Shown here one piece after another: positions 1-64,000 of a DNA stretch of 64,000 bases (positions are counted from its first letter, which is position 1; each line of letters opens with the position of its first letter). The position numbers and the translations under genes were made by a program. The DNA lies in NCBI RefSeq assembly GCF_040218225.1, contig NZ_JAVJQO010000008.1, forward strand, positions 806,001 to 870,000, given 5' to 3'. Below the pieces are notes generated by a model. The model made no database searches, was not told the DNA's origin, and worked only from the letters and a program-made list of their open reading frames with translations. This DNA is from Gracilimonas sp. (GTDB lineage: Bacteria; Bacteroidota; Rhodothermia; Balneolales; Balneolaceae).

Positions 1-408
1 CATAATTTCACCAATAATACGGCTTGCCAGAAATACCCCTTTCAAATTGATATCCAGGATTTTATTCCATTCTTCTTCTGTAATATCCATGACAGGGGTC
101 GTTGAATTAATACCCGGAGCATTAACAAGAATATCTATTCGACCCCATTTATCTTTAACAGTTGAAATAGCCTTTTTTAAAGAATCTTCACTTCGGGCAT
201 CAGCCTGACAAATCATGGCATCCCCTCCGCCATCTTCAATTCGTTTGGCTTGCTCTTCGGCACCTTCTTTATTTCCACTGTAAAAAACAGCTGTTTTAGC
301 ACCTGCCTGTGATAAAGCGTATGACATTTCACCCCCGAGTACGCCACTTCCCCCAATAACAATGGCAACTTTTCCTTGCAATGAGAATAATTCTTCTAAA
401 TAGCTCAT
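1..408 (-). CDS. SDR-family oxidoreductase, probable fructuronate reductase (partial, C-terminus off window)
   Basis: The first 136 residues of a short-chain dehydrogenase are visible, starting at an ATG at 408. The Rossmann glycine motif GGSGVLGG lies near residue 20. The usual NNAG motif appears as NAPG near residue 99, followed by the helix with DINLKGVF. The catalytic Tyr/Lys is off the window. The N-terminus (MSYLEELFSLQGKVAIV) resembles SDR-type D-mannonate oxidoreductases that reduce D-fructuronate to D-mannonate with NAD(P)H. That step is needed between UxaE and UxuA and no other gene here supplies it, so this is the best candidate. The function is inferred from context; the SDR fold is clear. 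A TTAACCGGTTAA-like palindrome lies 26 bp upstream of the ATG, linking it to the pectin genes. Confidence 0.75.
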   Translation of the reverse strand, partial: MSYLEELFSLQGKVAIVIGGSGVLGGEMSYALSQAGAKTAVFYSGNKEGAEEQAKRIEDGGGDAMICQADARSEDSLKKAISTVKDKWGRIDILVNAPGINSTTPVMDITEEEWNKILDINLKGVFLASRIIGEIM

Positions 409-433
409 GTATATGATTCGTCGTTTAAAATAA

Positions 434-445
434 TTTACCGGTTAA
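434..445. promoter_or_regulatory. LacI-type palindromic operator, AACCGGTT class (site 1)
   Basis: The sequence reads TTTACCGGTTAA, one mismatch from the perfect palindrome TTAACCGGTTAA found at 10706 and 18213. It sits 26 bp upstream of the SDR start. Central CG palindromes of this kind are typical LacI-family operators. The assignment rests on recurrence upstream of pectin genes. Confidence 0.6.
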
Positions 446-508
446 GGCTGCCTAATGTACAAAAGAAGGCAAGTAATTGAAAAAATAATTGTGCTTCTAA
501 CACGCCTC

Positions 509-2254
509 TTAAAAGGTCTTATCATAGATTTCTTCGTCCGAAGGACGTCCATCTTTTCCAGGCTCACCATCTGTTGAGCCATAACCTGTTAAGTACGGAG
601 GAACTCGTCCATCTAATCCTGACCGAGCTTCTTCTAGCATTAAAAGTGCCAGGGGATCAGGAATGTCAAACCTTACATATTTGTGTTTTTCTGAAGCAAT
701 GAAATATCCTTCGTGGAATTTATCCTTTAGAATATTATTTCCAATTTTTTCAGCCAAACATAAGTATTTTTCATTTTTTGTTGCCTTATGTATTTCCAGC
801 ACAGCTACCAACATCCCCGGATCACTTATTTGAGTCTGATAATTCAATTCTGGATCAGTTTTCAAATCTTCGCCAAGCTCTCCTAGCTTTTCAGCCTTAA
901 ACATAGATCGCATCACTTCCCATAGCTCAGGACTTCCCTCACTCAGATTAACTGCTTTTGCTAATGCAAGCATCATTTCTCCTGTAGGTTTTACTGGTTT
1001 AAATGGAGTCCCTTTTTTGCCGTAATAACCTGTTCTTGGCATAACCTGCCCTGTCAGATCAACCCCATTCGTCCACATAGGTTTAAAGTGATTTTGCTCA
1101 GGCGAATATGCATACTTTACATAGGCCTTAAGTCCGCTTAGCGTCCAATTTAAAAGTTTCTCACCAGCCTCAGAACCCTTCAGTTGCTCTGCAAGATGAA
1201 GCATCATTACCGGACTCTTTCCATATAGCGTATGCATTCGACTTCCCCATAGTACATTCCCTTCAAGTGCAATATCGCCATACTTGTCTGCAAATTGATT
1301 TTTTGCCCGATCTCCATATCGGGAGAAGGTTAGCTCTTCTTCAAGCGGTCCGGTTTTAGGTGGAATTTCGGTTCGTTTGGGTTGGCTGTATTGATAGACA
1401 CCAAGACCGGTATCAGGATGTCTTGCTCTTACATACTGATGATAAAGCCTGACTCCCCAGGTTTTAGCTTCCTCATCTTTTCCCAAAGCATATAATGCCA
1501 TTGCAGCTTGAATCATGTCTGTTCCGGCATTGATAAACGTAAGCCCTTCACCTTCAAAGAATGGCTGCGGTTGTTCGAACTCATGTTTCCACAGTTTATT
1601 CAATTGTAAATCATATTCACCATGTCGGTTTAAGTCCAAAACACTCCAGTCTAATATATGTGCATTCCACATGGCACGTAACATGTTTCTGGTACTAACA
1701 GAATCTACTTCCCACATAAATTCATAGAATGGATAGTTATTTTTCAGTTCATGAGGACGTCCTTTAAACTGATTCTCCATATTCTCTAAATCTACAAACT
1801 GGTGCCCTCCCCAGTACAATAATCCTGCTGAATCGGTTTGGAAATCGTACATATACCTAACTGCTTCTGCTGCGGCATCCCTGTACTTTTCATCTCCTGT
1901 GATTTCACTTAATCCAACCAAAACATGCATTAGGTTTTGCTGGCTGCCAAAGTTTGATATAATCCACGGCTGCTGACCATTTTCCCATCTTACGGGTTCA
2001 CCTGTATTTATGTGAATGCCATCTACAAATAAAGGAGAATGAACTTTTCCATAAATATCCCTGCCGCTTTTAAGCACATTATCAGCAAAGGTATGAACGG
2101 CCTTCAGGTATTTAGAAGTGTCAGCAAGATTCCCATTTTGATTCTTACCTTTTTGTAAATCAAAATCTGCGGCTTTACCGGTGCACAATAAGCCCAAGCT
2201 AAGCAGTATTATCAGACCAACACCTTTTTTTAATCCTGCCACCATTATCTTCAT
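509..2254 (-). CDS. Family PL2 pectate lyase, secreted/periplasmic
   Basis: This 581-residue protein matches periplasmic pectate lyases of polysaccharide lyase family 2 along its length. These enzymes cleave polygalacturonate by beta-elimination in an (alpha/alpha) barrel, usually with Mn2+. Visible family signatures include SNFGSQQNLM near residue 102, GGHQF (metal-ligand His near 151), HELKNNYP (Glu near 169), NRHGEYD (catalytic Arg and adjacent His near 210) and PRTGYYGKKG towards the C-terminus. An N-terminal hydrophobic stretch ending in GKA-A looks like a Sec signal. An upstream TTG would add 23 residues ahead of the signal peptide, so I chose the ATG at 2254. The gene is divergent from the GH28 gene at 2529, with a shared operator between them. 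PL2 is best known from enterobacterial plant pathogens and some Firmicutes. Confidence 0.9.
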   Translation of the reverse strand: MKIMVAGLKKGVGLIILLSLGLLCTGKAADFDLQKGKNQNGNLADTSKYLKAVHTFADNVLKSGRDIYGKVHSPLFVDGIHINTGEPVRWENGQQPWIISNFGSQQNLMHVLVGLSEITGDEKYRDAAAEAVRYMYDFQTDSAGLLYWGGHQFVDLENMENQFKGRPHELKNNYPFYEFMWEVDSVSTRNMLRAMWNAHILDWSVLDLNRHGEYDLQLNKLWKHEFEQPQPFFEGEGLTFINAGTDMIQAAMALYALGKDEEAKTWGVRLYHQYVRARHPDTGLGVYQYSQPKRTEIPPKTGPLEEELTFSRYGDRAKNQFADKYGDIALEGNVLWGSRMHTLYGKSPVMMLHLAEQLKGSEAGEKLLNWTLSGLKAYVKYAYSPEQNHFKPMWTNGVDLTGQVMPRTGYYGKKGTPFKPVKPTGEMMLALAKAVNLSEGSPELWEVMRSMFKAEKLGELGEDLKTDPELNYQTQISDPGMLVAVLEIHKATKNEKYLCLAEKIGNNILKDKFHEGYFIASEKHKYVRFDIPDPLALLMLEEARSGLDGRVPPYLTGYGSTDGEPGKDGRPSDEEIYDKTF

Positions 2255-2386
2255 GCTAGTTTGAATGAGCAACTGATTACGAATTTTCCCATCAAATAAT
2301 TCTAAAATTATAAACCTGTACAAATTAGATTAGAATTCGCTTTTAACGCTCTAACAGTTGCAAAAGCGCATTTTAATATATATAAT

Positions 2387-2398
2387 TTAACCGGTAAC
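2387..2398. promoter_or_regulatory. AACCGGTT-class operator between divergent PL2 and GH28 genes (site 2)
   Basis: TTAACCGGTAAC lies in the divergent intergenic region, 133 bp from the PL2 start and 131 bp from the GH28 start. It is identical to the site at 28804. It could control both transcripts. Confidence 0.55.
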
Positions 2399-2528
2399 TT
2401 AAAATCGTAGCCAAATTCATATTCCTCGTTTAATCAGGCACAGAGAACTTAGAATTGAGGGTATGTTATCTTAACTATCACAAACTTTGATTCACACTGC
2501 CTATCAAAAAATTCAAATCGTACAGCCC

Positions 2529-4148
2529 ATGTTGAATATGACCGCTCAAATAACTTCCAGAACATTTCATTCTTTTTTAAGGGAAACGATATTTAAAGCG
2601 CTATTCCTCTGTTCATTTTTCTTATTTCCTGTGACACTACTCGCCCAAATTGGAGAGAAACCTGACGAAATAGCCCCCGCTAATGCACCATTTGAAATGG
2701 CTGAGCTACAGCGCCCGGATATACCAAAACAGACTTTTGATATCAGGGATTATGGTGCCAAAACGCTGGGTGAATCTCCTGAGTTTAAGAATACAGATGC
2801 AATACATCGCGCAATTGAAGCTGCTGAAAATGCCGGTGGTGGTAAAATTTTGATTCCAAAAGGAAAATGGCTGACCGGGCCTATCCATTTAAAAAGTAAT
2901 ATGAACCTGCATCTTGCAGAAGGTGCTGAAGTATTATTCAGTGAAGATAAGAAGGATTATTTACCGGTAGTTCGTCAGCGTCATGAAGGAGTCGAGGCCT
3001 ACAACTACTCTCCCATGATTTATGCTTACAAAGTTAAGAATGTAGCAATTACAGGAAAGGGAGTGTTAAATGCCCAGGGCGATCACTGGTGGGAATGGTT
3101 TGAAGAGCATGGAGCTCCTCCAAGAGCCGTTGCTACAAAAGTGCCATTGTCGCGGAGAGATTGGGGCAAAGGGGCCGGACACGAAGGCATGCGTCCAAGT
3201 TTTGTGGTTTTCTGGAAGTCGGAAAACATTTTAGTTGAAGATATCACACTCAATGATTCTCCAATGTGGAATATTCATCTTATTTACAGCAGCAAGATTA
3301 TTGTTCGTGGTATCACCGTAAATAGCCTGAGAGCTCCAAACGGAGATGGTGTTGTCATAGACTCTTCCAACGACGTGTTAGTGGAATACAATCACTTTGA
3401 GACGGGAGACGATGCCGTTGTACTCAAATCTGGACTGAATGAAGAAGCCCTTGAAATTAACATCCCGACCCAAAATGTAGTGGTTCGTAATTTTGAAGCA
3501 CGAAAAGTAAGAACAGGCAGTGGTGGTGTTGTTTTCGGAAGTGAGACTTCGGGTGGCATCAGGAATGTTTATGTTCATAATGCCTTATTTGATGGCAGTG
3601 ACAGAGGCATTCGTTTTAAAACAGAGCGTGGGCGCGGTAACGTAGTTGAGAATATTTACATCCATGATGTAACCATGAAAAACATCACCTATCAGGCTAT
3701 TAACTTCAATACCTTTTATACCGGGCCTGAAGCTACCGGACCCTCTCCGCTGGTTCGTAACATCAGCATAAAAGATGTTGAAATTGACGGTGTACCTACA
3801 GCCATTGAACTTGTTGGACTCCCTGAAAAATGGCTCGAAAATATCCATCTCGAAAACATAAATGTTATCAACTCTGAAAAGGGAGCCCGAATTACCCGCG
3901 TTAAAAATCTGACGATGAAAAATGTAACCATCAACTCTAAAGAGCAGGCCATGATTGTTGAAGATGCTTATGAGCTTTTCCTTAACAATGTTAGCCTCAA
4001 AGATCAGGCTTCCGGAAACCCCCTTTTATTCAAAGGGCTTCATACCGGAGCAATCTTTACGGATGATTTCCCGCTTAATGACATTACTTTTGAAAATGGG
4101 TTAACCAAAGATATCATCAAAAAAGCACCGCAAGTTCAAGCCTGGTAA
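2529..4148 (+). CDS. GH28 family polygalacturonase-like protein with an altered catalytic motif
   Basis: A secreted right-handed beta-helix protein of about 539 residues, with a signal peptide ending near VTLLA-Q. It has the GH28 Pectate_lyase_3-like start (FDIRDYGAK) and the motif series NGD (near 271-273), GDD (near 293-295) and RFK (near 362-364), which supply the acid/base Asp residues and the substrate-binding Arg/Lys. The third motif, normally GHG, reads TGSGG with Ser near 331 (codon 3519-3521). The paralogue at 21940 keeps AHGG there. The enzyme may therefore be altered in activity or specificity. An upstream TTG at 2487 is possible, but the ATG at 2529 gives a conventional leader. 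A hairpin terminator follows. Family assignment is firm; substrate is inferred. Confidence 0.88.
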   Translation: MLNMTAQITSRTFHSFLRETIFKALFLCSFFLFPVTLLAQIGEKPDEIAPANAPFEMAELQRPDIPKQTFDIRDYGAKTLGESPEFKNTDAIHRAIEAAENAGGGKILIPKGKWLTGPIHLKSNMNLHLAEGAEVLFSEDKKDYLPVVRQRHEGVEAYNYSPMIYAYKVKNVAITGKGVLNAQGDHWWEWFEEHGAPPRAVATKVPLSRRDWGKGAGHEGMRPSFVVFWKSENILVEDITLNDSPMWNIHLIYSSKIIVRGITVNSLRAPNGDGVVIDSSNDVLVEYNHFETGDDAVVLKSGLNEEALEINIPTQNVVVRNFEARKVRTGSGGVVFGSETSGGIRNVYVHNALFDGSDRGIRFKTERGRGNVVENIYIHDVTMKNITYQAINFNTFYTGPEATGPSPLVRNISIKDVEIDGVPTAIELVGLPEKWLENIHLENINVINSEKGARITRVKNLTMKNVTINSKEQAMIVEDAYELFLNNVSLKDQASGNPLLFKGLHTGAIFTDDFPLNDITFENGLTKDIIKKAPQVQAW

Positions 4149-4173
4149 ATCACAAAGAATCTCTTTTGTATCC

Positions 4174-4210
4174 AAAGCCCCTGGCATTAAAAGTGTCCGG
4201 GGCTTTATTT
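4174..4210 (+). terminator. Rho-independent terminator after GH28
   Basis: AAAGCCCC (4174-4181) pairs with GGGGCTTT (4199-4206) and is followed by ATTTATTT on the plus strand. It sits 26 bp after the GH28 stop and ahead of the convergent RCC1 gene. Confidence 0.75.
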
Positions 4211-4231
4211 ATTTCCAGAAAATATTATTAG

Positions 4232-5149
4232 TTACCGATTAGCCCGTATTGCAATGTTATGAAAATCACCGGCAGAGATTTTCGTAAAGCCACTACCTTC
4301 AGGCAGTTCACTAATTTGTCCCTCATCATTTCTTTCCCAGCCCCAGGCTACAATAGAACCATCTTTGCGCAGAGCCAAACTGTGAGAGTAACCCGCTGAA
4401 ATTGCTTTAAAGTCTTTTTCTTTGGGTGTAGAACTTACTTCCTGTTTAAGATCCCAACCCCAGGCAGCTATACTTCCATCCTCCCGTAGAGCCAGACTAT
4501 GACGGGCACCGGCTGAAATAGCAATAAAGTTTTTATCTGAAGGAGTGTCTTCAACTGAGCCAAACATATCATCTCCCCAGGCTACTACTGTACCATCCGA
4601 CCTCAATGCCAGGTTGTGGTTGGCGCCGGCAGAGATTGCTATAAAATCATTGCCTTTTGGAGTATTACTAATCAACCCATTTGTATTCCAACCCCAGGCT
4701 GAGATACTACCATCTTTGTGTAACGCGAGGCTATGATTTCCACCCGCCGAAACGGCTATAAAACCACTACGCTTTGGGATCACACCTCTTGCGTACTGTT
4801 CGTTGATGGTATAATCCCACCCCCAATAAACAATGGTACTGTCTTCGGTTAAGGCAATGTTGTGATTACTTCCTGCGGCTACATCAATGAAGTTATGCCC
4901 TGTTGGAGTATCTGAGACCTGTTTATCTCCATCAGTACCCCAGGCGACAATACTTCCATCATTTTTAAGAGCTACGCTATGTAAATAACCAGTTGATATA
5001 TCCATAAAATCAGTTCCTGAAGGAGTTTCTGAAACTTGCCCACGCTTGTCACCTCCCCAGGAAACCAACTCTCCATGAGATAAAATTTCAGGGAAAAAAA
5101 GTGAAATCATTACAGGTATTACTAGAAATATTTTATGCTGTAACTTCAT
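4232..5149 (-). CDS. Secreted RCC1-repeat protein
   Basis: A 305-residue protein with an N-terminal signal peptide (hydrophobic core to about residue 25) followed by about six repeats of roughly 42 residues. Each has the pattern AISAG..H.LAL..DGS..AWG, typical of RCC1 (regulator of chromosome condensation) repeats, which fold as a beta-propeller. No catalytic motif or T9SS tail is visible. The repeats fill the whole mature protein, so it is probably a binding or scaffold module. It converges with the GH28 gene. The terminator of the LRR gene lies between it and its upstream neighbour, so it probably has its own promoter. A role in pectin binding is only a contextual guess. Confidence 0.8.
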   Translation of the reverse strand: MKLQHKIFLVIPVMISLFFPEILSHGELVSWGGDKRGQVSETPSGTDFMDISTGYLHSVALKNDGSIVAWGTDGDKQVSDTPTGHNFIDVAAGSNHNIALTEDSTIVYWGWDYTINEQYARGVIPKRSGFIAVSAGGNHSLALHKDGSISAWGWNTNGLISNTPKGNDFIAISAGANHNLALRSDGTVVAWGDDMFGSVEDTPSDKNFIAISAGARHSLALREDGSIAAWGWDLKQEVSSTPKEKDFKAISAGYSHSLALRKDGSIVAWGWERNDEGQISELPEGSGFTKISAGDFHNIAIRANR

Positions 5150-5190
5150 AATAAATGTATAACTGTTTCTCTATGGGTTTATAAGTTCTT

Positions 5191-5228
5191 ATAAAAAAAC
5201 CCGTATAGCAATTTACAGCTATACGGGT
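5191..5228 (-). terminator. Rho-independent terminator after the LRR gene
   Basis: On the minus strand an 11-bp perfect stem (ACCCGTATAGC pairing with GCTATACGGGT, at 5218-5228 and 5199-5209) is followed by a run of seven T. It ends the TonB receptor/LRR transcript 58 bp past the LRR stop. Confidence 0.9.
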
Positions 5229-5285
5229 GGTTGTGTTGTGGATTCTTGCTGAGTATAATTGACTCAGCAATGGCTCGAAAACCAA

Positions 5286-7607
5286 TTATTTAATCAGCAT
5301 CATTTTTTGAGTGGAAACACGGTTTCCAGCTTCAAGCCGATAGATATAACTTCCACTAGCGAGTGCTGAAGCATCAAAATTTACTTCATAAGACCCAGCA
5401 GCTTTAAAATCACTGACTAATGTAGCCACTTGCTGTCCAAGCATATTATATACAGTCAATGATACGTTTGCAGCTTCCGGTATATCATATTTAATACTGG
5501 TAGTTGGGTTGAATGGATTTGGATAGTTCTGTTGTAAAGAAAACCTGTTTGGTGTTCCTGGATTTTCAACAGAAGTACCTCCACACGATACATTGGTTCG
5601 TGAAACATTATAATAGGCTACCGGATAGCTTTCGGCTGCAAAGTCAGGAATTCCCGCAATCCAATCTTCGAAAGCAGCATCTGATGGTTCACAAATATCG
5701 GTGCCATCATATTCTAGTACTCTCATGAAAATAGCATCCGTGAGTCCTATAGGCAGTTCACCAGTAAGGTCCGCATTTCCAGATAACTGAAGTGCAGTTA
5801 ATACACTCAAATCATCGGTTACACGACCAGCATCTGCTAAAGAAGCAGGTATCTCGCCTGACAATTGATTGTTTGACAGATTGAGTGAGTCAAGCTGTAT
5901 GGTATTCCCCAATGAAGCAGGAATGCTGCCCGTCAGGTTGTTATCATCAAGAGCCAGAGTTGACAGGTTTACAGCAATAAGGCCTTCACCAAAGAAAGAT
6001 GGTATGGTACCTTCGAGTCCTAATCCGCCAAGCCCCAGATATGAAAGGTTATCCATGTCAGCAAGCCAGGATGGGATGCTGCTCATTTCAATACCCGTTC
6101 TGGATAACTCCAGCGTACTCCAATTCTTGGTTTCAAACCAGCTTGGTAATGTTCCTGAAAGCTCGGGGTTATCACTTACATTAAGTGACTCAAGTTGCAG
6201 ATTTATCAGGTTATTATCAGATATATCACCTGTTACTCCAACGTCCTCCAGAGTCAGAGAAGTAACGTTACCAATACTTCCTCCTATCCAGGCTGGAATG
6301 TCGCCAACCTCCATATTTGGATTATCGATAAGTGTGATTTCCTGAAGACTATTCACAACTGAAAAAGCTTCGGGCAATCCACCTTCAATATCCAGATCTT
6401 CGAGATGAACGGATACTAAATCAGCGTTGGCCCATTCTGATGGTATGGTACCTGTAATATTCAAGTTTGAGAAGTGAACATCCTCCAGGTTGGCAACGTC
6501 TCCTACCCAGGCTGGAAGTGTTCCGGTCCAGCCGCCACCGTAAAAATTAATTCTTCTGAGGCTAGGCATTACGGAAAGATCCGGGATATCATCAGTGGTT
6601 TCTCCCGCACCAATGGTATCTCCTTCACCACCGATTATAAACTGTTCCAGTGCTTCCATCTGTGCCAGTTTTGGAGATATAGATCCTGTGCGATTGGTAT
6701 TTTGAATTTGGAACCGAATCAATGTTTCACCCCATGAATCATAGATCCATTCTGGAATTGGACCGGGATCCAGGTCATTATTAGCAATTCGATAGTATTC
6801 CATTCCTTCCAGGCTAGACCAGTCGGGAATTGGACCTGTTAACCGATTATTATGAAAATACACTCGATTAAGAGTCGTCAACTCTTCATGTACATTAGGA
6901 ATCTGACCTGTGAACCGATTGTCATCAACATAAAAACGTGTTAGTGCCGGCCATGAGCCATTACCCCCAAGCGTTTGAGGCAGGGGTCCTGAGAAGTAAT
7001 TCTGACGAATGCGAAACTGTTGCATAGACTCCATTTGAGAGAATGCATTCCAGTCAACTTCTCCGGTAAATAAATTTGTTCGGACCAGTAAAAACTGAAG
7101 GCGGTTAAGATTAGCTATTTCTGGCGGAAGGCCTCCTATATGAAGGTTAACATCTGCTTTAAAATCCTCCAGAAATTCGAGGTCTTCCAAATCTGCAGGA
7201 AGTGGACCCGGAACTGTCATATTATTCCGCGGCATATCAATTACAGTAACACGCCAGTCGGCAGGTTCGCCATCGCCGGCAACGTTTGCTACTTCTTCAA
7301 TGCCAACCCATGAATAGACAGGAGCTTCCGTTAGCCACCCGGAATTATCAATCCATTGATCGCCATTTGTAGATTCGTAGTATGCAACAAGAGCTAGTGA
7401 ATCGTCTTCATTTATAACATATCCTTCCCCTGGTTGGGCAAATGAATTAGATGTCATAAATGTAGTCATCATTAGCATTAAAAAGATGCTGCTAATAGCC
7501 TTGAATAGTTTTGAACGAGAAAGATACAGCATGTCATCTGCTCTTCCCTGCTTTTTATTTTTCGTATCGAATGTTAGCATAATGCTCGGTTTTGATTTAT
7601 GGTTCAT
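5286..7607 (-). CDS. Secreted plant-type leucine-rich-repeat protein with T9SS sorting domain
   Basis: A 773-residue protein. After a signal peptide ending near NSFAQ comes an N-cap segment with ALVAYYESTNGDQW and SGWL. About 20 leucine-rich repeats of the plant-specific LxxLxLxxNxLxGxIPxxL pattern follow, for example LSNNQLSGEIPASL near residue 590. The C-terminal 85 residues are a type A T9SS sorting domain (NYPNPFNPTT, then VYNMLGQQV, ending KMMLIK), so the protein should cross the outer membrane and be released or anchored at the surface. It begins 76 bp after the TonB receptor stop, with no terminator between, so the two are probably co-transcribed. The signal peptide could also begin at the internal ATG at 7532. 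LRR binding partners cannot be read from sequence. Confidence 0.88.
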   Translation of the reverse strand: MNHKSKPSIMLTFDTKNKKQGRADDMLYLSRSKLFKAISSIFLMLMMTTFMTSNSFAQPGEGYVINEDDSLALVAYYESTNGDQWIDNSGWLTEAPVYSWVGIEEVANVAGDGEPADWRVTVIDMPRNNMTVPGPLPADLEDLEFLEDFKADVNLHIGGLPPEIANLNRLQFLLVRTNLFTGEVDWNAFSQMESMQQFRIRQNYFSGPLPQTLGGNGSWPALTRFYVDDNRFTGQIPNVHEELTTLNRVYFHNNRLTGPIPDWSSLEGMEYYRIANNDLDPGPIPEWIYDSWGETLIRFQIQNTNRTGSISPKLAQMEALEQFIIGGEGDTIGAGETTDDIPDLSVMPSLRRINFYGGGWTGTLPAWVGDVANLEDVHFSNLNITGTIPSEWANADLVSVHLEDLDIEGGLPEAFSVVNSLQEITLIDNPNMEVGDIPAWIGGSIGNVTSLTLEDVGVTGDISDNNLINLQLESLNVSDNPELSGTLPSWFETKNWSTLELSRTGIEMSSIPSWLADMDNLSYLGLGGLGLEGTIPSFFGEGLIAVNLSTLALDDNNLTGSIPASLGNTIQLDSLNLSNNQLSGEIPASLADAGRVTDDLSVLTALQLSGNADLTGELPIGLTDAIFMRVLEYDGTDICEPSDAAFEDWIAGIPDFAAESYPVAYYNVSRTNVSCGGTSVENPGTPNRFSLQQNYPNPFNPTTSIKYDIPEAANVSLTVYNMLGQQVATLVSDFKAAGSYEVNFDASALASGSYIYRLEAGNRVSTQKMMLIK

Positions 7608-7683
7608 AAATTAATTAGACCCTTGCTCAATCTTTTGATGCTGATCACCTTTCTAAGGATTATTCATTGCATCAGGGTTCATA

Positions 7684-10600
7684 TCAAAGTCTGTAACGCA
7701 ATCCTAAAGTAATTTCCCTTCCATTTAACTCTGTTGTATAAGGATAAAGATCCGGTTTGTAGAAGTAGTCACGTTCTAAGTCATTCAGAATATTCGATGC
7801 ATCAAGCCACACCTGGAAATTTTCGGATATCCAGTATCTTGCTGTAAAGGATAAATCTCTTGTGGCACCATTAAACTGGTCGTAGTAAACATTCCCGACA
7901 GAAACAAGATCCTGAGCATTACTTCCGTAAGAAGAAATTGCTGCTGCCGACCACTGATAAGTAATTTGTGTGAAGAACTCTCCTTGGGTGTAGTCGAGGC
8001 CTGCATTAAAAATATGTGGCCTTTGCCCTTCCAGAGGAGTTATATATTTGTAGTCAGGATCCACATCCTTGCCTACAAATTCAAGGAAATCAGCGATTCC
8101 ATGCGTGTAACGTTCATTAACAGTTCTGCCCACATCAGCAATTGATTGTGAATAAGAATAGTTTACATAGGTACCAAGATTGCTAAGGAATCCGGGTAAA
8201 AATTCCAGGTTTTGTTGCCATGTAAATTCTGCACCATATACAGTTGCTTGGTCACCATTACTAAAGCTATTGACGTTCCATCTTCCCGTAAGTCCTTCAT
8301 CATTATTGTCAGCCGAGTAGTCAACTACTTGATTTGAGGAGAACACAAAGTCTTTCATATCCTTATAGAAAAGCCCGATCGTAAACTGACCAACATTCAT
8401 AAAGTAATGCTCAAACAGAATATCGAAGTTGTTGGAAAGCATCGGTTCTAAATTCGGGTTTCCTCGTTGAATGGTATTAGTAGCAAAATTGCGTTGTATA
8501 TAAGGGTTTAGTTGACCAAAGTTCGGCCGACCAATAGAGCGGGAATATGCAAATCGAAGATTTGTGAAATCGCCCAGTGAAAATACTGTCTGAAGATTCG
8601 GAAATAAGTTCAGATAGTTATTAGTTTCCGTAATATCAGTAGCTCCCTGAAATACTCCGGAACTGCTAATTTCACTTTCTCTTCCAGTATAACTGTTGTC
8701 GGTATATTCCATACGCACTCCACCTAAAACAGTGAACCAATCAATTTTGAAGTCAGCCATTATATAAGTAGCGTAGGTATTTTCGTTGGCGTTGTATTTA
8801 GAGGTTTCTGTAGCTAAAGCCCACTCGTCTAAATCGGTTTGGAAGCGCGGGGTTTGAGTAAGGTAGAATTTTTTAGCCCTGTCTAAGTCGATCAACCAAG
8901 GTATGGAGTACGTTTGTCCGCTTCGATTAAATATTTGCCAATTGGCGTTTTCAATTTGCTGAAAGTTTGTGATGTTAAGATTGGAGCTGTAATCTCTTAA
9001 CAATCGCTCACCAATTCCGCGCTTATAGGTAAGCGAGGCATTCAATCCTGTTTTAAATGATCCATTGGAATATGGAATCTCTATGTCAAAAGTAGCTTCA
9101 AAATCATTATCCACGCTACTGTTTACGCGATGATCCATCACATCTGTTCCTTCCGTGGTTATGTCGGCTGGAGCAGGATAACCACTGCCTGAGTAGCGAC
9201 TCCATGGAGCTACCTGAACGGTTGGATTCCATCGATCATCCGTATTAAAGATAAATTCAAAATCAGAACTGGTTGAAAAATTCATCCGATATTGATCTTC
9301 ATTGAAGCGGCCGTGTCCCCACCCCAGCTTATATTCAATATCCATATTATCCAGCCGATGCCGTCCACCAGCTTGAACGGTATATTGTTGAGTAATAGAT
9401 TGATCCAGTCTTGGGTTGTAACTGATACTACCTTGGTTTTCAGCATCCGGGTCGTTCGCACCATCCGGATCACCGGTATAAGTAGGTTCAGAATAATTGG
9501 CCATCCTGGGATTGTAACTAACGTTATACTGATACTCCGAATCGTTCTCTACATTGAATATACCTTCTATATGATAAGTGCTTATTTCACTAGGCTGAAA
9601 AGTAAACTGCAGTCCGGTTCCGATTCTCGTCGGAATGTTTACATTAAACTCATTAGTTACATCAGATAATATATCTACTACATTTGGCGCTGTACTTTCA
9701 AAGGTCCGGCTTGCCCATTCAGTGGTAAAAACTTCACTTGCTGATGGGTCTTTCTGGTAACTGAAATTGAATCCAAATGAATAATCATCATTAGGACTAT
9801 CGCCATAATTTAATGAGGCTCTTTGCTGGGTTCCGGCATGTCTGATGTAGCGATCCTGAAAACCGCCTCCCAAACGTATATTCATATCTCTTTCTCCGCC
9901 AACCGGGCGACGGGTACTTATATTAATTACTCCCGCAAGAGCATCTGCTTCCATGTCAGGGGTAATCACTTTGATCACTTCAAGATTCTGAACCATATCG
10001 GCAGAAATGGTACTTAAGTCAACACTTCGGTCCCCCCCGGTTGCTCCCATTCGCTGCCCGTTCATCGTAATATTCGCAGAACCTGCACCAACACCCCGAA
10101 TATTGCCACCCCCATGCCCCATTCCAGCTATCCTCGAAAGAGCTCCGGAAACAGTGTTGTCGGCAAAGGTTTCAATTTGCTCAGCCGATATCACATTTTT
10201 GATATTTACTGATTTACGCTGTTCACTCAGTGCTCGCGATTGCCCCCTCTGGCGTGCAGTTACCTGAATTTCTTCTCCTTCAATAGTAGTACTGGAGAGT
10301 TCCATATTCAGCTCAAGGGTTTCTCCTTCTTCCACGGTTATTTCTAACTCTTTGGTCCCGAATCCTAAATAACGGAAGATCAGAGTATAATTACCGACGG
10401 GTACATTTCTTACTACATACCGGCCATCTATGTCGGTAGACGCCCCTTTATCAGTCCCCTGAACAATTACATTTGCCCCAATTAACGCTTCTCCATTTTC
10501 CGCATCGGTTACTTCCCCCCGAATAACTCCGGTCTGAGCTAAAACATTAGTTGGTAAAACCATCAAAATGGCTAGCACCAAAACAGAAAGAGTTGCTAGA

Positions 10601-10692
10601 CAGAGTGACTTTTCTTTTCCAGAAGCGCTTTCAAGATTTCCTAAACGAAAGGCTGAAACTGAACTATTATTTCGACTTAGATTACTGAGCAT
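7684..10692 (-). CDS. TonB-dependent outer-membrane receptor with N-terminal carboxypeptidase-regulatory-like domain
   Basis: About 1002 residues. A signal peptide ending in VLAQ is followed by a carboxypeptidase-D regulatory-like domain (GVIRGEVTDAENGEALIGAN, roughly 50-135) and a plug with IRGVGAGSANITMNGQRM. A PDMEADALAGVINISTRRP block follows, characteristic of the TonB-Xanth-Caul receptor type rather than canonical SusC. The rest is a 22-stranded-type barrel with an aromatic C-terminus (GLRYRL). No SusD partner follows; the next gene is the LRR protein. A TTG at 10704 would extend the frame by four codons into the operator, so the ATG at 10692 is preferred. It probably imports pectic oligosaccharides (inferred from the neighbourhood). 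Confidence 0.9.
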   Translation of the reverse strand: MLSNLSRNNSSVSAFRLGNLESASGKEKSLCLATLSVLVLAILMVLPTNVLAQTGVIRGEVTDAENGEALIGANVIVQGTDKGASTDIDGRYVVRNVPVGNYTLIFRYLGFGTKELEITVEEGETLELNMELSSTTIEGEEIQVTARQRGQSRALSEQRKSVNIKNVISAEQIETFADNTVSGALSRIAGMGHGGGNIRGVGAGSANITMNGQRMGATGGDRSVDLSTISADMVQNLEVIKVITPDMEADALAGVINISTRRPVGGERDMNIRLGGGFQDRYIRHAGTQQRASLNYGDSPNDDYSFGFNFSYQKDPSASEVFTTEWASRTFESTAPNVVDILSDVTNEFNVNIPTRIGTGLQFTFQPSEISTYHIEGIFNVENDSEYQYNVSYNPRMANYSEPTYTGDPDGANDPDAENQGSISYNPRLDQSITQQYTVQAGGRHRLDNMDIEYKLGWGHGRFNEDQYRMNFSTSSDFEFIFNTDDRWNPTVQVAPWSRYSGSGYPAPADITTEGTDVMDHRVNSSVDNDFEATFDIEIPYSNGSFKTGLNASLTYKRGIGERLLRDYSSNLNITNFQQIENANWQIFNRSGQTYSIPWLIDLDRAKKFYLTQTPRFQTDLDEWALATETSKYNANENTYATYIMADFKIDWFTVLGGVRMEYTDNSYTGRESEISSSGVFQGATDITETNNYLNLFPNLQTVFSLGDFTNLRFAYSRSIGRPNFGQLNPYIQRNFATNTIQRGNPNLEPMLSNNFDILFEHYFMNVGQFTIGLFYKDMKDFVFSSNQVVDYSADNNDEGLTGRWNVNSFSNGDQATVYGAEFTWQQNLEFLPGFLSNLGTYVNYSYSQSIADVGRTVNERYTHGIADFLEFVGKDVDPDYKYITPLEGQRPHIFNAGLDYTQGEFFTQITYQWSAAAISSYGSNAQDLVSVGNVYYDQFNGATRDLSFTARYWISENFQVWLDASNILNDLERDYFYKPDLYPYTTELNGREITLGLRYRL

Positions 10693-10705
10693 AACTTCCA
10701 ACAAC

Positions 10706-10717
10706 TTAACCGGTTAA
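10706..10717. promoter_or_regulatory. AACCGGTT-class operator before TonB receptor (site 3, perfect)
   Basis: Perfect 12-bp palindrome TTAACCGGTTAA, 13 bp upstream of the receptor ATG. At that distance a bound repressor would sit in the 5' leader or at the transcription start. Confidence 0.7.
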
Positions 10718-10815
10718 ATAAACTACTATAATTAACAATATTCTGTTCTAAGAATCAAAATTTATTCTTTTAATAATCCTTTAATTCACTCATTAAATGA
10801 ATAATAAGAGCCATT

Positions 10816-12831
10816 CTACTTGATCAATGTCATTTTTCTTGTAAGCGAAAACATGGCATTTCCAGAGTTTTCAGCTGATGTGGCTGTAAGGCGATAAATG
10901 TAAACCCCTGATGCCAGGGAACTCGCATCAAACTGAACCGTATGAAATCCTGCTGACTGATTCTCATTTACAATTTGAGCTACTTCACGTCCTGCCATAT
11001 CATACACCCTGACTTCTATTTTTGCAGCCTGAGGTAATCCATAACTTATATTTGTAGTTGGGTTAAATGGATTTGGGTAATTTTGTGATAAAGAAAATTC
11101 CACTGGAACACCATCTGCTCTCTCAGTTGAAGTGGTTACTTCTGTTTCAAAGAATTCAAAACTTGTCCATTGCCCGGTTCCGGTTTCATTTTTACCTCTC
11201 ACTCTCCAGAAAAACGTGTCATTGCCAGCAAGCTGTGAATCGGCAGGAAAAGCATATAAAGTATCTTCAACCGTGGTTTCATAAACAATATCAGCCCATT
11301 CTCCTGCTCCTTCCCTTATCTGTAGATCATAACTATCAGCAAATGTAGCTTGCGTCCACTTAAATTCGGGCTGAACCGATATCCCGGATTTTCCAATAGG
11401 AGATATTAAAGCAAGGTTTCCTGGTGCTGGTGTAAAATCTCCTTGTTCCTGAATAGAGTGAATATAATTTTCAAGATTTGTATAGCCATTTGTGGCGATG
11501 GTTTTGCCATCTTCGGGATCTTGAGGATCTAATTCATTATCAGTTTCCCATTCATCCGGCATTCCATCCCCATCGGAATCTTGAGGATAAGGAGCTGAAA
11601 GTAACTCCGGCCATCCTCCTACATCTTCCTGACTATCAATAATTCCCGAATTAGAGCCGTATGTACCTCCAAAAGTTGTAGTACCGGTTTCAACCTCATT
11701 TACAATTCTTGCATCAATTGTATCTCTTCTGGGCAATATGGCGCCGGCATACTCAAGTACTCGTAAGTAAGCTTCTTCGGCTGTCTCAAAAGATTCCAAA
11801 GCCGGAGCTTCAAAAGGTTCATCCACTCTTATTAGATCCTCTTCTAATTCAGACAGGTTTTGAACACCTCCATCCCAGTTATCAGCGGTTATTCCCGGGT
11901 ATCCATCAACATAATTATCAGCGATGTACCAGTGGCTTCCATTGTTTGGGTCAGCATCCAGAATACGGTCCCGGTCATCAGTTGCAGGACCGGCTTTATA
12001 ATAATTAGCTACCATATTATGATTGCCGTCTTCACCACCGTAAGCGCTATTAAATCCCCAGTTATAAATTACATTATTCCGGAAATCAACTAATTCGGTT
12101 TGTGGAGTTGTCGTATATCTTGCGCCATTGAAACGAGGATTTCGACTGGTGTGATGTGCTAATAAATTATGATGGAAAGTAGCTCCCGCTCCTCCCCATA
12201 TCCCACCGTAACCGTGTTCATCTTTAGAGTGAATGGAGTTATACATACTCTCACTAAGGATGCTCCACTGAAGGGTAAAGTTTTCATTGTCATAAAAGCT
12301 TCCAGCTTCATCTACCGACCAGCTCATAGACACATGATCGATAATTACATCTTTGTTCTCCCTACCCCATAGTGCATCCAGTCCATCCAAATCTCCACTA
12401 CCTATGTCTCCCGGACGAAACCGTACGTATTGAATGATAACATTATCTGCATCAATAACTGTTGAACGCCCGCTTATAGCAATACCATCTCCAGGGGCAG
12501 TTTGTCCAAATATTGAGATGGAATCGTTTCTGATTCTGAGATCTGTTTCAAGCTCTATTGTTCCAGATAAAGCAAACACAATGGTTCGGGCTCCTTCCAT
12601 TTCAACACCATACCGCAAACTGCCTTGTCCGGAATCGTCTAAATTTGTTACGGTATACACTTCACCACCTCGTCCGCCTGAGGTATATTTTCCAAACCCC
12701 TCGGCTCCGGGAAACGCTAACTGTTGCCCCATACCATCAACGGTAAAAAACATAAACAGAAGGATGATTATGCTCTTGTAAAATAGTCCTGAGGTAAAAT
12801 CCTGAGCAATATTTTTAAACTGATTTTTCAT
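10816..12831 (-). CDS. PL1 pectate lyase with Ca-binding segment, FN3-like domain and T9SS sorting domain
   Basis: A 671-residue secreted enzyme. After the leader, the mature start QLAFPGAEGFGKYTSGGRGG is the standard opening of Bacteroidota-type PL1 pectate lyases. Beta-helix landmarks include IIDHVSMSWSVDE near residue 165 and HHTSRNPRFNGAR near 230, containing the catalytic-type Arg. A DSDGDGMPDEWE acidic, Ca-binding-like segment lies near 425. Next come a fibronectin-III-like domain (about 470-570) and a T9SS type A tail (NYPNPFNPTT, ending KMTLIK). It should act outside the cell on polygalacturonate. It lies 43 bp downstream of the second tandem TonB receptor, at the end of that operon. 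A shorter paralogue at 26158 lacks the FN3 and T9SS parts. Confidence 0.92.
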   Translation of the reverse strand: MKNQFKNIAQDFTSGLFYKSIIILLFMFFTVDGMGQQLAFPGAEGFGKYTSGGRGGEVYTVTNLDDSGQGSLRYGVEMEGARTIVFALSGTIELETDLRIRNDSISIFGQTAPGDGIAISGRSTVIDADNVIIQYVRFRPGDIGSGDLDGLDALWGRENKDVIIDHVSMSWSVDEAGSFYDNENFTLQWSILSESMYNSIHSKDEHGYGGIWGGAGATFHHNLLAHHTSRNPRFNGARYTTTPQTELVDFRNNVIYNWGFNSAYGGEDGNHNMVANYYKAGPATDDRDRILDADPNNGSHWYIADNYVDGYPGITADNWDGGVQNLSELEEDLIRVDEPFEAPALESFETAEEAYLRVLEYAGAILPRRDTIDARIVNEVETGTTTFGGTYGSNSGIIDSQEDVGGWPELLSAPYPQDSDGDGMPDEWETDNELDPQDPEDGKTIATNGYTNLENYIHSIQEQGDFTPAPGNLALISPIGKSGISVQPEFKWTQATFADSYDLQIREGAGEWADIVYETTVEDTLYAFPADSQLAGNDTFFWRVRGKNETGTGQWTSFEFFETEVTTSTERADGVPVEFSLSQNYPNPFNPTTNISYGLPQAAKIEVRVYDMAGREVAQIVNENQSAGFHTVQFDASSLASGVYIYRLTATSAENSGNAMFSLTRKMTLIK

Positions 12832-12874
12832 AAAAATAGAATTAATAAAGTGAGTGAGTGATAAATAATATGAA

Positions 12875-15430
12875 CTAAAGGCTTACGCGAACTCCCACAT
12901 TAAATTCAATGCCGTTTCGCTGATAAATACTGGTTGGGTAATTTGATCGGCTGAATGCATATTCTACTTGTTCTACATTAAGCAGGTTATATATGTTTGT
13001 CCAAAGCTGTACCTGATCAGACAAATCAAACTTTGCTGTTGCCGACAATTCCTGATAACCATCCTGGTAACGATCAAAATAAACTTCTCCTCCACTTACA
13101 GATGGCGCTGGCTGGGTATTTTCTTCCAGATTTGACAACAGCTCCGCAGACCAGTGATAGGAAACCTGTGCAAAAAACCTGTCGTTGTGGTAATTCAATG
13201 CGGCATTTACCACGTGTGGACTTTGTCCGGGAATATCAGTTTGATCTCCCCGCGCATTTTCAAAATCAGACTCTGACCAGGTATAGTTCGCATAAGCTCC
13301 AAAATTTTCCAAAAACCCTGGCAGGAAACTCAACTGTTTCTGTACAGTAACTTCAGCACCATAAACGGTTGCGGTGTTTTCTGAATTTTGATAGGTACGA
13401 TTGGTTCCGGTTATTTGCGTCACTCCATCGTCAAATAATGGCTCAAAATAGGTGTATTCTCCCTGGTTGATTTGAACTTGGGTACTAACAGGTTCTATAA
13501 ATCCTGTCATCATTTTATAAAAACTACCGATCGAAACAAGTCCTCCTCCTGCAAATTCATAGTTGAGCATTAAATCAATATTGTCAGATATGATGGGATC
13601 CAGATTAGGATTTCCTGCAAAAATCGAAGTATCCTGAGGTGTTAACAATTCAAAGGGAGCAATTAAATTAAACTCCGGGCGAGAGATTGTCCGTGAATAT
13701 GCGGCATTTACATTTGCCTGTTCATTAACTTCGAATTTCAACTGGGCATTCGGAAACAGGTACGTTTGATTTGTAGTTGCTGAAGTATCAGAAGCATCCT
13801 CAAACTGATTAAATCGATTATACTCAACCACCCGTCCTTCATAAGATGAAGTGGTATGTTCAACCCTAGCTCCAATAATTACGGTAAGAGGATTGAAGTT
13901 CAATGTGGTCATACCGTAGGTGCCATATATATTTTCATTACCAAGGTAATTGTATATCTCGGAATCTTGATAATATGCTCTTTCGTCGAGCCTCATATTT
14001 GGGATACTGGCTTCAAAAAATGAAAGTGCTTGTTGAGGATCTGCAAGCCGATCTAAATTATACCGGCCATCAAAAATACTCAGGCTGTTGAGATTTCCCT
14101 CTTCAAATCCTTCCAGATCAAGTAAACCTTGAAATTGGTAGTGGTACTCACTAAAAGCTCCAAGTTCGTTTGCATCCTGTTCTTTGAAAATAGCGCTTGC
14201 TCCTGCTTTCAGGCTTCCTACACTAATTGGAAATTCAGCATTAACCCGCACGCTTACTTCCTGGTCTCTATAATTATCTATAATGTAGTTCATCTCTTCC
14301 AGGTCCAAATCTGCAGGAATTGGTTTCGCATCTAACGGTGAAGCGGTTGGACGTTTGGTATTTGAATCATTAATAGTGTATTCAACACCCGTAGCAAGAA
14401 ACGGAAATAAGTTCTCTGTCCTGTCTACAATACTTTGAGATAGCCCTGCCTGATAATCCAACTTAAACGAATCGAAGTTATTCTGCCCGCCGGCCTGAAA
14501 GGTAAATAATGAAGTGTTTCGCTGTTCAAAGTTCAAATCATAACCAAAATCAGCTTGCGTTCCTGTAGTTGTTTGATCTTCCCAATCGCCATTTGCTATC
14601 CAGTTGTAGGAATGATCAGATCTTTGCTGTCGATTGATATTTACAATTCCATGAAAGTAATAGCTTGAAGTTTCAGAGGGGGTATAGTTCAACTGAAGAT
14701 TACTGGCAAAACGATTAAATCCTTCACTTTGAAAACCCGGAGATAAAGTTTCAATTACATCAGTTGGCCCAGAACCCAAATCTACTACTCCATAACCTAT
14801 CCCTAAAGATTCCCATGCGCGTTGCTCTCTTTGATAGTTTACATCTATAGCAAGGCTGAGATTATCGCTGACCGGACCTGTAAATCGCAGCCAGCTTCGT
14901 CCAGTTGCTCCTGTTTCTTGTTGGTATTTTGGATTCAGGCCACCGCCAAGGCTTCCTGAAATAAACGTCTGAGTGGTAGTTGGTTGATATGTTTTTAAGT
15001 TAACTGCACCGGCAAATCCATCCGCATCCATATCGGGTGTCAATACCTTGATCCACTCAATGGTTTTCACCACATCAGCAGAAATAGCTCCGGGGTTCGT
15101 AATTCTGTTATTTCGACCCGTTGCTGCCATTCGCTGGCCATTAACCATCATATAAAAATTGTTGTAACCAGTACCCCGAAAACTCAGCTGGCCGTCCCGG
15201 TTAACTTGAACTCCGGGTAATCTTATCAGGCTGTTTTCGATAGTGAAATCTCCAAAATTACTGATTTGACTAGCGGTCAAAGAGTCCACAAAAAGCTGGT
15301 TTTCCGCTTCTGTTTGTCCCATCACTGAATGCATTTGTGAGGAACCCAGCAATAACATCAACATCATGAGCAGACCGATGATAGACTTACTCCTTATTTC
15401 AACCATGCTATGTAGAGATCTTTTTTTCAT
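12875..15430 (-). CDS. TonB-dependent receptor, second of a tandem pair
   Basis: About 851 residues from the ATG at 15430. A TTG at 15481 would give an overlong leader overlapping the previous gene, and the ATG directly precedes a good signal peptide (SIIGLLMMLMLLLG...VMGQ). There is no carboxypeptidase-regulatory domain; the plug begins almost at once (ENSLIRLPGVQVNRDGQLSF), then MNGQRMAATG and LTPDMDADGFAGAVNL as in the TonB-Xanth-Caul type. The barrel ends in aromatic/hydrophobic alternation (FNVGVRVSL). It resembles the upstream receptor at 15471 throughout, for example ENIYGTYGM versus EQIYAAYGM, so the pair looks like a tandem duplication. No SusD is adjacent. The ligand is probably pectic oligosaccharide by context. 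Confidence 0.88.
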   Translation of the reverse strand: MKKRSLHSMVEIRSKSIIGLLMMLMLLLGSSQMHSVMGQTEAENQLFVDSLTASQISNFGDFTIENSLIRLPGVQVNRDGQLSFRGTGYNNFYMMVNGQRMAATGRNNRITNPGAISADVVKTIEWIKVLTPDMDADGFAGAVNLKTYQPTTTQTFISGSLGGGLNPKYQQETGATGRSWLRFTGPVSDNLSLAIDVNYQREQRAWESLGIGYGVVDLGSGPTDVIETLSPGFQSEGFNRFASNLQLNYTPSETSSYYFHGIVNINRQQRSDHSYNWIANGDWEDQTTTGTQADFGYDLNFEQRNTSLFTFQAGGQNNFDSFKLDYQAGLSQSIVDRTENLFPFLATGVEYTINDSNTKRPTASPLDAKPIPADLDLEEMNYIIDNYRDQEVSVRVNAEFPISVGSLKAGASAIFKEQDANELGAFSEYHYQFQGLLDLEGFEEGNLNSLSIFDGRYNLDRLADPQQALSFFEASIPNMRLDERAYYQDSEIYNYLGNENIYGTYGMTTLNFNPLTVIIGARVEHTTSSYEGRVVEYNRFNQFEDASDTSATTNQTYLFPNAQLKFEVNEQANVNAAYSRTISRPEFNLIAPFELLTPQDTSIFAGNPNLDPIISDNIDLMLNYEFAGGGLVSIGSFYKMMTGFIEPVSTQVQINQGEYTYFEPLFDDGVTQITGTNRTYQNSENTATVYGAEVTVQKQLSFLPGFLENFGAYANYTWSESDFENARGDQTDIPGQSPHVVNAALNYHNDRFFAQVSYHWSAELLSNLEENTQPAPSVSGGEVYFDRYQDGYQELSATAKFDLSDQVQLWTNIYNLLNVEQVEYAFSRSNYPTSIYQRNGIEFNVGVRVSL

Positions 15431-15470
15431 GTTATTCGTTCTGCTTTTTTCTGTGTCTCTATCGTTTAAA

Positions 15471-18152
15471 TTATAAGTCAAAACGCACTCCTATTCTTAA
15501 ATCAAGTCCACTGCGTTGGTACGTACTTACAGGATATTCACTTCTGTTACGGATGTACTCAATCTCAGAAGAATTCAGTAAATAGTTTGCGTTTGCCCAA
15601 ACCCTGAACCGATCAGACAACTCGTAACTTGCCGCAGCTGATAACTCTTCATATCCATCCTGATATCTATCCAAATAAAACACCCCTTGGCCTAAAGAGG
15701 GAGCTCGTTGCTGTACAGATGCAATGCCTGATAAAGACTCTGCACTCCAGTGATAGGATATCTGCGCATCAAAACGTTCAATAGTATAGTTCAATGCGCC
15801 ATTTAACACATGAGGACTATGACCGGTTAAGGCCATTTTGTCTCTATTATCGACTGATCGATAGCTTGATTGTGACCATGTGTAGTTGGCATACACGCCT
15901 AAGTTTCTGAAAAAGCCAGGAAGGAACTGTAAACGTTGCTCTACAGCAATCTCTACGCCATAAAGCGAGGCCGTTTCGGAGCTATTTACATAAACTTGTT
16001 CTTCGTATCCATCAGAATTTGTACTAAGTCGCTGTTCGATGAAGTTAGTGAGTGATTTATAAAATCCACCTATTGAAAGAATACCGGAGTTCCCCGTTTC
16101 TTGCTCAAACATCAGGTCTATGTTGTCCGACATCACGGGTTCAAGTAATTGATTACCTCTGAAAATTGTGGAGTCCTGATTATCAATTCGTTCAAATGGT
16201 GTTTGGGGGAAATAGTCGGGTCTGTCGATGGTTTTGGAATAAGCTGCTTTCACACTGCTGGATTCAGACAAACCATAGTTCAACTGTAAGTTTGGAAACA
16301 GGTTTAACAGACTTTCTGATTCAGTGACTTCCTGAACCGGCCCGGGATCTCCATTTTCATCAAAATCAATCTGGTTACCCTCCAATTCAGTAATGGAATA
16401 TTCTACCCTGACTCCCAGTTTTACACCCAGGTCTCCAAACTGCAGATCTCCCATTCCATATGCTGCATAGATCTGCTCTCCGGTGCTGTAATTCTGAATT
16501 TCAGACTGATATGCATTAAGATTATCATCTCCGGTAAAAAGCGGACGCTGACTCTCCAAAAACATCCGTGCGTTTTCAGTATTCACAAACCAGGGTATCC
16601 GGTAACTCTCATCAATAACATCAATATCACGATTTGGTTCGCGCAGCATGTTAAAGCTAATCATGCGAAGGGTACGATTGTACTCAAAGCTGCTTTCGTC
16701 ATAATCACCATCTTTCTGAGACCAGCGTGAACTTAATCCTGCTTTTAAAGCTCCTGAAGAGATGGGTATTTCAACATCAGTCCGAATTGATATCTGATTA
16801 TTTACATGCTCCTGAATAGTACGATCAAAGTTTTGCCCTATCATAAACTGACGGTCAACGGTTCCATCATCCAAAATTTGGACTTCACGATTTGTGAAAG
16901 TCATTTGAGGCCGATTCTTAGTACCTAAATCAAGTGCATAGTTAAGCCCCTCTATCTGAAAGGGAAATACATAGTCCTGATTCTCTGATCTTCCCTGACT
17001 CCAACCGGCATTATAACTGAATATAAAGGTATCGAATTCATGTTCTGCTCCACCCTGAAATGCAAGCTGGGTAGTTTTAAATTCATTTCTGCTAGCCTCA
17101 TGCCTGAAAGCCCCTTGCTCTCCATCTGCCCCGGTAGTGGACTGATCAATAAAATCTCCACCTGTAATCCAACTATCCTGATGAGAAATAAAAGTCCGGT
17201 CGTTGCTATTTAAAAAGCCTCTGAAATAGTAAGAGTTGTCTTCATCAGGGTTAAAGTAAACATCTGTTGAGGCAGTAAGTCTGTTTTCCTGATCAATTCT
17301 AACAGCTGGTGAAACCTGTTCAAAAACATCCACAAATCCATTCCCAAAATTCTGAGCACCAAAACCGAGTTGTAACTCCTCCCGGGTATTAATAGCCTCA
17401 TGGTACCCAACATTCACAGACACAGACAATTCATCTGTAAAATTCTCTGCATACTGAATCCAGCCCCGACTTCCCGGTCCGGTTCTGCTGATATACTTGG
17501 TATTGGCTTCCCCACCTGCCATAGCACTTACTGTTCGCTTTTTGCCAGCAGGAAGCGCACGCCTGGTGTTTAAATTCACTAATCCCGCAAGTGCATCTGC
17601 ATCCATAGAAGGATCAAGAACTTTTGTTACCTCAATGCTCTGAATAACATCAATTGAGATGTCAGAAGGATCTATATTCCGTGTTCCAGCCCCGGTATTT
17701 GCCAGCCTTAACCCATTATAAGAAACTCCATATGCATGGTATCCAACTCCCCGAATATTTATTTCACCATTTCTGGATGATTGAACACCAGGGATACGAA
17801 TCAACGCTTCTTGCAGTGAAATATCTCCAAAATCAGCGAAATCACTGAAATCAAGCGAAGAGGAAAAGAAGGGATTAACCGAAAAATTGTAGGGTCCTGT
17901 AAGATAAATCTTGGTCGTATCTGCTTCAGGCTCATCCTGAGCATGCAGGTTGGTCGGGGAAAGCACTGACATTATCATTATTAAAAAGCACCCAGCCCAG
18001 GCTATCTGAGTAAAACGATGGATAAAGAGGCTGCTTACCGGTGATGTCTGTTCCCGTTTACTGATCATGACTCCAATATCTTTTACTGAACTTTTGATTT
18101 GGTGCGTCAAAGCGCTTCCAAATTGTTTTTTATTTTTCCGAGTGTTTACCAT
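15471..18152 (-). CDS. TonB-dependent receptor, first of a tandem pair
   Basis: About 893 residues, with a long positively charged N-terminus and a hydrophobic stretch ending in LHAQ. As in its downstream paralogue the plug starts directly (EALIRIPGVQSSRNGEINIRG) with no carboxypeptidase-like domain. The block LDPSMDADALAGLVNLNTRR is present, and the barrel ends in LRIGVRFDL. It is first in an operon with the second receptor (40 bp gap) and the PL1 lyase. A perfect AACCGGTT operator lies 60 bp upstream of the ATG. An internal ATG at 18068 is a possible alternative start. Outer-membrane import of pectin fragments is inferred from the operon. Confidence 0.88.
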   Translation of the reverse strand: MVNTRKNKKQFGSALTHQIKSSVKDIGVMISKREQTSPVSSLFIHRFTQIAWAGCFLIMIMSVLSPTNLHAQDEPEADTTKIYLTGPYNFSVNPFFSSSLDFSDFADFGDISLQEALIRIPGVQSSRNGEINIRGVGYHAYGVSYNGLRLANTGAGTRNIDPSDISIDVIQSIEVTKVLDPSMDADALAGLVNLNTRRALPAGKKRTVSAMAGGEANTKYISRTGPGSRGWIQYAENFTDELSVSVNVGYHEAINTREELQLGFGAQNFGNGFVDVFEQVSPAVRIDQENRLTASTDVYFNPDEDNSYYFRGFLNSNDRTFISHQDSWITGGDFIDQSTTGADGEQGAFRHEASRNEFKTTQLAFQGGAEHEFDTFIFSYNAGWSQGRSENQDYVFPFQIEGLNYALDLGTKNRPQMTFTNREVQILDDGTVDRQFMIGQNFDRTIQEHVNNQISIRTDVEIPISSGALKAGLSSRWSQKDGDYDESSFEYNRTLRMISFNMLREPNRDIDVIDESYRIPWFVNTENARMFLESQRPLFTGDDNLNAYQSEIQNYSTGEQIYAAYGMGDLQFGDLGVKLGVRVEYSITELEGNQIDFDENGDPGPVQEVTESESLLNLFPNLQLNYGLSESSSVKAAYSKTIDRPDYFPQTPFERIDNQDSTIFRGNQLLEPVMSDNIDLMFEQETGNSGILSIGGFYKSLTNFIEQRLSTNSDGYEEQVYVNSSETASLYGVEIAVEQRLQFLPGFFRNLGVYANYTWSQSSYRSVDNRDKMALTGHSPHVLNGALNYTIERFDAQISYHWSAESLSGIASVQQRAPSLGQGVFYLDRYQDGYEELSAAASYELSDRFRVWANANYLLNSSEIEYIRNRSEYPVSTYQRSGLDLRIGVRFDL

Positions 18153-18212
18153 AAAAAGCTGCTTAATTTTCCGCCTATCGTACTCATTTCATCCAAAAAT
18201 CATCAAGCGTAC

Positions 18213-18224
18213 TTAACCGGTTAA
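18213..18224. promoter_or_regulatory. AACCGGTT-class operator before tandem TonB receptor operon (site 4, perfect)
   Basis: Perfect TTAACCGGTTAA between uxaE (stop at 18304) and the first receptor ATG (18152). It most plausibly controls the receptor/PL1 operon. Confidence 0.7.
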
Positions 18225-18303
18225 ACTAAGGATTAAATAAAGGCATATTCATTGGATAATCAACCTTAATTTCCTAATGATTACAAAGTTTATGCTTCCT
18301 GCA

Positions 18304-19839
18304 TCATTTCACGCTAAAAGGACTGAGATGTTTATGGAAATGTTTTTCCAAATTTGAATAATGCAGCTCCTCATTTTTTTCAAGAGCATTCATCAGTCGT
18401 TTCTTAAATCCTTTAGCCTCAGGTAAATCGCCAGATAGCACAGATCCAAAAGCTACATGCAGAACCTGGCGAGCATTATTGTCATCCAGATATTCTGGAA
18501 GTTCTTCTTCCCTAGCTTTTGACGGGTCTTCAATCTTGCTGAGATCAGCTGAAATATGATAGGTCTTTTTATCCTCATCAAAGCGCCTGAGCGAGAATGC
18601 CATAATTTCCCTGAAAAAGTCAGGTTCACACTCCGCAATTGTTCTCAAAGCTTCCAGGTAACTTGTTCCCGCTGTTTTTACATGCACAGCGCCCAGGTTT
18701 AGCGAGCCTACAACTTCATACACTGAGAATTTGTCACTGCCTGAATGGATGCTCAATTTATAGCTCCCAAATTTTTCAGCTATGGCAAGGTGTTCTACAT
18801 ATTCATCTCGAAATTGATCCAAATCTCCTTTAAAGTCGATGCCTTTTTCAAAGTCTCCACAAAACCGGGGGGCAAGGCTAACGAGCTCTACTCCCAAACG
18901 ATCCAGTTCTGAAGCCACCAGGTAGTGCTCAAAAAGAGTAGTCGGCGCATTGGTTTCATCAACCGAAAGCTCGAGCTCAGAGGGATGATCCGGATAAGTA
19001 GCCGAAATATAGCTTGCCATCATCCGGGTATGAGTAATCACACGCCCATACTTTACCATTCCTTCTTTAATATCACGGATGGAAGGATTGATTTTATATC
19101 CCGTATTTAACTCGATGTCAGAGAATTCGAATCGGTCCAGTAAATCTTTCGGAGTGTCTTCAATTTCTTCCCAGGGAAGGTTCTCATAACTCGATTGCAG
19201 CTCTTCCTCTGTCATTTGCTTTACTTCATTTACCACGTAATCGCTGGGATCAATGGTAAACATAGTGAATCCGGCTTTTACCATCCGGTCAATATCTTGC
19301 GTTGTTTTAAGGTGATCTCCGTCAGCTCCAAATCCATCGTGATATCCTTCCTGAAACACAGACCACGAGGCTGCATCCATCACTTCCTCAGCAGTTCTTT
19401 TAGTTCTTTCAAGCTCACGAATGGATTGCTGAGCGAGCACTGGTTTAAACCCGGCTTCTTTTACGGCTCTCAAATGAGCAGGACCTGCATTTCCAAGCCG
19501 GTCTCCAAATCCATATGAATCCGTTTTACCGATCAATACGGGATTTGTAAAGTCAAACTTTGAACGCAGAACAGAGGCATTTTCATGGGAAAGTTCACAT
19601 TCCAAAACAGAAACTGAACCTGATTTTATTTCCTTACCCGTAAATTCAGTATTGGGAATACTTCCATCTTTCGATATCACTAAAAGGTGTTTTTCAAGTC
19701 CTTTTCTGGCAATGCATAAGACCACCTCTTCATGCTCATGTATTGAGTCTTCGTAAAGGCTATACCCATCCATTCCTTCTATAACATCCTGTATTTTTGA
19801 AACTGCTTCCCTATCTGTTAATGGTTGATCAATATTCAT
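18304..19839 (-). CDS. uxaE: D-tagaturonate 3-epimerase UxaE
   Basis: A 511-residue cytoplasmic protein without signal peptide. It resembles the UxaE family (tagaturonate/fructuronate epimerase) over its length, with LIGKTDSYGFGDRLGNAGPAHLRA, WSVFQEGYHDGFGADGDHLK, FTIDPSD and a late SIHSGSDKFSVYE block containing a plausible metal-binding His. UxaE converts D-tagaturonate to D-fructuronate, letting galacturonate enter the glucuronate branch (fructuronate, mannonate, KDG) and replacing UxaB/UxaA. That fits UxuA at 34750 and the SDR at 1-408. It is the last gene of the depolymerase operon, 35 bp after the CE8 gene. No uronate isomerase (UxaC) to make tagaturonate is in the window. Confidence 0.85.
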   Translation of the reverse strand: MNIDQPLTDREAVSKIQDVIEGMDGYSLYEDSIHEHEEVVLCIARKGLEKHLLVISKDGSIPNTEFTGKEIKSGSVSVLECELSHENASVLRSKFDFTNPVLIGKTDSYGFGDRLGNAGPAHLRAVKEAGFKPVLAQQSIRELERTKRTAEEVMDAASWSVFQEGYHDGFGADGDHLKTTQDIDRMVKAGFTMFTIDPSDYVVNEVKQMTEEELQSSYENLPWEEIEDTPKDLLDRFEFSDIELNTGYKINPSIRDIKEGMVKYGRVITHTRMMASYISATYPDHPSELELSVDETNAPTTLFEHYLVASELDRLGVELVSLAPRFCGDFEKGIDFKGDLDQFRDEYVEHLAIAEKFGSYKLSIHSGSDKFSVYEVVGSLNLGAVHVKTAGTSYLEALRTIAECEPDFFREIMAFSLRRFDEDKKTYHISADLSKIEDPSKAREEELPEYLDDNNARQVLHVAFGSVLSGDLPEAKGFKKRLMNALEKNEELHYSNLEKHFHKHLSPFSVK

Positions 19840-19874
19840 TGTTCAGGATTTAAGTTGTTTGCATTATTCATTTC

Positions 19875-20843
19875 TTAGCGGTTTTCGTCCGCAGGATTCC
19901 AGCCTTTCAAAATCTTTTCTTTAGCATATTTTTCAGCTTCTTCAGCTTTCAATTGATAACTCCATTCAACCCTTTCAGAAGGTTTAAAACCAAGTCCTGA
20001 ATTCTCATATTCAGCGTAATAAACAGTAGACTCCGCATCGGGCTTATTCCAGTTATGCCACCCTTCAGTCATAATATGACCTCCGAGTTCCGTCTTCATG
20101 AAAACGGTTTTCGCATAATTTCTCCACGGACGTCCTAAGTAAACTTCATTAACACTTTCATCTGCAGTAAGTGTGCTGTTCTTAAATACGAAGCCATATT
20201 GTTGTCCTTGTGGAGTAGAAGCTGCCGTGATATATGAATCTTTCTTGCTATGGATCTGGCAATCTTCAAATAGTCCGGTGGCTCCTCCAAAAATAAAATC
20301 CGTTGTTCCTTCTATATAACAGTTGTTGAAATATTGACGTTTCCCTTCCCCAGCAAGGTAAACCGTATCCTGATTCCCCAAGATCCTGCATTTTTGAATG
20401 GAAACACGGTCCGCATCTATGTGCAATGCTACAGCCTGACCCACATCACCTGCCGAATTTTCAATGGTTATATTCTCAGCGTAAAAATCATTTGCTTCAA
20501 CCAACAATGTGTAGGTATGAAAGGTGCTGTTTCGCCCACGATCGATCTTGTCAAAATAGTCATCCCAGGTTATGACGGTTGAGTCTTTGTTCTCGCCAAT
20601 TAAGCTCAGCTTTGTATTCCAGGAATGTACTTTCACTTTCTCTTTATAAACTCCGTTTTTTATAAGAATAGTGATACGCTCATAAGGAAAAGACTTTGCG
20701 TCATCAATGGCGGCCTGAATGCTGCTATAGTCACCGCTACCATCCTTCGCTACCACCAGCTCAGTTTCATATCCCTGAGCAAGAGCATCGGATGCCAGCA
20801 GTCCTAAAAAAAGCACGATAATAGGTTTTATTATTCTACACAT
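19875..20843 (-). CDS. CE8 pectin methylesterase (first copy)
   Basis: A 322-residue secreted or periplasmic enzyme with signal peptide ending in ALAQ. The pectinesterase beta-helix starts at VVAKDGSGDYSSIQAAI. Family motifs are GQAVAL (near 136), NQDTVY, GTTDFIFG (catalytic Asp, near 180) and YLGRPWRNYA (substrate-binding Arg and Trp, near 235). It removes methyl esters from homogalacturonan and so prepares it for the pectate lyases and GH28 enzymes. It lies 78 bp downstream of a second CE8 gene in the depolymerase operon. The two copies are clearly homologous but diverged, so they may differ in methylation-pattern preference. Confidence 0.93.
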   Translation of the reverse strand: MCRIIKPIIVLFLGLLASDALAQGYETELVVAKDGSGDYSSIQAAIDDAKSFPYERITILIKNGVYKEKVKVHSWNTKLSLIGENKDSTVITWDDYFDKIDRGRNSTFHTYTLLVEANDFYAENITIENSAGDVGQAVALHIDADRVSIQKCRILGNQDTVYLAGEGKRQYFNNCYIEGTTDFIFGGATGLFEDCQIHSKKDSYITAASTPQGQQYGFVFKNSTLTADESVNEVYLGRPWRNYAKTVFMKTELGGHIMTEGWHNWNKPDAESTVYYAEYENSGLGFKPSERVEWSYQLKAEEAEKYAKEKILKGWNPADENR

Positions 20844-20921
20844 ATTCTATTCCGGATTGATTTTTCCTGCTCCAACAGGTCATTAAGATTATTCCGTTAG
20901 CATCTCCAGAAATTCTAAGGA

Positions 20922-21938
20922 CTATTCAATTCTTTCCAAAGGATTCCAACCATTAAAAATAGTTTCAAGGGTATAAGCTGAAGCTTCTTCGGTAGTAAGC
21001 TGAGCAGACCATTTAACCCTTTTTTCTGGATGAAATCCCGTCCCTTCATTTTCAAACTCGGCATAAAAAACCGTTTCTTCCTTGGCTGGGTCATTCCAGT
21101 TGTGCCAGCCCGACGACCTGATATGGCTATCTAGATAGCTGTTGATCAACACTACCTTAGCATGTGGACGCCAGGGACGCCCCAAGTAGTAGGTTTGCTC
21201 TGCAACATCCGGTTTTGCGGTAAAGCGACTATTGATAAATACATAACCAAAAGCTTTTCCTTCCGGCGTGGAAGCCGCAGTGATATAACTTCCCTTCTTT
21301 TTTTTGGAAACGATCTCACAATTTTCGAAAACCGCAGTAGATGATCCGAAAATAAAGTCTGTCGTTCCTTCAATATAGCTGTCTTTATAATACTGCCTGC
21401 TTTCGCTGCCGTGAGTGTAAAGAGTGTCCTGATCTCCAAGAAAACGGCAGTTTATAAATACTGCACGATCCCCATTTACACGCAGGGCTACGGCCTGACC
21501 AACCCGACCGGCTGAGTTTTGGAAGGTGATATTCTTTGCTGTAAAATCATCTCCGAATAAGAAAAAACTGGAAGAACCCGTGGTTCCCAACTCTTCCCCA
21601 AACTGATTGGTTTTGGAGGAATAATCGTCAAAGGTGAGAATGGTTTCTTCTACATCTTCCCCGATAAATGTAACATTGGTTTTGTTGGGTGGAAGTGTAA
21701 GCTTCTCTTTATACACTCCTTTCCTGATATATATAACAGTTTCATTGTCCCGGAAAACGGGAACAGCATCAATAGCATCCTGAACGGAAGTAAAATCTCC
21801 TGAACCATCTTTAGCCACTACAAAGTCGTATTTGTCAACGGCTTGAAAACCCATCAAAAGCGTTGGGATTAGAAGTATAAACATTACCGGAGCTAGTGCC
21901 CTTAAAAAACTGGCTGGAAGTTTTGCCCGGATCAGCAT
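20922..21938 (-). CDS. CE8 pectin methylesterase (second copy)
   Basis: 338 residues, with an N-terminal membrane-like leader (residues about 12-30) and then FVVAKDGSGDFTSVQDAI. The motifs GQAVALRV, DQDTLY, GTTDFIFGSS (catalytic Asp) and YLGRPWRPHA are all intact. The ATG at 21938 is one base after the stop of the upstream GH28 gene, so the two are likely translationally coupled. It acts on methyl-esterified homogalacturonan. It differs from the 19875 copy by an insert after the first helix coil (QFGEELGTTGSSS) and a basic KKKKGSY loop. Confidence 0.93.
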   Translation of the reverse strand: MLIRAKLPASFLRALAPVMFILLIPTLLMGFQAVDKYDFVVAKDGSGDFTSVQDAIDAVPVFRDNETVIYIRKGVYKEKLTLPPNKTNVTFIGEDVEETILTFDDYSSKTNQFGEELGTTGSSSFFLFGDDFTAKNITFQNSAGRVGQAVALRVNGDRAVFINCRFLGDQDTLYTHGSESRQYYKDSYIEGTTDFIFGSSTAVFENCEIVSKKKKGSYITAASTPEGKAFGYVFINSRFTAKPDVAEQTYYLGRPWRPHAKVVLINSYLDSHIRSSGWHNWNDPAKEETVFYAEFENEGTGFHPEKRVKWSAQLTTEEASAYTLETIFNGWNPLERIE

Positions 21939-21939
21939 T

Positions 21940-23667
21940 TTACTTCTCCTGTCGTTTTAACACGCCTTTCCCCACATTGGGACCTATACTTGTTTCCTCA
22001 GCGGTATTAGTGAATCTGACGCCCATCAACCTAACAGATTCCGAAAACGGACCAACCAGACGTATACCTGTTCCAGCCCCGGCGTCTTCGGCAAATCCTA
22101 TATTCATATCCTCCAGTGAGATACTATGCACGTTGTTCAAAAACAAAACCGGACCTTCATTCACTTCTATGTCTACGTTTTTCATTAAAATATCTTCAGC
22201 ATCCATGATCATACCTCCACGGCTGGCAGTCAGCTTCATATTCTCCATGCGAACATTCCGGACACTCATCTCTGGAAGTCCCTGAATCCAAAGAGCCGTT
22301 TTTGAATTAAAAGAGTATACATTTTTAATACTGATGTCCCGGAATCGGGGCGTTTCTTCATTGACTTCAGGAATTTGTTCCTGCAGCTTCTTCTTGTCTA
22401 CTATTTCAGCCTTTTGGTTGGGAGTAGGCATTTCTCCACCGTAATAAAGGTTAAAGCGAATGGGTTCCGTTACCATATCTATCATGTGAATATTTTCAAT
22501 CTGTATATTCTCTACCACTCCGCCTCTTCCACGCGTGCTTTTAAAACGAATACCTACATCTGTTCCCATAAAAGTAAGGTCGGCTACATGAATGTTTCTG
22601 ACATCACCCGACATTTCACTGCCTACAACAAATCCCCCATGCGCATGATATACGCTGTTATCTCTTATAATCACGTTTTCTGTTGGAACACCACGTTGCC
22701 GGCCGTCTTCATTTTTACCTGACTTAATACATATAGCATCATCGCCCACATCGAAGCTGTTATTATAAACAAGTACATTTTTACTGGATGAAATGTCGAG
22801 ACCATCTCCATTTTGGGCATACTCGGGATTTCGTACCGTCAGATTTCTGAGAATAATATTCTCGCTCATCAGTGGATTGATATTCCATGCGGGCGAATTC
22901 TGAAATGTAGGACCATCCAGAAGGATATTCTTACTTTCCCGAATACTTACTAAAACAGGCCGAAGAAAATCTCTTACTTCTTCATAATCCTCTTTGGTCT
23001 CCCTGTTTGGAGGAACATTAAACGTACCGGGATCTCCCATTTTTGAAGCTTCAGTTGGATACCAAACCCGACCGTCATCCGATAAAACACCGCCCGATTC
23101 AATCAGTTCTTCCCAATGGTCTTCTGTAACCTTGAATTTCTTAACTGGGCGCCAGGCTCCGCCAGACCCATCAAAAATACCTTCCCCGGTTATCGCGATG
23201 TTTTCAACGCCTTTGGCATAGATCGGAGAAATCGCTCTCCATGTATCCAAGCCTTCAAACACCGTTTCAACCAGCGGGTAGTGATCAAAATTATCACTGA
23301 ACTTTACGAGAGCCCCTTTTTCAACATGAAGGTTAATATTGCTCTTCAGAATGATTGGCCCGGTAAGCCAGATTCCTCTTGGAATCACAACCGTACCTCC
23401 GCCATTATTACTAACATCATCAATAGCCTTAGAAATGGCTTCTGTGTTTAGTGTTTCTCCATCCGAAACGGCCCCAAATTCCGTGATATTTACGGAGTAG
23501 TCAGGAAATTCAGGAATGGGAATTTCATCCATTTCAAACGGAAATTCGGCATAGTAATGAACTGGGACGGGAGCAAAGTAATCTTTGCTTGTGTTGTTAT
23601 TATAGGTACAATTAACAGAGCCAATAGTAAGCAATAGAATGAACGACAGATTGATTAATCGTTTCAT
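21940..23667 (-). CDS. GH28 polygalacturonase, lipoprotein
   Basis: 575 residues. The N-terminus MKRLINLSFILLLTIGSVNC ends in a Cys suited to lipidation, so it is probably a periplasmic or surface lipoprotein. The beta-helix carries all four GH28 motifs: NGDGLDI, GDDAICIKSG, AHGGFVVGSE (His kept) and GIRFKS. It probably releases galacturonate from (oligo)galacturonides, and the exo-type look of FVVGSEMSG suggests exo-action, but this is inference. Its start overlaps the CE12 stop as TAATG, and its stop is one base from the CE8 start, showing tight operon packing. Confidence 0.92.
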   Translation of the reverse strand: MKRLINLSFILLLTIGSVNCTYNNNTSKDYFAPVPVHYYAEFPFEMDEIPIPEFPDYSVNITEFGAVSDGETLNTEAISKAIDDVSNNGGGTVVIPRGIWLTGPIILKSNINLHVEKGALVKFSDNFDHYPLVETVFEGLDTWRAISPIYAKGVENIAITGEGIFDGSGGAWRPVKKFKVTEDHWEELIESGGVLSDDGRVWYPTEASKMGDPGTFNVPPNRETKEDYEEVRDFLRPVLVSIRESKNILLDGPTFQNSPAWNINPLMSENIILRNLTVRNPEYAQNGDGLDISSSKNVLVYNNSFDVGDDAICIKSGKNEDGRQRGVPTENVIIRDNSVYHAHGGFVVGSEMSGDVRNIHVADLTFMGTDVGIRFKSTRGRGGVVENIQIENIHMIDMVTEPIRFNLYYGGEMPTPNQKAEIVDKKKLQEQIPEVNEETPRFRDISIKNVYSFNSKTALWIQGLPEMSVRNVRMENMKLTASRGGMIMDAEDILMKNVDIEVNEGPVLFLNNVHSISLEDMNIGFAEDAGAGTGIRLVGPFSESVRLMGVRFTNTAEETSIGPNVGKGVLKRQEK

Positions 23668-24443
23668 TACTCTTCGCCCTCAACGATGTAATTGGCAAGT
23701 TCGTGGTCCAACTCTTCCAGTCCCTGCATCACCAACTCAGCCATCATCCGGGCACCTGTTTCACTAAAGTGGGTATTATCTGTCACCCCATCCGGGTAGT
23801 TTGGGTTTTGACCCGGTTCCAATTGCAAAAACAGCAATGTAGATTTTTCTTTGCCTATTTCGGTTAACATAGCCTGACTTTTGCGATCCATATCAATCAG
23901 AGGAACATTCTCGGTTTCAGCCACTTCTCTCATCAGGGCTGAATACTGCTCATGAGTTTCTTTCACCTGTCCATTTTCATCAAATTGCCGACGTGTTATT
24001 GGAGTAAGCAGAATCGGATGCGCACCTCTATCCCGGGTTTCAGAAATGTATTGGCGAAGAAACTTCTGATACTGTTCAGGCGGGGTGTATCGGGATTTGG
24101 TGGGAACTTCATCATTGTGCCCAAACTGAACGAGTACAAAGTCTCCGGTTTTCAGGGTTTCCTTTATGGTTTCCCATCTCCCTTCTTCAATAAACGTACG
24201 GGTACTCCGCCCATTTCTGGCATGATTTTCAATTTCAATTTCATCGGTGAAATAATACTGGAAAGGCATGCCCCATCCCGTCTCCGGATAGGAGCTTATA
24301 CGTTTATCAGACATCGTTGAATCTCCAACAAGATAAACGACTGGTTTTTCATTCGGGGTGAAAGCCATAAGACTCAACACCACGGTTAATGTGAGTATAA
24401 TACTGCTTAGTAATAGTTTCTCTGTTGATAATTTTGCCATCAT
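23667..24443 (-). CDS. CE12 rhamnogalacturonan/pectin acetylesterase (SGNH hydrolase)
   Basis: A 258-residue SGNH/GDSL esterase with an N-terminal hydrophobic segment (about 10-28). Block I is VGDSTMSD (nucleophile Ser). It is followed by the GRSTRTF oxyanion region, block III FGHNDE and block V TDNTHFSETGA (Asp-x-x-His pair). This set is typical of carbohydrate esterase family 12, which removes acetyl groups from rhamnogalacturonan or homogalacturonan. The start codon overlaps the GH43 stop (TAATG) and the stop overlaps the GH28 start. Acetyl removal fits with the adjoining GH105 and GH43 for rhamnogalacturonan side-chain processing. Confidence 0.92.
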   Translation of the reverse strand: MMAKLSTEKLLLSSIILTLTVVLSLMAFTPNEKPVVYLVGDSTMSDKRISSYPETGWGMPFQYYFTDEIEIENHARNGRSTRTFIEEGRWETIKETLKTGDFVLVQFGHNDEVPTKSRYTPPEQYQKFLRQYISETRDRGAHPILLTPITRRQFDENGQVKETHEQYSALMREVAETENVPLIDMDRKSQAMLTEIGKEKSTLLFLQLEPGQNPNYPDGVTDNTHFSETGARMMAELVMQGLEELDHELANYIVEGEE

Positions 24444-26134
24444 TATTTCTCCAATTGTGTAATTCTAAACCAATCTACATCTGCGAAGCCTGAGTGCTGA
24501 CTGCTGTATTCCAGATAATCTTCCTTATCACCATTGCGGGGTTGTGTTGCAAAAACTCCAATTTTAGCTCCAATCCACCGACCTTCTTTAGCCTGAAATT
24601 TTTCCCCTATATTTTTGAACTTCTTGCCATCTGTACTAAAACTGAACGACGTCAATCCACCTGCCTGTACCTCTGCCCTGAACCAAACTTCATTTTGATC
24701 AACATTAATGGTTTCCTGAACGTGTTCTTTTTCACCAGCATCGGCTCCTGTAGCTAAAACCTGTATTATTTGAAATCCATCTTTTGCTCTCTTTATAGCC
24801 ACATAACTGTAATCTTCACCCATAGCAATTAAACCAGCCTTTTCTTCAATCATATGGGGAGTAAATTCCATTTTAGTAGTTGCAGTGAATTCTGGCGCAG
24901 GGAATTTTTGCAGCAATAGATTCGGTACATCCCATAGATTTCGGGCTCCCTCAGGAGCAGGTTTACCATAGAGTCTGAGAAATCCAAAGTTGGAAGTCAT
25001 AGCCCAGGTTGATTCAGGATTGCCATGCCATTGCCATTGCAGTCCTAGTACATCACTGTTAAACTCATCCGACTCTACCGGAGTTACAATTGGTGTATTT
25101 GAAGATGAAACATCAGGTTTTTGATAGGTTTTAACGGGTTCTCCTACCCCGTCATTATTCTGATCTTCGCCCATCATTGGCCAGCCATTTTCCCAGCGTA
25201 CCGGGTTAAGATGAACAATCCGTCCATAAGGCTGCTTTTCCTGAAAGTGAACAAACCAAGACTCTCCAGATTCCAGATCAACCAGCCCCCCTTGATGAGG
25301 CCCGTTTATGTTGGTATTGCCTTGCTGAAGAACTCGTTTAGCTTCATAAGGACCAAATACATTTTTAGATCTCAGGGCAAGTTGCCAGCCTTTAGCTACT
25401 CCGCCGGCAGGTGCCATGATGTAGTACCAATCACCTCTTTTCAGAAATTTAGGGCCTTCTACCACACGATTTCCTTCGTGACCATCAAAAACGAGTACAG
25501 GGTCACCTTTTACCGTGGTGCCTTCTTTGTTCATTTCCTGCACCACCAACACCGAGTTAATACCTGAACGGCTTCTTGCATAGGCATGAACCAGATATGC
25601 TCTGCCATCGTCATCCCAGAGCGGTGAAGAGTCAATCAGCCCTTTTCCGCCTTTTACCAAAACAGGATCTTCCCATTCCCCTCTGGGATCATCGGTTTTA
25701 ACCATATAAATTCCAAAATCCGGATCACCCCAATAAATATAAAATTTGCCTTCGTGGTACCTGAAGCTGGGAGCCCATACACCATTGCCATGCTGTGGCG
25801 TTCTGAAGTGCTCTTCCGGTATTATTTTTGGTAATGCGTGATTAATCAGTTTCCAGTTCACAAGATCTTTAGAGTGAAGAATTGGTAATCCTGGAGACGT
25901 ATTAAAGCTTGAGGATGTCATATAAAAATCTTCCCCCACACGAATCACATCAGGATCAGAGTAATCAGCATGCAGAATAGGGTTGGTGTAAGTACCATCC
26001 CCGTTATCAGCCACCCAAACATTAGACACTCCCTGCTGTTGAGCATGTGATTTTCCAGTGCCTAAATAACTAATTATCATTCCGGACAGGCAAAAAACAA
26101 GTAAACGGCACATCGGATTTTTCTTCATTTTCAA
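24443..26134 (-). CDS. GH43 glycoside hydrolase with C-terminal beta-sandwich
   Basis: 563 residues with a signal peptide (LVFCLSGMIISYLGTG...HAQ). The five-bladed propeller starts at YTNPILHADYSDPDVIRVG (general-base Asp), then IDSSPLWDDDG (pKa-modulating Asp) and VVEGPKFLKRG (general-acid Glu). From about residue 355 there is a second beta-sandwich resembling the xylosidase C2/DUF1349-type domain. GH43 enzymes with this layout cleave arabinose or related residues; in this operon arabinan or arabinogalactan side chains of pectin are likely. Subfamily cannot be fixed by eye. It lies 23 bp after PL1 and overlaps CE12. Confidence 0.9.
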   Translation of the reverse strand: MKMKKNPMCRLLVFCLSGMIISYLGTGKSHAQQQGVSNVWVADNGDGTYTNPILHADYSDPDVIRVGEDFYMTSSSFNTSPGLPILHSKDLVNWKLINHALPKIIPEEHFRTPQHGNGVWAPSFRYHEGKFYIYWGDPDFGIYMVKTDDPRGEWEDPVLVKGGKGLIDSSPLWDDDGRAYLVHAYARSRSGINSVLVVQEMNKEGTTVKGDPVLVFDGHEGNRVVEGPKFLKRGDWYYIMAPAGGVAKGWQLALRSKNVFGPYEAKRVLQQGNTNINGPHQGGLVDLESGESWFVHFQEKQPYGRIVHLNPVRWENGWPMMGEDQNNDGVGEPVKTYQKPDVSSSNTPIVTPVESDEFNSDVLGLQWQWHGNPESTWAMTSNFGFLRLYGKPAPEGARNLWDVPNLLLQKFPAPEFTATTKMEFTPHMIEEKAGLIAMGEDYSYVAIKRAKDGFQIIQVLATGADAGEKEHVQETINVDQNEVWFRAEVQAGGLTSFSFSTDGKKFKNIGEKFQAKEGRWIGAKIGVFATQPRNGDKEDYLEYSSQHSGFADVDWFRITQLEK

Positions 26135-26157
26135 TCTTAATCTCTAGTAATTACCAT

Positions 26158-27504
26158 CTATTCAACCAATCCATTTAGGTACATTTCAACATTTGTATAG
26201 CCCTTGTGAAGGGTATATAAATTCGAGTCTGAAGGGTCATCAGGGTTCAAATTATTTTCGACCTCCCAGCTATCTGGCATGCCATCCAGATCGGTATCAA
26301 GGGGAGCCTCTTTTGCTTTCAGTTCTGGCCAGCCCCCAACATCTTTTTGTGAATCTATAATACCCGGTAAACCAGACTTTGACCCTTTAAAGGTTGCCGT
26401 TCCTTTTCGTGTTTCTTCTATGATTCTGCTGTCAATTTCATCCCGGTAAAAGCTTGCTCCAACATGCTCCAAAACAGAAGAAAAAGCTTGTTCAGCGGTC
26501 TCCAGATTTTTCGGATTAAAGCCAAAAGATGATTGGGCTTTGGTTTGTTCCGGATACCGGGTTTGAACACCTCCATTCCAGTTCTTTTCAGATACACCCG
26601 GATGATTATAAACGAAATTCCCTTTCACATAAAACTTTCCATACGGCTCAGAGGGATTTACAATACGGTTTGATACATCATCATCAGTTCCCGGGCCGGC
26701 CTTGTAGTAATTATTAACAATATTTTGCTCTCCCTTTTCACCACCATACATACTGTTGAATTCCCAGTTGTATATCACATTGTTGTAGTAATCCAGCTTT
26801 CGGTTGGTAGGACTATCATAAGGATCTGAATCAGCCAACCTTGGATTTCGGCTGCTATGATGGGCTATAAGGTTATGATGAAATGTTGCCCGGTTCCCTC
26901 CCCAAATTCCGCCGTAACCATGAGCCCCTTTTTCATGAAATGAATTCTTTAGGGATTCAGAAATAATACTCCATTGTAATGTGAAATTGTTATTTCTGTA
27001 GAATGAAGACACTTCATCTATCCCCCAACTCATTGAACAGTGGTCTACAATTACATTTTCAGTTCCCAACCCGCTTAAGGCATCACCCTGTACTTTGTGA
27101 ATATCTCCCAAGCGAAACCGCATATACCTTATAATGATATTATCTGCATCCAACTCTACCGGATAATCCCGAATAGTGATTCCCTGCCCCGGTGCAGATT
27201 GACCTGCAATGGTCAGATCTCCGGAACCAATGATTACCGGAGACTTTAAATGAATGTTGCCGGAAGTTGAAAAAACAATGATTCTGGGACCTTTTTTTTC
27301 TACAGCAGAACGAAGACTTCCGGGACCGCTGTCGTTTAAGTTGGTGACATAGATAACCTCTCCTCCCCGGCCACCGGTAGTATATTTACCATACCCTTCG
27401 GCTCCCGGAAATGCCAGAGTCTGAGCCGAAACCGAAACTGTTATACCCGTCAACATTCCAATGAGCAGAACAGTCATAAGTTTATTTATTTCGACTAGCT
27501 TCAT
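26158..27504 (-). CDS. PL1 pectate lyase without T9SS tail
   Basis: 448 residues with a signal peptide ending in VSAQ, then TLAFPGAEGYGKYTTGGRGGEV as in the paralogue at 10816. It has VIVDHCSMSWGIDEV, HHSSRNPRLADSDPYD with the catalytic-type Arg, and a C-terminal DTDLDGMPDSWEVENN acidic Ca-binding-like segment. The protein stops right after that segment, with neither FN3 nor T9SS domain, so it is probably periplasmic while its paralogue is secreted. It lies 30 bp downstream of GH105 in the depolymerase operon. It probably cleaves imported oligogalacturonides. Confidence 0.92.
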   Translation of the reverse strand: MKLVEINKLMTVLLIGMLTGITVSVSAQTLAFPGAEGYGKYTTGGRGGEVIYVTNLNDSGPGSLRSAVEKKGPRIIVFSTSGNIHLKSPVIIGSGDLTIAGQSAPGQGITIRDYPVELDADNIIIRYMRFRLGDIHKVQGDALSGLGTENVIVDHCSMSWGIDEVSSFYRNNNFTLQWSIISESLKNSFHEKGAHGYGGIWGGNRATFHHNLIAHHSSRNPRLADSDPYDSPTNRKLDYYNNVIYNWEFNSMYGGEKGEQNIVNNYYKAGPGTDDDVSNRIVNPSEPYGKFYVKGNFVYNHPGVSEKNWNGGVQTRYPEQTKAQSSFGFNPKNLETAEQAFSSVLEHVGASFYRDEIDSRIIEETRKGTATFKGSKSGLPGIIDSQKDVGGWPELKAKEAPLDTDLDGMPDSWEVENNLNPDDPSDSNLYTLHKGYTNVEMYLNGLVE

Positions 27505-27534
27505 ATCAAATGTTTGGGTTTAAGATGTAAGATG

Positions 27535-28716
27535 TTACCTATCCATCTCCAGGCTTAGTTTAATAAACGGGCCGGTAGCTTTGGTATCATTAACCTGAAT
27601 TTTCTCATTAACATAATATTCATAAGACCCTGAACGGTAGGGATCGCCCCCTAAACCAGCTACTGCACAAACATGATTGATATTGACCAGGCCGTTTTCA
27701 TCCACTTCAATGAATTCATTTAAAATCCCCTCAAAAGCACGCCCGGCTACCTGGTGATAAGACTCGTCAAGGTATCCCTGGTTAGCTCCTTTCTTGATCG
27801 CATAAGTAAACATGATTGAGGCTGAAGCTTCCAGATAATTTCCTTCACGCTTCCCCTGATCCACAACCTGATACCAGACATCAGATTCCTCATCCTGATA
27901 ATTAACCAACGCCTGAACCACCTCATCAAGGATGAGTACTAAATCATCATGTTGCGGGTGATCTTCCGGGAAATAATCCAACACATCAACAATGGCCATT
28001 ACATACCAACCCATTGCCCTTCCCCAAAAATTAGGTGAAAGCCCGGTTTCAGGATCTGCCCACTTTTGAGTTTTACTTTGATCCCAGCCATGGTAAAGAA
28101 GGCCTGTTTCAGGGTCTCTCATATATTCAAACATTAGTTTTACCTGAAGAGCTACATCATCAAAATTCTCATATTCATCATTGCGCTGACCATACTCAGC
28201 ATAGAAAGGAGAACCCATATAAGCCCCATCCAGCCACATTTGCCATGGATACCTGTGCTTATGCCAAAATCCACCCAGATGATTTCTAGGCTGATAATTT
28301 AAATGGTAACGAAGCTGCTCAATGGCATTTTTATATTTTTCCTTCCCGGTTTCATCATATAAATGGAATAGAGCTCTCCCGGGAGCAATGCGGTCAATGT
28401 TGAAATTGGTAACATCATATTTATTGATGGTTCCATCTTCTTCAATCATGAAGTCATAGTAAGCATCAATGTAATCGAGGTATTTCTGCTCTCCAGTTGC
28501 TTTGTGTACCTTTTCGATCGACTTCAATACCAATCCAAAAGTATATTCCCACTTCGGTTCATCCCGAAAATCCATATATACAGGATCAGGATTACGCTCC
28601 ATTATAGATAATGCCATTCTTTCCGACCACTTTAAGTCACTGGAAACACTTTGGCTTATTATAGGTGAACAGGCTGTTATTAACAGTATAAGGGTTAGGC
28701 TGAGGGTTTTCATCAT
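27535..28716 (-). CDS. GH105 unsaturated rhamnogalacturonyl/galacturonyl hydrolase, lipoprotein
   Basis: 393 residues. MMKTLSLTLILLITAC is a lipoprotein leader. The (alpha/alpha)6 barrel has the family landmarks YHGWDQSKTQKWADP near 235 and FWGRAMGWYVMAIVDVLD near 255. GH105 removes the 4,5-unsaturated uronic acid left at the non-reducing end by lyases, feeding unsaturated galacturonate to KduI/KduD. It is the first gene of an eight-gene operon ending in uxaE. An extended palindrome and an AACCGGTT site lie upstream. Confidence 0.92.
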   Translation of the reverse strand: MMKTLSLTLILLITACSPIISQSVSSDLKWSERMALSIMERNPDPVYMDFRDEPKWEYTFGLVLKSIEKVHKATGEQKYLDYIDAYYDFMIEEDGTINKYDVTNFNIDRIAPGRALFHLYDETGKEKYKNAIEQLRYHLNYQPRNHLGGFWHKHRYPWQMWLDGAYMGSPFYAEYGQRNDEYENFDDVALQVKLMFEYMRDPETGLLYHGWDQSKTQKWADPETGLSPNFWGRAMGWYVMAIVDVLDYFPEDHPQHDDLVLILDEVVQALVNYQDEESDVWYQVVDQGKREGNYLEASASIMFTYAIKKGANQGYLDESYHQVAGRAFEGILNEFIEVDENGLVNINHVCAVAGLGGDPYRSGSYEYYVNEKIQVNDTKATGPFIKLSLEMDR

Positions 28717-28736
28717 TGTAATTCCAACATTAATTA

Positions 28737-28768
28737 TTGACGCCGCGCAAACGGTTGCGCTTTGTCAA
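28737..28768. promoter_or_regulatory. Long CG-centred palindrome upstream of GH105 operon
   Basis: The core GCGCAAACGGTTGCGC (28745-28760) is a palindrome with one mismatched pair. It is flanked symmetrically by TTGAC (28737-28741) and GTCAA (28764-28768). It lies 20 bp upstream of the GH105 ATG. It looks like an operator but belongs to neither of the two recurring classes. Confidence 0.5.
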
Positions 28769-28803
28769 TTAACAGGATTTAGTAAAAGAAAGCAAGCAAT
28801 ACT

Positions 28804-28815
28804 TTAACCGGTAAC
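28804..28815. promoter_or_regulatory. AACCGGTT-class operator upstream of GH105 operon (site 5)
   Basis: TTAACCGGTAAC, the same 12 bases as the site at 2387. It lies 87 bp upstream of the GH105 start and just past the VOC gene stop. It most likely serves the eight-gene depolymerase operon. Confidence 0.6.
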
Positions 28816-28832
28816 TTAAGTCTTCAGGCTCT

Positions 28833-29219
28833 CTATGGAAGCATTTTCTTGCCGCGTTTGCATAGTTGAATAGCGAGTCCCCAGGGATCTCTGAGCATGA
28901 TAAGATGTGAACCATCTTCCAGCTCTTCATTGCTTACTTCAGAAGCTCCGGCCTCCACAAGCCGATCCTTTTCTTTTTCTGGATGCTCTGAGGTGAAGGC
29001 CAAATGAACGATCAAGGGGTTCATGCCATGATAATCAGGCACGTTATCTGACGGATTATTATAAATCTCAAGCATAACCTGCCCGCTTTCATCTGCTAAA
29101 AAAGTAGTGAACGGCGGTTTCTTCTCTTGCTTAACGATGTCGAAATGAAGATGATTGACATACCACTCTCTCATTTCAACGGGTGATTCAACGTTTAAGG
29201 CAAAATGCTCAATTTTCAT
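28833..29219 (-). CDS. VOC-family (glyoxalase fold) protein in the uronate regulon
   Basis: 128 residues from ATG 29219. The frame runs on upstream, but that stretch reads as non-protein-like and contains the operator at 29264, so the short start is preferred; AAAGAGAAT precedes it. The product is a single two-module VOC domain, with candidate metal ligands His in KIEHFALNV (residue 4), Glu in VMLEIYN, His in LIVHLAFTS and Gln in GLAIQLCKR. That is a plausible intact glyoxalase-type set. The substrate is unknown. It is divergent from kduI and both starts have a TGCAATCGATTGCA site, so it is probably co-induced with KDG metabolism. Confidence 0.8.
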   Translation of the reverse strand: MKIEHFALNVESPVEMREWYVNHLHFDIVKQEKKPPFTTFLADESGQVMLEIYNNPSDNVPDYHGMNPLIVHLAFTSEHPEKEKDRLVEAGASEVSNEELEDGSHLIMLRDPWGLAIQLCKRGKKMLP

Positions 29220-29263
29220 ATTCTCTTTGTCATTTTTAGATTTATAAAGAATCTTCTCTGTAA

Positions 29264-29277
29264 TACAATCGATTGCA
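29264..29277. promoter_or_regulatory. TGCAATCGATTGCA-class operator before VOC gene
   Basis: TACAATCGATTGCA, one mismatch from the symmetric 14-mer, 44 bp upstream of the VOC ATG at 29219. It is identical to the site before kdgK. Confidence 0.65.
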
Positions 29278-29442
29278 TAAAGTATGGTTATTTTTGAAAA
29301 TAAATTAAACACCTTCCTCATTTGATGAATATCAGCTTTAAAAAGAGTAAGCAGCGGATAAATTTTGCTTTTTAGGATGCTTATAAACAAAAACTGCTTT
29401 CCTGTATTCTCTGGCTTATCTGGAATTTTTTTATATATTCAG

Positions 29443-29456
29443 TGCAATCGATTACA
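29443..29456. promoter_or_regulatory. TGCAATCGATTGCA-class operator before kduI
   Basis: TGCAATCGATTACA, with the wider symmetric form GTGCAATCGATTACAC at 29442-29457. It lies 22 bp upstream of the kduI ATG, a repressor-like position. Confidence 0.7.
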
Positions 29457-29478
29457 CTAAATAAAAAGCCAGCCAATT

Positions 29479-30318
29479 ATGTCTGTGAATTACACCGTTA
29501 GATATGCCGCAAATCCTGAAGATGTTAAGAATTATGGCACTGAACGCCTCCGGGATGATTTTCTGATTGAAGATTTATTTGTTAGTGGAGAAATCAATCT
29601 TGTTTATTCGTTCTATGGCCGTCAAATTGTGGGGGGCGCTAAACCTGACTCCTCCCCTTTGAAGCTGGAAACAATCGACCCTTTGAAAGCTAATTTTTTT
29701 CTTGAGCGAAGGGAACTTGGTATTATAAATGTAGGTGAACCCGGCTTCGTTAAAGTGGGTGATAGCGAATATGAAATAGACTTTAAAGAAGCGATTTATA
29801 TAGGCCGTGGTGAAGAAGAAGTTAGTTTTCACCAAAAAGATGGCAAGCAGCCTCTCTTTTATTTTAACTCTGCACCCGCACATAAAGCCTATCCCACCAA
29901 AAAAATATCGCAGGATGAAGCTGAGATTGTAGAACTCGGCTCCCTTGAAACCGCAAACCATCGCGTGATTCGTAAACTCATCGTGAATAGCATCGTGGAT
30001 ACCTGTCAACTACAAATGGGTATGACTCAGCTCGAAACAGGCAGCGTCTGGAATACCATGCCTGCCCATGTTCACAATCGAAGAATGGAAGCTTACTTTT
30101 ATTTTGAAGTTCCGGAAGAACAAGCTGTTTGTCATTTCATGGGTGAACCGGACAACACCCGCCATATCTGGATGAAAAACAATCAGGCAGTACTTTCTCC
30201 CCCATGGTCTATTCACTGTGGATCGGGAACCAGTAATTACACCTTTATATGGGCTATGAATGGCGAGAACCTGGATTACGGAGATATGGATCATGTTGAG
30301 ATCCAAGACCTGAAGTAA
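29479..30318 (+). CDS. kduI: 5-dehydro-4-deoxy-D-glucuronate isomerase KduI
   Basis: 279 residues, the usual KduI length. It isomerises 5-keto-4-deoxyuronate (DKI), formed from unsaturated galacturonate, to 2,5-diketo-3-deoxygluconate (DKII). The cupin metal site is visible as PAHVHNRRMEAY (His-x-His and Glu, near 196-203) and SIHCGSGTSNY (His near 245). Other family blocks include EAIYIGRG and YFNSAPAHKAYPT. It is cytoplasmic. First gene of kduI-kduD-DUF4861-lacI, with an operator 22 bp upstream. kduD follows 51 bp downstream. Confidence 0.97.
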   Translation: MSVNYTVRYAANPEDVKNYGTERLRDDFLIEDLFVSGEINLVYSFYGRQIVGGAKPDSSPLKLETIDPLKANFFLERRELGIINVGEPGFVKVGDSEYEIDFKEAIYIGRGEEEVSFHQKDGKQPLFYFNSAPAHKAYPTKKISQDEAEIVELGSLETANHRVIRKLIVNSIVDTCQLQMGMTQLETGSVWNTMPAHVHNRRMEAYFYFEVPEEQAVCHFMGEPDNTRHIWMKNNQAVLSPPWSIHCGSGTSNYTFIWAMNGENLDYGDMDHVEIQDLK

Positions 30319-30369
30319 GCTTAAACACTTACTTCTCATTCAATCTAACCTTCAAACTGATTTACACTT

Positions 30370-31155
30370 ATGAGTTCTCTATTTGATTTAACAGGAAAGC
30401 GAGCTTTTGTAACCGGTGCTACCCACGGTCTGGGTATGGCCATGGCTAAAGGACTTGGTGATGCCGGAGCGGAATTAATTATCAACGGGACTACCCCGGA
30501 GAAAATGGAGCGTGCACTGGAAGAATACCGCTCGCAAGGATATACCGTTCATGGCTTTATTTTTGATGTAACCGATGAAGATAAAGCCAAAGAACATGTC
30601 GACAAGATCGAGAAGGAAATTGGCCCTATCGATATACTTGTGAACAACGCAGGGATCATTAAAAGAGTCCCCCTAAAAGATATGGAAGTGGAAGACTACC
30701 GCCGGGTTATCGATGTAGATCTTGTGGGCCCTTTTATTATGGCCAAACAGGTTGTTAAACACATGATTCCACGTGGTGAAGGCAAGATTATCAATATTTG
30801 TTCTATGATGACTGAACTTGGGCGTGATACCGTCGGAGCTTATGCAGCTGCCAAAGGCGGGCTCAAAATGCTGACGCAGAACATGGCTACAGAGTGGGCA
30901 AAACATAACATTCAGGCAAACGGAATAGGCCCCGGATATTTTGCAACATCACAGACCGAGCCCATTCGCAAGGACGGCCATCCCTTTAATGATTTCATCA
31001 TACAACGAACACCAGCTGGCCGATGGGGTGATCCTGAAGATCTGGCTGGCGCAGCCGTTTTTCTATCCTCAAAAGGCAGTGACTTTGTAAATGGACAAAT
31101 CATCTATGTTGATGGCGGAATTTTAGCCACCATCGGTAAACCAGCCAACGAATAA
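30370..31155 (+). CDS. kduD: 2-dehydro-3-deoxy-D-gluconate 5-dehydrogenase KduD
   Basis: A 261-residue SDR. The cofactor motif TGATHGLG is near residue 16, NNAG near 91, the catalytic Ser in NICSMMTELG and the Tyr/Lys pair in YAAAKGG. Length and the opening FDLTGKRAFVTG fit KduD, which reduces DKII to 2-keto-3-deoxygluconate (KDG). It follows kduI by 51 bp and precedes the DUF4861 gene by 10 bp, so it is almost certainly in the same operon. Confidence 0.95.
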   Translation: MSSLFDLTGKRAFVTGATHGLGMAMAKGLGDAGAELIINGTTPEKMERALEEYRSQGYTVHGFIFDVTDEDKAKEHVDKIEKEIGPIDILVNNAGIIKRVPLKDMEVEDYRRVIDVDLVGPFIMAKQVVKHMIPRGEGKIINICSMMTELGRDTVGAYAAAKGGLKMLTQNMATEWAKHNIQANGIGPGYFATSQTEPIRKDGHPFNDFIIQRTPAGRWGDPEDLAGAAVFLSSKGSDFVNGQIIYVDGGILATIGKPANE

Positions 31156-31165
31156 TCTTATAGCC

Positions 31166-32461
31166 ATGCGTACTTCAGTCTTTATCATTCAAGGAATTAT
31201 AATTTCCACATCTCTTCTGCTTCTTTCGGGTTGCTCAGCATCTCAGGAAGACTTTACTGTAATCAATAGTTCAAATATTGACCGGTCGGACGAGCCGATT
31301 GTGTTTTCACGGGAGGATATTACCGAAAAAGCCGGTGGTATTCAGATTATGGAAGGAAAGCTTCCCCTGCCTGTAAAAGATGGAGAACCAATTCCTGCTC
31401 AAATCGATGATATAGACGGTGACGGCTCGTGGGATGAGCTAGCCTTTACATTATCTATTGCTGCTGGAGATACTCAAAATGTTTCTATTGAGTTCATATC
31501 CCCTGAAGATTATCCCGAGTTTACTGCACGTACAAATGTACGCTTCGGTGTTTTAGATGAGGACGGAGTTAGAGCTGTGGAGACTTTAGAGATCCCCGGC
31601 AATGAACTTCCGGTTCCCTTGTTCACACGGTACCAAATGGACGGGCCTGCATGGGAAAACGACAAGGTAGGCTTCCGGCAATATATTGATGGAAGAAATG
31701 GCCGGGACCTTTTTGGTAAAACAATGGCCTCTATGGCACTCGATACAGTGGGTATAGCTGAAGATGGCTCACTGGAAGACAATTATCATGTAATGTTGCC
31801 TTGGGGGCGAGATATTCTTGCTGTGGGGAATTCCCTGGGACTTGGTGGTATTGCCATGCTGGAAAATAACCAGCCTGTCAGGCTTGGAGTTCGCATGGAT
31901 GCAGAGCAAAACAATGTTGCCAAGACATCCTATGAATTGATTACAGAAGGCCCTGTTCGTTCCATTTTCAAGCTCAATTATGAAGGATGGAACACCGGAA
32001 ACGGAAATTATAGTCTTGAAAACACCGTAACCATTTGGGCTGGCCGCTATGGTTATACGAATGATATCACTCTTAAAAGCCCTAATGCGTCAGATACCTT
32101 GATTGTTGGAGTTGTTAACATCCACAATGATAACCCTCCTATTTTATTTAATGAGACAGGCACCGATTATTCTGCATTCTATACTCACGACAAACAGACT
32201 TATGACGACGGTTGGTATCTTGGTATGGGGATTATTTTTCCATCAGAATCTTACCTGAGTTACCAAAAAGCCCCGGATTCGGGACCAGGTGTAACTACGA
32301 GTTTTTTGAATCTATTTGAGCTAAGACAGGATAAAAGCCTGACCTATCATGTACTTGCAGGATGGGAACTAAGCGATACGCAATTTGCTAGTCCGGAATA
32401 TTTTGATGCTTTTATTTCTGAAGAAATACAAAAAGAATCTGCTCCGGTTATCATTAAATAG
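31166..32461 (+). CDS. DUF4861-family lipoprotein
   Basis: 431 residues with a lipoprotein leader ending LLLLSGC near residue 23. The mature part is mostly beta-strand. It resembles DUF4861 proteins, with opening elements such as NSSNIDRSDEPIVF, PVPAQIDD-like DGEPIPAQIDDIDGDGSWDEL, then GPAWENDKVGFRQYIDGRNGRD and the late LGMGIIFP. DUF4861 proteins recur in polyuronate utilisation loci; I know of no firmly established activity for the family. Being between kduD and lacI with a 10-bp gap, it is expected to be co-expressed with the KDG pathway but to act in the periplasm. Confidence 0.82.
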   Translation: MRTSVFIIQGIIISTSLLLLSGCSASQEDFTVINSSNIDRSDEPIVFSREDITEKAGGIQIMEGKLPLPVKDGEPIPAQIDDIDGDGSWDELAFTLSIAAGDTQNVSIEFISPEDYPEFTARTNVRFGVLDEDGVRAVETLEIPGNELPVPLFTRYQMDGPAWENDKVGFRQYIDGRNGRDLFGKTMASMALDTVGIAEDGSLEDNYHVMLPWGRDILAVGNSLGLGGIAMLENNQPVRLGVRMDAEQNNVAKTSYELITEGPVRSIFKLNYEGWNTGNGNYSLENTVTIWAGRYGYTNDITLKSPNASDTLIVGVVNIHNDNPPILFNETGTDYSAFYTHDKQTYDDGWYLGMGIIFPSESYLSYQKAPDSGPGVTTSFLNLFELRQDKSLTYHVLAGWELSDTQFASPEYFDAFISEEIQKESAPVIIK

Positions 32462-32463
32462 AC

Positions 32464-32477
32464 CGCAATTGATTTCA
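32464..32477. promoter_or_regulatory. Degenerate TGCAATCGATTGCA-like site before lacI-type gene
   Basis: CGCAATTGATTTCA differs from the symmetric 14-mer at three positions, including one base of the central CG. It lies 54 bp upstream of the regulator ATG. It could be a weak autoregulatory site or chance. Confidence 0.25.
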
Positions 32478-32530
32478 AACTATTTTACTGATATGCTTTC
32501 ATTGAACTACCCGACCCTTATTGAGCACTG

Positions 32531-33577
32531 ATGGCAAAAAAAAGAACAACCATCCATGATATTGCGCGTGAGCTGGATATTACCGCTTCAACGGTTTCCA
32601 GGGCTTTAAAAGATCATCCGCGTATCAGCGATTCTACCAAAGAATCTGTGATCGCAATGGCAAAGAAAATGAACTATCAGCCAAACAGCATTGCGGCTGC
32701 TCTTCGAAGAGGGACCAGTAATTTGGTTGGAGTTATTATCCCAACTGTTGACCGAAACTTCTTTGCTTCCGTTGTACGTGGAGTCGAAGATGTGCTTAAC
32801 GACACCAGCTATAATGTAATTATCTGCCAGTCTAATGATTCGCTGGAGAAGGAGAAATCCAATATCAAGGCATTACTGGAAGCCCAGGTAGATGCTATTT
32901 TTGCTTCTTATGCAAAAGAAACCACCGATTTTTCCCATTATGAAGAAGTCATAAAGCGAGGCATCCCCCTTATCCTATTTGACCGGATGCAGGATGCATT
33001 TGAAGTAGACACCGTTGTTATTGATGATTATTTGGGAGCTTTCAAGGCAACCGAACACCTGATTGAACAAGGTTGCAAGCGCATTGTTCACTTTTCCGGG
33101 CCCCAAAACGTCAGCATATATCGTGACAGAAAACGGGGGTATGAACAAGCACTAAAAAAGCACGGCATATCTATTGATGAATCGCTTGTATTATCCAGTG
33201 ACTTAAAGCTGGAATCAGGTAAAATGCTTGGTGAAGAAATTTCGAATTGGCCTGATTTGCCAGATGCCGTATTCTCAGCCAGTGACTATGCTGCAATGGG
33301 AGCTATGGAGATATTCAAGAATAAAGAAATTATAGTACCTGATGATATTGCCGTGGTTGGATTCAGTAACGAATCTTTTACCTCTCTGGTAGATCCTGCT
33401 CTTTCAACCGTTGATCAACACAGCAAAAAAATGGGGCAGTTTACGGCAAACCTTTTCCTGGACCAGGTGAAAGACAAGGATTCTGATCACCCGCCATCAA
33501 AGACTGTTTTAAATCCCGAATTGATCATCAGGAAATCATCACTGAAAAATGGACAAATAAAACCAAAAAAATCCTGA
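32531..33577 (+). CDS. LacI-family transcriptional regulator of uronate/pectin genes
   Basis: 348 residues with the LacI N-terminal helix-turn-helix (TIHDIARELDITASTVSRAL, residues about 6-25), a hinge helix (NSIAAALRRGTSNLVGVIIP) and a periplasmic-binding-protein-like sensor domain containing IPLILFDRM, HFSGP, GYEQAL and DDIAVVGFSNE. It is expected to release DNA on binding a pathway intermediate such as KDG or a uronate. It lies in the kdu operon and is the only LacI here. By proximity it most likely binds the TGCAATCGATTGCA sites, but binding to the AACCGGTT sites cannot be excluded. A terminator overlaps the stop codon. Confidence 0.92.
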   Translation: MAKKRTTIHDIARELDITASTVSRALKDHPRISDSTKESVIAMAKKMNYQPNSIAAALRRGTSNLVGVIIPTVDRNFFASVVRGVEDVLNDTSYNVIICQSNDSLEKEKSNIKALLEAQVDAIFASYAKETTDFSHYEEVIKRGIPLILFDRMQDAFEVDTVVIDDYLGAFKATEHLIEQGCKRIVHFSGPQNVSIYRDRKRGYEQALKKHGISIDESLVLSSDLKLESGKMLGEEISNWPDLPDAVFSASDYAAMGAMEIFKNKEIIVPDDIAVVGFSNESFTSLVDPALSTVDQHSKKMGQFTANLFLDQVKDKDSDHPPSKTVLNPELIIRKSSLKNGQIKPKKS

Positions 33578-33596
33578 TTTAAGGATTTTTCTATTG
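33567..33596 (+). terminator. Rho-independent terminator of the kdu operon
   Basis: AAAAATCCT (33567-33575) pairs with AGGATTTTT (33582-33590) around a 6-nt loop and is followed by C and further T-rich sequence. The stem overlaps the end of the lacI-type gene. Confidence 0.75.
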
Positions 33597-33623
33597 AAAA
33601 ATACTGTAGCAATTCATTAATTG

Positions 33624-33637
33624 TACAATCGATTGCA
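33624..33637. promoter_or_regulatory. TGCAATCGATTGCA-class operator before kdgK
   Basis: TACAATCGATTGCA inside the wider symmetric GTACAATCGATTGCAC. It lies 68 bp upstream of kdgK and downstream of the lacI-type gene terminator, so it marks a separate promoter. Confidence 0.7.
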
Positions 33638-33705
33638 CAACATACTTAATAAACTCATCAAAGCTGGTGAGCTAAACAAATAATCAAATTAACCTAACCG
33701 TTGTT

Positions 33706-34743
33706 ATGAAGAAAGTAGTCACCTTTGGGGAAATCATGCTTCGACTCTCCCCTCCCGGATTTCTGAGATTTTCACAGGCAAACTCATTTGATGTTATATA
33801 TGGAGGAGGCGAATCAAATGTAGCCGTATCTTTGGCTAACTATGGCATACCGGTTGAGTTTGTTACCCGCCTTCCGAATAATGATATCGGTGAATGCGCC
33901 CTCATGGAGATGAGAAAACGTAATGTGGGCACTAACCATATTATCCGCGGCGGAGAGCGTTTAGGAATTTATTTTCTGGAAACAGGCGCTGTAAGCCGTG
34001 GCAGTAAAGTAGTTTACGACCGTGCACACTCTGCTATTTCCACGATTAAAAAGGGTGATATTGACTGGGAAAAAGTGTTTGATGGAGCTGACTGGTTTCA
34101 TTGGACGGGTATTACCCCTGCCCTTTCTCAGGGAGCAGCTGATGTAACCCTGGAAGCCATCAAAGCGGCCAACGAATTAGGTGTTACTGTATCTACCGAC
34201 CTAAATTATCGTGCTAAGCTTTGGAAATATGGCAAGGAGCCCGGTGAGATTATGCCAGCATTGGTAGAAGGCTGTGATGTGATCCTTGGTAATGAAGAAG
34301 ATGCTGAAAAACACTTTGGCATTGAGCCTGAAGACGTAGATATCACCAAAGGTGAATCTATGGACAGCCAGGCTTATCTGTCTGTATGTAAGAAATTGAA
34401 AGAGCGCTTCCCAAGAGCGAAGAAAATCATCACAACTTTGCGGGGTTCTATTAGTGCTTCGCATAACTCCTGGTCTGGCGTGCTATATAACGGAGATGAA
34501 TTCCTGGAAACCAGAACGTATCAAATCACGGATATTGTAGATCGTGTTGGCGGCGGCGATTCCTTCATGGGTGGACTGATTTATGGATTACTTACCTATG
34601 AAGATGACGATCAAAAAGCACTTGATTTTGCCGTGGCAGCTTCCTGCCTCAAGCACACCATTTACGGTGACGCTAATTTAGCAACCGTTGATGAAGTAGA
34701 AAAATTAATGGGCGGAGATGCTTCCGGCCGTGTATCAAGATAG
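33706..34743 (+). CDS. kdgK: 2-keto-3-deoxygluconate kinase KdgK (PfkB family)
   Basis: 345 residues of the ribokinase/PfkB fold. The N-terminal start VVTFGEIMLRLSPPG and the GGGESNVAVSLA substrate region are typical of KDG kinases. The C-terminal VGGGDSFMGGLIYGLL carries the anion-hole motif with catalytic Asp near residue 284. It phosphorylates KDG to KDPG. uxuA starts only 6 bp after its stop. Operator upstream as described. Some sugar kinases of this family act on other keto sugars, but the pathway context makes KDG clear. Confidence 0.93.
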   Translation: MKKVVTFGEIMLRLSPPGFLRFSQANSFDVIYGGGESNVAVSLANYGIPVEFVTRLPNNDIGECALMEMRKRNVGTNHIIRGGERLGIYFLETGAVSRGSKVVYDRAHSAISTIKKGDIDWEKVFDGADWFHWTGITPALSQGAADVTLEAIKAANELGVTVSTDLNYRAKLWKYGKEPGEIMPALVEGCDVILGNEEDAEKHFGIEPEDVDITKGESMDSQAYLSVCKKLKERFPRAKKIITTLRGSISASHNSWSGVLYNGDEFLETRTYQITDIVDRVGGGDSFMGGLIYGLLTYEDDDQKALDFAVAASCLKHTIYGDANLATVDEVEKLMGGDASGRVSR

Positions 34744-34749
34744 CTGGCT

Positions 34750-35928
34750 ATGAAGTTAGAATACACATGGCGCTGGTATGGCCCCGACGACCCTGTTACC
34801 CTGAAAGACATCCGGCAGACAGAAGCAACGGGAATCGTAACTGCTTTACATCACATTCCTGCTGGAGAAGTTTGGTCGGTTGATGAAATCCAGAAACGGA
34901 AGCGGGAAATTGAAGCGGCTGGCCTGAGATGGTCGGTAGTGGAAAGTGTGCCGGTTCATGAAGATATCAAAAAGAAAAGTGGACAGTGCGTTCGCTACAT
35001 TGAGAATTACCAGCAAACGCTTCGGAACCTTTCTTTATGTGAAGTTAGAACCGTTTGCTATAATTTCATGCCCATCCTGGATTGGACCCGAACCAACCTG
35101 AACTATCCGGTTGGTAATGGCGCATATGCTTTACGATTTGAGAAAACCGCCTTTGCTGCTTTTGACCTTTTTATTCTACGCCGCCATGGTGCCGAAAGTG
35201 ATTACAAGGATTCCGAAATTCAGAAAGCAGAATTGTATCACAACTCCATGAACCGGAAATCCCGTGATCAGTTAACAGATACTATTATTGCCGGTCTTCC
35301 CGGCGGCCATGAAGGCTACTCTTTAGAAGCATTCAAAAAGATGCTGAATGAATACAAGAGTATTGATGCCAAAGAACTGGAAGCCAACCTCCGGTCTTTT
35401 TTGGAGGAGGTAATTCCCGTTGCTGAAGAACATAATGTAATGATGTGCATCCATCCTGATGACCCTCCTTTTCCTATTCTCGGGTTACCTCGTGTGGTGA
35501 GTACGGAGCAGGACATTAAACGACTTTTGGGCGATGTGGATTCGCCTAACAACGGAATCACTTTTTGCACCGGTTCTTATGGAGTTCGTAGTGACAATCA
35601 TTTGCCCGAGATGGCAGCAAAATTTGCCGATCGCATTCACTTTTTACACCTTAGAAGCGTACAAAGAGAAGGTGATGGTAGTTTCTATGAAGCTAATCAC
35701 CTGGCCGGAGATTCTGATATAGCTGGAGTTATGAAGGCCGTTCTCGAATCTTCCAAGCTGGATGAAAACCGGATTATCCCAGTTCGACCAGATCACGGAC
35801 ACAAAATGTTAGACGACATTGACAAGGTCACAAACCCCGGTTATTCCTGTATTGGAAGACTAAAAGGATTAAGTGAACTCAGAGGACTGGAACAGGGGCT
35901 TCGGTTCAGTATGGAAAATAAAAATTAA
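34750..35928 (+). CDS. uxuA: D-mannonate dehydratase UxuA
   Basis: 392 residues, close to the usual length of about 394. It dehydrates D-mannonate to KDG using a divalent metal. Visible family elements are the opening YTWRWYGPDDPVTLKDIRQ, the block RTVCYNFMPILDWTRT, MMCIHPDDPPFPILGLPRV (metal-site His/Asp), CTGSYGVRSDN and VRPDHGHKMLDD. It is translationally close to kdgK. It joins the galacturonate branch (via UxaE) to the KDG pool fed also by KduD. Confidence 0.97.
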   Translation: MKLEYTWRWYGPDDPVTLKDIRQTEATGIVTALHHIPAGEVWSVDEIQKRKREIEAAGLRWSVVESVPVHEDIKKKSGQCVRYIENYQQTLRNLSLCEVRTVCYNFMPILDWTRTNLNYPVGNGAYALRFEKTAFAAFDLFILRRHGAESDYKDSEIQKAELYHNSMNRKSRDQLTDTIIAGLPGGHEGYSLEAFKKMLNEYKSIDAKELEANLRSFLEEVIPVAEEHNVMMCIHPDDPPFPILGLPRVVSTEQDIKRLLGDVDSPNNGITFCTGSYGVRSDNHLPEMAAKFADRIHFLHLRSVQREGDGSFYEANHLAGDSDIAGVMKAVLESSKLDENRIIPVRPDHGHKMLDDIDKVTNPGYSCIGRLKGLSELRGLEQGLRFSMENKN

Positions 35929-35981
35929 CCCTACATGGAAGCGGTTTTATTTGAATTTAAAGCCATACATGATTTACTTAA

Positions 35982-35995
35982 TGCAATCGATTTCA
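35982..35995. promoter_or_regulatory. TGCAATCGATTGCA-class operator before eda
   Basis: TGCAATCGATTTCA, one mismatch from symmetry, in the 100-bp gap between uxuA and eda and 33 bp upstream of the eda ATG. It implies a separate promoter for eda-dctPQM. Confidence 0.65.
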
Positions 35996-36028
35996 CAGAA
36001 TATATAATTTCAAACACGTACTAATTTC

Positions 36029-36700
36029 ATGGCAAGATTTTCACGCATAAAGGTCGCAACTGTGATGGAAGAAACGGGGCTCGTCCCCTTATTTTATCAT
36101 AAAAATCTGGATACTTGTAAGGAAGTACTCACTGCTTGCTACAAAGGAGGAGCACGAATCCTCGAATTCACCAATCGCGGTGATTTTGCTCATGAGGTTT
36201 TTGGTGAACTCAATAAATTTGCGGAAAAGGAATTACCTGAAATGATTCTTGGTGTTGGTTCTGTAACGGATGCCGGAACGGCTTCTTTATACATGCAGCT
36301 GGGTGCAAATTTTGTAGTTACCCCTGTACTTCGGGAAGACATTGGCATTGTTTGTAATCGCCGAAAAGTGTTATGGTCGCCCGGTTGTGGTTCCCTCTCT
36401 GAAATTGCCCGGGCAGAAGAACTCGGAGCAGAAATTGTCAAACTTTTCCCCGGAAGTCAGTTAGGCCCCGGGTTTGTGAAAGCCATTACTGCTCCCTGTC
36501 CATGGACCAGTATCATGCCAACTGGTGGTGTTACAGCAGAAAAAGAAAACCTTGAGGGCTGGTTTAATGCCGGTGTTACCTGTGTAGGAATGGGCTCTCA
36601 GTTAGTAACTAAAGAGTTCCTGTCTACCAAAGACTTTACCGGACTCGAAAAACATGTAAGAAATACACTCGAACTTATTAACTCTATTCGTAATGCATAA
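36029..36700 (+). CDS. eda: KDPG aldolase (2-keto-3-deoxy-6-phosphogluconate aldolase)
   Basis: A 223-residue class I aldolase. It cleaves KDPG to pyruvate and glyceraldehyde-3-phosphate. The catalytic Glu is in RILEFTNRG (near 48) and the Schiff-base Lys in EIVKLFPGSQLG (near 140). The phosphate-binding region is MPTGGV. Its end overlaps the dctP start by 8 bp, so the aldolase and TRAP importer genes are coupled. It ends the catabolic pathway. Confidence 0.95.
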   Translation: MARFSRIKVATVMEETGLVPLFYHKNLDTCKEVLTACYKGGARILEFTNRGDFAHEVFGELNKFAEKELPEMILGVGSVTDAGTASLYMQLGANFVVTPVLREDIGIVCNRRKVLWSPGCGSLSEIARAEELGAEIVKLFPGSQLGPGFVKAITAPCPWTSIMPTGGVTAEKENLEGWFNAGVTCVGMGSQLVTKEFLSTKDFTGLEKHVRNTLELINSIRNA

Positions 36701-37694
36701 GCTGTCTCTTCCGATATTCCTGATTTCGTGCTTTCTGATATTTAATATTACCGGATGCGGTGAAGTTACCAAGGAGCAGAAAACCATTCGCCTGGCTCAT
36801 GCCTTAAGTACTTCCCACCCCGTTCACCAGGGAATGGTCCGCATGGCTGAATTGGTAGACGAAAAATCTGAGGGAAAGCTTAAGATCACCATTTTTCCCA
36901 GTCAGCAACTTGGATCTGAAAGGGAAGCTCTGGAATTACTTCAGATTGGAAGTATTGGTATGACGAAAGTATCCTCAGCGGCACTGGAAAACTTTGTACC
37001 TGAACTTAGAGTGTACAGCCTTCCCTACCTTTTCAAAGACGAGCAACACATTCTGGATGTACTGAATGGGGAAATTGGTAAAGAGTTGCTGTTGGCTGGT
37101 GAAGAATACTGGCTTAGAGGGCTCACTTACTATGATGCCGGGCAACGTAGTTTTTACACAAAAGACCGCCCTATCGAAACTCCGGAAGATTTGCAGGGAC
37201 TCAAAATCAGGGTTATGGAAAGCCAAATGGCAGTAAGCATGGTAAATGAGCTTGGAGGCTCTCCAACTCCAATTTCGTGGGGCGAATTATATACTGCGCT
37301 GCAGCAAGGTGTTGTGGATGGAGCCGAGAATAATCCTCCTTCTTTCCTGACATCAAGGCATTATGAAGTGGCTAAATATTATAGCCTTGATGAACACACT
37401 ATGCTTCCCGATTTGTTAATTATCAGCACCCTGCAATGGGAGAACCTGACAGAACAAGAGCAAGCCTGGATACAGGAAGCCGCTGATTCATCCGCGACCT
37501 ACCAGAGACAAATTTGGGCAGAAGCTGAGAAGGAAGCACTTGAAGTAGCTCAGGAAGCCGGTGTTGAAATAACCTATCCTGACAAGCAACCCTTTATTGA
37601 CATGACCAAGCCCATTTACGAACAATACCGTGAATCAGACCCCGAATTTTATCAACTGATCCAGCGAATCCTGGACGAACATCAGACCGATTGA
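36693..37694 (+). CDS. dctP: TRAP transporter substrate-binding protein DctP, lipoprotein
   Basis: 333 residues with the lipoprotein leader FLIFNITGC. The DctP fold shows IRLAHALSTSHPVHQGM near the start, GLKIRVMESQMAVSMVNELGGSPTPISWGELYTALQQGVVDGAENN with the conserved Arg that binds a carboxylate, and the C-terminal helix region. It should capture a uronate or unsaturated uronide in the periplasm and hand it to DctQM. Placement after eda and the uronate pathway supports galacturonate or unsaturated galacturonate as the substrate. Confidence 0.93.
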   Translation: MHKLSLPIFLISCFLIFNITGCGEVTKEQKTIRLAHALSTSHPVHQGMVRMAELVDEKSEGKLKITIFPSQQLGSEREALELLQIGSIGMTKVSSAALENFVPELRVYSLPYLFKDEQHILDVLNGEIGKELLLAGEEYWLRGLTYYDAGQRSFYTKDRPIETPEDLQGLKIRVMESQMAVSMVNELGGSPTPISWGELYTALQQGVVDGAENNPPSFLTSRHYEVAKYYSLDEHTMLPDLLIISTLQWENLTEQEQAWIQEAADSSATYQRQIWAEAEKEALEVAQEAGVEITYPDKQPFIDMTKPIYEQYRESDPEFYQLIQRILDEHQTD

Positions 37695-37697
37695 TCT

Positions 37698-38189
37698 ATG
37701 AAAACTTTTGACCGATATCTCGAATATTTCCTGGCCTCTCTTATGGCACTGATGCTTTTTAGTGTTTGCTGGCAGGTACTAACACGATACGTTTTTTCAT
37801 CTCCAAGTTCGTTCACCGATGAGCTAGCCCGCTACCTGCTCATTTGGATCGGAACACTTGGAGCAGCTTATGCATCCGGTAAACGGCTTCACCTAGCCAT
37901 CGATCTGTTTCCAGCCAGCCTTGAGGGTAAATCAAAATACCGCCTTTCGGTATTTATTAATGTTCTCATCATCCTGTTTTCTTTTACTGTGCTAGTTGTA
38001 GGTGGTTCCAGGTTAGTATACATCACTTATACACTTGGTCAGGTTTCTGCTGCCATGCAGTTACCATTGGCTTATGTTTATACAATACTTCCCATCAGCG
38101 GGATACTCATTGTGTATTATAAAATCAGAGACATCATCCTTATGAGCCCTGAAAAGCCCGACCTCTCCTCTCAAAATAATCCATCTTAA
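37698..38189 (+). CDS. dctQ: TRAP transporter small permease DctQ
   Basis: 163 residues with four predicted membrane helices. The conserved element is RYVFSSPSSFTDELARYLLIWIGTLGAAYASGKRLHLAIDLF, seen near residues 29-70 and characteristic of DctQ. It is 3 bp after dctP and 12 bp before dctM. Confidence 0.92.
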   Translation: MKTFDRYLEYFLASLMALMLFSVCWQVLTRYVFSSPSSFTDELARYLLIWIGTLGAAYASGKRLHLAIDLFPASLEGKSKYRLSVFINVLIILFSFTVLVVGGSRLVYITYTLGQVSAAMQLPLAYVYTILPISGILIVYYKIRDIILMSPEKPDLSSQNNPS

Positions 38190-38201
38190 ATAAGGTATCT
38201 C

Positions 38202-39497
38202 ATGGTTTTAACTGAAGTATTGATCCTGGTTTTAAGTTTTATCGTTTTATTAGGAATAGGCGTACCTATCGCTTGGAGTATTGGTTTGTCCGGGCTTTTT
38301 ACTCTGCTGGTAAGTATAGATAGCATTCCGGCATTTACCACTCTGGCACAAAGAATGGGTACCGGCCTTGATAGTTTTACCCTCCTTGCTATTCCTTTTT
38401 TCATATTGGCAGGGCAATTGATTAACAAAGGCGGGCTTGCCCAACGGCTTATTAAGCTTGCCAAAGATTTGATGGGCTCCCTCCCCGGGGGGCTGGCCCA
38501 TGTTAATATAGTAGCAGCCATGTTATTCGGAGCAATTGCTGGGTCTGCTGTTGCAGCTGCCTCTGCTATCGGTTCCATTCTGGGGCCAAGGATGGAAAAA
38601 GAAGGCTATTCCCGGGAGTTTTCGGCTGCCGTTAATATTACTTCTTCTACAACGGGACTACTCATTCCTCCCTCAAACATTTTAATTATTTATTCACTTG
38701 CCAGTGGTGGGGTTTCCATTGCAGCCCTCTTCCTGGCTGGATATTTGCCAGGTATACTTACCGGTTTAGCTCTTATGATCGTTGCAGCATTTTGGGCTAA
38801 AAAGAAAAACTTCCCAGTTGGTGAACGCACTAAATTGGCTGAAGTAGCTAAAAGCTTTGTAAGAGCCTTCCCTGCTTTGTTACTCCTTGTGATTGTAATT
38901 GGGGGAATCATAGCCGGTATCTTTACAGCTACAGAAGCTTCAGCAATTGCTGTGGTTTATACCCTTATTTTAGGATTTATGTATAGGGAACTGACGATTA
39001 AAGAATTACCACAGGTTTTCCTGGAATCTGTTAAAACAACATCCATCGTGATGTTACTTATCGCAGCTTCCATTGCTATGTCGTGGGTAATGTCGTTCGA
39101 GGAAATTCCTCAAAATGTAACAGAAGCACTACTATCGCTAAGTGATAACAAAGTCGTCATTCTTTTGATGATCAATGTTATTCTGTTGTTTGTAGGAACT
39201 TTTATGGACATGACACCGGCAGTACTCATTTTCACCCCTATATTCCTTCCTATTGTAGTAGAACTGGGTATTGAACCGGTTCACTTTGGAATTATCATGA
39301 TTCTGAACTTATCTATTGGCTTGTGTACCCCACCGGTAGGAACTATTTTATTTGTAGGAGTAGGAGTTGCCAAGACAACCATCGTCAAGGTCATAAAACC
39401 ATTGCTGCCGTTATTTATAGCAATGATTGTAGCCCTGATGGTTATTACATATTTCCCACAAATCAGCTTGTGGTTACCAAATTTATTTGGATTCTGA
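38202..39497 (+). CDS. dctM: TRAP transporter large permease DctM
   Basis: 431 residues, about 12 membrane helices, the usual size. Family blocks include LLAIPFFILAGQLINKGGLAQRL, FGAIAGSAVAAASAIGSIL, GLLIPPSNILIIYSLASGGVSIAALFLAGYLPG, TATEASAIAVVYTLILG, MDMTPAVLIFTPIFLPIV and LNLSIGLCTPPVGTILFVG. It drives Na+- or H+-coupled uptake with DctP/DctQ. Its stop is only two bases from that of the convergent fbp gene. Confidence 0.95.
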   Translation: MVLTEVLILVLSFIVLLGIGVPIAWSIGLSGLFTLLVSIDSIPAFTTLAQRMGTGLDSFTLLAIPFFILAGQLINKGGLAQRLIKLAKDLMGSLPGGLAHVNIVAAMLFGAIAGSAVAAASAIGSILGPRMEKEGYSREFSAAVNITSSTTGLLIPPSNILIIYSLASGGVSIAALFLAGYLPGILTGLALMIVAAFWAKKKNFPVGERTKLAEVAKSFVRAFPALLLLVIVIGGIIAGIFTATEASAIAVVYTLILGFMYRELTIKELPQVFLESVKTTSIVMLLIAASIAMSWVMSFEEIPQNVTEALLSLSDNKVVILLMINVILLFVGTFMDMTPAVLIFTPIFLPIVVELGIEPVHFGIIMILNLSIGLCTPPVGTILFVGVGVAKTTIVKVIKPLLPLFIAMIVALMVITYFPQISLWLPNLFGF

Positions 39498-39499
39498 TA

Positions 39500-40513
39500 T
39501 TACCTGGAGGAATTAGCAGTATTAAATTCAACAAAGAATTCCCGAAGTTTCTCTACGTTCTTTCTGGAACCAATATAAATTGGCGTACACTCATGTAATG
39601 AAGCAGGCTGTATTTCCATAATGCGCCTGCTCCCATCTATTGCCAATCCACCTGCCTGCTCTATAATAAAGCTCAGAGGATTACACTCATACATTAGGCG
39701 AAGCTTTCCATTTGGATATTTTGAACTATCAGGATACATAAAAATACCTCCCTGCAGTAAGGTGCGGTGCACATCTGCTGCCATACATCCAACATACCGC
39801 GCTTTATACGGTCGTCCGGTGTCTGGATCAATTTCTTGGCAGTACTTTACATATTGCTTTAAGCCCGGATCCCAAAAGTTGTAGCTCCCTTCATCTGCGC
39901 TGTAAATATTTCCATACTCAGGGATCTTTACGTCTTCATGACTGAGGATGAATTCTCCGATACTGGGATCAAGAGTAAAAATACGGACACCCAAACCTGT
40001 TGTATAAGCAAGCACCGTACTCGATCCATAAAGGACATATCCAGCGGCTACTTGTTTTTCTCCAGACTGAAGGGCATCTCCTTCCGCCAGCTTTTTCTTG
40101 CTTTCGGGTCGCATATAAACGGAAAAGATACTTCCTATAGAAACACTTACATCTATATTTGATGAACCATCCAATGGGTCCATATACACAATGTATTTAC
40201 CTGCTTCTCCGCTTAGGCGGACAACCCCCTCATTTTCTTCAGAAATTACCATACAGGTAATATTTGAACGGCTTAGAGCGGAAATGAGCTGTTCATTTGC
40301 AAATAGGTCTAGTTTCTTTTGGCTTTCTCCATGAACATTTTCCGAGTCTTCGTATCCAAGAATATTTGTAATACCGGCTTTATTCACTTCCCTTGAAATG
40401 ATCTTTGCAGCAAGCCCAATATCTCTAAGCAATTGAGATAACTCCCCGGTAGCACCCGGAAATTTATTTTGAGCGCGGATAATATATTCTTCAAGTGTTA
40501 CTAAATCTTTCAT
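39500..40513 (-). CDS. fbp: Fructose-1,6-bisphosphatase class I
   Basis: 337 residues. It hydrolyses fructose-1,6-bisphosphate to fructose-6-phosphate, the key gluconeogenic step. Metal-site motifs are SEENEG (near 95), VYMDPLDGSSNID (near 113-125) and the C-terminal MYECNPLSFIIEQAGGLA. The start is the ATG at 40513. It converges on dctM with a 2-bp gap and no room for a terminator. Growth on uronates yields pyruvate and triose phosphate, so a nearby FBPase makes metabolic sense, although it may be an unrelated housekeeping gene. Confidence 0.96.
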   Translation of the reverse strand: MKDLVTLEEYIIRAQNKFPGATGELSQLLRDIGLAAKIISREVNKAGITNILGYEDSENVHGESQKKLDLFANEQLISALSRSNITCMVISEENEGVVRLSGEAGKYIVYMDPLDGSSNIDVSVSIGSIFSVYMRPESKKKLAEGDALQSGEKQVAAGYVLYGSSTVLAYTTGLGVRIFTLDPSIGEFILSHEDVKIPEYGNIYSADEGSYNFWDPGLKQYVKYCQEIDPDTGRPYKARYVGCMAADVHRTLLQGGIFMYPDSSKYPNGKLRLMYECNPLSFIIEQAGGLAIDGSRRIMEIQPASLHECTPIYIGSRKNVEKLREFFVEFNTANSSR

Positions 40514-40603
40514 AAGAATGTGCTCTTGTCTTTAATACTATTTATTGAAGTATTATTCTGGAATCTATTTGATTCAGAACTGCTTTCCCCATCAAATTTC
40601 ATT

Positions 40604-40664
40604 ATAAAAAAAATACACTCACCCGGAGGCTTTTATATAAAGCACTCCGGATGGTGTATTTTAA
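40604..40664 (-). terminator. Long-stem terminator after the repetitive T9SS gene
   Basis: On the minus strand, AAAATACAC-C-TCCGGAG pairs with CTCCGG and GTGTATTTT around a TTATATAA-type loop and is followed by a run of T. It sits about 30 bp past the stop of the 40692 gene. Confidence 0.75.
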
Positions 40665-40691
40665 AATACGCTACTTTAACTACTTATTATC

Positions 40692-43600
40692 TTATTTAAT
40701 CAAAGTAAGCTTGCGTACTGCTGAATAATTTCCGGCTGTAATTCTGTAAATGTAAATACCAGTCGCAAACTGCGCGGCATTCCATTGTATTTCGTATGTA
40801 CCGGGAGATTGTCGTGCGTTCACCAATTCAGTCACTTTACGACCCGTAACATCAAATATCTCTATAGATACTTCTGATGCTTCAGGTATGTCGTAACTAA
40901 TTGTTGTGGTTGGGTTGAACGGATTAGGATAGTTTTGCTTCAATGCAAATTCCGTTGGAATCTGATCTTCCACTTCGTTTGAAACACCCAGATTTCTTGT
41001 GATGCTAAGATCAAAAGAAGATTCAGCAAAACGTGTTGTTATACCTGCTTCAGCTGTTACTGACCAAATAAGGTCTATCTCTTCACCTTCTGCAACCCCT
41101 AAACCAGCTATCACATCGTCTATAGCCTGATAGGTTAACGTAAGTGTTGTAGCAGACCCTTCATCATCAGCTGGAATGCTTACCAATGGGTCGGAGAAAT
41201 CTCCGCCTACAGAATCAGCATGCCATGTATAGGTAACTGAATCAGGAGCAGTTGGCTCTTCCCAGCTAATTGTCACTTCTGTACTTGCATCACCTGTAAG
41301 ATCCAGTTCGAAACCGCTTTCAGGGGATGTAAGAGCAAACGCACCTATTGAGGGGCCGCCTACGGGTATAATTAAACTACCACCTTCATAATTTACAGTA
41401 GCTCCTTCAGCTAATGTGAATCCGATGGTATTATCAAATACACCTGCCGCAAGTGTCAGGTATTCATTAATTGTCACGCCTCGTGACTGTGTAACACCTG
41501 CTTCATTATCGATAGTTAAAGAAGCGACCTGAAGTGGCAATGAGAATCCGGTCCATTGTGCTTCGGAGCCATTAATCACATAATGTGCTTCGCTGCTCAG
41601 TGTAAGTTGATTATCTCCGGAACCACCCAGTTCAAGGTTTCCGCCATCTGCTGCAGAAAATGCTGCAGAATCAGAACTGGCAAGTGTACCTCCAGCTTCT
41701 AGTGTGAAGTTGTCACCACTTTCAGAAAGGTTACTGGTACCCATATCGAGGTAAGCACCATCCTGAACTAAGATTGGCAGGTGAGAAATTTCAACTTCAT
41801 CCGATACTGCTAAATGCTGAGCGGTTTCTTCTCCTGCAAAGATAAATGCAGAACCAGCTCTGGCATTAGAGTTTTGGGTTTCACCCGCATTAAAGGTGAA
41901 ATCACCTTCATACAGATACCAATTTACGATCGGACCTGAACCTCTAGAAATAGAGAAGTTACCTCCATCCACAGTGATGTTTCCGTGATGATGGATGTTA
42001 ATCTCTGTCGCTCCGCTACCTGTTCCGTTAGAAGCAAATGCTTCTGCATTCGCACCCATATTGATATCTCCCATAATAGTTATGCTGAGTGTATCAAAAG
42101 AACTTGGATTAGAAAGATAGAAGCGGGCAGTACCAGTGCTTATAACATCAATATTACCTCCAATGGTGTTATCCATCATTCCAAGGTCATTGTTTTCAAG
42201 ATTACCGGTAGCATTAATTACGAGGTTATAAAAGTCTTGATTACCATTTCCAGGAGCTGATGTTACCGTACCACTTACTAATGCTGTTGAGCCTTCGGCC
42301 CAGGTAGCTGTAGGAAAATCACCACCATCTCTGGCATGGTCGTAGGTACTTTCATCAGTAAATGTTAATGTTGCACCACCATCTACATCAAATACACCAT
42401 AGTTGGTGAATACACCTTCATATGCAAAGTCGGAGCCTGCGGCTAAAGCTACACCAGAAGAGTCTGTAATTTCGAAGTATACTTCAGAGTCATAGCTTAC
42501 ATTATTAGCAGTAAGAGTTTGTCCCGGAACTCCGTCGCTGGCAGTATCAGCTGCAAATACAAAACTGCGGGTCTGACCATGCTTGTCGATATCAGAATCT
42601 CCGATTTCACCACCATTAATGGTCATGTCACCGTATAATGTCCAAACGGCTCTACCACCACTACCACGGCTTACAGACAGGAAACCTCCATTTGTGATGG
42701 AAATATCGCCCATAACAGTTACATCATAGTCGAATATATCTCCTGAACCGGTTGCAGTAAACTCTGAGGTTTCACCATCTACAACAACATCACCCATAAT
42801 GGTAATACTGCGTGCAGGGTCGCCTTCATCGCCGGCTGATGACAAGCGGAACTGATTCCCGTTTGTATTGAGAACCGACATGCTACCTCTGAGGGTGTAA
42901 TCATCCCAGCCAATATTAATATTTTCGATCTGACCTGCATTATCCCAGGTATAATTAAAGAAATCCTGATCGCCATTGTCCGGGTCATTTGTTTCTATCC
43001 CTGTTAATAATACAGTAGAGCCATCAGCCCATGTAGCCGTTGGAATTTCTCCGGCATCATGTGCATGATTATAAGTACCACCGTCAGCAACGGTCATGGT
43101 ACCGCCATTTACTGTCAGCGTGTCTCTGGCAATAATTTCACCAGATACCGTTAACGTACCTTCCAGGTTAAAGTCATCTTCATAGTGAAAGGTACTGTCT
43201 GCTACAACGGATATCTCTGAGCCACTGGCAACAGAATAATTAATAGATCCATTGTACTCAGCATCGCTACTTATTGATACATTTTGTACAGTACTACCAG
43301 CGAAAACAATACGAGACATATCTCCATCATGAGAATCTCGGAGCTCTGCATCGCCTAATACTGTAAAGTCACCGTTTAGAGTCCATGTAGCTTGTCCTCC
43401 ACTACCGCGACTAGTGGCAAATGTAGTTCCTCCGCTTACAACCACATCACCATTAACAACAACATTGTACGTAGCTTCATCACCTGATCCGGTGGTTTCA
43501 ACAGCCCCACCTTCAACAAGGAAGTCACCTTCAATAGTAATAGTTTGTCCATCACCATCTCCAGCTGAGGTTAATCGAAAGCGGCTTGAACCTGTGTCAA

Positions 43601-44141
43601 CAACTCGTACAGTACCAGAAATTGTTACCGTACCCAGTCCCAAACTCAAATTTGAAATCTGACCAGGGTTATCCCAGGTTATATTATGAAATGCCTGGTC
43701 GCGGTTATCCGGACCATTGCCCAAAATTCCCGTAAATAGTACTGTTGAACCTGTTTGCCAATCCGCTTCCGGTACGGAACCTCCGTCACGGTCATGCTGA
43801 TAGGTACTTCCATCGGCAAAAACCAATGTACCTCCGTCAGCAGTTAACTCCCCTCCTGTAAGTGGAGTTGTGCTTTCAATGGTTACTTGTCCTGTTATCG
43901 TTACCGTTCCAGTAGCTACATTCACTGAATCACCATCAAGAATGGCAATATTTTCAGAACCATCCGGAGCTGCTCCAGCGGCAACCCAGCTCGTACCGTC
44001 AAATGTTTCCCATGTAGCTGTTGCACTCCAGTCACCATCGGCGGCCGAACGGAAGTCTCCGTTAGACTGTGCTATGGCGCCCGTAGTCGCAAAAAGCGCT
44101 ACCAAAAACGTCGTTAATATTATAGTATATATCCGCTTCAT
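40692..44141 (-). CDS. Large repetitive secreted protein with T9SS sorting domain
   Basis: 1149 residues with signal peptide ending in AIAQ and a strong ribosome-binding site (GGAG, 5 bases before the ATG at 44141). At least three long repeats of about 210-240 residues follow. Each runs through TYxHxxDxGxxPxAxWxxGSTxLxTG, then DNxGQIENxxxG or similar, xxxxITIxGDxxV and ISRGSGxxxxWxLYGDFT. These look like right-handed beta-helix or adhesin-like repeats. Near residue 940 an FN3-like or SusE-like domain (TVISWEEPTAPDSVTYTW-style) precedes a T9SS type A tail ending KLTLIK. No catalytic motif is visible. A glycan-binding or surface-adhesion role is inferred. A site of the AACCGGTT class lies 435 bp upstream. 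Confidence 0.85.
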   Translation of the reverse strand: MKRIYTIILTTFLVALFATTGAIAQSNGDFRSAADGDWSATATWETFDGTSWVAAGAAPDGSENIAILDGDSVNVATGTVTITGQVTIESTTPLTGGELTADGGTLVFADGSTYQHDRDGGSVPEADWQTGSTVLFTGILGNGPDNRDQAFHNITWDNPGQISNLSLGLGTVTISGTVRVVDTGSSRFRLTSAGDGDGQTITIEGDFLVEGGAVETTGSGDEATYNVVVNGDVVVSGGTTFATSRGSGGQATWTLNGDFTVLGDAELRDSHDGDMSRIVFAGSTVQNVSISSDAEYNGSINYSVASGSEISVVADSTFHYEDDFNLEGTLTVSGEIIARDTLTVNGGTMTVADGGTYNHAHDAGEIPTATWADGSTVLLTGIETNDPDNGDQDFFNYTWDNAGQIENINIGWDDYTLRGSMSVLNTNGNQFRLSSAGDEGDPARSITIMGDVVVDGETSEFTATGSGDIFDYDVTVMGDISITNGGFLSVSRGSGGRAVWTLYGDMTINGGEIGDSDIDKHGQTRSFVFAADTASDGVPGQTLTANNVSYDSEVYFEITDSSGVALAAGSDFAYEGVFTNYGVFDVDGGATLTFTDESTYDHARDGGDFPTATWAEGSTALVSGTVTSAPGNGNQDFYNLVINATGNLENNDLGMMDNTIGGNIDVISTGTARFYLSNPSSFDTLSITIMGDINMGANAEAFASNGTGSGATEINIHHHGNITVDGGNFSISRGSGPIVNWYLYEGDFTFNAGETQNSNARAGSAFIFAGEETAQHLAVSDEVEISHLPILVQDGAYLDMGTSNLSESGDNFTLEAGGTLASSDSAAFSAADGGNLELGGSGDNQLTLSSEAHYVINGSEAQWTGFSLPLQVASLTIDNEAGVTQSRGVTINEYLTLAAGVFDNTIGFTLAEGATVNYEGGSLIIPVGGPSIGAFALTSPESGFELDLTGDASTEVTISWEEPTAPDSVTYTWHADSVGGDFSDPLVSIPADDEGSATTLTLTYQAIDDVIAGLGVAEGEEIDLIWSVTAEAGITTRFAESSFDLSITRNLGVSNEVEDQIPTEFALKQNYPNPFNPTTTISYDIPEASEVSIEIFDVTGRKVTELVNARQSPGTYEIQWNAAQFATGIYIYRITAGNYSAVRKLTLIK

Positions 44142-44883
44142 TACTTCTCCTCTTTTAGTGATTGTTAGATTTGATATTCCTTAAAAGCATTTTCTTTCGT
44201 ACTCCAAAATTCAATTGTGCCAGATAAGTCCTAATTCCAGGCTGACTACTTATCAAACTCAAATACCTAAAAAAATTAATTCAATTTATTTTGCCATTTC
44301 ATTCAGCACTGCATGTGGTCACAGAAAACTATTCACTATTAAAGACTTGCTCGGCTGCTAATTACCAGTAAATCCCCAATCATAAACAGGCTGATTTTAA
44401 TTTTAAGTTATCGGTTAAGTAACTCTATAGAATTTAATGGAAACTGATGAAAAGTCAATATTGAAATGGAAACCAGCAGGAACTAAACAATTAGCCAGTT
44501 CATGGTGTTTTTAACCTGCTGATTTATATGTTTTTAAATACAATTGAAGTTGCTTTTGATGCAGCTACAGAGCACTTAACCGGTTACACTTGAATGATAA
44601 GAATACTAAAACACCATAAGCTGTGTGCGAGAATGATATTATTGTGCTTAATGTGTTCTATTTATTTAAGCCATTACATGTGGATAATAGAATTAAACCC
44701 AACAAAAAGTATGACCCGTTGATGCGAACCAAGCCCCACTAAGCATAACCATGGGTATTTCTAAAATAGTAGAAAAAGATTCTGATTCCATTATAAAGAT
44801 AGCCCGGTAGCAGAAAGTGGACTCCATCAGAGTTAAAAATTATTTCAAAAGTCTGATAGTTTAAGAAAGGAGATTAAACGACT
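44142..44883. other. 742-bp AT-rich intergenic region
   Basis: No convincing open frame is seen. It contains the operator at 44576 and a weaker related half-site TTATCGGTTAAG at 44408-44419. The proximal part may be a long 5' leader of the 40692 gene; nothing else was recognised. Confidence 0.6.
44576..44587. promoter_or_regulatory. AACCGGTT-class operator upstream of the repetitive T9SS gene (site 6)
   Basis: TTAACCGGTTAC, one base from the perfect palindrome, 435 bp upstream of the 40692 gene ATG. It is further from a start than the other five sites, so a long leader or a distal role must be assumed. Confidence 0.5.
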
Positions 44884-45567
44884 TTATCCGAACACATTTA
44901 TGCATACAATTATATAGGTGCAGAAGAGAATAATACTTACCGGAATCATTATCATTTTCTCCTTCTCGCTTTTAGAATTAAAGTTGCCCGCTACACTACC
45001 CATAAACAGCAGCGTCAGTAAAGGTATAATGATTCGGTTACCAAGTGAGGAAATCAGTTCCATAAAACCTATTGAAGAGAGCACCGAAAATCCTCCAACT
45101 GTTAACAACACAAAAGAGACAAAACTCCCCATTCTTAGTGATTTGGGAAGTTCCTTATGAAATCCGCCCCATGCAAATTCTCCCCAAGGAAGCCCGAAAG
45201 AAAGCAGTAACTGAAAGCCTGCCAGCAAAAAGGTTGTAACAGCGGCGACTATCCCCGCTGCAATTTCAAGCCTGAAGGATTGCCTGTAAACTGATTCGAT
45301 CACCGCGGTTGATTCAGACAAGCTGATCGTACACTCAGCAGAATTGAGGGTGTATATGCTGTTTACCGTGATCCCTTTATCTTTATCGGAATAATTTAAG
45401 AGATTCCCGGTATCCAAAGTTTTCCGAACCATCTCCACAGACTTCCCTTCCGCAAATATAGAGCATAATACACGTACCTCTTTCTCCGCTTCAAACCAGT
45501 AGAAAATACCTGCCGTGTATATCAGAAACACGGAAACGATACCTAAGAATTTGATCCACTTTCTCAC
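44884..45567 (-). CDS. Hypothetical integral membrane protein
   Basis: A protein of about 228 residues with five likely membrane segments: one near the N-terminus (FLGIVSVFLIYTAGIFYW), then a soluble periplasmic-type loop of about 90 residues with two Cys, then four hydrophobic helices. The stretch LLSFGLPWGEFAWGGFHKELP between helices is distinctive, but I do not recognise the family with confidence. The open frame extends to a TTG at 45642; I chose the GTG at 45567 because it places the first helix normally, and the start is uncertain. It follows the repetitive protein's upstream region and shows no link to pectin. Confidence 0.6.
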   Translation of the reverse strand: MRKWIKFLGIVSVFLIYTAGIFYWFEAEKEVRVLCSIFAEGKSVEMVRKTLDTGNLLNYSDKDKGITVNSIYTLNSAECTISLSESTAVIESVYRQSFRLEIAAGIVAAVTTFLLAGFQLLLSFGLPWGEFAWGGFHKELPKSLRMGSFVSFVLLTVGGFSVLSSIGFMELISSLGNRIIIPLLTLLFMGSVAGNFNSKSEKEKMIMIPVSIILFCTYIIVCINVFG

Positions 45568-45706
45568 AACCCGAATTTTTATATGGAAATTTTGCGGGAT
45601 AAGATAATTGATTAGAACTAAAACTGAACCAAATAAATGCAATAACGCGGAAGATGGGCCTTCGCATCATATTAAACGAAGGTAATAACTTCAACATTGT
45701 TCGAAT

Positions 45707-46534
45707 TTAATTTTGAAATATTTGACCTGATATCTGCTGAACTACATCCAGTGTAGATGGGGACCTGAATGGCGTATTCAACTGCTGAAGCTGAGTGATC
45801 ACATATCCGGGATTCTCCAGAAAGTGACTTGTACCCGGCAGAACACATAGATTTGCATTGGGCAACAGATTAAACATCTCTAGTGTATGTTCAATCCTGA
45901 CGGCATCACGATCTCCAACCATCAGGGTAACCGGAATAGATATTTCTTTGATTTTTGAATCAGGAATGGGTTTTTGATTGGCCATCAGCTTTACTTGTAC
46001 CCTCATATCCGGCATTGGGATTTCATCGTATCTATTTATCATTTCCACGATTCCAGGCAACAAGGCTGTGGTGTCCAGACGTGTGTTTGCCCCTGATACT
46101 AACATGCGATCAATTTTCCCTGGTATAGTATAGCCTAACATCAAAGCGACGATACCGCCATCACTGTGTCCCCATATCTTAATCTTATCATATCCCAGTT
46201 CGTTAACAAAGGCCGTTATCTCTTGGGCTATAAATTCATAACTCAACAGGTTTTCATTGCAGGAACTTTGCCCGTGGCAAGGACTGTCAATTGCAATAAC
46301 TTCATATTCTGATACAAGATCAGGAAGTAGGCGATACATACTTTTAGTGGATCCCCCATTTCCATGAAGAATCAGTAAAGGAGTACCGGATCCATATTTT
46401 TCGTAGTGAAGGGTGGAATGCTGGGTTGTGAATTCAAAACTTTCCCCCTCTATCATATTGCTTGAGGTTGTTTTTTGAGATAATGCCTGAGTCACAAAAA
46501 AAACAGAAACAAATACTAAAAGAATACGCTTCAT
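45707..46534 (-). CDS. Secreted alpha/beta hydrolase
   Basis: 275 residues with signal peptide ending ALSQ. The fold elements are LLILHGNGGST (oxyanion HG), the nucleophile elbow GHSDGG (Ser near 125), GDRDAV for the acid and GTSHFLENP for the His. The substrate is unknown; esterase or lipase-like activity is typical. The gene lies between the membrane protein and the small secreted protein on the same strand, but gaps over 100 bp argue against a tight operon. Confidence 0.9.
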   Translation of the reverse strand: MKRILLVFVSVFFVTQALSQKTTSSNMIEGESFEFTTQHSTLHYEKYGSGTPLLILHGNGGSTKSMYRLLPDLVSEYEVIAIDSPCHGQSSCNENLLSYEFIAQEITAFVNELGYDKIKIWGHSDGGIVALMLGYTIPGKIDRMLVSGANTRLDTTALLPGIVEMINRYDEIPMPDMRVQVKLMANQKPIPDSKIKEISIPVTLMVGDRDAVRIEHTLEMFNLLPNANLCVLPGTSHFLENPGYVITQLQQLNTPFRSPSTLDVVQQISGQIFQN

Positions 46535-46654
46535 AATACCTACACGTCTTAAATGATTTATTGAAATCGTATTCTAAGCAACTGAAAGGCGTATTAATTG
46601 TAAATATCCGACATTTTCGGAGGTTTCAAGGCAAAACACTTTTCAAATGCCTGA

Positions 46655-47149
46655 TCAGTTTTTGCTATAAGTCGCTTTCCCAAACTCGGTATAACTTCCC
46701 TGTTGTAAAATAAAATCGGTTACTATCATACTCCCATCATTTTGTAAAGCGTAAACCGTTCGGCCTTGCTCTGTATCAGAACTACCCCAATCTACGGTTA
46801 ACGTTTTGTCTTCAACATGACCTTTCAGCGGAAAACTTATCCCTCTTACATCAAACCAGGTACCGGTCCATTCCTTTGCTCCCGGACGATACATTGCGAT
46901 AGCATTAAAAATGACAGGACTGCTATTCTCAGGAGTTCTGCTATTTTGGAATGTAAGCTTTAAGAATTGCCCACCCAGCTTCTTTTGCCAACGCATATCA
47001 AAGGTGGCTTCGGAACCCATTAAATGACCTGTACCCTGCCAGCTGCCTATAAAGTGTTGCTCCAGGTTTTGCTGCGCAGTAACATCCTGGCTCATATACA
47101 TCGAGGATATCAATACGATCATGGGCATAATTATTTCTTTCATCATCAC
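46655..47149 (-). CDS. Small secreted lipocalin-like/DUF1579-like protein
   Basis: 164 residues with signal peptide ending TAQQ. The mature part is a beta-rich domain starting with FIGSWQGTGHLMGSEATFDMRWQKKLGGQFLKL and continuing with a pattern of alternating strands, which recalls DUF1579/heme-binding-like barrel proteins that open with GxWxGxG. No catalytic residues are evident. It is divergent from the AraC-type regulator at 47291, a common arrangement for a regulator and its target. Function unknown. Confidence 0.7.
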   Translation of the reverse strand: MMMKEIIMPMIVLISSMYMSQDVTAQQNLEQHFIGSWQGTGHLMGSEATFDMRWQKKLGGQFLKLTFQNSRTPENSSPVIFNAIAMYRPGAKEWTGTWFDVRGISFPLKGHVEDKTLTVDWGSSDTEQGRTVYALQNDGSMIVTDFILQQGSYTEFGKATYSKN

Positions 47150-47290
47150 TCCGATTCTGTCTGCTATTTATGGTTGAGTTATTTCTATACCGTTAAAAAC
47201 CCTGATAACTTTTTCAAGTTTGATGCGTATTTCTCCGGTGATAATAGGTTATCTAAATAATTAAGGGTTTAATTGTAAATATCAGACATT

Positions 47291-48103
47291 ATGATCCCGT
47301 TAGAGAAAATCCCTCAAGACCCTGCGGTTTCTTTACATATTGACCGGTACCAGTTGTATGACTTTAGTAAACCGGCCTACCTGAAAACAGTACCCAATGG
47401 TAAATTTGATGTTTATTTTATTTTAAATGGTAGTTTTTCGGTACTTGATCAATGTGATGGCACTTTTAAAAAAGCTCACAAAACAGGGCTTTTCTTTGCC
47501 AGTAATGATTCTTCTTTACTTCGTATTGATGCGGGAATGAAGTGCATAAATATAAAAATGAAGATCTCAGTGTTAGGTCACCCTGAGTTTAAACTTCCAA
47601 AAACCGACAAACTTCTGATCCCATTTCCTTTCCCTTACAGTCCGGAAGTACAAGATGAGATCAGGAAACGATTAGCCACCGGACAAGAAGGATTTGAGAC
47701 AGAATGGTTAGACGCAGTGTTTAAAAAAATACTATCTCCCATCCCTAATGAAGGGAAAATTTTAAAAGTACTGGAGGAATTCACAGATCTCAATAATGAA
47801 GATATAGGATCCATTTCCCGCTCCCTTTACATGACAACCAAAAGTCTCTATCGATTTGTAAAGAAACATTTTTCACTATCTCCAAAACAGCTCAAAGATG
47901 TGATCAGATTTGATCTGGCTACTTCACATCTAAAGAAGAATCCCTCCACCAATCTGGTCGAAGCTTTATCATTTGGCTATTATGATCAATCTCACTTTGT
48001 GAAAGAATGTCGAAAAATCACCGGTATGCCTCCCAAAGAGTTTTTTTCTGATATGCCTTTCACTACCAATGATTTGATAAGAGAACATATAATTAAAGCC
48101 TGA
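47291..48103 (+). CDS. AraC-family transcriptional regulator
   Basis: 270 residues. The C-terminal 100 residues carry two helix-turn-helix motifs, ending in EALSFGYYDQSHFVKECRKITGMPPKEF, the standard AraC signature. The N-terminal part looks like a cupin-like sensor (KFDVYFILNGSFSVLDQ). It is divergent from the small secreted protein at 46655 and upstream of the DUF6265 and VOC genes, any of which might be targets. Confidence 0.88.
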   Translation: MIPLEKIPQDPAVSLHIDRYQLYDFSKPAYLKTVPNGKFDVYFILNGSFSVLDQCDGTFKKAHKTGLFFASNDSSLLRIDAGMKCINIKMKISVLGHPEFKLPKTDKLLIPFPFPYSPEVQDEIRKRLATGQEGFETEWLDAVFKKILSPIPNEGKILKVLEEFTDLNNEDIGSISRSLYMTTKSLYRFVKKHFSLSPKQLKDVIRFDLATSHLKKNPSTNLVEALSFGYYDQSHFVKECRKITGMPPKEFFSDMPFTTNDLIREHIIKA

Positions 48104-48243
48104 TACTTACATTGAGAACCAAGACGTTACTTTTAAGCAATGTTCACCATCCTCTTTCCAAAATTAGCTCTGTCTGTTTTTTACAATTTACTTCGGATAC
48201 TGGCTGTTAATTTGGCTTAAAATTATCACCTAAATATTAGTTT

Positions 48244-48696
48244 ATGAAAAATCTACTACTTCTTTCAATCCTGATTCTAAGTACATCAAATTCATTAATG
48301 AGCCAGAATTTACAAGACCTTAACTGGATCAGTGGTTACTGGACTGGTAATACGCAGGGTGTTGATATGGAAGAACTCTGGACTCCCGTTTCCGGAAATA
48401 TGATCCTTGGCGTACATCGAGATGTATTTGGAGAAAAATCCGCTTTTGAATTTCTGCGCATCACCACCAAAGATGACGGCACGGTAGTGTATCTCGCTTC
48501 CCCCTCCGGTAAAACACCTACTGAGTTTACCTTATCAGAGCTGACTTCAGAAAAAGTCGTTTTTGAAAACCTCAGCCATGACTTCCCCCAGCGTATCATC
48601 TACATACGTTCCGGTGATAAACTTACAGCCAGAATTGAAGATGAAAGTGGTGAGAAAGGAATGCAATGGACCTGGACTAAAACTATATTCAAGTAG
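48244..48696 (+). CDS. DUF6265-like small secreted protein
   Basis: 150 residues with signal peptide ending LMSQ. The mature part starts LQDLNWISGYWTGNTQGVDMEELWTPVSGNMILGVHR, matching the DUF6265 style (WLSGxWxG...EExWxPxxGxxMxGxxR). Its end is only 3 bp from the next gene, so the two are probably co-transcribed. Function unknown. Confidence 0.82.
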   Translation: MKNLLLLSILILSTSNSLMSQNLQDLNWISGYWTGNTQGVDMEELWTPVSGNMILGVHRDVFGEKSAFEFLRITTKDDGTVVYLASPSGKTPTEFTLSELTSEKVVFENLSHDFPQRIIYIRSGDKLTARIEDESGEKGMQWTWTKTIFK

Positions 48697-48698
48697 CT

Positions 48699-49166
48699 AT
48701 GAAAGTATTTTGGATATTATTGTTGCCAGGGCTTTTTCAATCAATAGATGTTTATTCTCAAGAAGTTCAAAAGCACAATAACCAAAAGGATGTTGCTCAT
48801 CAAAGTATCGGCACCCTCCGAAGCATGACCATTGCAGCCCATGATATGCCCGAAATGATTGAATTTTATACTGAAGTTTATAATGTCGAGTTTTCTGAAA
48901 AAATCATCAATGAATTTACCCTATTTGAGGGTAAGTGGCTGGGATATAATTTATTAGTCTGTCCTGCTGAATTTGCACAAAATACTGCCCAACAAACACG
49001 GCATCAATTGGATATCTCCGTAACTGATTTTGATGCTTTTATAGAAAAAGTTGAACAATTTGGGGGTTCATTATTAGGAGAAGTCATTATTCAGGAAGGA
49101 GTTCGAAGCGTTGGTATTCATGACCCAGATAAGAATTCGATGATTATTATTGAATCCTTAAATTAA
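48699..49166 (+). CDS. Secreted VOC-family protein
   Basis: 155 residues. A signal peptide (WILLLPGLFQSIDVYSQ) precedes a single VOC/glyoxalase-like domain (TIAAHDMPEMIEFYTEVYNVEF, then GYNLLVCPAEF, HQLDISVTDFDAFIEKV and VRSVGIHDPDKNSMIIIE). The candidate metal ligands are not all obvious. Export of a VOC protein is less common than a cytoplasmic location. Coupled to the DUF6265 gene upstream. Function unknown. Confidence 0.82.
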   Translation: MKVFWILLLPGLFQSIDVYSQEVQKHNNQKDVAHQSIGTLRSMTIAAHDMPEMIEFYTEVYNVEFSEKIINEFTLFEGKWLGYNLLVCPAEFAQNTAQQTRHQLDISVTDFDAFIEKVEQFGGSLLGEVIIQEGVRSVGIHDPDKNSMIIIESLN

Positions 49167-49181
49167 GATCGGTTCTACATC

Positions 49182-49997
49182 TTATCCATTTTCATAAAAG
49201 AGATGAGTAAAGCTCAACTTTGGATCAAAGAAATCCTTGGGTGTAAGCCCGGTATACTTTTTAAAATCTTTGATAAAATGGGCCTGGTCATAGTATCCAT
49301 TGTCATAAGCCAGCTCAGTCAGGGTACTATATTCTTTATTGATCATCTTATTTACAGTAGCTTTTAGTCTGATGATCTTTGATAATTGTTTGAGGTTTAA
49401 CCCCACAGAATCCGTAAACCTGCGTTCCAGAGTACGTCTGCTTACAGCACTATCAATAGAAAGTTCATGTATTTTTTGCCTGCCCCGGCTGTTTATAATG
49501 ATACTCACAGCATCTTTCACAATAGAATCTGCTACATCGCAAGACTCAAACTTATCGGTCAGATATTGGTCGATGAGATCTATTCTCTGTTCGCTGGATG
49601 AAGCCTTCAGAATTTGGGATTCGAGCATTACTCCTTCTTCACCCAAAATCATATCCAGCGGAACCGCAGAATCCTGAAATTCTTTGGCTGCCAATTTGGA
49701 TATAGGTTGTAACCCTTCCGGGTGAAACCTGACTGCAAACATTCCTGAATCTCCAGAAGGCTCTATTTCAAGTTTCCGTGTAAGCTGACCGAATACAAAA
49801 CATCGTGGTTGTTCAATCCTGCTTCCATCCGGTAAATACTGATAATAAAGATCTCTGTAGTGAAAGATCATTTCCATGCATCCATCAGGAACAATAGTCT
49901 GCTTCTCATGAATTTCCTCTCTGGTTCCTTCCAGTACCCAATAACATTTAAGGATAGATTTCAAATCCTCAGAAGGCTTAAATTCTTTATATACCAT
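49182..49997 (-). CDS. AraC-family regulator with DUF6597-like N-terminal domain
   Basis: 271 residues. The N-terminus (YKEFKPSEDLKSILKCYWVLEG...IVPDGCMEMIFHY) resembles the sensor domain called DUF6597 in AraC proteins. The C-terminus has SRRTLERRFTDSVGLNLKQLSKIIRL and AYDNGYYDQAHFIKDFKKYTGLTPKDFF, the AraC DNA-binding region. It converges on the VOC gene at 48699 with a 15-bp gap. Confidence 0.88.
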   Translation of the reverse strand: MVYKEFKPSEDLKSILKCYWVLEGTREEIHEKQTIVPDGCMEMIFHYRDLYYQYLPDGSRIEQPRCFVFGQLTRKLEIEPSGDSGMFAVRFHPEGLQPISKLAAKEFQDSAVPLDMILGEEGVMLESQILKASSSEQRIDLIDQYLTDKFESCDVADSIVKDAVSIIINSRGRQKIHELSIDSAVSRRTLERRFTDSVGLNLKQLSKIIRLKATVNKMINKEYSTLTELAYDNGYYDQAHFIKDFKKYTGLTPKDFFDPKLSFTHLFYENG

Positions 49998-50169
49998 AGT
50001 TCAATTAATCACACCCCATTAAAATTCTGATCGAAATATAGCATCCAGCCTAAAAAGATATGCAAGTTTGTAAGAGTTGTTTGGGTTATATCAACCGTCA
50101 AGTCAGGCAACGTTAATTCTAAATGATTAAACAGTTGTGAGCAACTTTCTTATTTCGGTAAGTAAAGAT

Positions 50170-50496
50170 TTAATCATAGCTGTACCCAGCCAATTCAAAG
50201 ATTTCAGCCGGACTTAACGCACTTAATTCCAGTATACTTTTACCCGACTTCTTCATGGCTTTTCGGATCACGTAATTACCAGTGCGATAGCTAATAACTT
50301 GTTGAGTGACCGTTTTTTCTGCATACGTGAGGTAATCCCCACTTTCATCAAAATGAACCTTTATTTCTAAGGTTGGTTGCTTTGGCTGACTTAAAACCGG
50401 GAGGTTGTAAAAGTCATGGTCGCTAAGATCATTATTACAGACCAGGATATATGATTTAAACTTTTCACTGGAATGCTCATTCTTTGCTCCCTTTGA
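50170..50496 (-). pseudogene. Open frame without start codon, probable gene remnant
   Basis: On the minus strand 108 codons are open, ending at TAA (50170-50172). The peptide looks protein-like (KFKSYILVCNNDLSDHDF, then VIRKAMKKSGKSILELSALS). There is no ATG, GTG or TTG in the first two-thirds of the frame; stop codons lie immediately upstream (50497-50499), and the 5' end overlaps the end of the DUF4386 gene in another frame. No family recognised. It may be a decayed gene, a frameshifted gene or one using a rare start. Confidence 0.5.
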
Positions 50497-51157
50497 TCAT
50501 CAACCAGATACAAAGAGTCACTTCCCCCAACGCTGCCGATAACCCAACGATCCATCCGAAAATGACCTTGTGTTCAGGATATAAAATAAATCCAAAGCTT
50601 TCGATTAGGTAACCGAAGGAGGCTCCGATCATAAAGATGCCCAGAAGTGTTGGGAAGTGAACTGATTTCATCAGCAAATAGCCGAGCAGTAAACAGTGAA
50701 TTCCGAATGCTACTCCCGCCAGAATATATCCCAAATGATGGGCTTCCATAAAAAACAGGGACAATTCACTTAGCTGAATCTGAGAAAATTGACTGGCAAG
50801 TCCATCACTTTCCAAAACGTTAAGAGCAGCCGCATGATTAAGTAAATTTGCAGTTGCTACTCCCGGATGCGCTATCAACCTGAAACATGCCATGATCAAT
50901 GCGAGCGGTTTATTCACCGACTTCAACAATAGGTATAGCAATACTGAAATCGCAATATCTGTTGAAAAAGCGATCAGGTCTGTAACTAACCCCCATTTGA
51001 ACAATGCTGAATTAGCCAGAATATTATTGGCAGTGGCGATCGCATCGCCGGCGATAAATACGGTTTCTCTTGCCACACCCTGAGCAAATCCCGCACAACA
51101 TATGACGATCAGATAGAGCAATCCGGTAATTCGGCCGATTTTCTTTTCATTATACAT
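50477..51157 (-). CDS. DUF4386-family membrane protein
   Basis: 226 residues from the ATG at 51157, which has GGAGG eight bases upstream; longer starts are not needed. Six or so hydrophobic segments, opening KIGRITGLLYLIVICCAGFAQGVARE and ending in LGEVTLCIWLMIKGSKE, match DUF4386. The start overlaps the end of the dehydrogenase gene, so the two are translationally coupled. A paralogue is at 56251. No function is known to me. Confidence 0.88.
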   Translation of the reverse strand: MYNEKKIGRITGLLYLIVICCAGFAQGVARETVFIAGDAIATANNILANSALFKWGLVTDLIAFSTDIAISVLLYLLLKSVNKPLALIMACFRLIAHPGVATANLLNHAAALNVLESDGLASQFSQIQLSELSLFFMEAHHLGYILAGVAFGIHCLLLGYLLMKSVHFPTLLGIFMIGASFGYLIESFGFILYPEHKVIFGWIVGLSAALGEVTLCIWLMIKGSKE

Positions 51158-52133
51158 GAGTGGTTCCTCCCTGAATTGCCAATATGATATTTCCCTGTTT
51201 ATGACCTGATTCTGCATGTATATGAGCCTCCTTGATTTCTTCCATGCTGTATGTTCTTTCAATGACCGCCTTGAGCTTTTTTGATTTGAGCAGGTCTTTG
51301 ATCTCATCCAATAGTTCCTGGGATTCTTTTGTGACTCCTGTATACACTTTATGACCTTTTCGGAACGTGTTCATCATCATTGCCTGCATCAATCCAAGAT
51401 TAAATGCAGTTGATACAAAGTGACCTTCTGAGCTTAATAACGGTTTAACACCCCTGTAGCTCAGATTTCCTACGGTATCAAAAACGATATCATATTTTTG
51501 AGGATGGTCAGAGAGCTTCTCTTTTTTGTAATCAATTACCTGATCTGCACCGATCTCGCGCACTAATTTCACATTCCGGGTGCTGCAAACTCCGGTGACG
51601 GTAGCTCCTCTAGCTTTGGCTACCTGGACAGCATAACTACCCACGCTCCCGGATGCCCCATTTATTAATACCCGATCTCTCTTTTTCAGCCCCCCCTGTT
51701 TCAGAAAAAACAATGCTGTCATCCCCCCGATTGGAATACCTGCCAGTGATTCATTTTCAATATCTTTGTCAGCCTTGGTGATTACACTATCCTCACTCAA
51801 TACGATAAATTCTGAGTGAGCGCCGGTCTTTAATCCAGTACTCCCAAAAATTTTATCGCCCGGTTTAAATCGTGTTACGCTCTCTCCTATCTGAATGATC
51901 TCTCCATAAAATTCCTGACCCAAGACCTTCCTTTTTGGGGTCAATAGACCATTCATGAATCGAACCATCATGGGGTCAGCTTTTCTCAGATGCCAATCTG
52001 CAGCAGTAACGGTACTACTTATAACTTTTATCAGTAGTTCATTCGGGCCGGGTTTAGGGATGCTGGTTTTAATCAGCTTCAGAACATCCGGGCTTCCGTA
52101 GGTGTCATATATGATAGATTTCATAGTATTCAT
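51150..52133 (-). CDS. Medium-chain NAD(P)H dehydrogenase (quinone-oxidoreductase-like)
   Basis: About 327 residues from ATG 52133 (a start at 52187 is possible but overlaps the previous gene). It has the MDR layout: a GroES-like N-terminal domain (IKTSIPKPGPNELLIKVISSTVTAADWHLRKADP, then LGQEFYGEI) and a Rossmann domain with VLINGASGSVGSYAVQVAKARGATVTGV. There is no structural-zinc Cys cluster, which is usual for the zinc-free quinone-oxidoreductase group. Coupled to DUF4386 downstream. A related partial gene is at 63290. Confidence 0.88.
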   Translation of the reverse strand: MNTMKSIIYDTYGSPDVLKLIKTSIPKPGPNELLIKVISSTVTAADWHLRKADPMMVRFMNGLLTPKRKVLGQEFYGEIIQIGESVTRFKPGDKIFGSTGLKTGAHSEFIVLSEDSVITKADKDIENESLAGIPIGGMTALFFLKQGGLKKRDRVLINGASGSVGSYAVQVAKARGATVTGVCSTRNVKLVREIGADQVIDYKKEKLSDHPQKYDIVFDTVGNLSYRGVKPLLSSEGHFVSTAFNLGLMQAMMMNTFRKGHKVYTGVTKESQELLDEIKDLLKSKKLKAVIERTYSMEEIKEAHIHAESGHKQGNIILAIQGGTTHV

Positions 52134-52164
52134 CTTATTCAAAGGATTAGTGAAAATTGAGTAC

Positions 52165-52797
52165 TTATTTTGATTCAGAGAGGACATTTGTAAAGTCCTT
52201 GCCGGTCAAGAAGGTCAGATTTTGTGTGATCTTCGATATGTCCCAATCCCACCACCTCAGCTTTAGCAACTCAACGATTTTTTCTTCTGGGAATCTATAT
52301 CTAATTAGGTGAGCCGGATTACCTCCAACTATGCTATAGGGTTCCACATCATTAACTACGGTAGCATTCGTAGCTATGATCGCTCCATCTCCAATTTCAA
52401 CCCCAGCCATTATTGTTGCGTTGTGCCCTATCCAGACATCATTACCGATAACCGTATCGCCCTTATTTGGATAGACTTTGTTCTCCATCGCATCCTCCCA
52501 CCCATTACCGAAGATGGCAAAGGGATACGTTGATATGGCATCTGTCAGATGATTGGCTCCATTCATGATGAATGAGACTCCTGATGCGATCATGCAAAAC
52601 TTCCCTATCCTCAATTTGTCACCGGTGAAATCGAAATGATATTTCACGTTCCGCATGAAGTTTTGAACATCTTCCAGGTCATCGTAATAGGTGAAGTCGC
52701 CTACTTCGATATTGGAATGATTTATAAGGTTTTTCAGAAAACACAGCTTTTTGTGATGTGCTAAAGGAAATAAAGTGTCTTTATCAGGACCGTACAT
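52165..52797 (-). CDS. Vat/CatB-like xenobiotic O-acetyltransferase
   Basis: A 210-residue left-handed beta-helix (hexapeptide-repeat) acetyltransferase. The opening MYGPDKDTLFPLA, IEVGDFTYYDD, GKFCMIASGVSFIMNGANHLTDAISTYPF (catalytic-type His near 83), DTVIGNDVWIGHNATIMAGVEIGDGAIIATNATVV, YSIVGGNPAHLIRYRFPEEKI and LKLRWWDWDI match streptogramin A acetyltransferases (Vat) and related CatB-type enzymes. These acetylate antibiotic hydroxyls with acetyl-CoA. Environmental members often have unknown natural substrates, so resistance is not shown. The gene is upstream of the MDR gene. Confidence 0.9.
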   Translation of the reverse strand: MYGPDKDTLFPLAHHKKLCFLKNLINHSNIEVGDFTYYDDLEDVQNFMRNVKYHFDFTGDKLRIGKFCMIASGVSFIMNGANHLTDAISTYPFAIFGNGWEDAMENKVYPNKGDTVIGNDVWIGHNATIMAGVEIGDGAIIATNATVVNDVEPYSIVGGNPAHLIRYRFPEEKIVELLKLRWWDWDISKITQNLTFLTGKDFTNVLSESK

Positions 52798-52960
52798 ACC
52801 TAGTGAGTTAATTTCTGTTATCTACGGTGCTAAGATGGGGCTATAACTTCCACGAATCGTTCGGATATACGTATTCGGACTTTTTTGCTCATTCGAACTT
52901 TAGGATCAGGTGTTAAATAATAACTGGGCTAACAGGTTCCGAAATTCCTGGATCAGGTAG

Positions 52961-54715
52961 TTATTTCTGTTCTTTCAGCCAGCGCCGCGGAGTAAGACCG
53001 GTGCTTTTTTTGAAATAATCATTAAACGTGGTTTTTGAATTGAATCCACATTCGAAGGCAATGCCCAGTAAAGTCAGGTTTTGGTTCTCTGGTAGCACAG
53101 CCATCTTTTTAAAATGTTCCAGCCGGTAAGAGTTGATGAAATGATGGAAGTTCGCTCTTTTATCCTGATTAATTAACCAGGACAGTTTGTTGGAACTCGT
53201 ATTAATATGATCAGCCAGGTTGGACAGAGAAAGTTTTGGATCAAGATATAGTTCTTCTACCTCCATGCTTTTATCCAAGGCTCGTACCAGTTCTTTATGT
53301 TCTTCCTTATCGGTAATTAATGGTCTTGAATCAGATGAGTCTTCATAGATCTCGCTTAGTAACGGAAATTTTTGGGGAAGGAACTCCTGAAGGTTATTGT
53401 ACTCTTCCCGGGTCTTCAGTTTTACTAAAAAAGGATCATAGTTAAAGCAGATATATTTTCCATGCTTTTGATTCAGTCCCTCTTCCAACATTTCAAAAGC
53501 CTGATCATAATTCTCTTCCAGGGTAAGAAAATATAACCGCCACGGATGGATGGTCTCATCAGCCAGGAACGGCTGCTCATATTCTGAAATGGGTTGATGA
53601 TGGTACAGGCGATAAAGGGTAGTATAGTAATCCATAAATGGTAACTCGCTAAACTCTTCCAATATCTCCTCAAGCTCCGCTTTGTTATCTGTCAAAATCA
53701 AGGCCGCGGCTTTCAACTGTACAGCAAATATCCATTTAGGGTCTTGCTTCAACACCTTGTTCATTTGTTGAATGGCTTTCTCATATTCGCCGGAGAAGTA
53801 TAAGATGTTCCCCTTCATAAACGTATGATTGAGGGAAAGAGGATTTATCTCCAGAGCACGATCAATGTGGATCATGGCTTCATCAAATTGCCCCACCATA
53901 ATATACATCCCTGCAATAGCCTCTATAGCTTCGGCATTATTGGGGTTCATCTCCAGGGAACGTTTGAAATGATCAATGGCACTGCTGTGATCCCATTCAA
54001 TCATCATGTCTGTTGATGCCTTAGCTAAATGATAATCTAAAGAGTCACTGTTTATTTCCACGGCTTTTTCCAGATACTTATAGACTTCAGATCTGGCTTC
54101 TTCTCCCGAACTCCAGAAAAGCATATAGGTATAGCAGAGTACAATCCCATAGTAGGCCCTGAATAATTCCGGATCTAACTGAATGGCCTTTCGATAGTTT
54201 TCTATAGCTCGTAGTAAAGCATCATTGGTCCATTTTAGTTGCTCATACCGACCTTTCAGATAATAGTCATAGGCATCAAAATTACTGGAATCGGCAGAAA
54301 CCAATGATGGCTGCAATTCAATGTGTCCAAAATTTTCTCTGATTTTATCCGCCACCAGTAAACTGATCTCATCCTGAAGCTTAAAGATATCCTCAAGCTG
54401 GCGATCGAATTTCATACTCCAAATCTGAAATCCGTCACTCGTACGCACCAACCGAACCGATATCCTCACATCCATCCCTGATTTCCTGACACTTCCCTCC
54501 AGAATGGTGGCTACTCCAAGTTGATTCCCTATCGCCCGGACATCTAAGTGCTTGTCTTTAAACATAAAACTTGATGTTCGTGCTATAACCTTCAGTCCTT
54601 TTGTTTTTGACAAAGCCAGGATAATTTCCTCCGTAATTCCATCACTAAAATACTCATTATCCTTATCCGGACTTAAATTGATAAAGGGTAATATTGCAAC
54701 GGATTTGTCGGTCAT
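52961..54715 (-). CDS. TolB-like/TPR protein with C-terminal AraC DNA-binding domain (copy 1)
   Basis: 584 residues from ATG 54715 (a GTG at 54730 would add five; the paralogue at 59043 begins at the equivalent point, MIDNKSIAILPF). N-terminal SVAILPFINLSPDKDNEYFSDGITEEII to ILEGSVRKSG and DGFQIWSMKFDR is the TolB-like domain often seen beside adenylate cyclases. Then come TPR repeats, about 140-410, and a C-terminal AraC helix-turn-helix (KLSWLINQD and FECGFNSKTTFNDYFKKSTGLTPRRW). No signal peptide, so it acts in the cytoplasm as a regulator. Divergent from the DJ-1-like gene. Confidence 0.88.
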   Translation of the reverse strand: MTDKSVAILPFINLSPDKDNEYFSDGITEEIILALSKTKGLKVIARTSSFMFKDKHLDVRAIGNQLGVATILEGSVRKSGMDVRISVRLVRTSDGFQIWSMKFDRQLEDIFKLQDEISLLVADKIRENFGHIELQPSLVSADSSNFDAYDYYLKGRYEQLKWTNDALLRAIENYRKAIQLDPELFRAYYGIVLCYTYMLFWSSGEEARSEVYKYLEKAVEINSDSLDYHLAKASTDMMIEWDHSSAIDHFKRSLEMNPNNAEAIEAIAGMYIMVGQFDEAMIHIDRALEINPLSLNHTFMKGNILYFSGEYEKAIQQMNKVLKQDPKWIFAVQLKAAALILTDNKAELEEILEEFSELPFMDYYTTLYRLYHHQPISEYEQPFLADETIHPWRLYFLTLEENYDQAFEMLEEGLNQKHGKYICFNYDPFLVKLKTREEYNNLQEFLPQKFPLLSEIYEDSSDSRPLITDKEEHKELVRALDKSMEVEELYLDPKLSLSNLADHINTSSNKLSWLINQDKRANFHHFINSYRLEHFKKMAVLPENQNLTLLGIAFECGFNSKTTFNDYFKKSTGLTPRRWLKEQK

Positions 54716-54914
54716 TAGAGCTTTAGACACAATTTGAGATTACAAGCGAAATGATAATAGGTAATCAGGCATTAACTATCCAATGACAGAACTTCATTGA
54801 GTCAGGGTTTAAGGTGGAATGAATGGGCATGAGTCCGAATCTATACATTCGGACGATGTGAGCATTTTCAGTTCTCATATTTCAACTGAAATCTTAAATC
54901 AAATAAACAATTTC

Positions 54915-56051
54915 ATGAAACAGTACTTTTGTCCATTCATCTTATTTATCACTTCACTTCTATACAGTTCTCCACTTTCAGCTCAGGACCAGATCTTAAT
55001 CGTAGTAACCAATAATGCAGAGGTTCAGGTAACTATCGATGGTAGAGATTCTACGATTGCCGGTGGATACACCCTTTCAGAAGTAACGCAAGCCTATGAT
55101 GTGTTCATTAAAAGTGGATTTACGGTGGACTTTATGAGCCCACATGGCGGAAAAACTCAGTATGAACCTGAAGAAAAGCTCAGCGAGCTTGACAAAGCAT
55201 TCATTGATAATGCTGAAATCATGGATCAGTTAAAGAATACCCTGTCTCCTAACCAGGTTAATGCTAGTGAGTACAATGCTATTTATTTCGCAGGAGGTAA
55301 AACACTTTGGGATTTTCCTAACAGTAGCGAGCTTGCTACACTCACTTCTTCTATTTATGAACAAGGCGGAGTGATTGGTGCTATTTGTCATGGACCAGCC
55401 GCGCTTTTAAACGTTAGGCTATCCAATGGGGATCGCTTAATCGAAGGTAAATACATCAGCTCATTCACGAATTTGGAAGAGCAGTTGTTTTCGAAGGCTG
55501 CAGAATTTTATCCATTTATGTTGCAGGATGAATTGACCCGTTTAGGAGCAAAATTTCAGGAAGCGCCGCCTCTGTTTGACCAGTCTGTTGTAGATGGACG
55601 TCTGGTTACTGGTCAAAATCCTCTTTCCACCTATTCAGTTGCAGAAGATATGATGGAACTAATGGGGAAAACACCTCCACAACGACCTTGGGATCAAGTA
55701 AGCTTCACCGTTGGCATTGTCCAAAATAGAATTCAGGGTAGCAAAAACGACGTTTATAAATTCATCGATTCCCATGGATCTGATTCGTTGTTAGACGAAA
55801 GGTTACTCTCTGAACTAAGTATTTATGGCAGCCGTGGCTACATGGGTGCGGAAGTCCAAAACCAGGGAATTCAATTGCTTGAAATTGCTTCAGAATTGAT
55901 ACCGGACAATCCTCAAATCTTAGAGGAATTGGCAAGATATCATTATAAGAATGGTGATATAAATAAAGCCGAGCAGTACTTGACAGAAAGTCTAAAGATC
56001 GACCCGGATTCAGAAACTGCCAATGAACTTAAAAATGAGATGGAGCAGTAA
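54915..56051 (+). CDS. Secreted DJ-1/PfpI-like protein with C-terminal TPR
   Basis: 378 residues from ATG 54915, which starts a clear signal peptide (FCPFILFITSLLYSSPLSAQ); the upstream frame is not needed. A class I glutamine-amidotransferase-like domain follows, with AIYFAGGKTLWDFP and the nucleophile elbow GAICHGPAAL (Cys near 157) as in DJ-1/PfpI/Hsp31 proteins. The last 60-70 residues (LLEIASELIPDNPQILEELARYHYKNGDINKAEQYLTESL) form TPR repeats, an unusual addition. It may be a glyoxalase or chaperone-like enzyme in the periplasm; not proven. It is divergent from the TolB-TPR-AraC gene. Confidence 0.88.
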   Translation: MKQYFCPFILFITSLLYSSPLSAQDQILIVVTNNAEVQVTIDGRDSTIAGGYTLSEVTQAYDVFIKSGFTVDFMSPHGGKTQYEPEEKLSELDKAFIDNAEIMDQLKNTLSPNQVNASEYNAIYFAGGKTLWDFPNSSELATLTSSIYEQGGVIGAICHGPAALLNVRLSNGDRLIEGKYISSFTNLEEQLFSKAAEFYPFMLQDELTRLGAKFQEAPPLFDQSVVDGRLVTGQNPLSTYSVAEDMMELMGKTPPQRPWDQVSFTVGIVQNRIQGSKNDVYKFIDSHGSDSLLDERLLSELSIYGSRGYMGAEVQNQGIQLLEIASELIPDNPQILEELARYHYKNGDINKAEQYLTESLKIDPDSETANELKNEMEQ

Positions 56052-56183
56052 ATATCTCCTGCTGAACAGGCTAAGTTGTACCGAAAATTATTAGACTCCG
56101 GGAAGGTAAAAAATAAAGCCGATCTTGCCCTTAAGCTTGGTGTTAGTCGGGCTTGGGTGACTAAAATTCAAGGCTCAGATTAG
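56052..56183 (+). pseudogene. Helix-turn-helix fragment in frame after the DJ-1 gene stop
   Basis: Directly after the TAA of the DJ-1-like gene, 43 further codons are open in the same frame, ending in TAG at 56181-56183. The peptide ADLALKLGVSRAWVTKIQ is a clear helix-turn-helix of the kind seen in ParB-like or recombinase-associated proteins, preceded by QAKLYRKLLDSGKVKNK. There is no proper start codon, so this is a gene remnant. It is not part of the DJ-1 protein unless there is readthrough. Confidence 0.65.
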
Positions 56184-56250
56184 GTCGCAACCTATTTATA
56201 TAAACCAGCGTACATCTGCCGTGTTTTTTCTATACCAACTAACTTTATCT

Positions 56251-56934
56251 ATGAATACTTCTTCCCATCCTCTTAAAACAACCGCCAGAATCACCGGTAT
56301 TTGGTATTTGTTTATGGCAGTTTCAGGTGTGCTTGGATTTTTGGTCTTCCACCCGAAAATATTTATAACTGGAGACCCGGCAACCACACTACAAAATATT
56401 ATCGATGGTGAGTCGATTGCCAGAATTCGTTTGTTACTGGAATTTGCCATTATTCTTTCCCAGGTCTTAACTGCCGTCTGGTTCTACAAATTGTTCAGCC
56501 CCATCAATGAATGGGCGGCCTGGTCCGTAGCGATCTGGGGCACTGTGAATGCCGTAGCCATTATGATCAGTGCTATTGGAATGGCATCGGCTCTTGAGAT
56601 TGCAGACTCTTCCATGCCATTAGATGAACAGGTAATGCTGATCTCAGTGCTCCAAAGTGTAATTAAAAATGCTTGGGCTGCGGGAAGCACATTCTTTGGT
56701 CTGTGGCTTATTCCCATGGGATTTATTGTATTTTCCTCCCAACGTATGCCGATATGGCTTGGCTACACTCTTATGATTGGAGGGGTTGGGTATATTCTTA
56801 GCACACTACTTTATTATGCAGGAATAGAAGCATCAATCGTAAACTACCTGACTATACCAGCCACGATAGGTGAATTCTGGATGATCGGGTATCTGCTAAT
56901 TTTCGGTATCCGGCCGAATACAAATGAGTCCTGA
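56251..56934 (+). CDS. DUF4386-family membrane protein (second copy)
   Basis: 227 residues from ATG 56251 (a GTG at 56221 is less likely). It opens TTARITGIWYLFMAVSGVLGFLVFHPKIFITGD and has about six membrane segments, matching DUF4386 and paralogous to the gene at 50477. Function unknown. It follows the helix-turn-helix remnant. Confidence 0.88.
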   Translation: MNTSSHPLKTTARITGIWYLFMAVSGVLGFLVFHPKIFITGDPATTLQNIIDGESIARIRLLLEFAIILSQVLTAVWFYKLFSPINEWAAWSVAIWGTVNAVAIMISAIGMASALEIADSSMPLDEQVMLISVLQSVIKNAWAAGSTFFGLWLIPMGFIVFSSQRMPIWLGYTLMIGGVGYILSTLLYYAGIEASIVNYLTIPATIGEFWMIGYLLIFGIRPNTNES

Positions 56935-57298
56935 TTATTAAGGTGCATTTGACTTAAATTTACTTTCATTCTATGACTCCATGAAAAGACTATCACCCAA
57001 ATATCAAAAATAAACTTAGTGCATTATGGGCATCAGTGATATCGCTTCGAAATAGACTGGAATAAATTGCTCAAAACTACCTTTTTTGGATCATGCGAGC
57101 CTTTTAAAACCGATTAATCCTGCTAACTCTACTGACAAGACTGGCAGGTATAAATGTGAAAGTAGCGTTTAAACAAGTAATTGAAGAGCGCAGATAAGCC
57201 AGGCATTTTATTGATTCAATCAATAACCTTATGTAAATGAAAAGGTTCCATTCGTAATTGAACGGAACCTTTCATTCTTAGCACTATATCTACTTAAT
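56935..57298. other. 364-bp intergenic region with a hairpin
   Basis: No coding frame seen. It holds the hairpin AAAGGTTCC (57241-57249) with GGAACCTTT (57264-57272), listed separately as a terminator; nothing else recognised. Confidence 0.6.
57241..57272 (-). terminator. Probable terminator after the DUF6567-like gene
   Basis: A 9-bp stem AAAGGTTCC/GGAACCTTT with a 14-base loop containing a further TTC/GAA pair lies 27 bp downstream of the 57299 stop. On the minus strand it ends in TTTTCATTT, a modest U-run. It might act in both directions. Confidence 0.55.
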
Positions 57299-57718
57299 TT
57301 ATTCAAACTCGATGATATCAGCGGTAATAGAAACCGATGCTTTTGTATAAACCATAAAGTTCGACGTGTTGGAGTCATATTGAATGTTAATAAGCGCTAG
57401 CGTTCTCCCTTCTATCGATTCTCCCTGTTCCTCGAAGTTATCCCAAAGCGATTCACGAGCTTCTTTATATAACATTTTATTTCCATCAAGAGGAATGATA
57501 CCTACAGAATTAGTGGCAACGCCCCATGAATAACTGGCTCCAAATAAATACGATGTTTCTGAGGTGCCCGTCACATTTTTAGCCACAATAGTATAGTTTC
57601 CTTCTTTTAGCTGAACCTCGGTACTATTAGAGGCTACAAACATACCTGCGTTTCCACAGCCAGTAAGCAGAAATGCCACGGCCATAAGAATGATAAATGT
57701 ATAAGATTTCATGTTCAT
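57299..57718 (-). CDS. DUF6567-like lipoprotein
   Basis: 139 residues with a lipoprotein leader MAVAFLLTGC. The mature sequence (NSTEVQLKEGNYTIVAKNVTGTSETSYLFGASYSWG) has the style of DUF6567 proteins. It ends after alternating strands. Function unknown. It lies 4 bp after the dehydrogenase-like gene at 57723 and is probably co-transcribed with it. Confidence 0.78.
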   Translation of the reverse strand: MNMKSYTFIILMAVAFLLTGCGNAGMFVASNSTEVQLKEGNYTIVAKNVTGTSETSYLFGASYSWGVATNSVGIIPLDGNKMLYKEARESLWDNFEEQGESIEGRTLALINIQYDSNTSNFMVYTKASVSITADIIEFE

Positions 57719-57722
57719 AAGA

Positions 57723-58598
57723 TTATTTTTGATTGGATTGTTGTTTTAGTTGTTGTACTTCTTGGTTAAAAAAATCCTGTAAGCGATGAGTGCCGTAGCG
57801 GGTTGCAATGCTTTCGCGCGAGATAAGTGTGAGAAAGAATTCGAGCGGTCCAAATCTTTGTCCGGGTAGAAAAATCTTAGCTGTATGTAGTATCAATAAC
57901 CTGATCCAGCCCGGAAGGTGAACAATGTCAGGCGGTTTATTCCAAGCGCATAAAGCCATTTCTGCTATCTCATTTTGAGTAAGGATATCTGGTCCGCCTA
58001 CCGCTATCTCTTTATCTTTCTGAGCAATAGCCCGTACGCACACTTCCGCAAGGTCAGCTCCGTGGATAGGATTTAGCTTAGACTCTCCATTCCCGAATAA
58101 CAAAACTCTTCCTTTTTTGGCCATATGGAGTACGTCCCGCAGATCTGAAAAAAATCCATTAGTTCGAATAACGGTATATTCTAATCCCGAAGCTTTAAGG
58201 GCATCCACAAATCGTTCTTTAGCTTCAGTGATCTTAAGATGGCGTAGCTTGTCTCCGTCTATGACAGACACATATATAAATTTCCTAACCCCGGCTCGTT
58301 CTGCTTCCTTTAGTAGGTTTAAATTTGCCCGGTAATCCACATCCATGTAGGTAAACCCATCTTTTTGGCGGGTGATGCCTATGGTTGATATCACGGTATA
58401 GACACCTTTACAAACACCACTCAGTGTTTCTGGCCGGGTTACTTCAGCCTGCACTATCTTGATATTTCGGTGTTTCAGGTCTTTCAACTTTTCCGGAGCC
58501 CGAACAAGAGCTAAAACTGGGATTCCCCAGCTATCCAGTTCTTCAAGTATATATTTGCCGAGATAGCCACTGGCTCCGGCAACTAATATTTTTGTCAT
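57723..58598 (-). CDS. NAD(P)H-binding NmrA/atypical-SDR protein
   Basis: 291 residues from ATG 58598 (AAGGA seven bases before it). The N-terminal KILVAGASGYLGKYILEEL is the GxxGxxG dinucleotide-binding motif of NmrA-like and atypical SDR proteins. Later elements are FIYVSVIDG, YTVIRTNGFF and NPIHGADLAEV. It probably acts as an epimerase, reductase or redox sensor; substrate unknown. Cytoplasmic. Confidence 0.88.
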   Translation of the reverse strand: MTKILVAGASGYLGKYILEELDSWGIPVLALVRAPEKLKDLKHRNIKIVQAEVTRPETLSGVCKGVYTVISTIGITRQKDGFTYMDVDYRANLNLLKEAERAGVRKFIYVSVIDGDKLRHLKITEAKERFVDALKASGLEYTVIRTNGFFSDLRDVLHMAKKGRVLLFGNGESKLNPIHGADLAEVCVRAIAQKDKEIAVGGPDILTQNEIAEMALCAWNKPPDIVHLPGWIRLLILHTAKIFLPGQRFGPLEFFLTLISRESIATRYGTHRLQDFFNQEVQQLKQQSNQK

Positions 58599-59042
58599 GG
58601 TGCATTCCTTTTTTAATTCCAGAGCCAAGATCAGCAGGAAGCATCTAATAATCGTGCGGAATGATATTTTCGGCGCTTTTTATGAAATCTCGGACTTTTT
58701 AGAAAAGAGAAAGGACTGTTAGCAACAGAATGAGAAGACTCAACCACTCTGCACTGAAAATTCAGCGTTTTCAAACCCTTGGCTGGGACCAATGTAGGAA
58801 GTAATTAAAATGAGAGAGTAGGTAACTACTTATTCTGAGGCCTAAGCTTTGACCTCTCTTCCTGAAAATCGGGACTCCTTCTCAATGAGAGACTTTTTCC
58901 AGGCTTCTTTAAAAACCTATTCCTATGTAAGTCTCTGACGTGTTATGTGCGTCTTTCTCCTTGTGAAGGAGAAAACAAATGAGGTCAAAAATGAAGATTC
59001 TGTTGCAGATTAAGACTCCTTGCAGGCTTAGAATCAAGCCTC
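58599..59042. other. 444-bp intergenic region with a small hairpin
   Basis: No gene seen. A perfect 9-bp stem TTTCTCCTT (58954-58962) with AAGGAGAAA (58966-58974) around GTG is present, but without a clear U-run, so it is not called a terminator. Confidence 0.5.
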
Positions 59043-60851
59043 CTACTGATGCTTCTTCAACCACTTGCGTGGGGTAATACCTGTTTTCTTTTTGAAGTAA
59101 TCATTGAAAGTGGATTTAGAATTAAACCCACTTTCAAAAGCTAAACCCAGTAAGGTGAAATTCTTATTAGCGGGATCCAGTGACTTCTGCTTAAAACACT
59201 CCAACCGGAAATTATTAACATAATCGTTGAAGCTTACCCCCACCTGATCGTTCAGCATCCATGATAATTTATTTGGATGAAGTCCGGCTTCATCAGCCAG
59301 GGTTCTCAAAGTCAATGCCGTATCAAGATAGCGTTCATCTTGTTGCATTAACTGATCGAGTTTTTTTATAGCCATGTCGATCTCTTCAGGCTGCATCAAT
59401 AATCTGGCATCAACCTCATTATTCTTATGCGCATTTCCATTACTCAGCTCCTGCCCTGATCGTTTGTTGGGTAACCGGGATGGTTTGAATGTTTTTGTGA
59501 CCAACTCTTTATAACCATCTGTTTCTCGAATTTTGTCAAGAAATAGGCGGCTTAGGAAGTTTGCGAACTGACCTCTTTTTCCAGCCACGGCATTTTGAAG
59601 AAGGTCCAGTGCTTTTTCTTTCTCCCCAAACTGCGTATATAAAAACAAAGGCCAGGGCACAATTGAAAAACCTTCTTCTTCTTCTACGATCTCATCAATA
59701 TCCTCACGCTTGATACCATGATCGACAGGTTGATGAGTCAATGTATACAGCATGCTACATGATTTCGGAGATTGAGCCAATGGCGTATTTTCTAAATAGG
59801 CCTCCAAGGCTTCTTTACGCTTTAACTTGATCAGGCTAAGTTGCTTCAAGGTGATGGCATGCGTGAAATTCGGATCGGTCCGGAGAGCGGCTTCTATACT
59901 TGCAAGGGCCGATTCATAGTCTTCCTGCAAATAATGAATGTTCGCTTTGGTAAAATGATGGTTGGGCGAAAGTGGATCCAGCTGAAGGATATGTTTTGTA
60001 TGATCCATAGCTTCATCGAACCAACCAATGGCCGTATATAATTCAGCTAACCCTTCCTCGGCTTCCGTATAAGATGGATTTAAGGCCATTGACCTTAGAT
60101 ATAGCTTTTCTGCTTCCCGATAATTCCAGTGCCCCCAAAATTCAAGCGTTGCTTTGCTATAGTATCCCAGAAATGACTGATCATCGACCTCAAATCCGCG
60201 ACTTATATAATCTGCTGCAATGTCAAGTGATGCAATATTTGGGGTCCAGGACCCAAACATTGAATGACAAAAACCCGCTCCAAAATATGGCCAGGAAAAA
60301 TCTGGATCCATCTCTATACATTGCTGATAAAACTTCATTGCATTATCGATCCCTTCACGGTCCCAACGCAAGTGATTATATCGCGCCTTTAAATAGAGAT
60401 TATATGCCTGAATATTCTGAGTGGGCACAGCCACCAGGCGTTCACCGATTTCCAGGTGACCAAAATTTTCCCTGATCTGTTCCGCGATAGCTAAGCTAAT
60501 CTCATCCTGAAGCTCAAAGATATCCTCAATATCACGATCAAAGCGACCCGACCATATTTGAAATCCATCTGTCGTTTGTATCAGCTGAGCAGAGATCCGG
60601 ACTCTTTTCTTTGACTTACGTACACTCCCCTCCAGCACCGTAGATACACCCAACTGATTACCAATATGACGCACATCCATATGTCGCCCTTTGAACGCAA
60701 ACGAAGAAGTTCTCGCAGTCACCTTTAAACCCTGAATCCGGGTCAAGGCATTAATGATATCTTCGGTGATGCCATCACTGAAATATTCATTTTCAGGATC
60801 TGAACTGAGATTCAGAAATGGCAGAATAGCTATGGATTTATTATCGATCAA
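59043..60851 (-). CDS. TolB-like/TPR protein with C-terminal AraC DNA-binding domain (copy 2)
   Basis: 602 residues. Same three-part layout as the gene at 52961: a TolB-like domain (KSIAILPFLNLSSDPENEYFSDGITEDII, LEGSVRKSKKRVRISAQL), TPR repeats from about 150 to 340, and a C-terminal AraC helix-turn-helix (KLSWMLNDQVG, FESGFNSKSTFNDYFKKKTGITPRKWLKKHQ). The start is a TTG at 60849-60851, because no ATG or GTG lies nearby and this residue aligns with the ATG of the paralogue. A regulatory role is inferred from the DNA-binding domain; the sensed signal is unknown. Confidence 0.87.
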   Translation of the reverse strand: MIDNKSIAILPFLNLSSDPENEYFSDGITEDIINALTRIQGLKVTARTSSFAFKGRHMDVRHIGNQLGVSTVLEGSVRKSKKRVRISAQLIQTTDGFQIWSGRFDRDIEDIFELQDEISLAIAEQIRENFGHLEIGERLVAVPTQNIQAYNLYLKARYNHLRWDREGIDNAMKFYQQCIEMDPDFSWPYFGAGFCHSMFGSWTPNIASLDIAADYISRGFEVDDQSFLGYYSKATLEFWGHWNYREAEKLYLRSMALNPSYTEAEEGLAELYTAIGWFDEAMDHTKHILQLDPLSPNHHFTKANIHYLQEDYESALASIEAALRTDPNFTHAITLKQLSLIKLKRKEALEAYLENTPLAQSPKSCSMLYTLTHQPVDHGIKREDIDEIVEEEEGFSIVPWPLFLYTQFGEKEKALDLLQNAVAGKRGQFANFLSRLFLDKIRETDGYKELVTKTFKPSRLPNKRSGQELSNGNAHKNNEVDARLLMQPEEIDMAIKKLDQLMQQDERYLDTALTLRTLADEAGLHPNKLSWMLNDQVGVSFNDYVNNFRLECFKQKSLDPANKNFTLLGLAFESGFNSKSTFNDYFKKKTGITPRKWLKKHQ

Positions 60852-61676
60852 AAATAAAGAAGGTGTTTAAGTACTACCCGTTATTCATATATACAGGAAG
60901 AAGATATAAAATCATGGGAATAAAGGAACAGAAATAAAAAGGTCAGACGATAGGTGTCATTAATATCCTTTACAGTAACTCGGACACGGGGAGCCGTCCT
61001 TGTTTTATTTCTAATTGGATTACCCTCCTTTTATTATCAGCACGTAATGGGAGCATAGCCTCAGCTGAGCATCCGGGAAAAGAGCTCCGGTTAGGGGACA
61101 AAGACGAATACTATAACCTATTGTATCAAATCACCAAGTACCTCCGCTCTCTTTTTAATCCCATCAATTATTCCAGTTGATATTGAAGTCCATTCGACAT
61201 TAAAAAAAAGAGCGTTAAGAAGATGACGAAATGAAGCGTGAAGAAAGAAATCATACCGCATGGCACTTGATCTACAGGCAAACCCGGCCGGGGAGCATTG
61301 ATTTCTTTTAGCGGAATGTAGCCATCTTTAGCTCTTTTTTCGCAGTCGAGAGCTTTTGGTTCTTTTGTCGGTACAAAAGAACAAGGAAAACAATGACAGG
61401 CAACCAAGTCCTTTCCTGCACGAGAAGCCGGAGCTTCCGGGACAGCATTGCGAAGATGGATCTTCGCAACAAGGTAAAAGCCACTGGTCTAATCCCTTTC
61501 TCCATAAGCACTCTTAAAGTCCAAAATTTCATCAATACGTCCGTGATTTCATTTCAGGACGTTTGACCTGCTATTTCTTACGATCATTGATCTGTCGATT
61601 CGATTAAGTGGATTTTTAAAACTGAATCTATCGACAAATATCAAATCATTCATTTAATCATTTAAAATTTAGAACA
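60852..61676. other. 825-bp intergenic region
   Basis: No convincing gene. Short minus-strand frames at 61168-61407 and 61308-61535 overlap the hairpin cluster and do not look like real proteins. Upstream of 61677 the sequence is AT-rich and probably carries that gene's promoter. Confidence 0.6.
61359..61469. repeat. Cluster of three tetraloop hairpins, possible dispersed element
   Basis: GTTCTTTTGT (61359-61368) pairs with ACAAAAGAAC (61373-61382), GAAGC (61424-61428) with GCTTC (61433-61437), and TTGCGAAGA (61448-61456) with TCTTCGCAA (61461-61469). All three have 4-base loops. This layout resembles dispersed non-coding hairpin elements of Bacteroidota, but only one copy is present here. 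Confidence 0.5.
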
Positions 61677-62324
61677 ATGAAAAACCTACTTATTATTGTT
61701 TTTACGCTTGTCTCAATTAGTTCTTTTGCTCAAACTAGCTCACCGGAGGGTAAAGAAACTGAAGTAGCCTATAAGTGGCGGGTAAGTATGCCTTATTTAG
61801 TTCCAGATGAGATTGCCTATGGTTATGGAAAGCGAACTAGTATTCAAATGGTAGAATTACATATAAAACGTAACCTTGATGATAAGAGCATCATTGGAGT
61901 GAAGTTTGCTACATGGCGATTATTTCAACCCATGGGAATCACATGGTGGCAGGGTGTTGTGGATAAAATAGAATCTGGGACTGAATACTACGATGGATAC
62001 TTAAGAGAAACAGGAATTGGCGTCTCATATCAACGCATGCTTTGGAAAGGGCTTTTTGCATCTGTTGAAGTGCTACCACAAATTCAAACCTATACCGATC
62101 TAGACGGTAAAAAAATCAAAAATGGATTTAAGCTTTATAACTCGGTTCATTTGGGTTATCACGCAGCATTTGGGAAGAAAAAACGATTTTTCATAGAACC
62201 TCAGGTTCATATCAACCAGTGGATGTTTGATAACAACTCGCCTGCTGGATTTAAGGAGTTTGATGACAAATATGGAAACTTTTTCTTTTTTGAGCCAAAT
62301 ATTTATTTAGGGTGGAAATTTTAA
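61677..62324 (+). CDS. Secreted/outer-membrane beta-barrel-like protein, hypothetical
   Basis: 215 residues with signal peptide ending SSFAQ. The mature protein is rich in alternating aromatic and polar strands (WRVSMPYLVPDEIAYGYGKRTSIQM, GIGVSYQRMLWKGLFASVEVLPQIQ, FFFEPNIYLGWKF) and ends in aromatic Phe, as outer-membrane barrel proteins often do. I do not recognise the family. It precedes the alpha/beta hydrolase at 62402 by 77 bp. Confidence 0.78.
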   Translation: MKNLLIIVFTLVSISSFAQTSSPEGKETEVAYKWRVSMPYLVPDEIAYGYGKRTSIQMVELHIKRNLDDKSIIGVKFATWRLFQPMGITWWQGVVDKIESGTEYYDGYLRETGIGVSYQRMLWKGLFASVEVLPQIQTYTDLDGKKIKNGFKLYNSVHLGYHAAFGKKKRFFIEPQVHINQWMFDNNSPAGFKEFDDKYGNFFFFEPNIYLGWKF

Positions 62325-62401
62325 AGTTTAGCGGCCTCATAGCAGCGATGGGATATGCCCAAAAGAATAACTCCACTAAGAAAGACTAATAACCTGATAC
62401 T

Positions 62402-63247
62402 ATGTTTAAATCCAAACAGGGCAAGAAAGAAATACTTCAACTATACGATGCAAAGCTGGATAGCCTAAAGATTGAATATGAATACTTAACGGTACAAACC
62501 AGTTTTGGAAAGACCAACATCATAGCAACAGGAGATCCTGCAAATCCGCCGATCATAATTGTTCATGGTTCAAATGGGTGTGCCCCTATTGCTCTCGAGA
62601 CCTATGCTAATCTGCATAAAACCTATAGAGTTTTTGCGGTGGATGTCCTGGCTCAACCCAATAAAAGTGCTGAGACCCGCTTAAGTATGAAAGATGATTC
62701 CTACGGTATATGGATGAATGAAATCATCACAAGTCTGGATTTAAGCTCGGTTACCCTGGCAGGATTTTCATTTGGCGGATTGATCATTCTGAAAACGCTG
62801 GAACATGATGAGAGCAACATCAAAGAAGTGTACTTATCAGCGCCAGCATATATCGTAAATGGAAATCCATTGAAGGCCATTTTCAAAGTGTTTATCCCTA
62901 TGAAAAGGTATATGAAAACTAAAAAAGTAAAGTATGTCGAGAAGTTTCTGTCCCACTTGTTCACCGATCGGGATGAGTTTGCTATCGAATTTCTTTCCAA
63001 AGTCTTTTTAGAATTTGAGATGGACTTTACCCCGGTTCCTGTCATAGATGCTAAGGCAGCCAAAGAAATCACAACTCCGATTACCATTTTCGCAGCTCAA
63101 AACGACATCATGTTTCCCGGAAATAAAATGATAAAACGGGCAGCAAAGATATTTCCGTCGCTTATAAAAAGTACGCTTTTGGATCACTCAAAACATGTTC
63201 AAAACAATGAACAAAACGAAATGATTGAACGGGAGATCATGAGATAA
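62402..63247 (+). CDS. Alpha/beta hydrolase
   Basis: 281 residues, no signal peptide. It has PIIIVHGSNGCAP (oxyanion HG), the nucleophile elbow AGFSFGGL (Ser near 122), AAQNDIMFPG for the acid and LLDHSKHVQ for the His. The substrate is unknown. It precedes the partial dehydrogenase at 63290 by 42 bp and may share a transcript with it. Confidence 0.88.
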   Translation: MFKSKQGKKEILQLYDAKLDSLKIEYEYLTVQTSFGKTNIIATGDPANPPIIIVHGSNGCAPIALETYANLHKTYRVFAVDVLAQPNKSAETRLSMKDDSYGIWMNEIITSLDLSSVTLAGFSFGGLIILKTLEHDESNIKEVYLSAPAYIVNGNPLKAIFKVFIPMKRYMKTKKVKYVEKFLSHLFTDRDEFAIEFLSKVFLEFEMDFTPVPVIDAKAAKEITTPITIFAAQNDIMFPGNKMIKRAAKIFPSLIKSTLLDHSKHVQNNEQNEMIEREIMR

Positions 63248-63289
63248 GGAGTGCTAGAAATTTGGTTCACCTTAAACTTTGTAATCATT

Positions 63290-64000
63290 ATGAAAGCGAT
63301 TAAATGTTTGAAATACGGAGGTTCTGAAAACCTGGTACTGGCAGATGTTGAAAAACCAAACCCAAAAAACAATGAGGTGTTGATAGAAATAAAAGCTACC
63401 TCAGTCACCGCCAGCGATGTGCTTATACGAAGATTGGATGAGCCGCTTATTTCAAAATTTATACTTCAAATCATCTTCGGTTTTGGGAAACCACGCAACC
63501 CCATTTTGGGGATGGTATCATCCGGAGTAGTGGTAGCAAAGGGCGAAAAAGCAACCTCCTTCCAGATAGGTGATGAAGTATTTGCCTACGGTTCTATTTC
63601 CCCTACCAATCACCGCTTTGGGTCTTATGCAGAGTATATATGCCTGCCCGAAGACTGGAGTATCGCCCTGAAACCGCCCAACATCAGTCATAATGAGGCT
63701 GCCGCTACTCCCTATGGTGGCTTACTGTCTATGCATCTACTGAGCAAAACCTCCATTCAGAAAGGCGATGAAGTCTTAATCTACGGGGCTTCTGGCAGTA
63801 TTGGGACCATGGCGGTGCAATTAGCCAAAATTGCCGGCGCAAACGTAACCGCTGTTTGTAGCGGCAAAACCGTTGACTTGGTCAAATCGCTGGGTAGTGA
63901 TCGGGTGATTGATTACACCCTTCAGGGTGCTGAAAAACAGTTATCCACTTATAAATATGTATTAGACGCCGTCGGAAACTCAAAGTCCTCAATACTGAAA
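63290..64000 (+). CDS. Medium-chain dehydrogenase (quinone-oxidoreductase-like), partial
   Basis: 237 codons to the window edge, C-terminus missing. The GroES-like domain opens KAIKCLKYGGSENLVLADVEKPNPKNNEVLIEIKATSVTASDVLIRR and continues ILGMVSSGVV. The cofactor domain has VLIYGASGSIGTMAVQLAKIAGANVTAV. It is related to the gene at 51150. Zinc ligands are not visible, as usual for this group. Confidence 0.88.
   Translation, partial: MKAIKCLKYGGSENLVLADVEKPNPKNNEVLIEIKATSVTASDVLIRRLDEPLISKFILQIIFGFGKPRNPILGMVSSGVVVAKGEKATSFQIGDEVFAYGSISPTNHRFGSYAEYICLPEDWSIALKPPNISHNEAAATPYGGLLSMHLLSKTSIQKGDEVLIYGASGSIGTMAVQLAKIAGANVTAVCSGKTVDLVKSLGSDRVIDYTLQGAEKQLSTYKYVLDAVGNSKSSILK

Follow-up and report, generated by a model that had tools for sequence, protein, structure and literature searches.

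The 64,000-nucleotide window analysed here, a stretch of the genome of Gracilimonas sp. (contig NZ_JAVJQO010000008.1, positions 806,001 to 870,000), encodes a GH28 protein, P0001, in which a serine, Ser331, takes the place of the histidine of the conserved GHG motif. In the sequence alignments, Ser331 and three extra residues preceding it mark one GH28 clade and are not a quirk of a single gene. We propose that P0001 is an exported, probably periplasmic, exo-acting GH28 alpha-D-galacturonidase, which trims homogalacturonan oligosaccharides in a pectin-use locus and represents a His-less subfamily (probability roughly 0.6). The proposal builds on what was observed directly, namely the sequence, the clade, the invariant Asp, R-x-K and Tyr residues, the predicted fold and the genomic setting.

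Ser331 replaces the histidine of motif III

The GH28 genes of the window and the motifs of P0001 are located as follows; rows are aligned GH28 sequences, classed as Ser or His by the residue opposite Ser331.

2529–4148, + strand: GH28 gene, 539 aa (P0001); translation, PF00295 E 3.2e-29
2580–2648, + strand: hydrophobic N-terminus, probable Sec signal peptide, approximately residues 18–40; read by eye
3339–3362, + strand: motif I, N271-G-D273-G-V-V276-I-D278; from the alignment, with D273 as the first catalytic Asp by motif
3408–3413, + strand: motif II, catalytic Asp pair D294-D295; present in 30/30 Ser rows
3498–3527, + strand: motif III loop A-R-K-V-R-T-G-S-G-G, residues 324–333, with a 3-residue insertion relative to His-type GH28
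3519–3521, + strand: Ser331, codon AGT, replacing the GHG His; codon read
3612–3620, + strand: motif IV, R362-F-K364 (R-x-K), carboxylate binding; present in 30/30 Ser rows
3717–3719, + strand: Tyr397, conserved Tyr; present in 30/30 Ser rows and 50/51 His rows
21940–23667, − strand: the other GH28 of the window, with the His retained; profile and alignment

The reading frame at 2529–4148, whose sole stop is the terminal one, gives a product that includes EARKVRTGSGGVVFGSETSGGIRN; an alternative start is possible at a TTG at 2487. P0001 scored 102.5 bits with the PF00295 profile against a curated cut-off of 22.9, which places it in GH28. The N-terminus is probably a Sec signal peptide through which P0001 is exported, and AlphaFold places a low-confidence helix at residues 5–31. 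The three Asp residues expected of GH28 in the NxD and DD motifs were found as D273, D294 and D295, and the R-x-K of polygalacturonase-type GH28 as R362 and K364. The motif-III His (GHG) of polygalacturonase- and xylogalacturonase-type GH28 was absent, with Ser331 in its stead. Tyr397 would correspond to the active-site Tyr291 of A. niger PGII.

The first-pass annotation had reported the replacement of this His by Ser at 3519–3521, and the AGT codon, in the sequence context TGSGGVVFGSETSGG, confirmed it. The phmmer alignment of P0001 to 3jur pairs Ser331 with the histidine in SHGGLVIGSEMSGG. In 5olp, a His stands at equal spacing before GSE by our own reading, the phmmer gap placement there being shifted. 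The accompanying statement that the other GH28 motifs are intact proved only nearly correct. The Asp of the NTD motif is kept, but the motif itself reads NGD, Val276 stands at the second Asp/Asn position of N-x-D-G-x-D/N, and three residues are inserted before the loop. Position 276 was V in 28, I in 1 and N in 1 of the 30 Ser rows, and D in 22 and N in 16 of the 51 His rows. Leu308 also differs, the His rows having R (29/51) or W (17/51) there. The second GH28 of the window, as had been noted, does retain the His, in the form AHGG (row L001). It shares with P0001 the locus, the family and the NGD variant of motif I, and differs in its His, in having no insertion and in belonging to a separate clade.

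The Ser-type proteins form one GH28 clade

Both the alignment and the modelling that the first-pass annotation had suggested were carried out; Ser proved to mark one GH28 clade, and the nearest solved folds were those of exo-galacturonidases. Among 91 extracted proteins, 89 were placed in a maximum-likelihood tree, the fragments L088 and L114 being omitted. The tree, inferred by a fast procedure that flagged long branches, was built without the loop columns, and it joined the Ser rows and L069 in one group of 31 with 98% SH-aLRT. By residue, the tree rows comprised 51 with His, 30 with Ser and the insertion, and 8 with something else, L069 among these. Ser is thus present in 30 of the 31 clade rows, the remaining one being L069, and outside the clade His is retained in 51 of 58 rows. 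A sequencing error or a broken gene is ruled out by the open frame together with this recurrence of Ser, which also rules out a chance substitution in a single gene.

Within the clade, none of the 30 Ser rows departs from D273, D294, D295, R362, K364 and Y397, and the loop V327-R328-T329-G330-S331 is invariant as well. We read 31 Ser codons, two of which were repeats of the L055 and L063 genes; the 29 distinct genes had AGY in 28 cases and TCC in 1, and Ser has therefore outlived one codon-class change. The first-pass annotation had named, as what would refute its reading, a Ser variant shared by many active GH28 members of the nearest subfamily. Ser is indeed near-universal there, while a limited search found no characterised member of the clade with a measured activity, and we recognised no report of a Ser-type bacterial GH28 in a limited search of the open-access literature.

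Identity to P0001 within the clade extends down to about 48%, and its members span Balneolales, Marinilabilia-type Bacteroidota, Marinimicrobium, Opitutales and Planctomycetota. A contig scan of genomes yielded 39 loci, of which 25 were Ser (VRTGSGG), 12 His, 1 changed (L069) and 1 broken off before the site (L088); since one of its two peptide patterns was VRTGSGG[VI]V, the scan favours Ser types. Its titles named Gracilimonas, Balneola, Fodinibius, Marinimicrobium, Marinilabilia, Anaerophaga, Geofilum, Opitutales, Phycisphaerae and other Planctomycetota, as well as MAGs labelled KSB1 and Ignavibacteriales. Two further sets are free of this pattern bias. P0001 was searched against 96 relatives and, in an overlapping set, 394 genomes from the phylum; every one of the 12 close homologues recovered, among them that of the window itself, has Ser. 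Another 40 Bacteroidota GH28 matches, hand-picked from the listing and with the His position read from its spacing before the GSE motif, had His in 36 and Ser in none. The four others were L148 (Ala), L150 (Cys), L153 (Gly) and L154 (Gly), which shows that His has been lost elsewhere too, but that this subfamily is distinguished by Ser in combination with the insertion. One more relative outside the clade, L083:619-1923, has Asn at the motif-III His position.

The gene is patchy in its distribution, with Ser-type copies in 11 of the 128 genomes of the order (G000, G003, G004, G005, G021, G028, G041, G055, G058, G084 and G444). No viral carriage was found when viral contigs were scanned with P0001, a scan that reaches close relatives only.

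The nearest solved structures are exo-acting galacturonidases

The AlphaFold model of P0001 (pLDDT 88.3) is a predicted right-handed parallel beta-helix. It matched 3jur with Z 47.4 and rmsd 1.9 and 5olp with Z 46.3 and rmsd 2.0, over 415 residues each, and the rhamnogalacturonase 1rmg with Z 30.4. The closest solved structures by sequence were also 3jur and 5olp, both exo-acting. The former, the exo-polygalacturonase of Thermotoga maritima, shares with P0001 the fold (36% identity), the three Asp, the R-x-K and the segment EG-x-E-x-YNYSP, and differs in the motif-III His, a shorter loop, Asp for Val276 and Arg for Leu308. This exo-type segment was present in 24/30 Ser rows compared with 23/59 others, which is a weak test. 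The structure 5olp, which we take to be the BT4155 galacturonidase of Bacteroides thetaiotaomicron, resembles P0001 in fold, but it keeps the His, in GHTLLGIGSE by our own reading of the alignment. The best NCBIfam model for P0001 was likewise that of the BT4155 alpha-galacturonidase (NF049892), at 319.2 bits, below its cut-off of 800.

P0001 is encoded in a pectin-use cluster

The divergent neighbour of the GH28 gene is a pectate lyase gene.

509–2323, − strand: PL2 pectate lyase; PF06917 E 2.7e-197

A PL2 gene also lies beside the GH28 gene in L052, L053, L076 and L075. Together with PL2, the locus encodes two CE8, the second GH28, a GDSL esterase (CE12-like, by our own label), GH43, GH88/105, KduI and a KduD-like dehydrogenase, as well as UxaE, UxuA, a PfkB kinase, KDPG aldolase and a TRAP transporter. 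A PelZ-like T9SS protein in the locus scored below the cut-off of that model. The window locus is a pectin-use cluster. When the remaining pectin-locus genes of the window were compared by tblastn with the DNA available for the 27 clade loci from the contig scan, 15 of these loci, some of them on short contigs, showed no homologue, a point against the proposal. The search of the host genome for rhamnogalacturonan-related families covered rhamnose isomerase (RhaA), the PL11 C-terminal domain and the GH78 core, and none of the three had a match.

Several neighbouring genes were recorded in their own right. Between the GH28 gene and the receptors, at 4232–7607, are an RCC1-repeat protein and a leucine-rich-repeat protein with a T9SS tail, and proteins of both kinds also occur near GH28 in L052 and L076. 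The pectin locus includes, at 7684–18152, three TonB-dependent receptors that belong to the TonB-Xanth-Caul type (TIGR01782), and SusD had no match among the scanned proteins of that region. A 448-aa protein of the locus (26158–27504) has no Pfam match, and 42% relatives of it occur in L057 and L083. In an Opitutales MAG, L060:11577-12389 encodes a protein whose C-terminal domain is a mutarotase of the rhaM type, and its neighbours are the GH28, an SSF symporter and a homologue of KduI; the protein could be a uronate mutarotase.

Proposed activity and alternative substrates

The role of the motif-III His is discussed in PMC8952511. According to that paper, His223 is strictly kept in polygalacturonases and xylogalacturonases and missing from rhamnogalacturonases, for a reason given there as not known. 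In fungal enzymes, it adds, the His is believed to govern the surroundings of the Asp pair, and a His mutant of a fungal endo-polygalacturonase was almost inactive. By analogy with that enzyme, a loss of catalytic power in P0001 is possible. Since the rest of the catalytic site is kept, however, the Ser-type GH28 is probably a working variant.

P0001 would hydrolyse GalA-alpha-GalA by the usual inverting mechanism with D273, D294 and D295, acting in an exo fashion after export. The reshaped loop V327-R328-T329-G330-S331 would do the job of the His for the Asp pair, with the invariant R328 and the longer loop as the obvious candidates to replace it. The R-x-K is thought to bind galacturonate carboxylates, as stated in PMC6102391. 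With this motif kept, the nearest folds exo-acting, the locus devoted to pectin and the host lacking matches to RhaA, PL11 and GH78, GalA next to the scissile bond is the best guess. That Ser-type proteins constitute a His-independent branch of GalA-GalA-cleaving GH28, with the other catalytic residues and R-x-K kept and an invariant Ser set in an extended loop that also has the invariant R328, is a tentative proposition to which we give slightly less than an even chance.

The substrate may instead be a modified galacturonate, as Val276 and Leu308 differ in addition to Ser331. The loss of polar groups at these three positions (His to Ser, Asp/Asn to Val276, Arg/Trp to Leu308), which change together in the clade, would free room at the subsites flanking the scissile bond for a methyl-esterified, O-acetylated, xylosylated or 4,5-unsaturated residue. 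The presence of CE8, GDSL, GH43 and PL2 genes in the same locus agrees with such a substrate. It is a guess for which the substitutions are the sole basis, and xylogalacturonan hydrolases, according to PMC8952511, keep the His; we regard it as unlikely.

The first-pass annotation had suggested a changed specificity, for example toward rhamnogalacturonan. An altered activity is possible, but its rhamnogalacturonan form is disfavoured by the R-x-K, the exo-type folds and the gene content of the host. The His is missing from the fungal rhamnogalacturonases treated in PMC8952511, 1rmg included, and from the three BT4146-type rhamnogalacturonidase loci (3/3), and among clade loci there are rhaM-like and RhaT genes close to L060 and a PL11-like gene close to L073. 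The same BT4146-type loci, however, have lost the R-x-K that P0001 keeps, and none of them has the Ser-Gly-Gly loop. BT4153-type loci, moreover, keep His at the Ser331 position (2/2), so that loss of His is no simple mark of rhamnogalacturonan enzymes. Scores of P0001 with the rhamnogalacturonase equivalog models of the BT4153 and BT4146 types were below the cut-offs (NF049899, 162.4 bits vs 650; NF049898, 134.3 bits vs 500), and 1rmg was a weaker fold match than the exo-galacturonidases. For the fungal endo-rhamnogalacturonases, PMC8952511 proposes that Lys196 of 1RMG, beside the catalytic Asp, stands in for the His. The residue before D294-D295 in P0001 is Gly293, and this solution is therefore inapplicable. 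Taken with the absence of RhaA, PL11 C-terminal and GH78 core matches from the host, these data make a rhamnogalacturonan hydrolase improbable.

Constraint on the clade and a decayed orthologue

The other suggestion made earlier, a non-catalytic carbohydrate-binding protein, has in its favour the need of the fungal endo-polygalacturonase for its His (PMC8952511) and the constrained appearance of L069 after loss of its catalytic residues, but it fits poorly with the invariance of the three Asp, the R-x-K and the Tyr across all Ser rows from several phyla, and we consider it very improbable. What the loss of catalysis looks like is illustrated by L069:10001-11536 of Marinimicrobium sp. ABcell2. 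This orthologue of the Ser-type GH28 is open over 526 aa, and its genome has no second match with an E of 1e-20 or below; its gene order is that of its relative L055, 10 of whose 11 ORFs match. It is changed at D294, R362, K364 and Y397 and in the Ser loop, and judging from these changes L069 is likely a non-catalytic relative.

Estimates of dN/dS (NG86; dS was saturated in several pairs, for which no value is given) were 0.043 for L068/L077, 0.066 for L060/L061 and 0.243 for L055/L063, a pair with Ser in both. The values for L055/L069 (0.194, with dS 1.48) and L063/L069 (0.177) fail to separate L069 from the Ser types in these pairs. As they are no higher than the value between L055 and L063, L069 may have been kept for another role.

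Implications for the GH28 family

Judged by its sequences, the Ser-type clade is a real, conserved GH28 subfamily, of which we know no characterised member. As a natural Ser subfamily in which the other catalytic residues of polygalacturonases are kept, it opens the function of the motif-III His to a direct test, with the decayed orthologue L069 as a naturally occurring contrast to the Ser types. For the annotation of GH28, it advises caution: loss of the His should not be read as inactivity or as rhamnogalacturonan specificity. If true, a His-independent branch would break the rule by which the His goes with polygalacturonan cleavage and its loss with rhamnogalacturonan cleavage.
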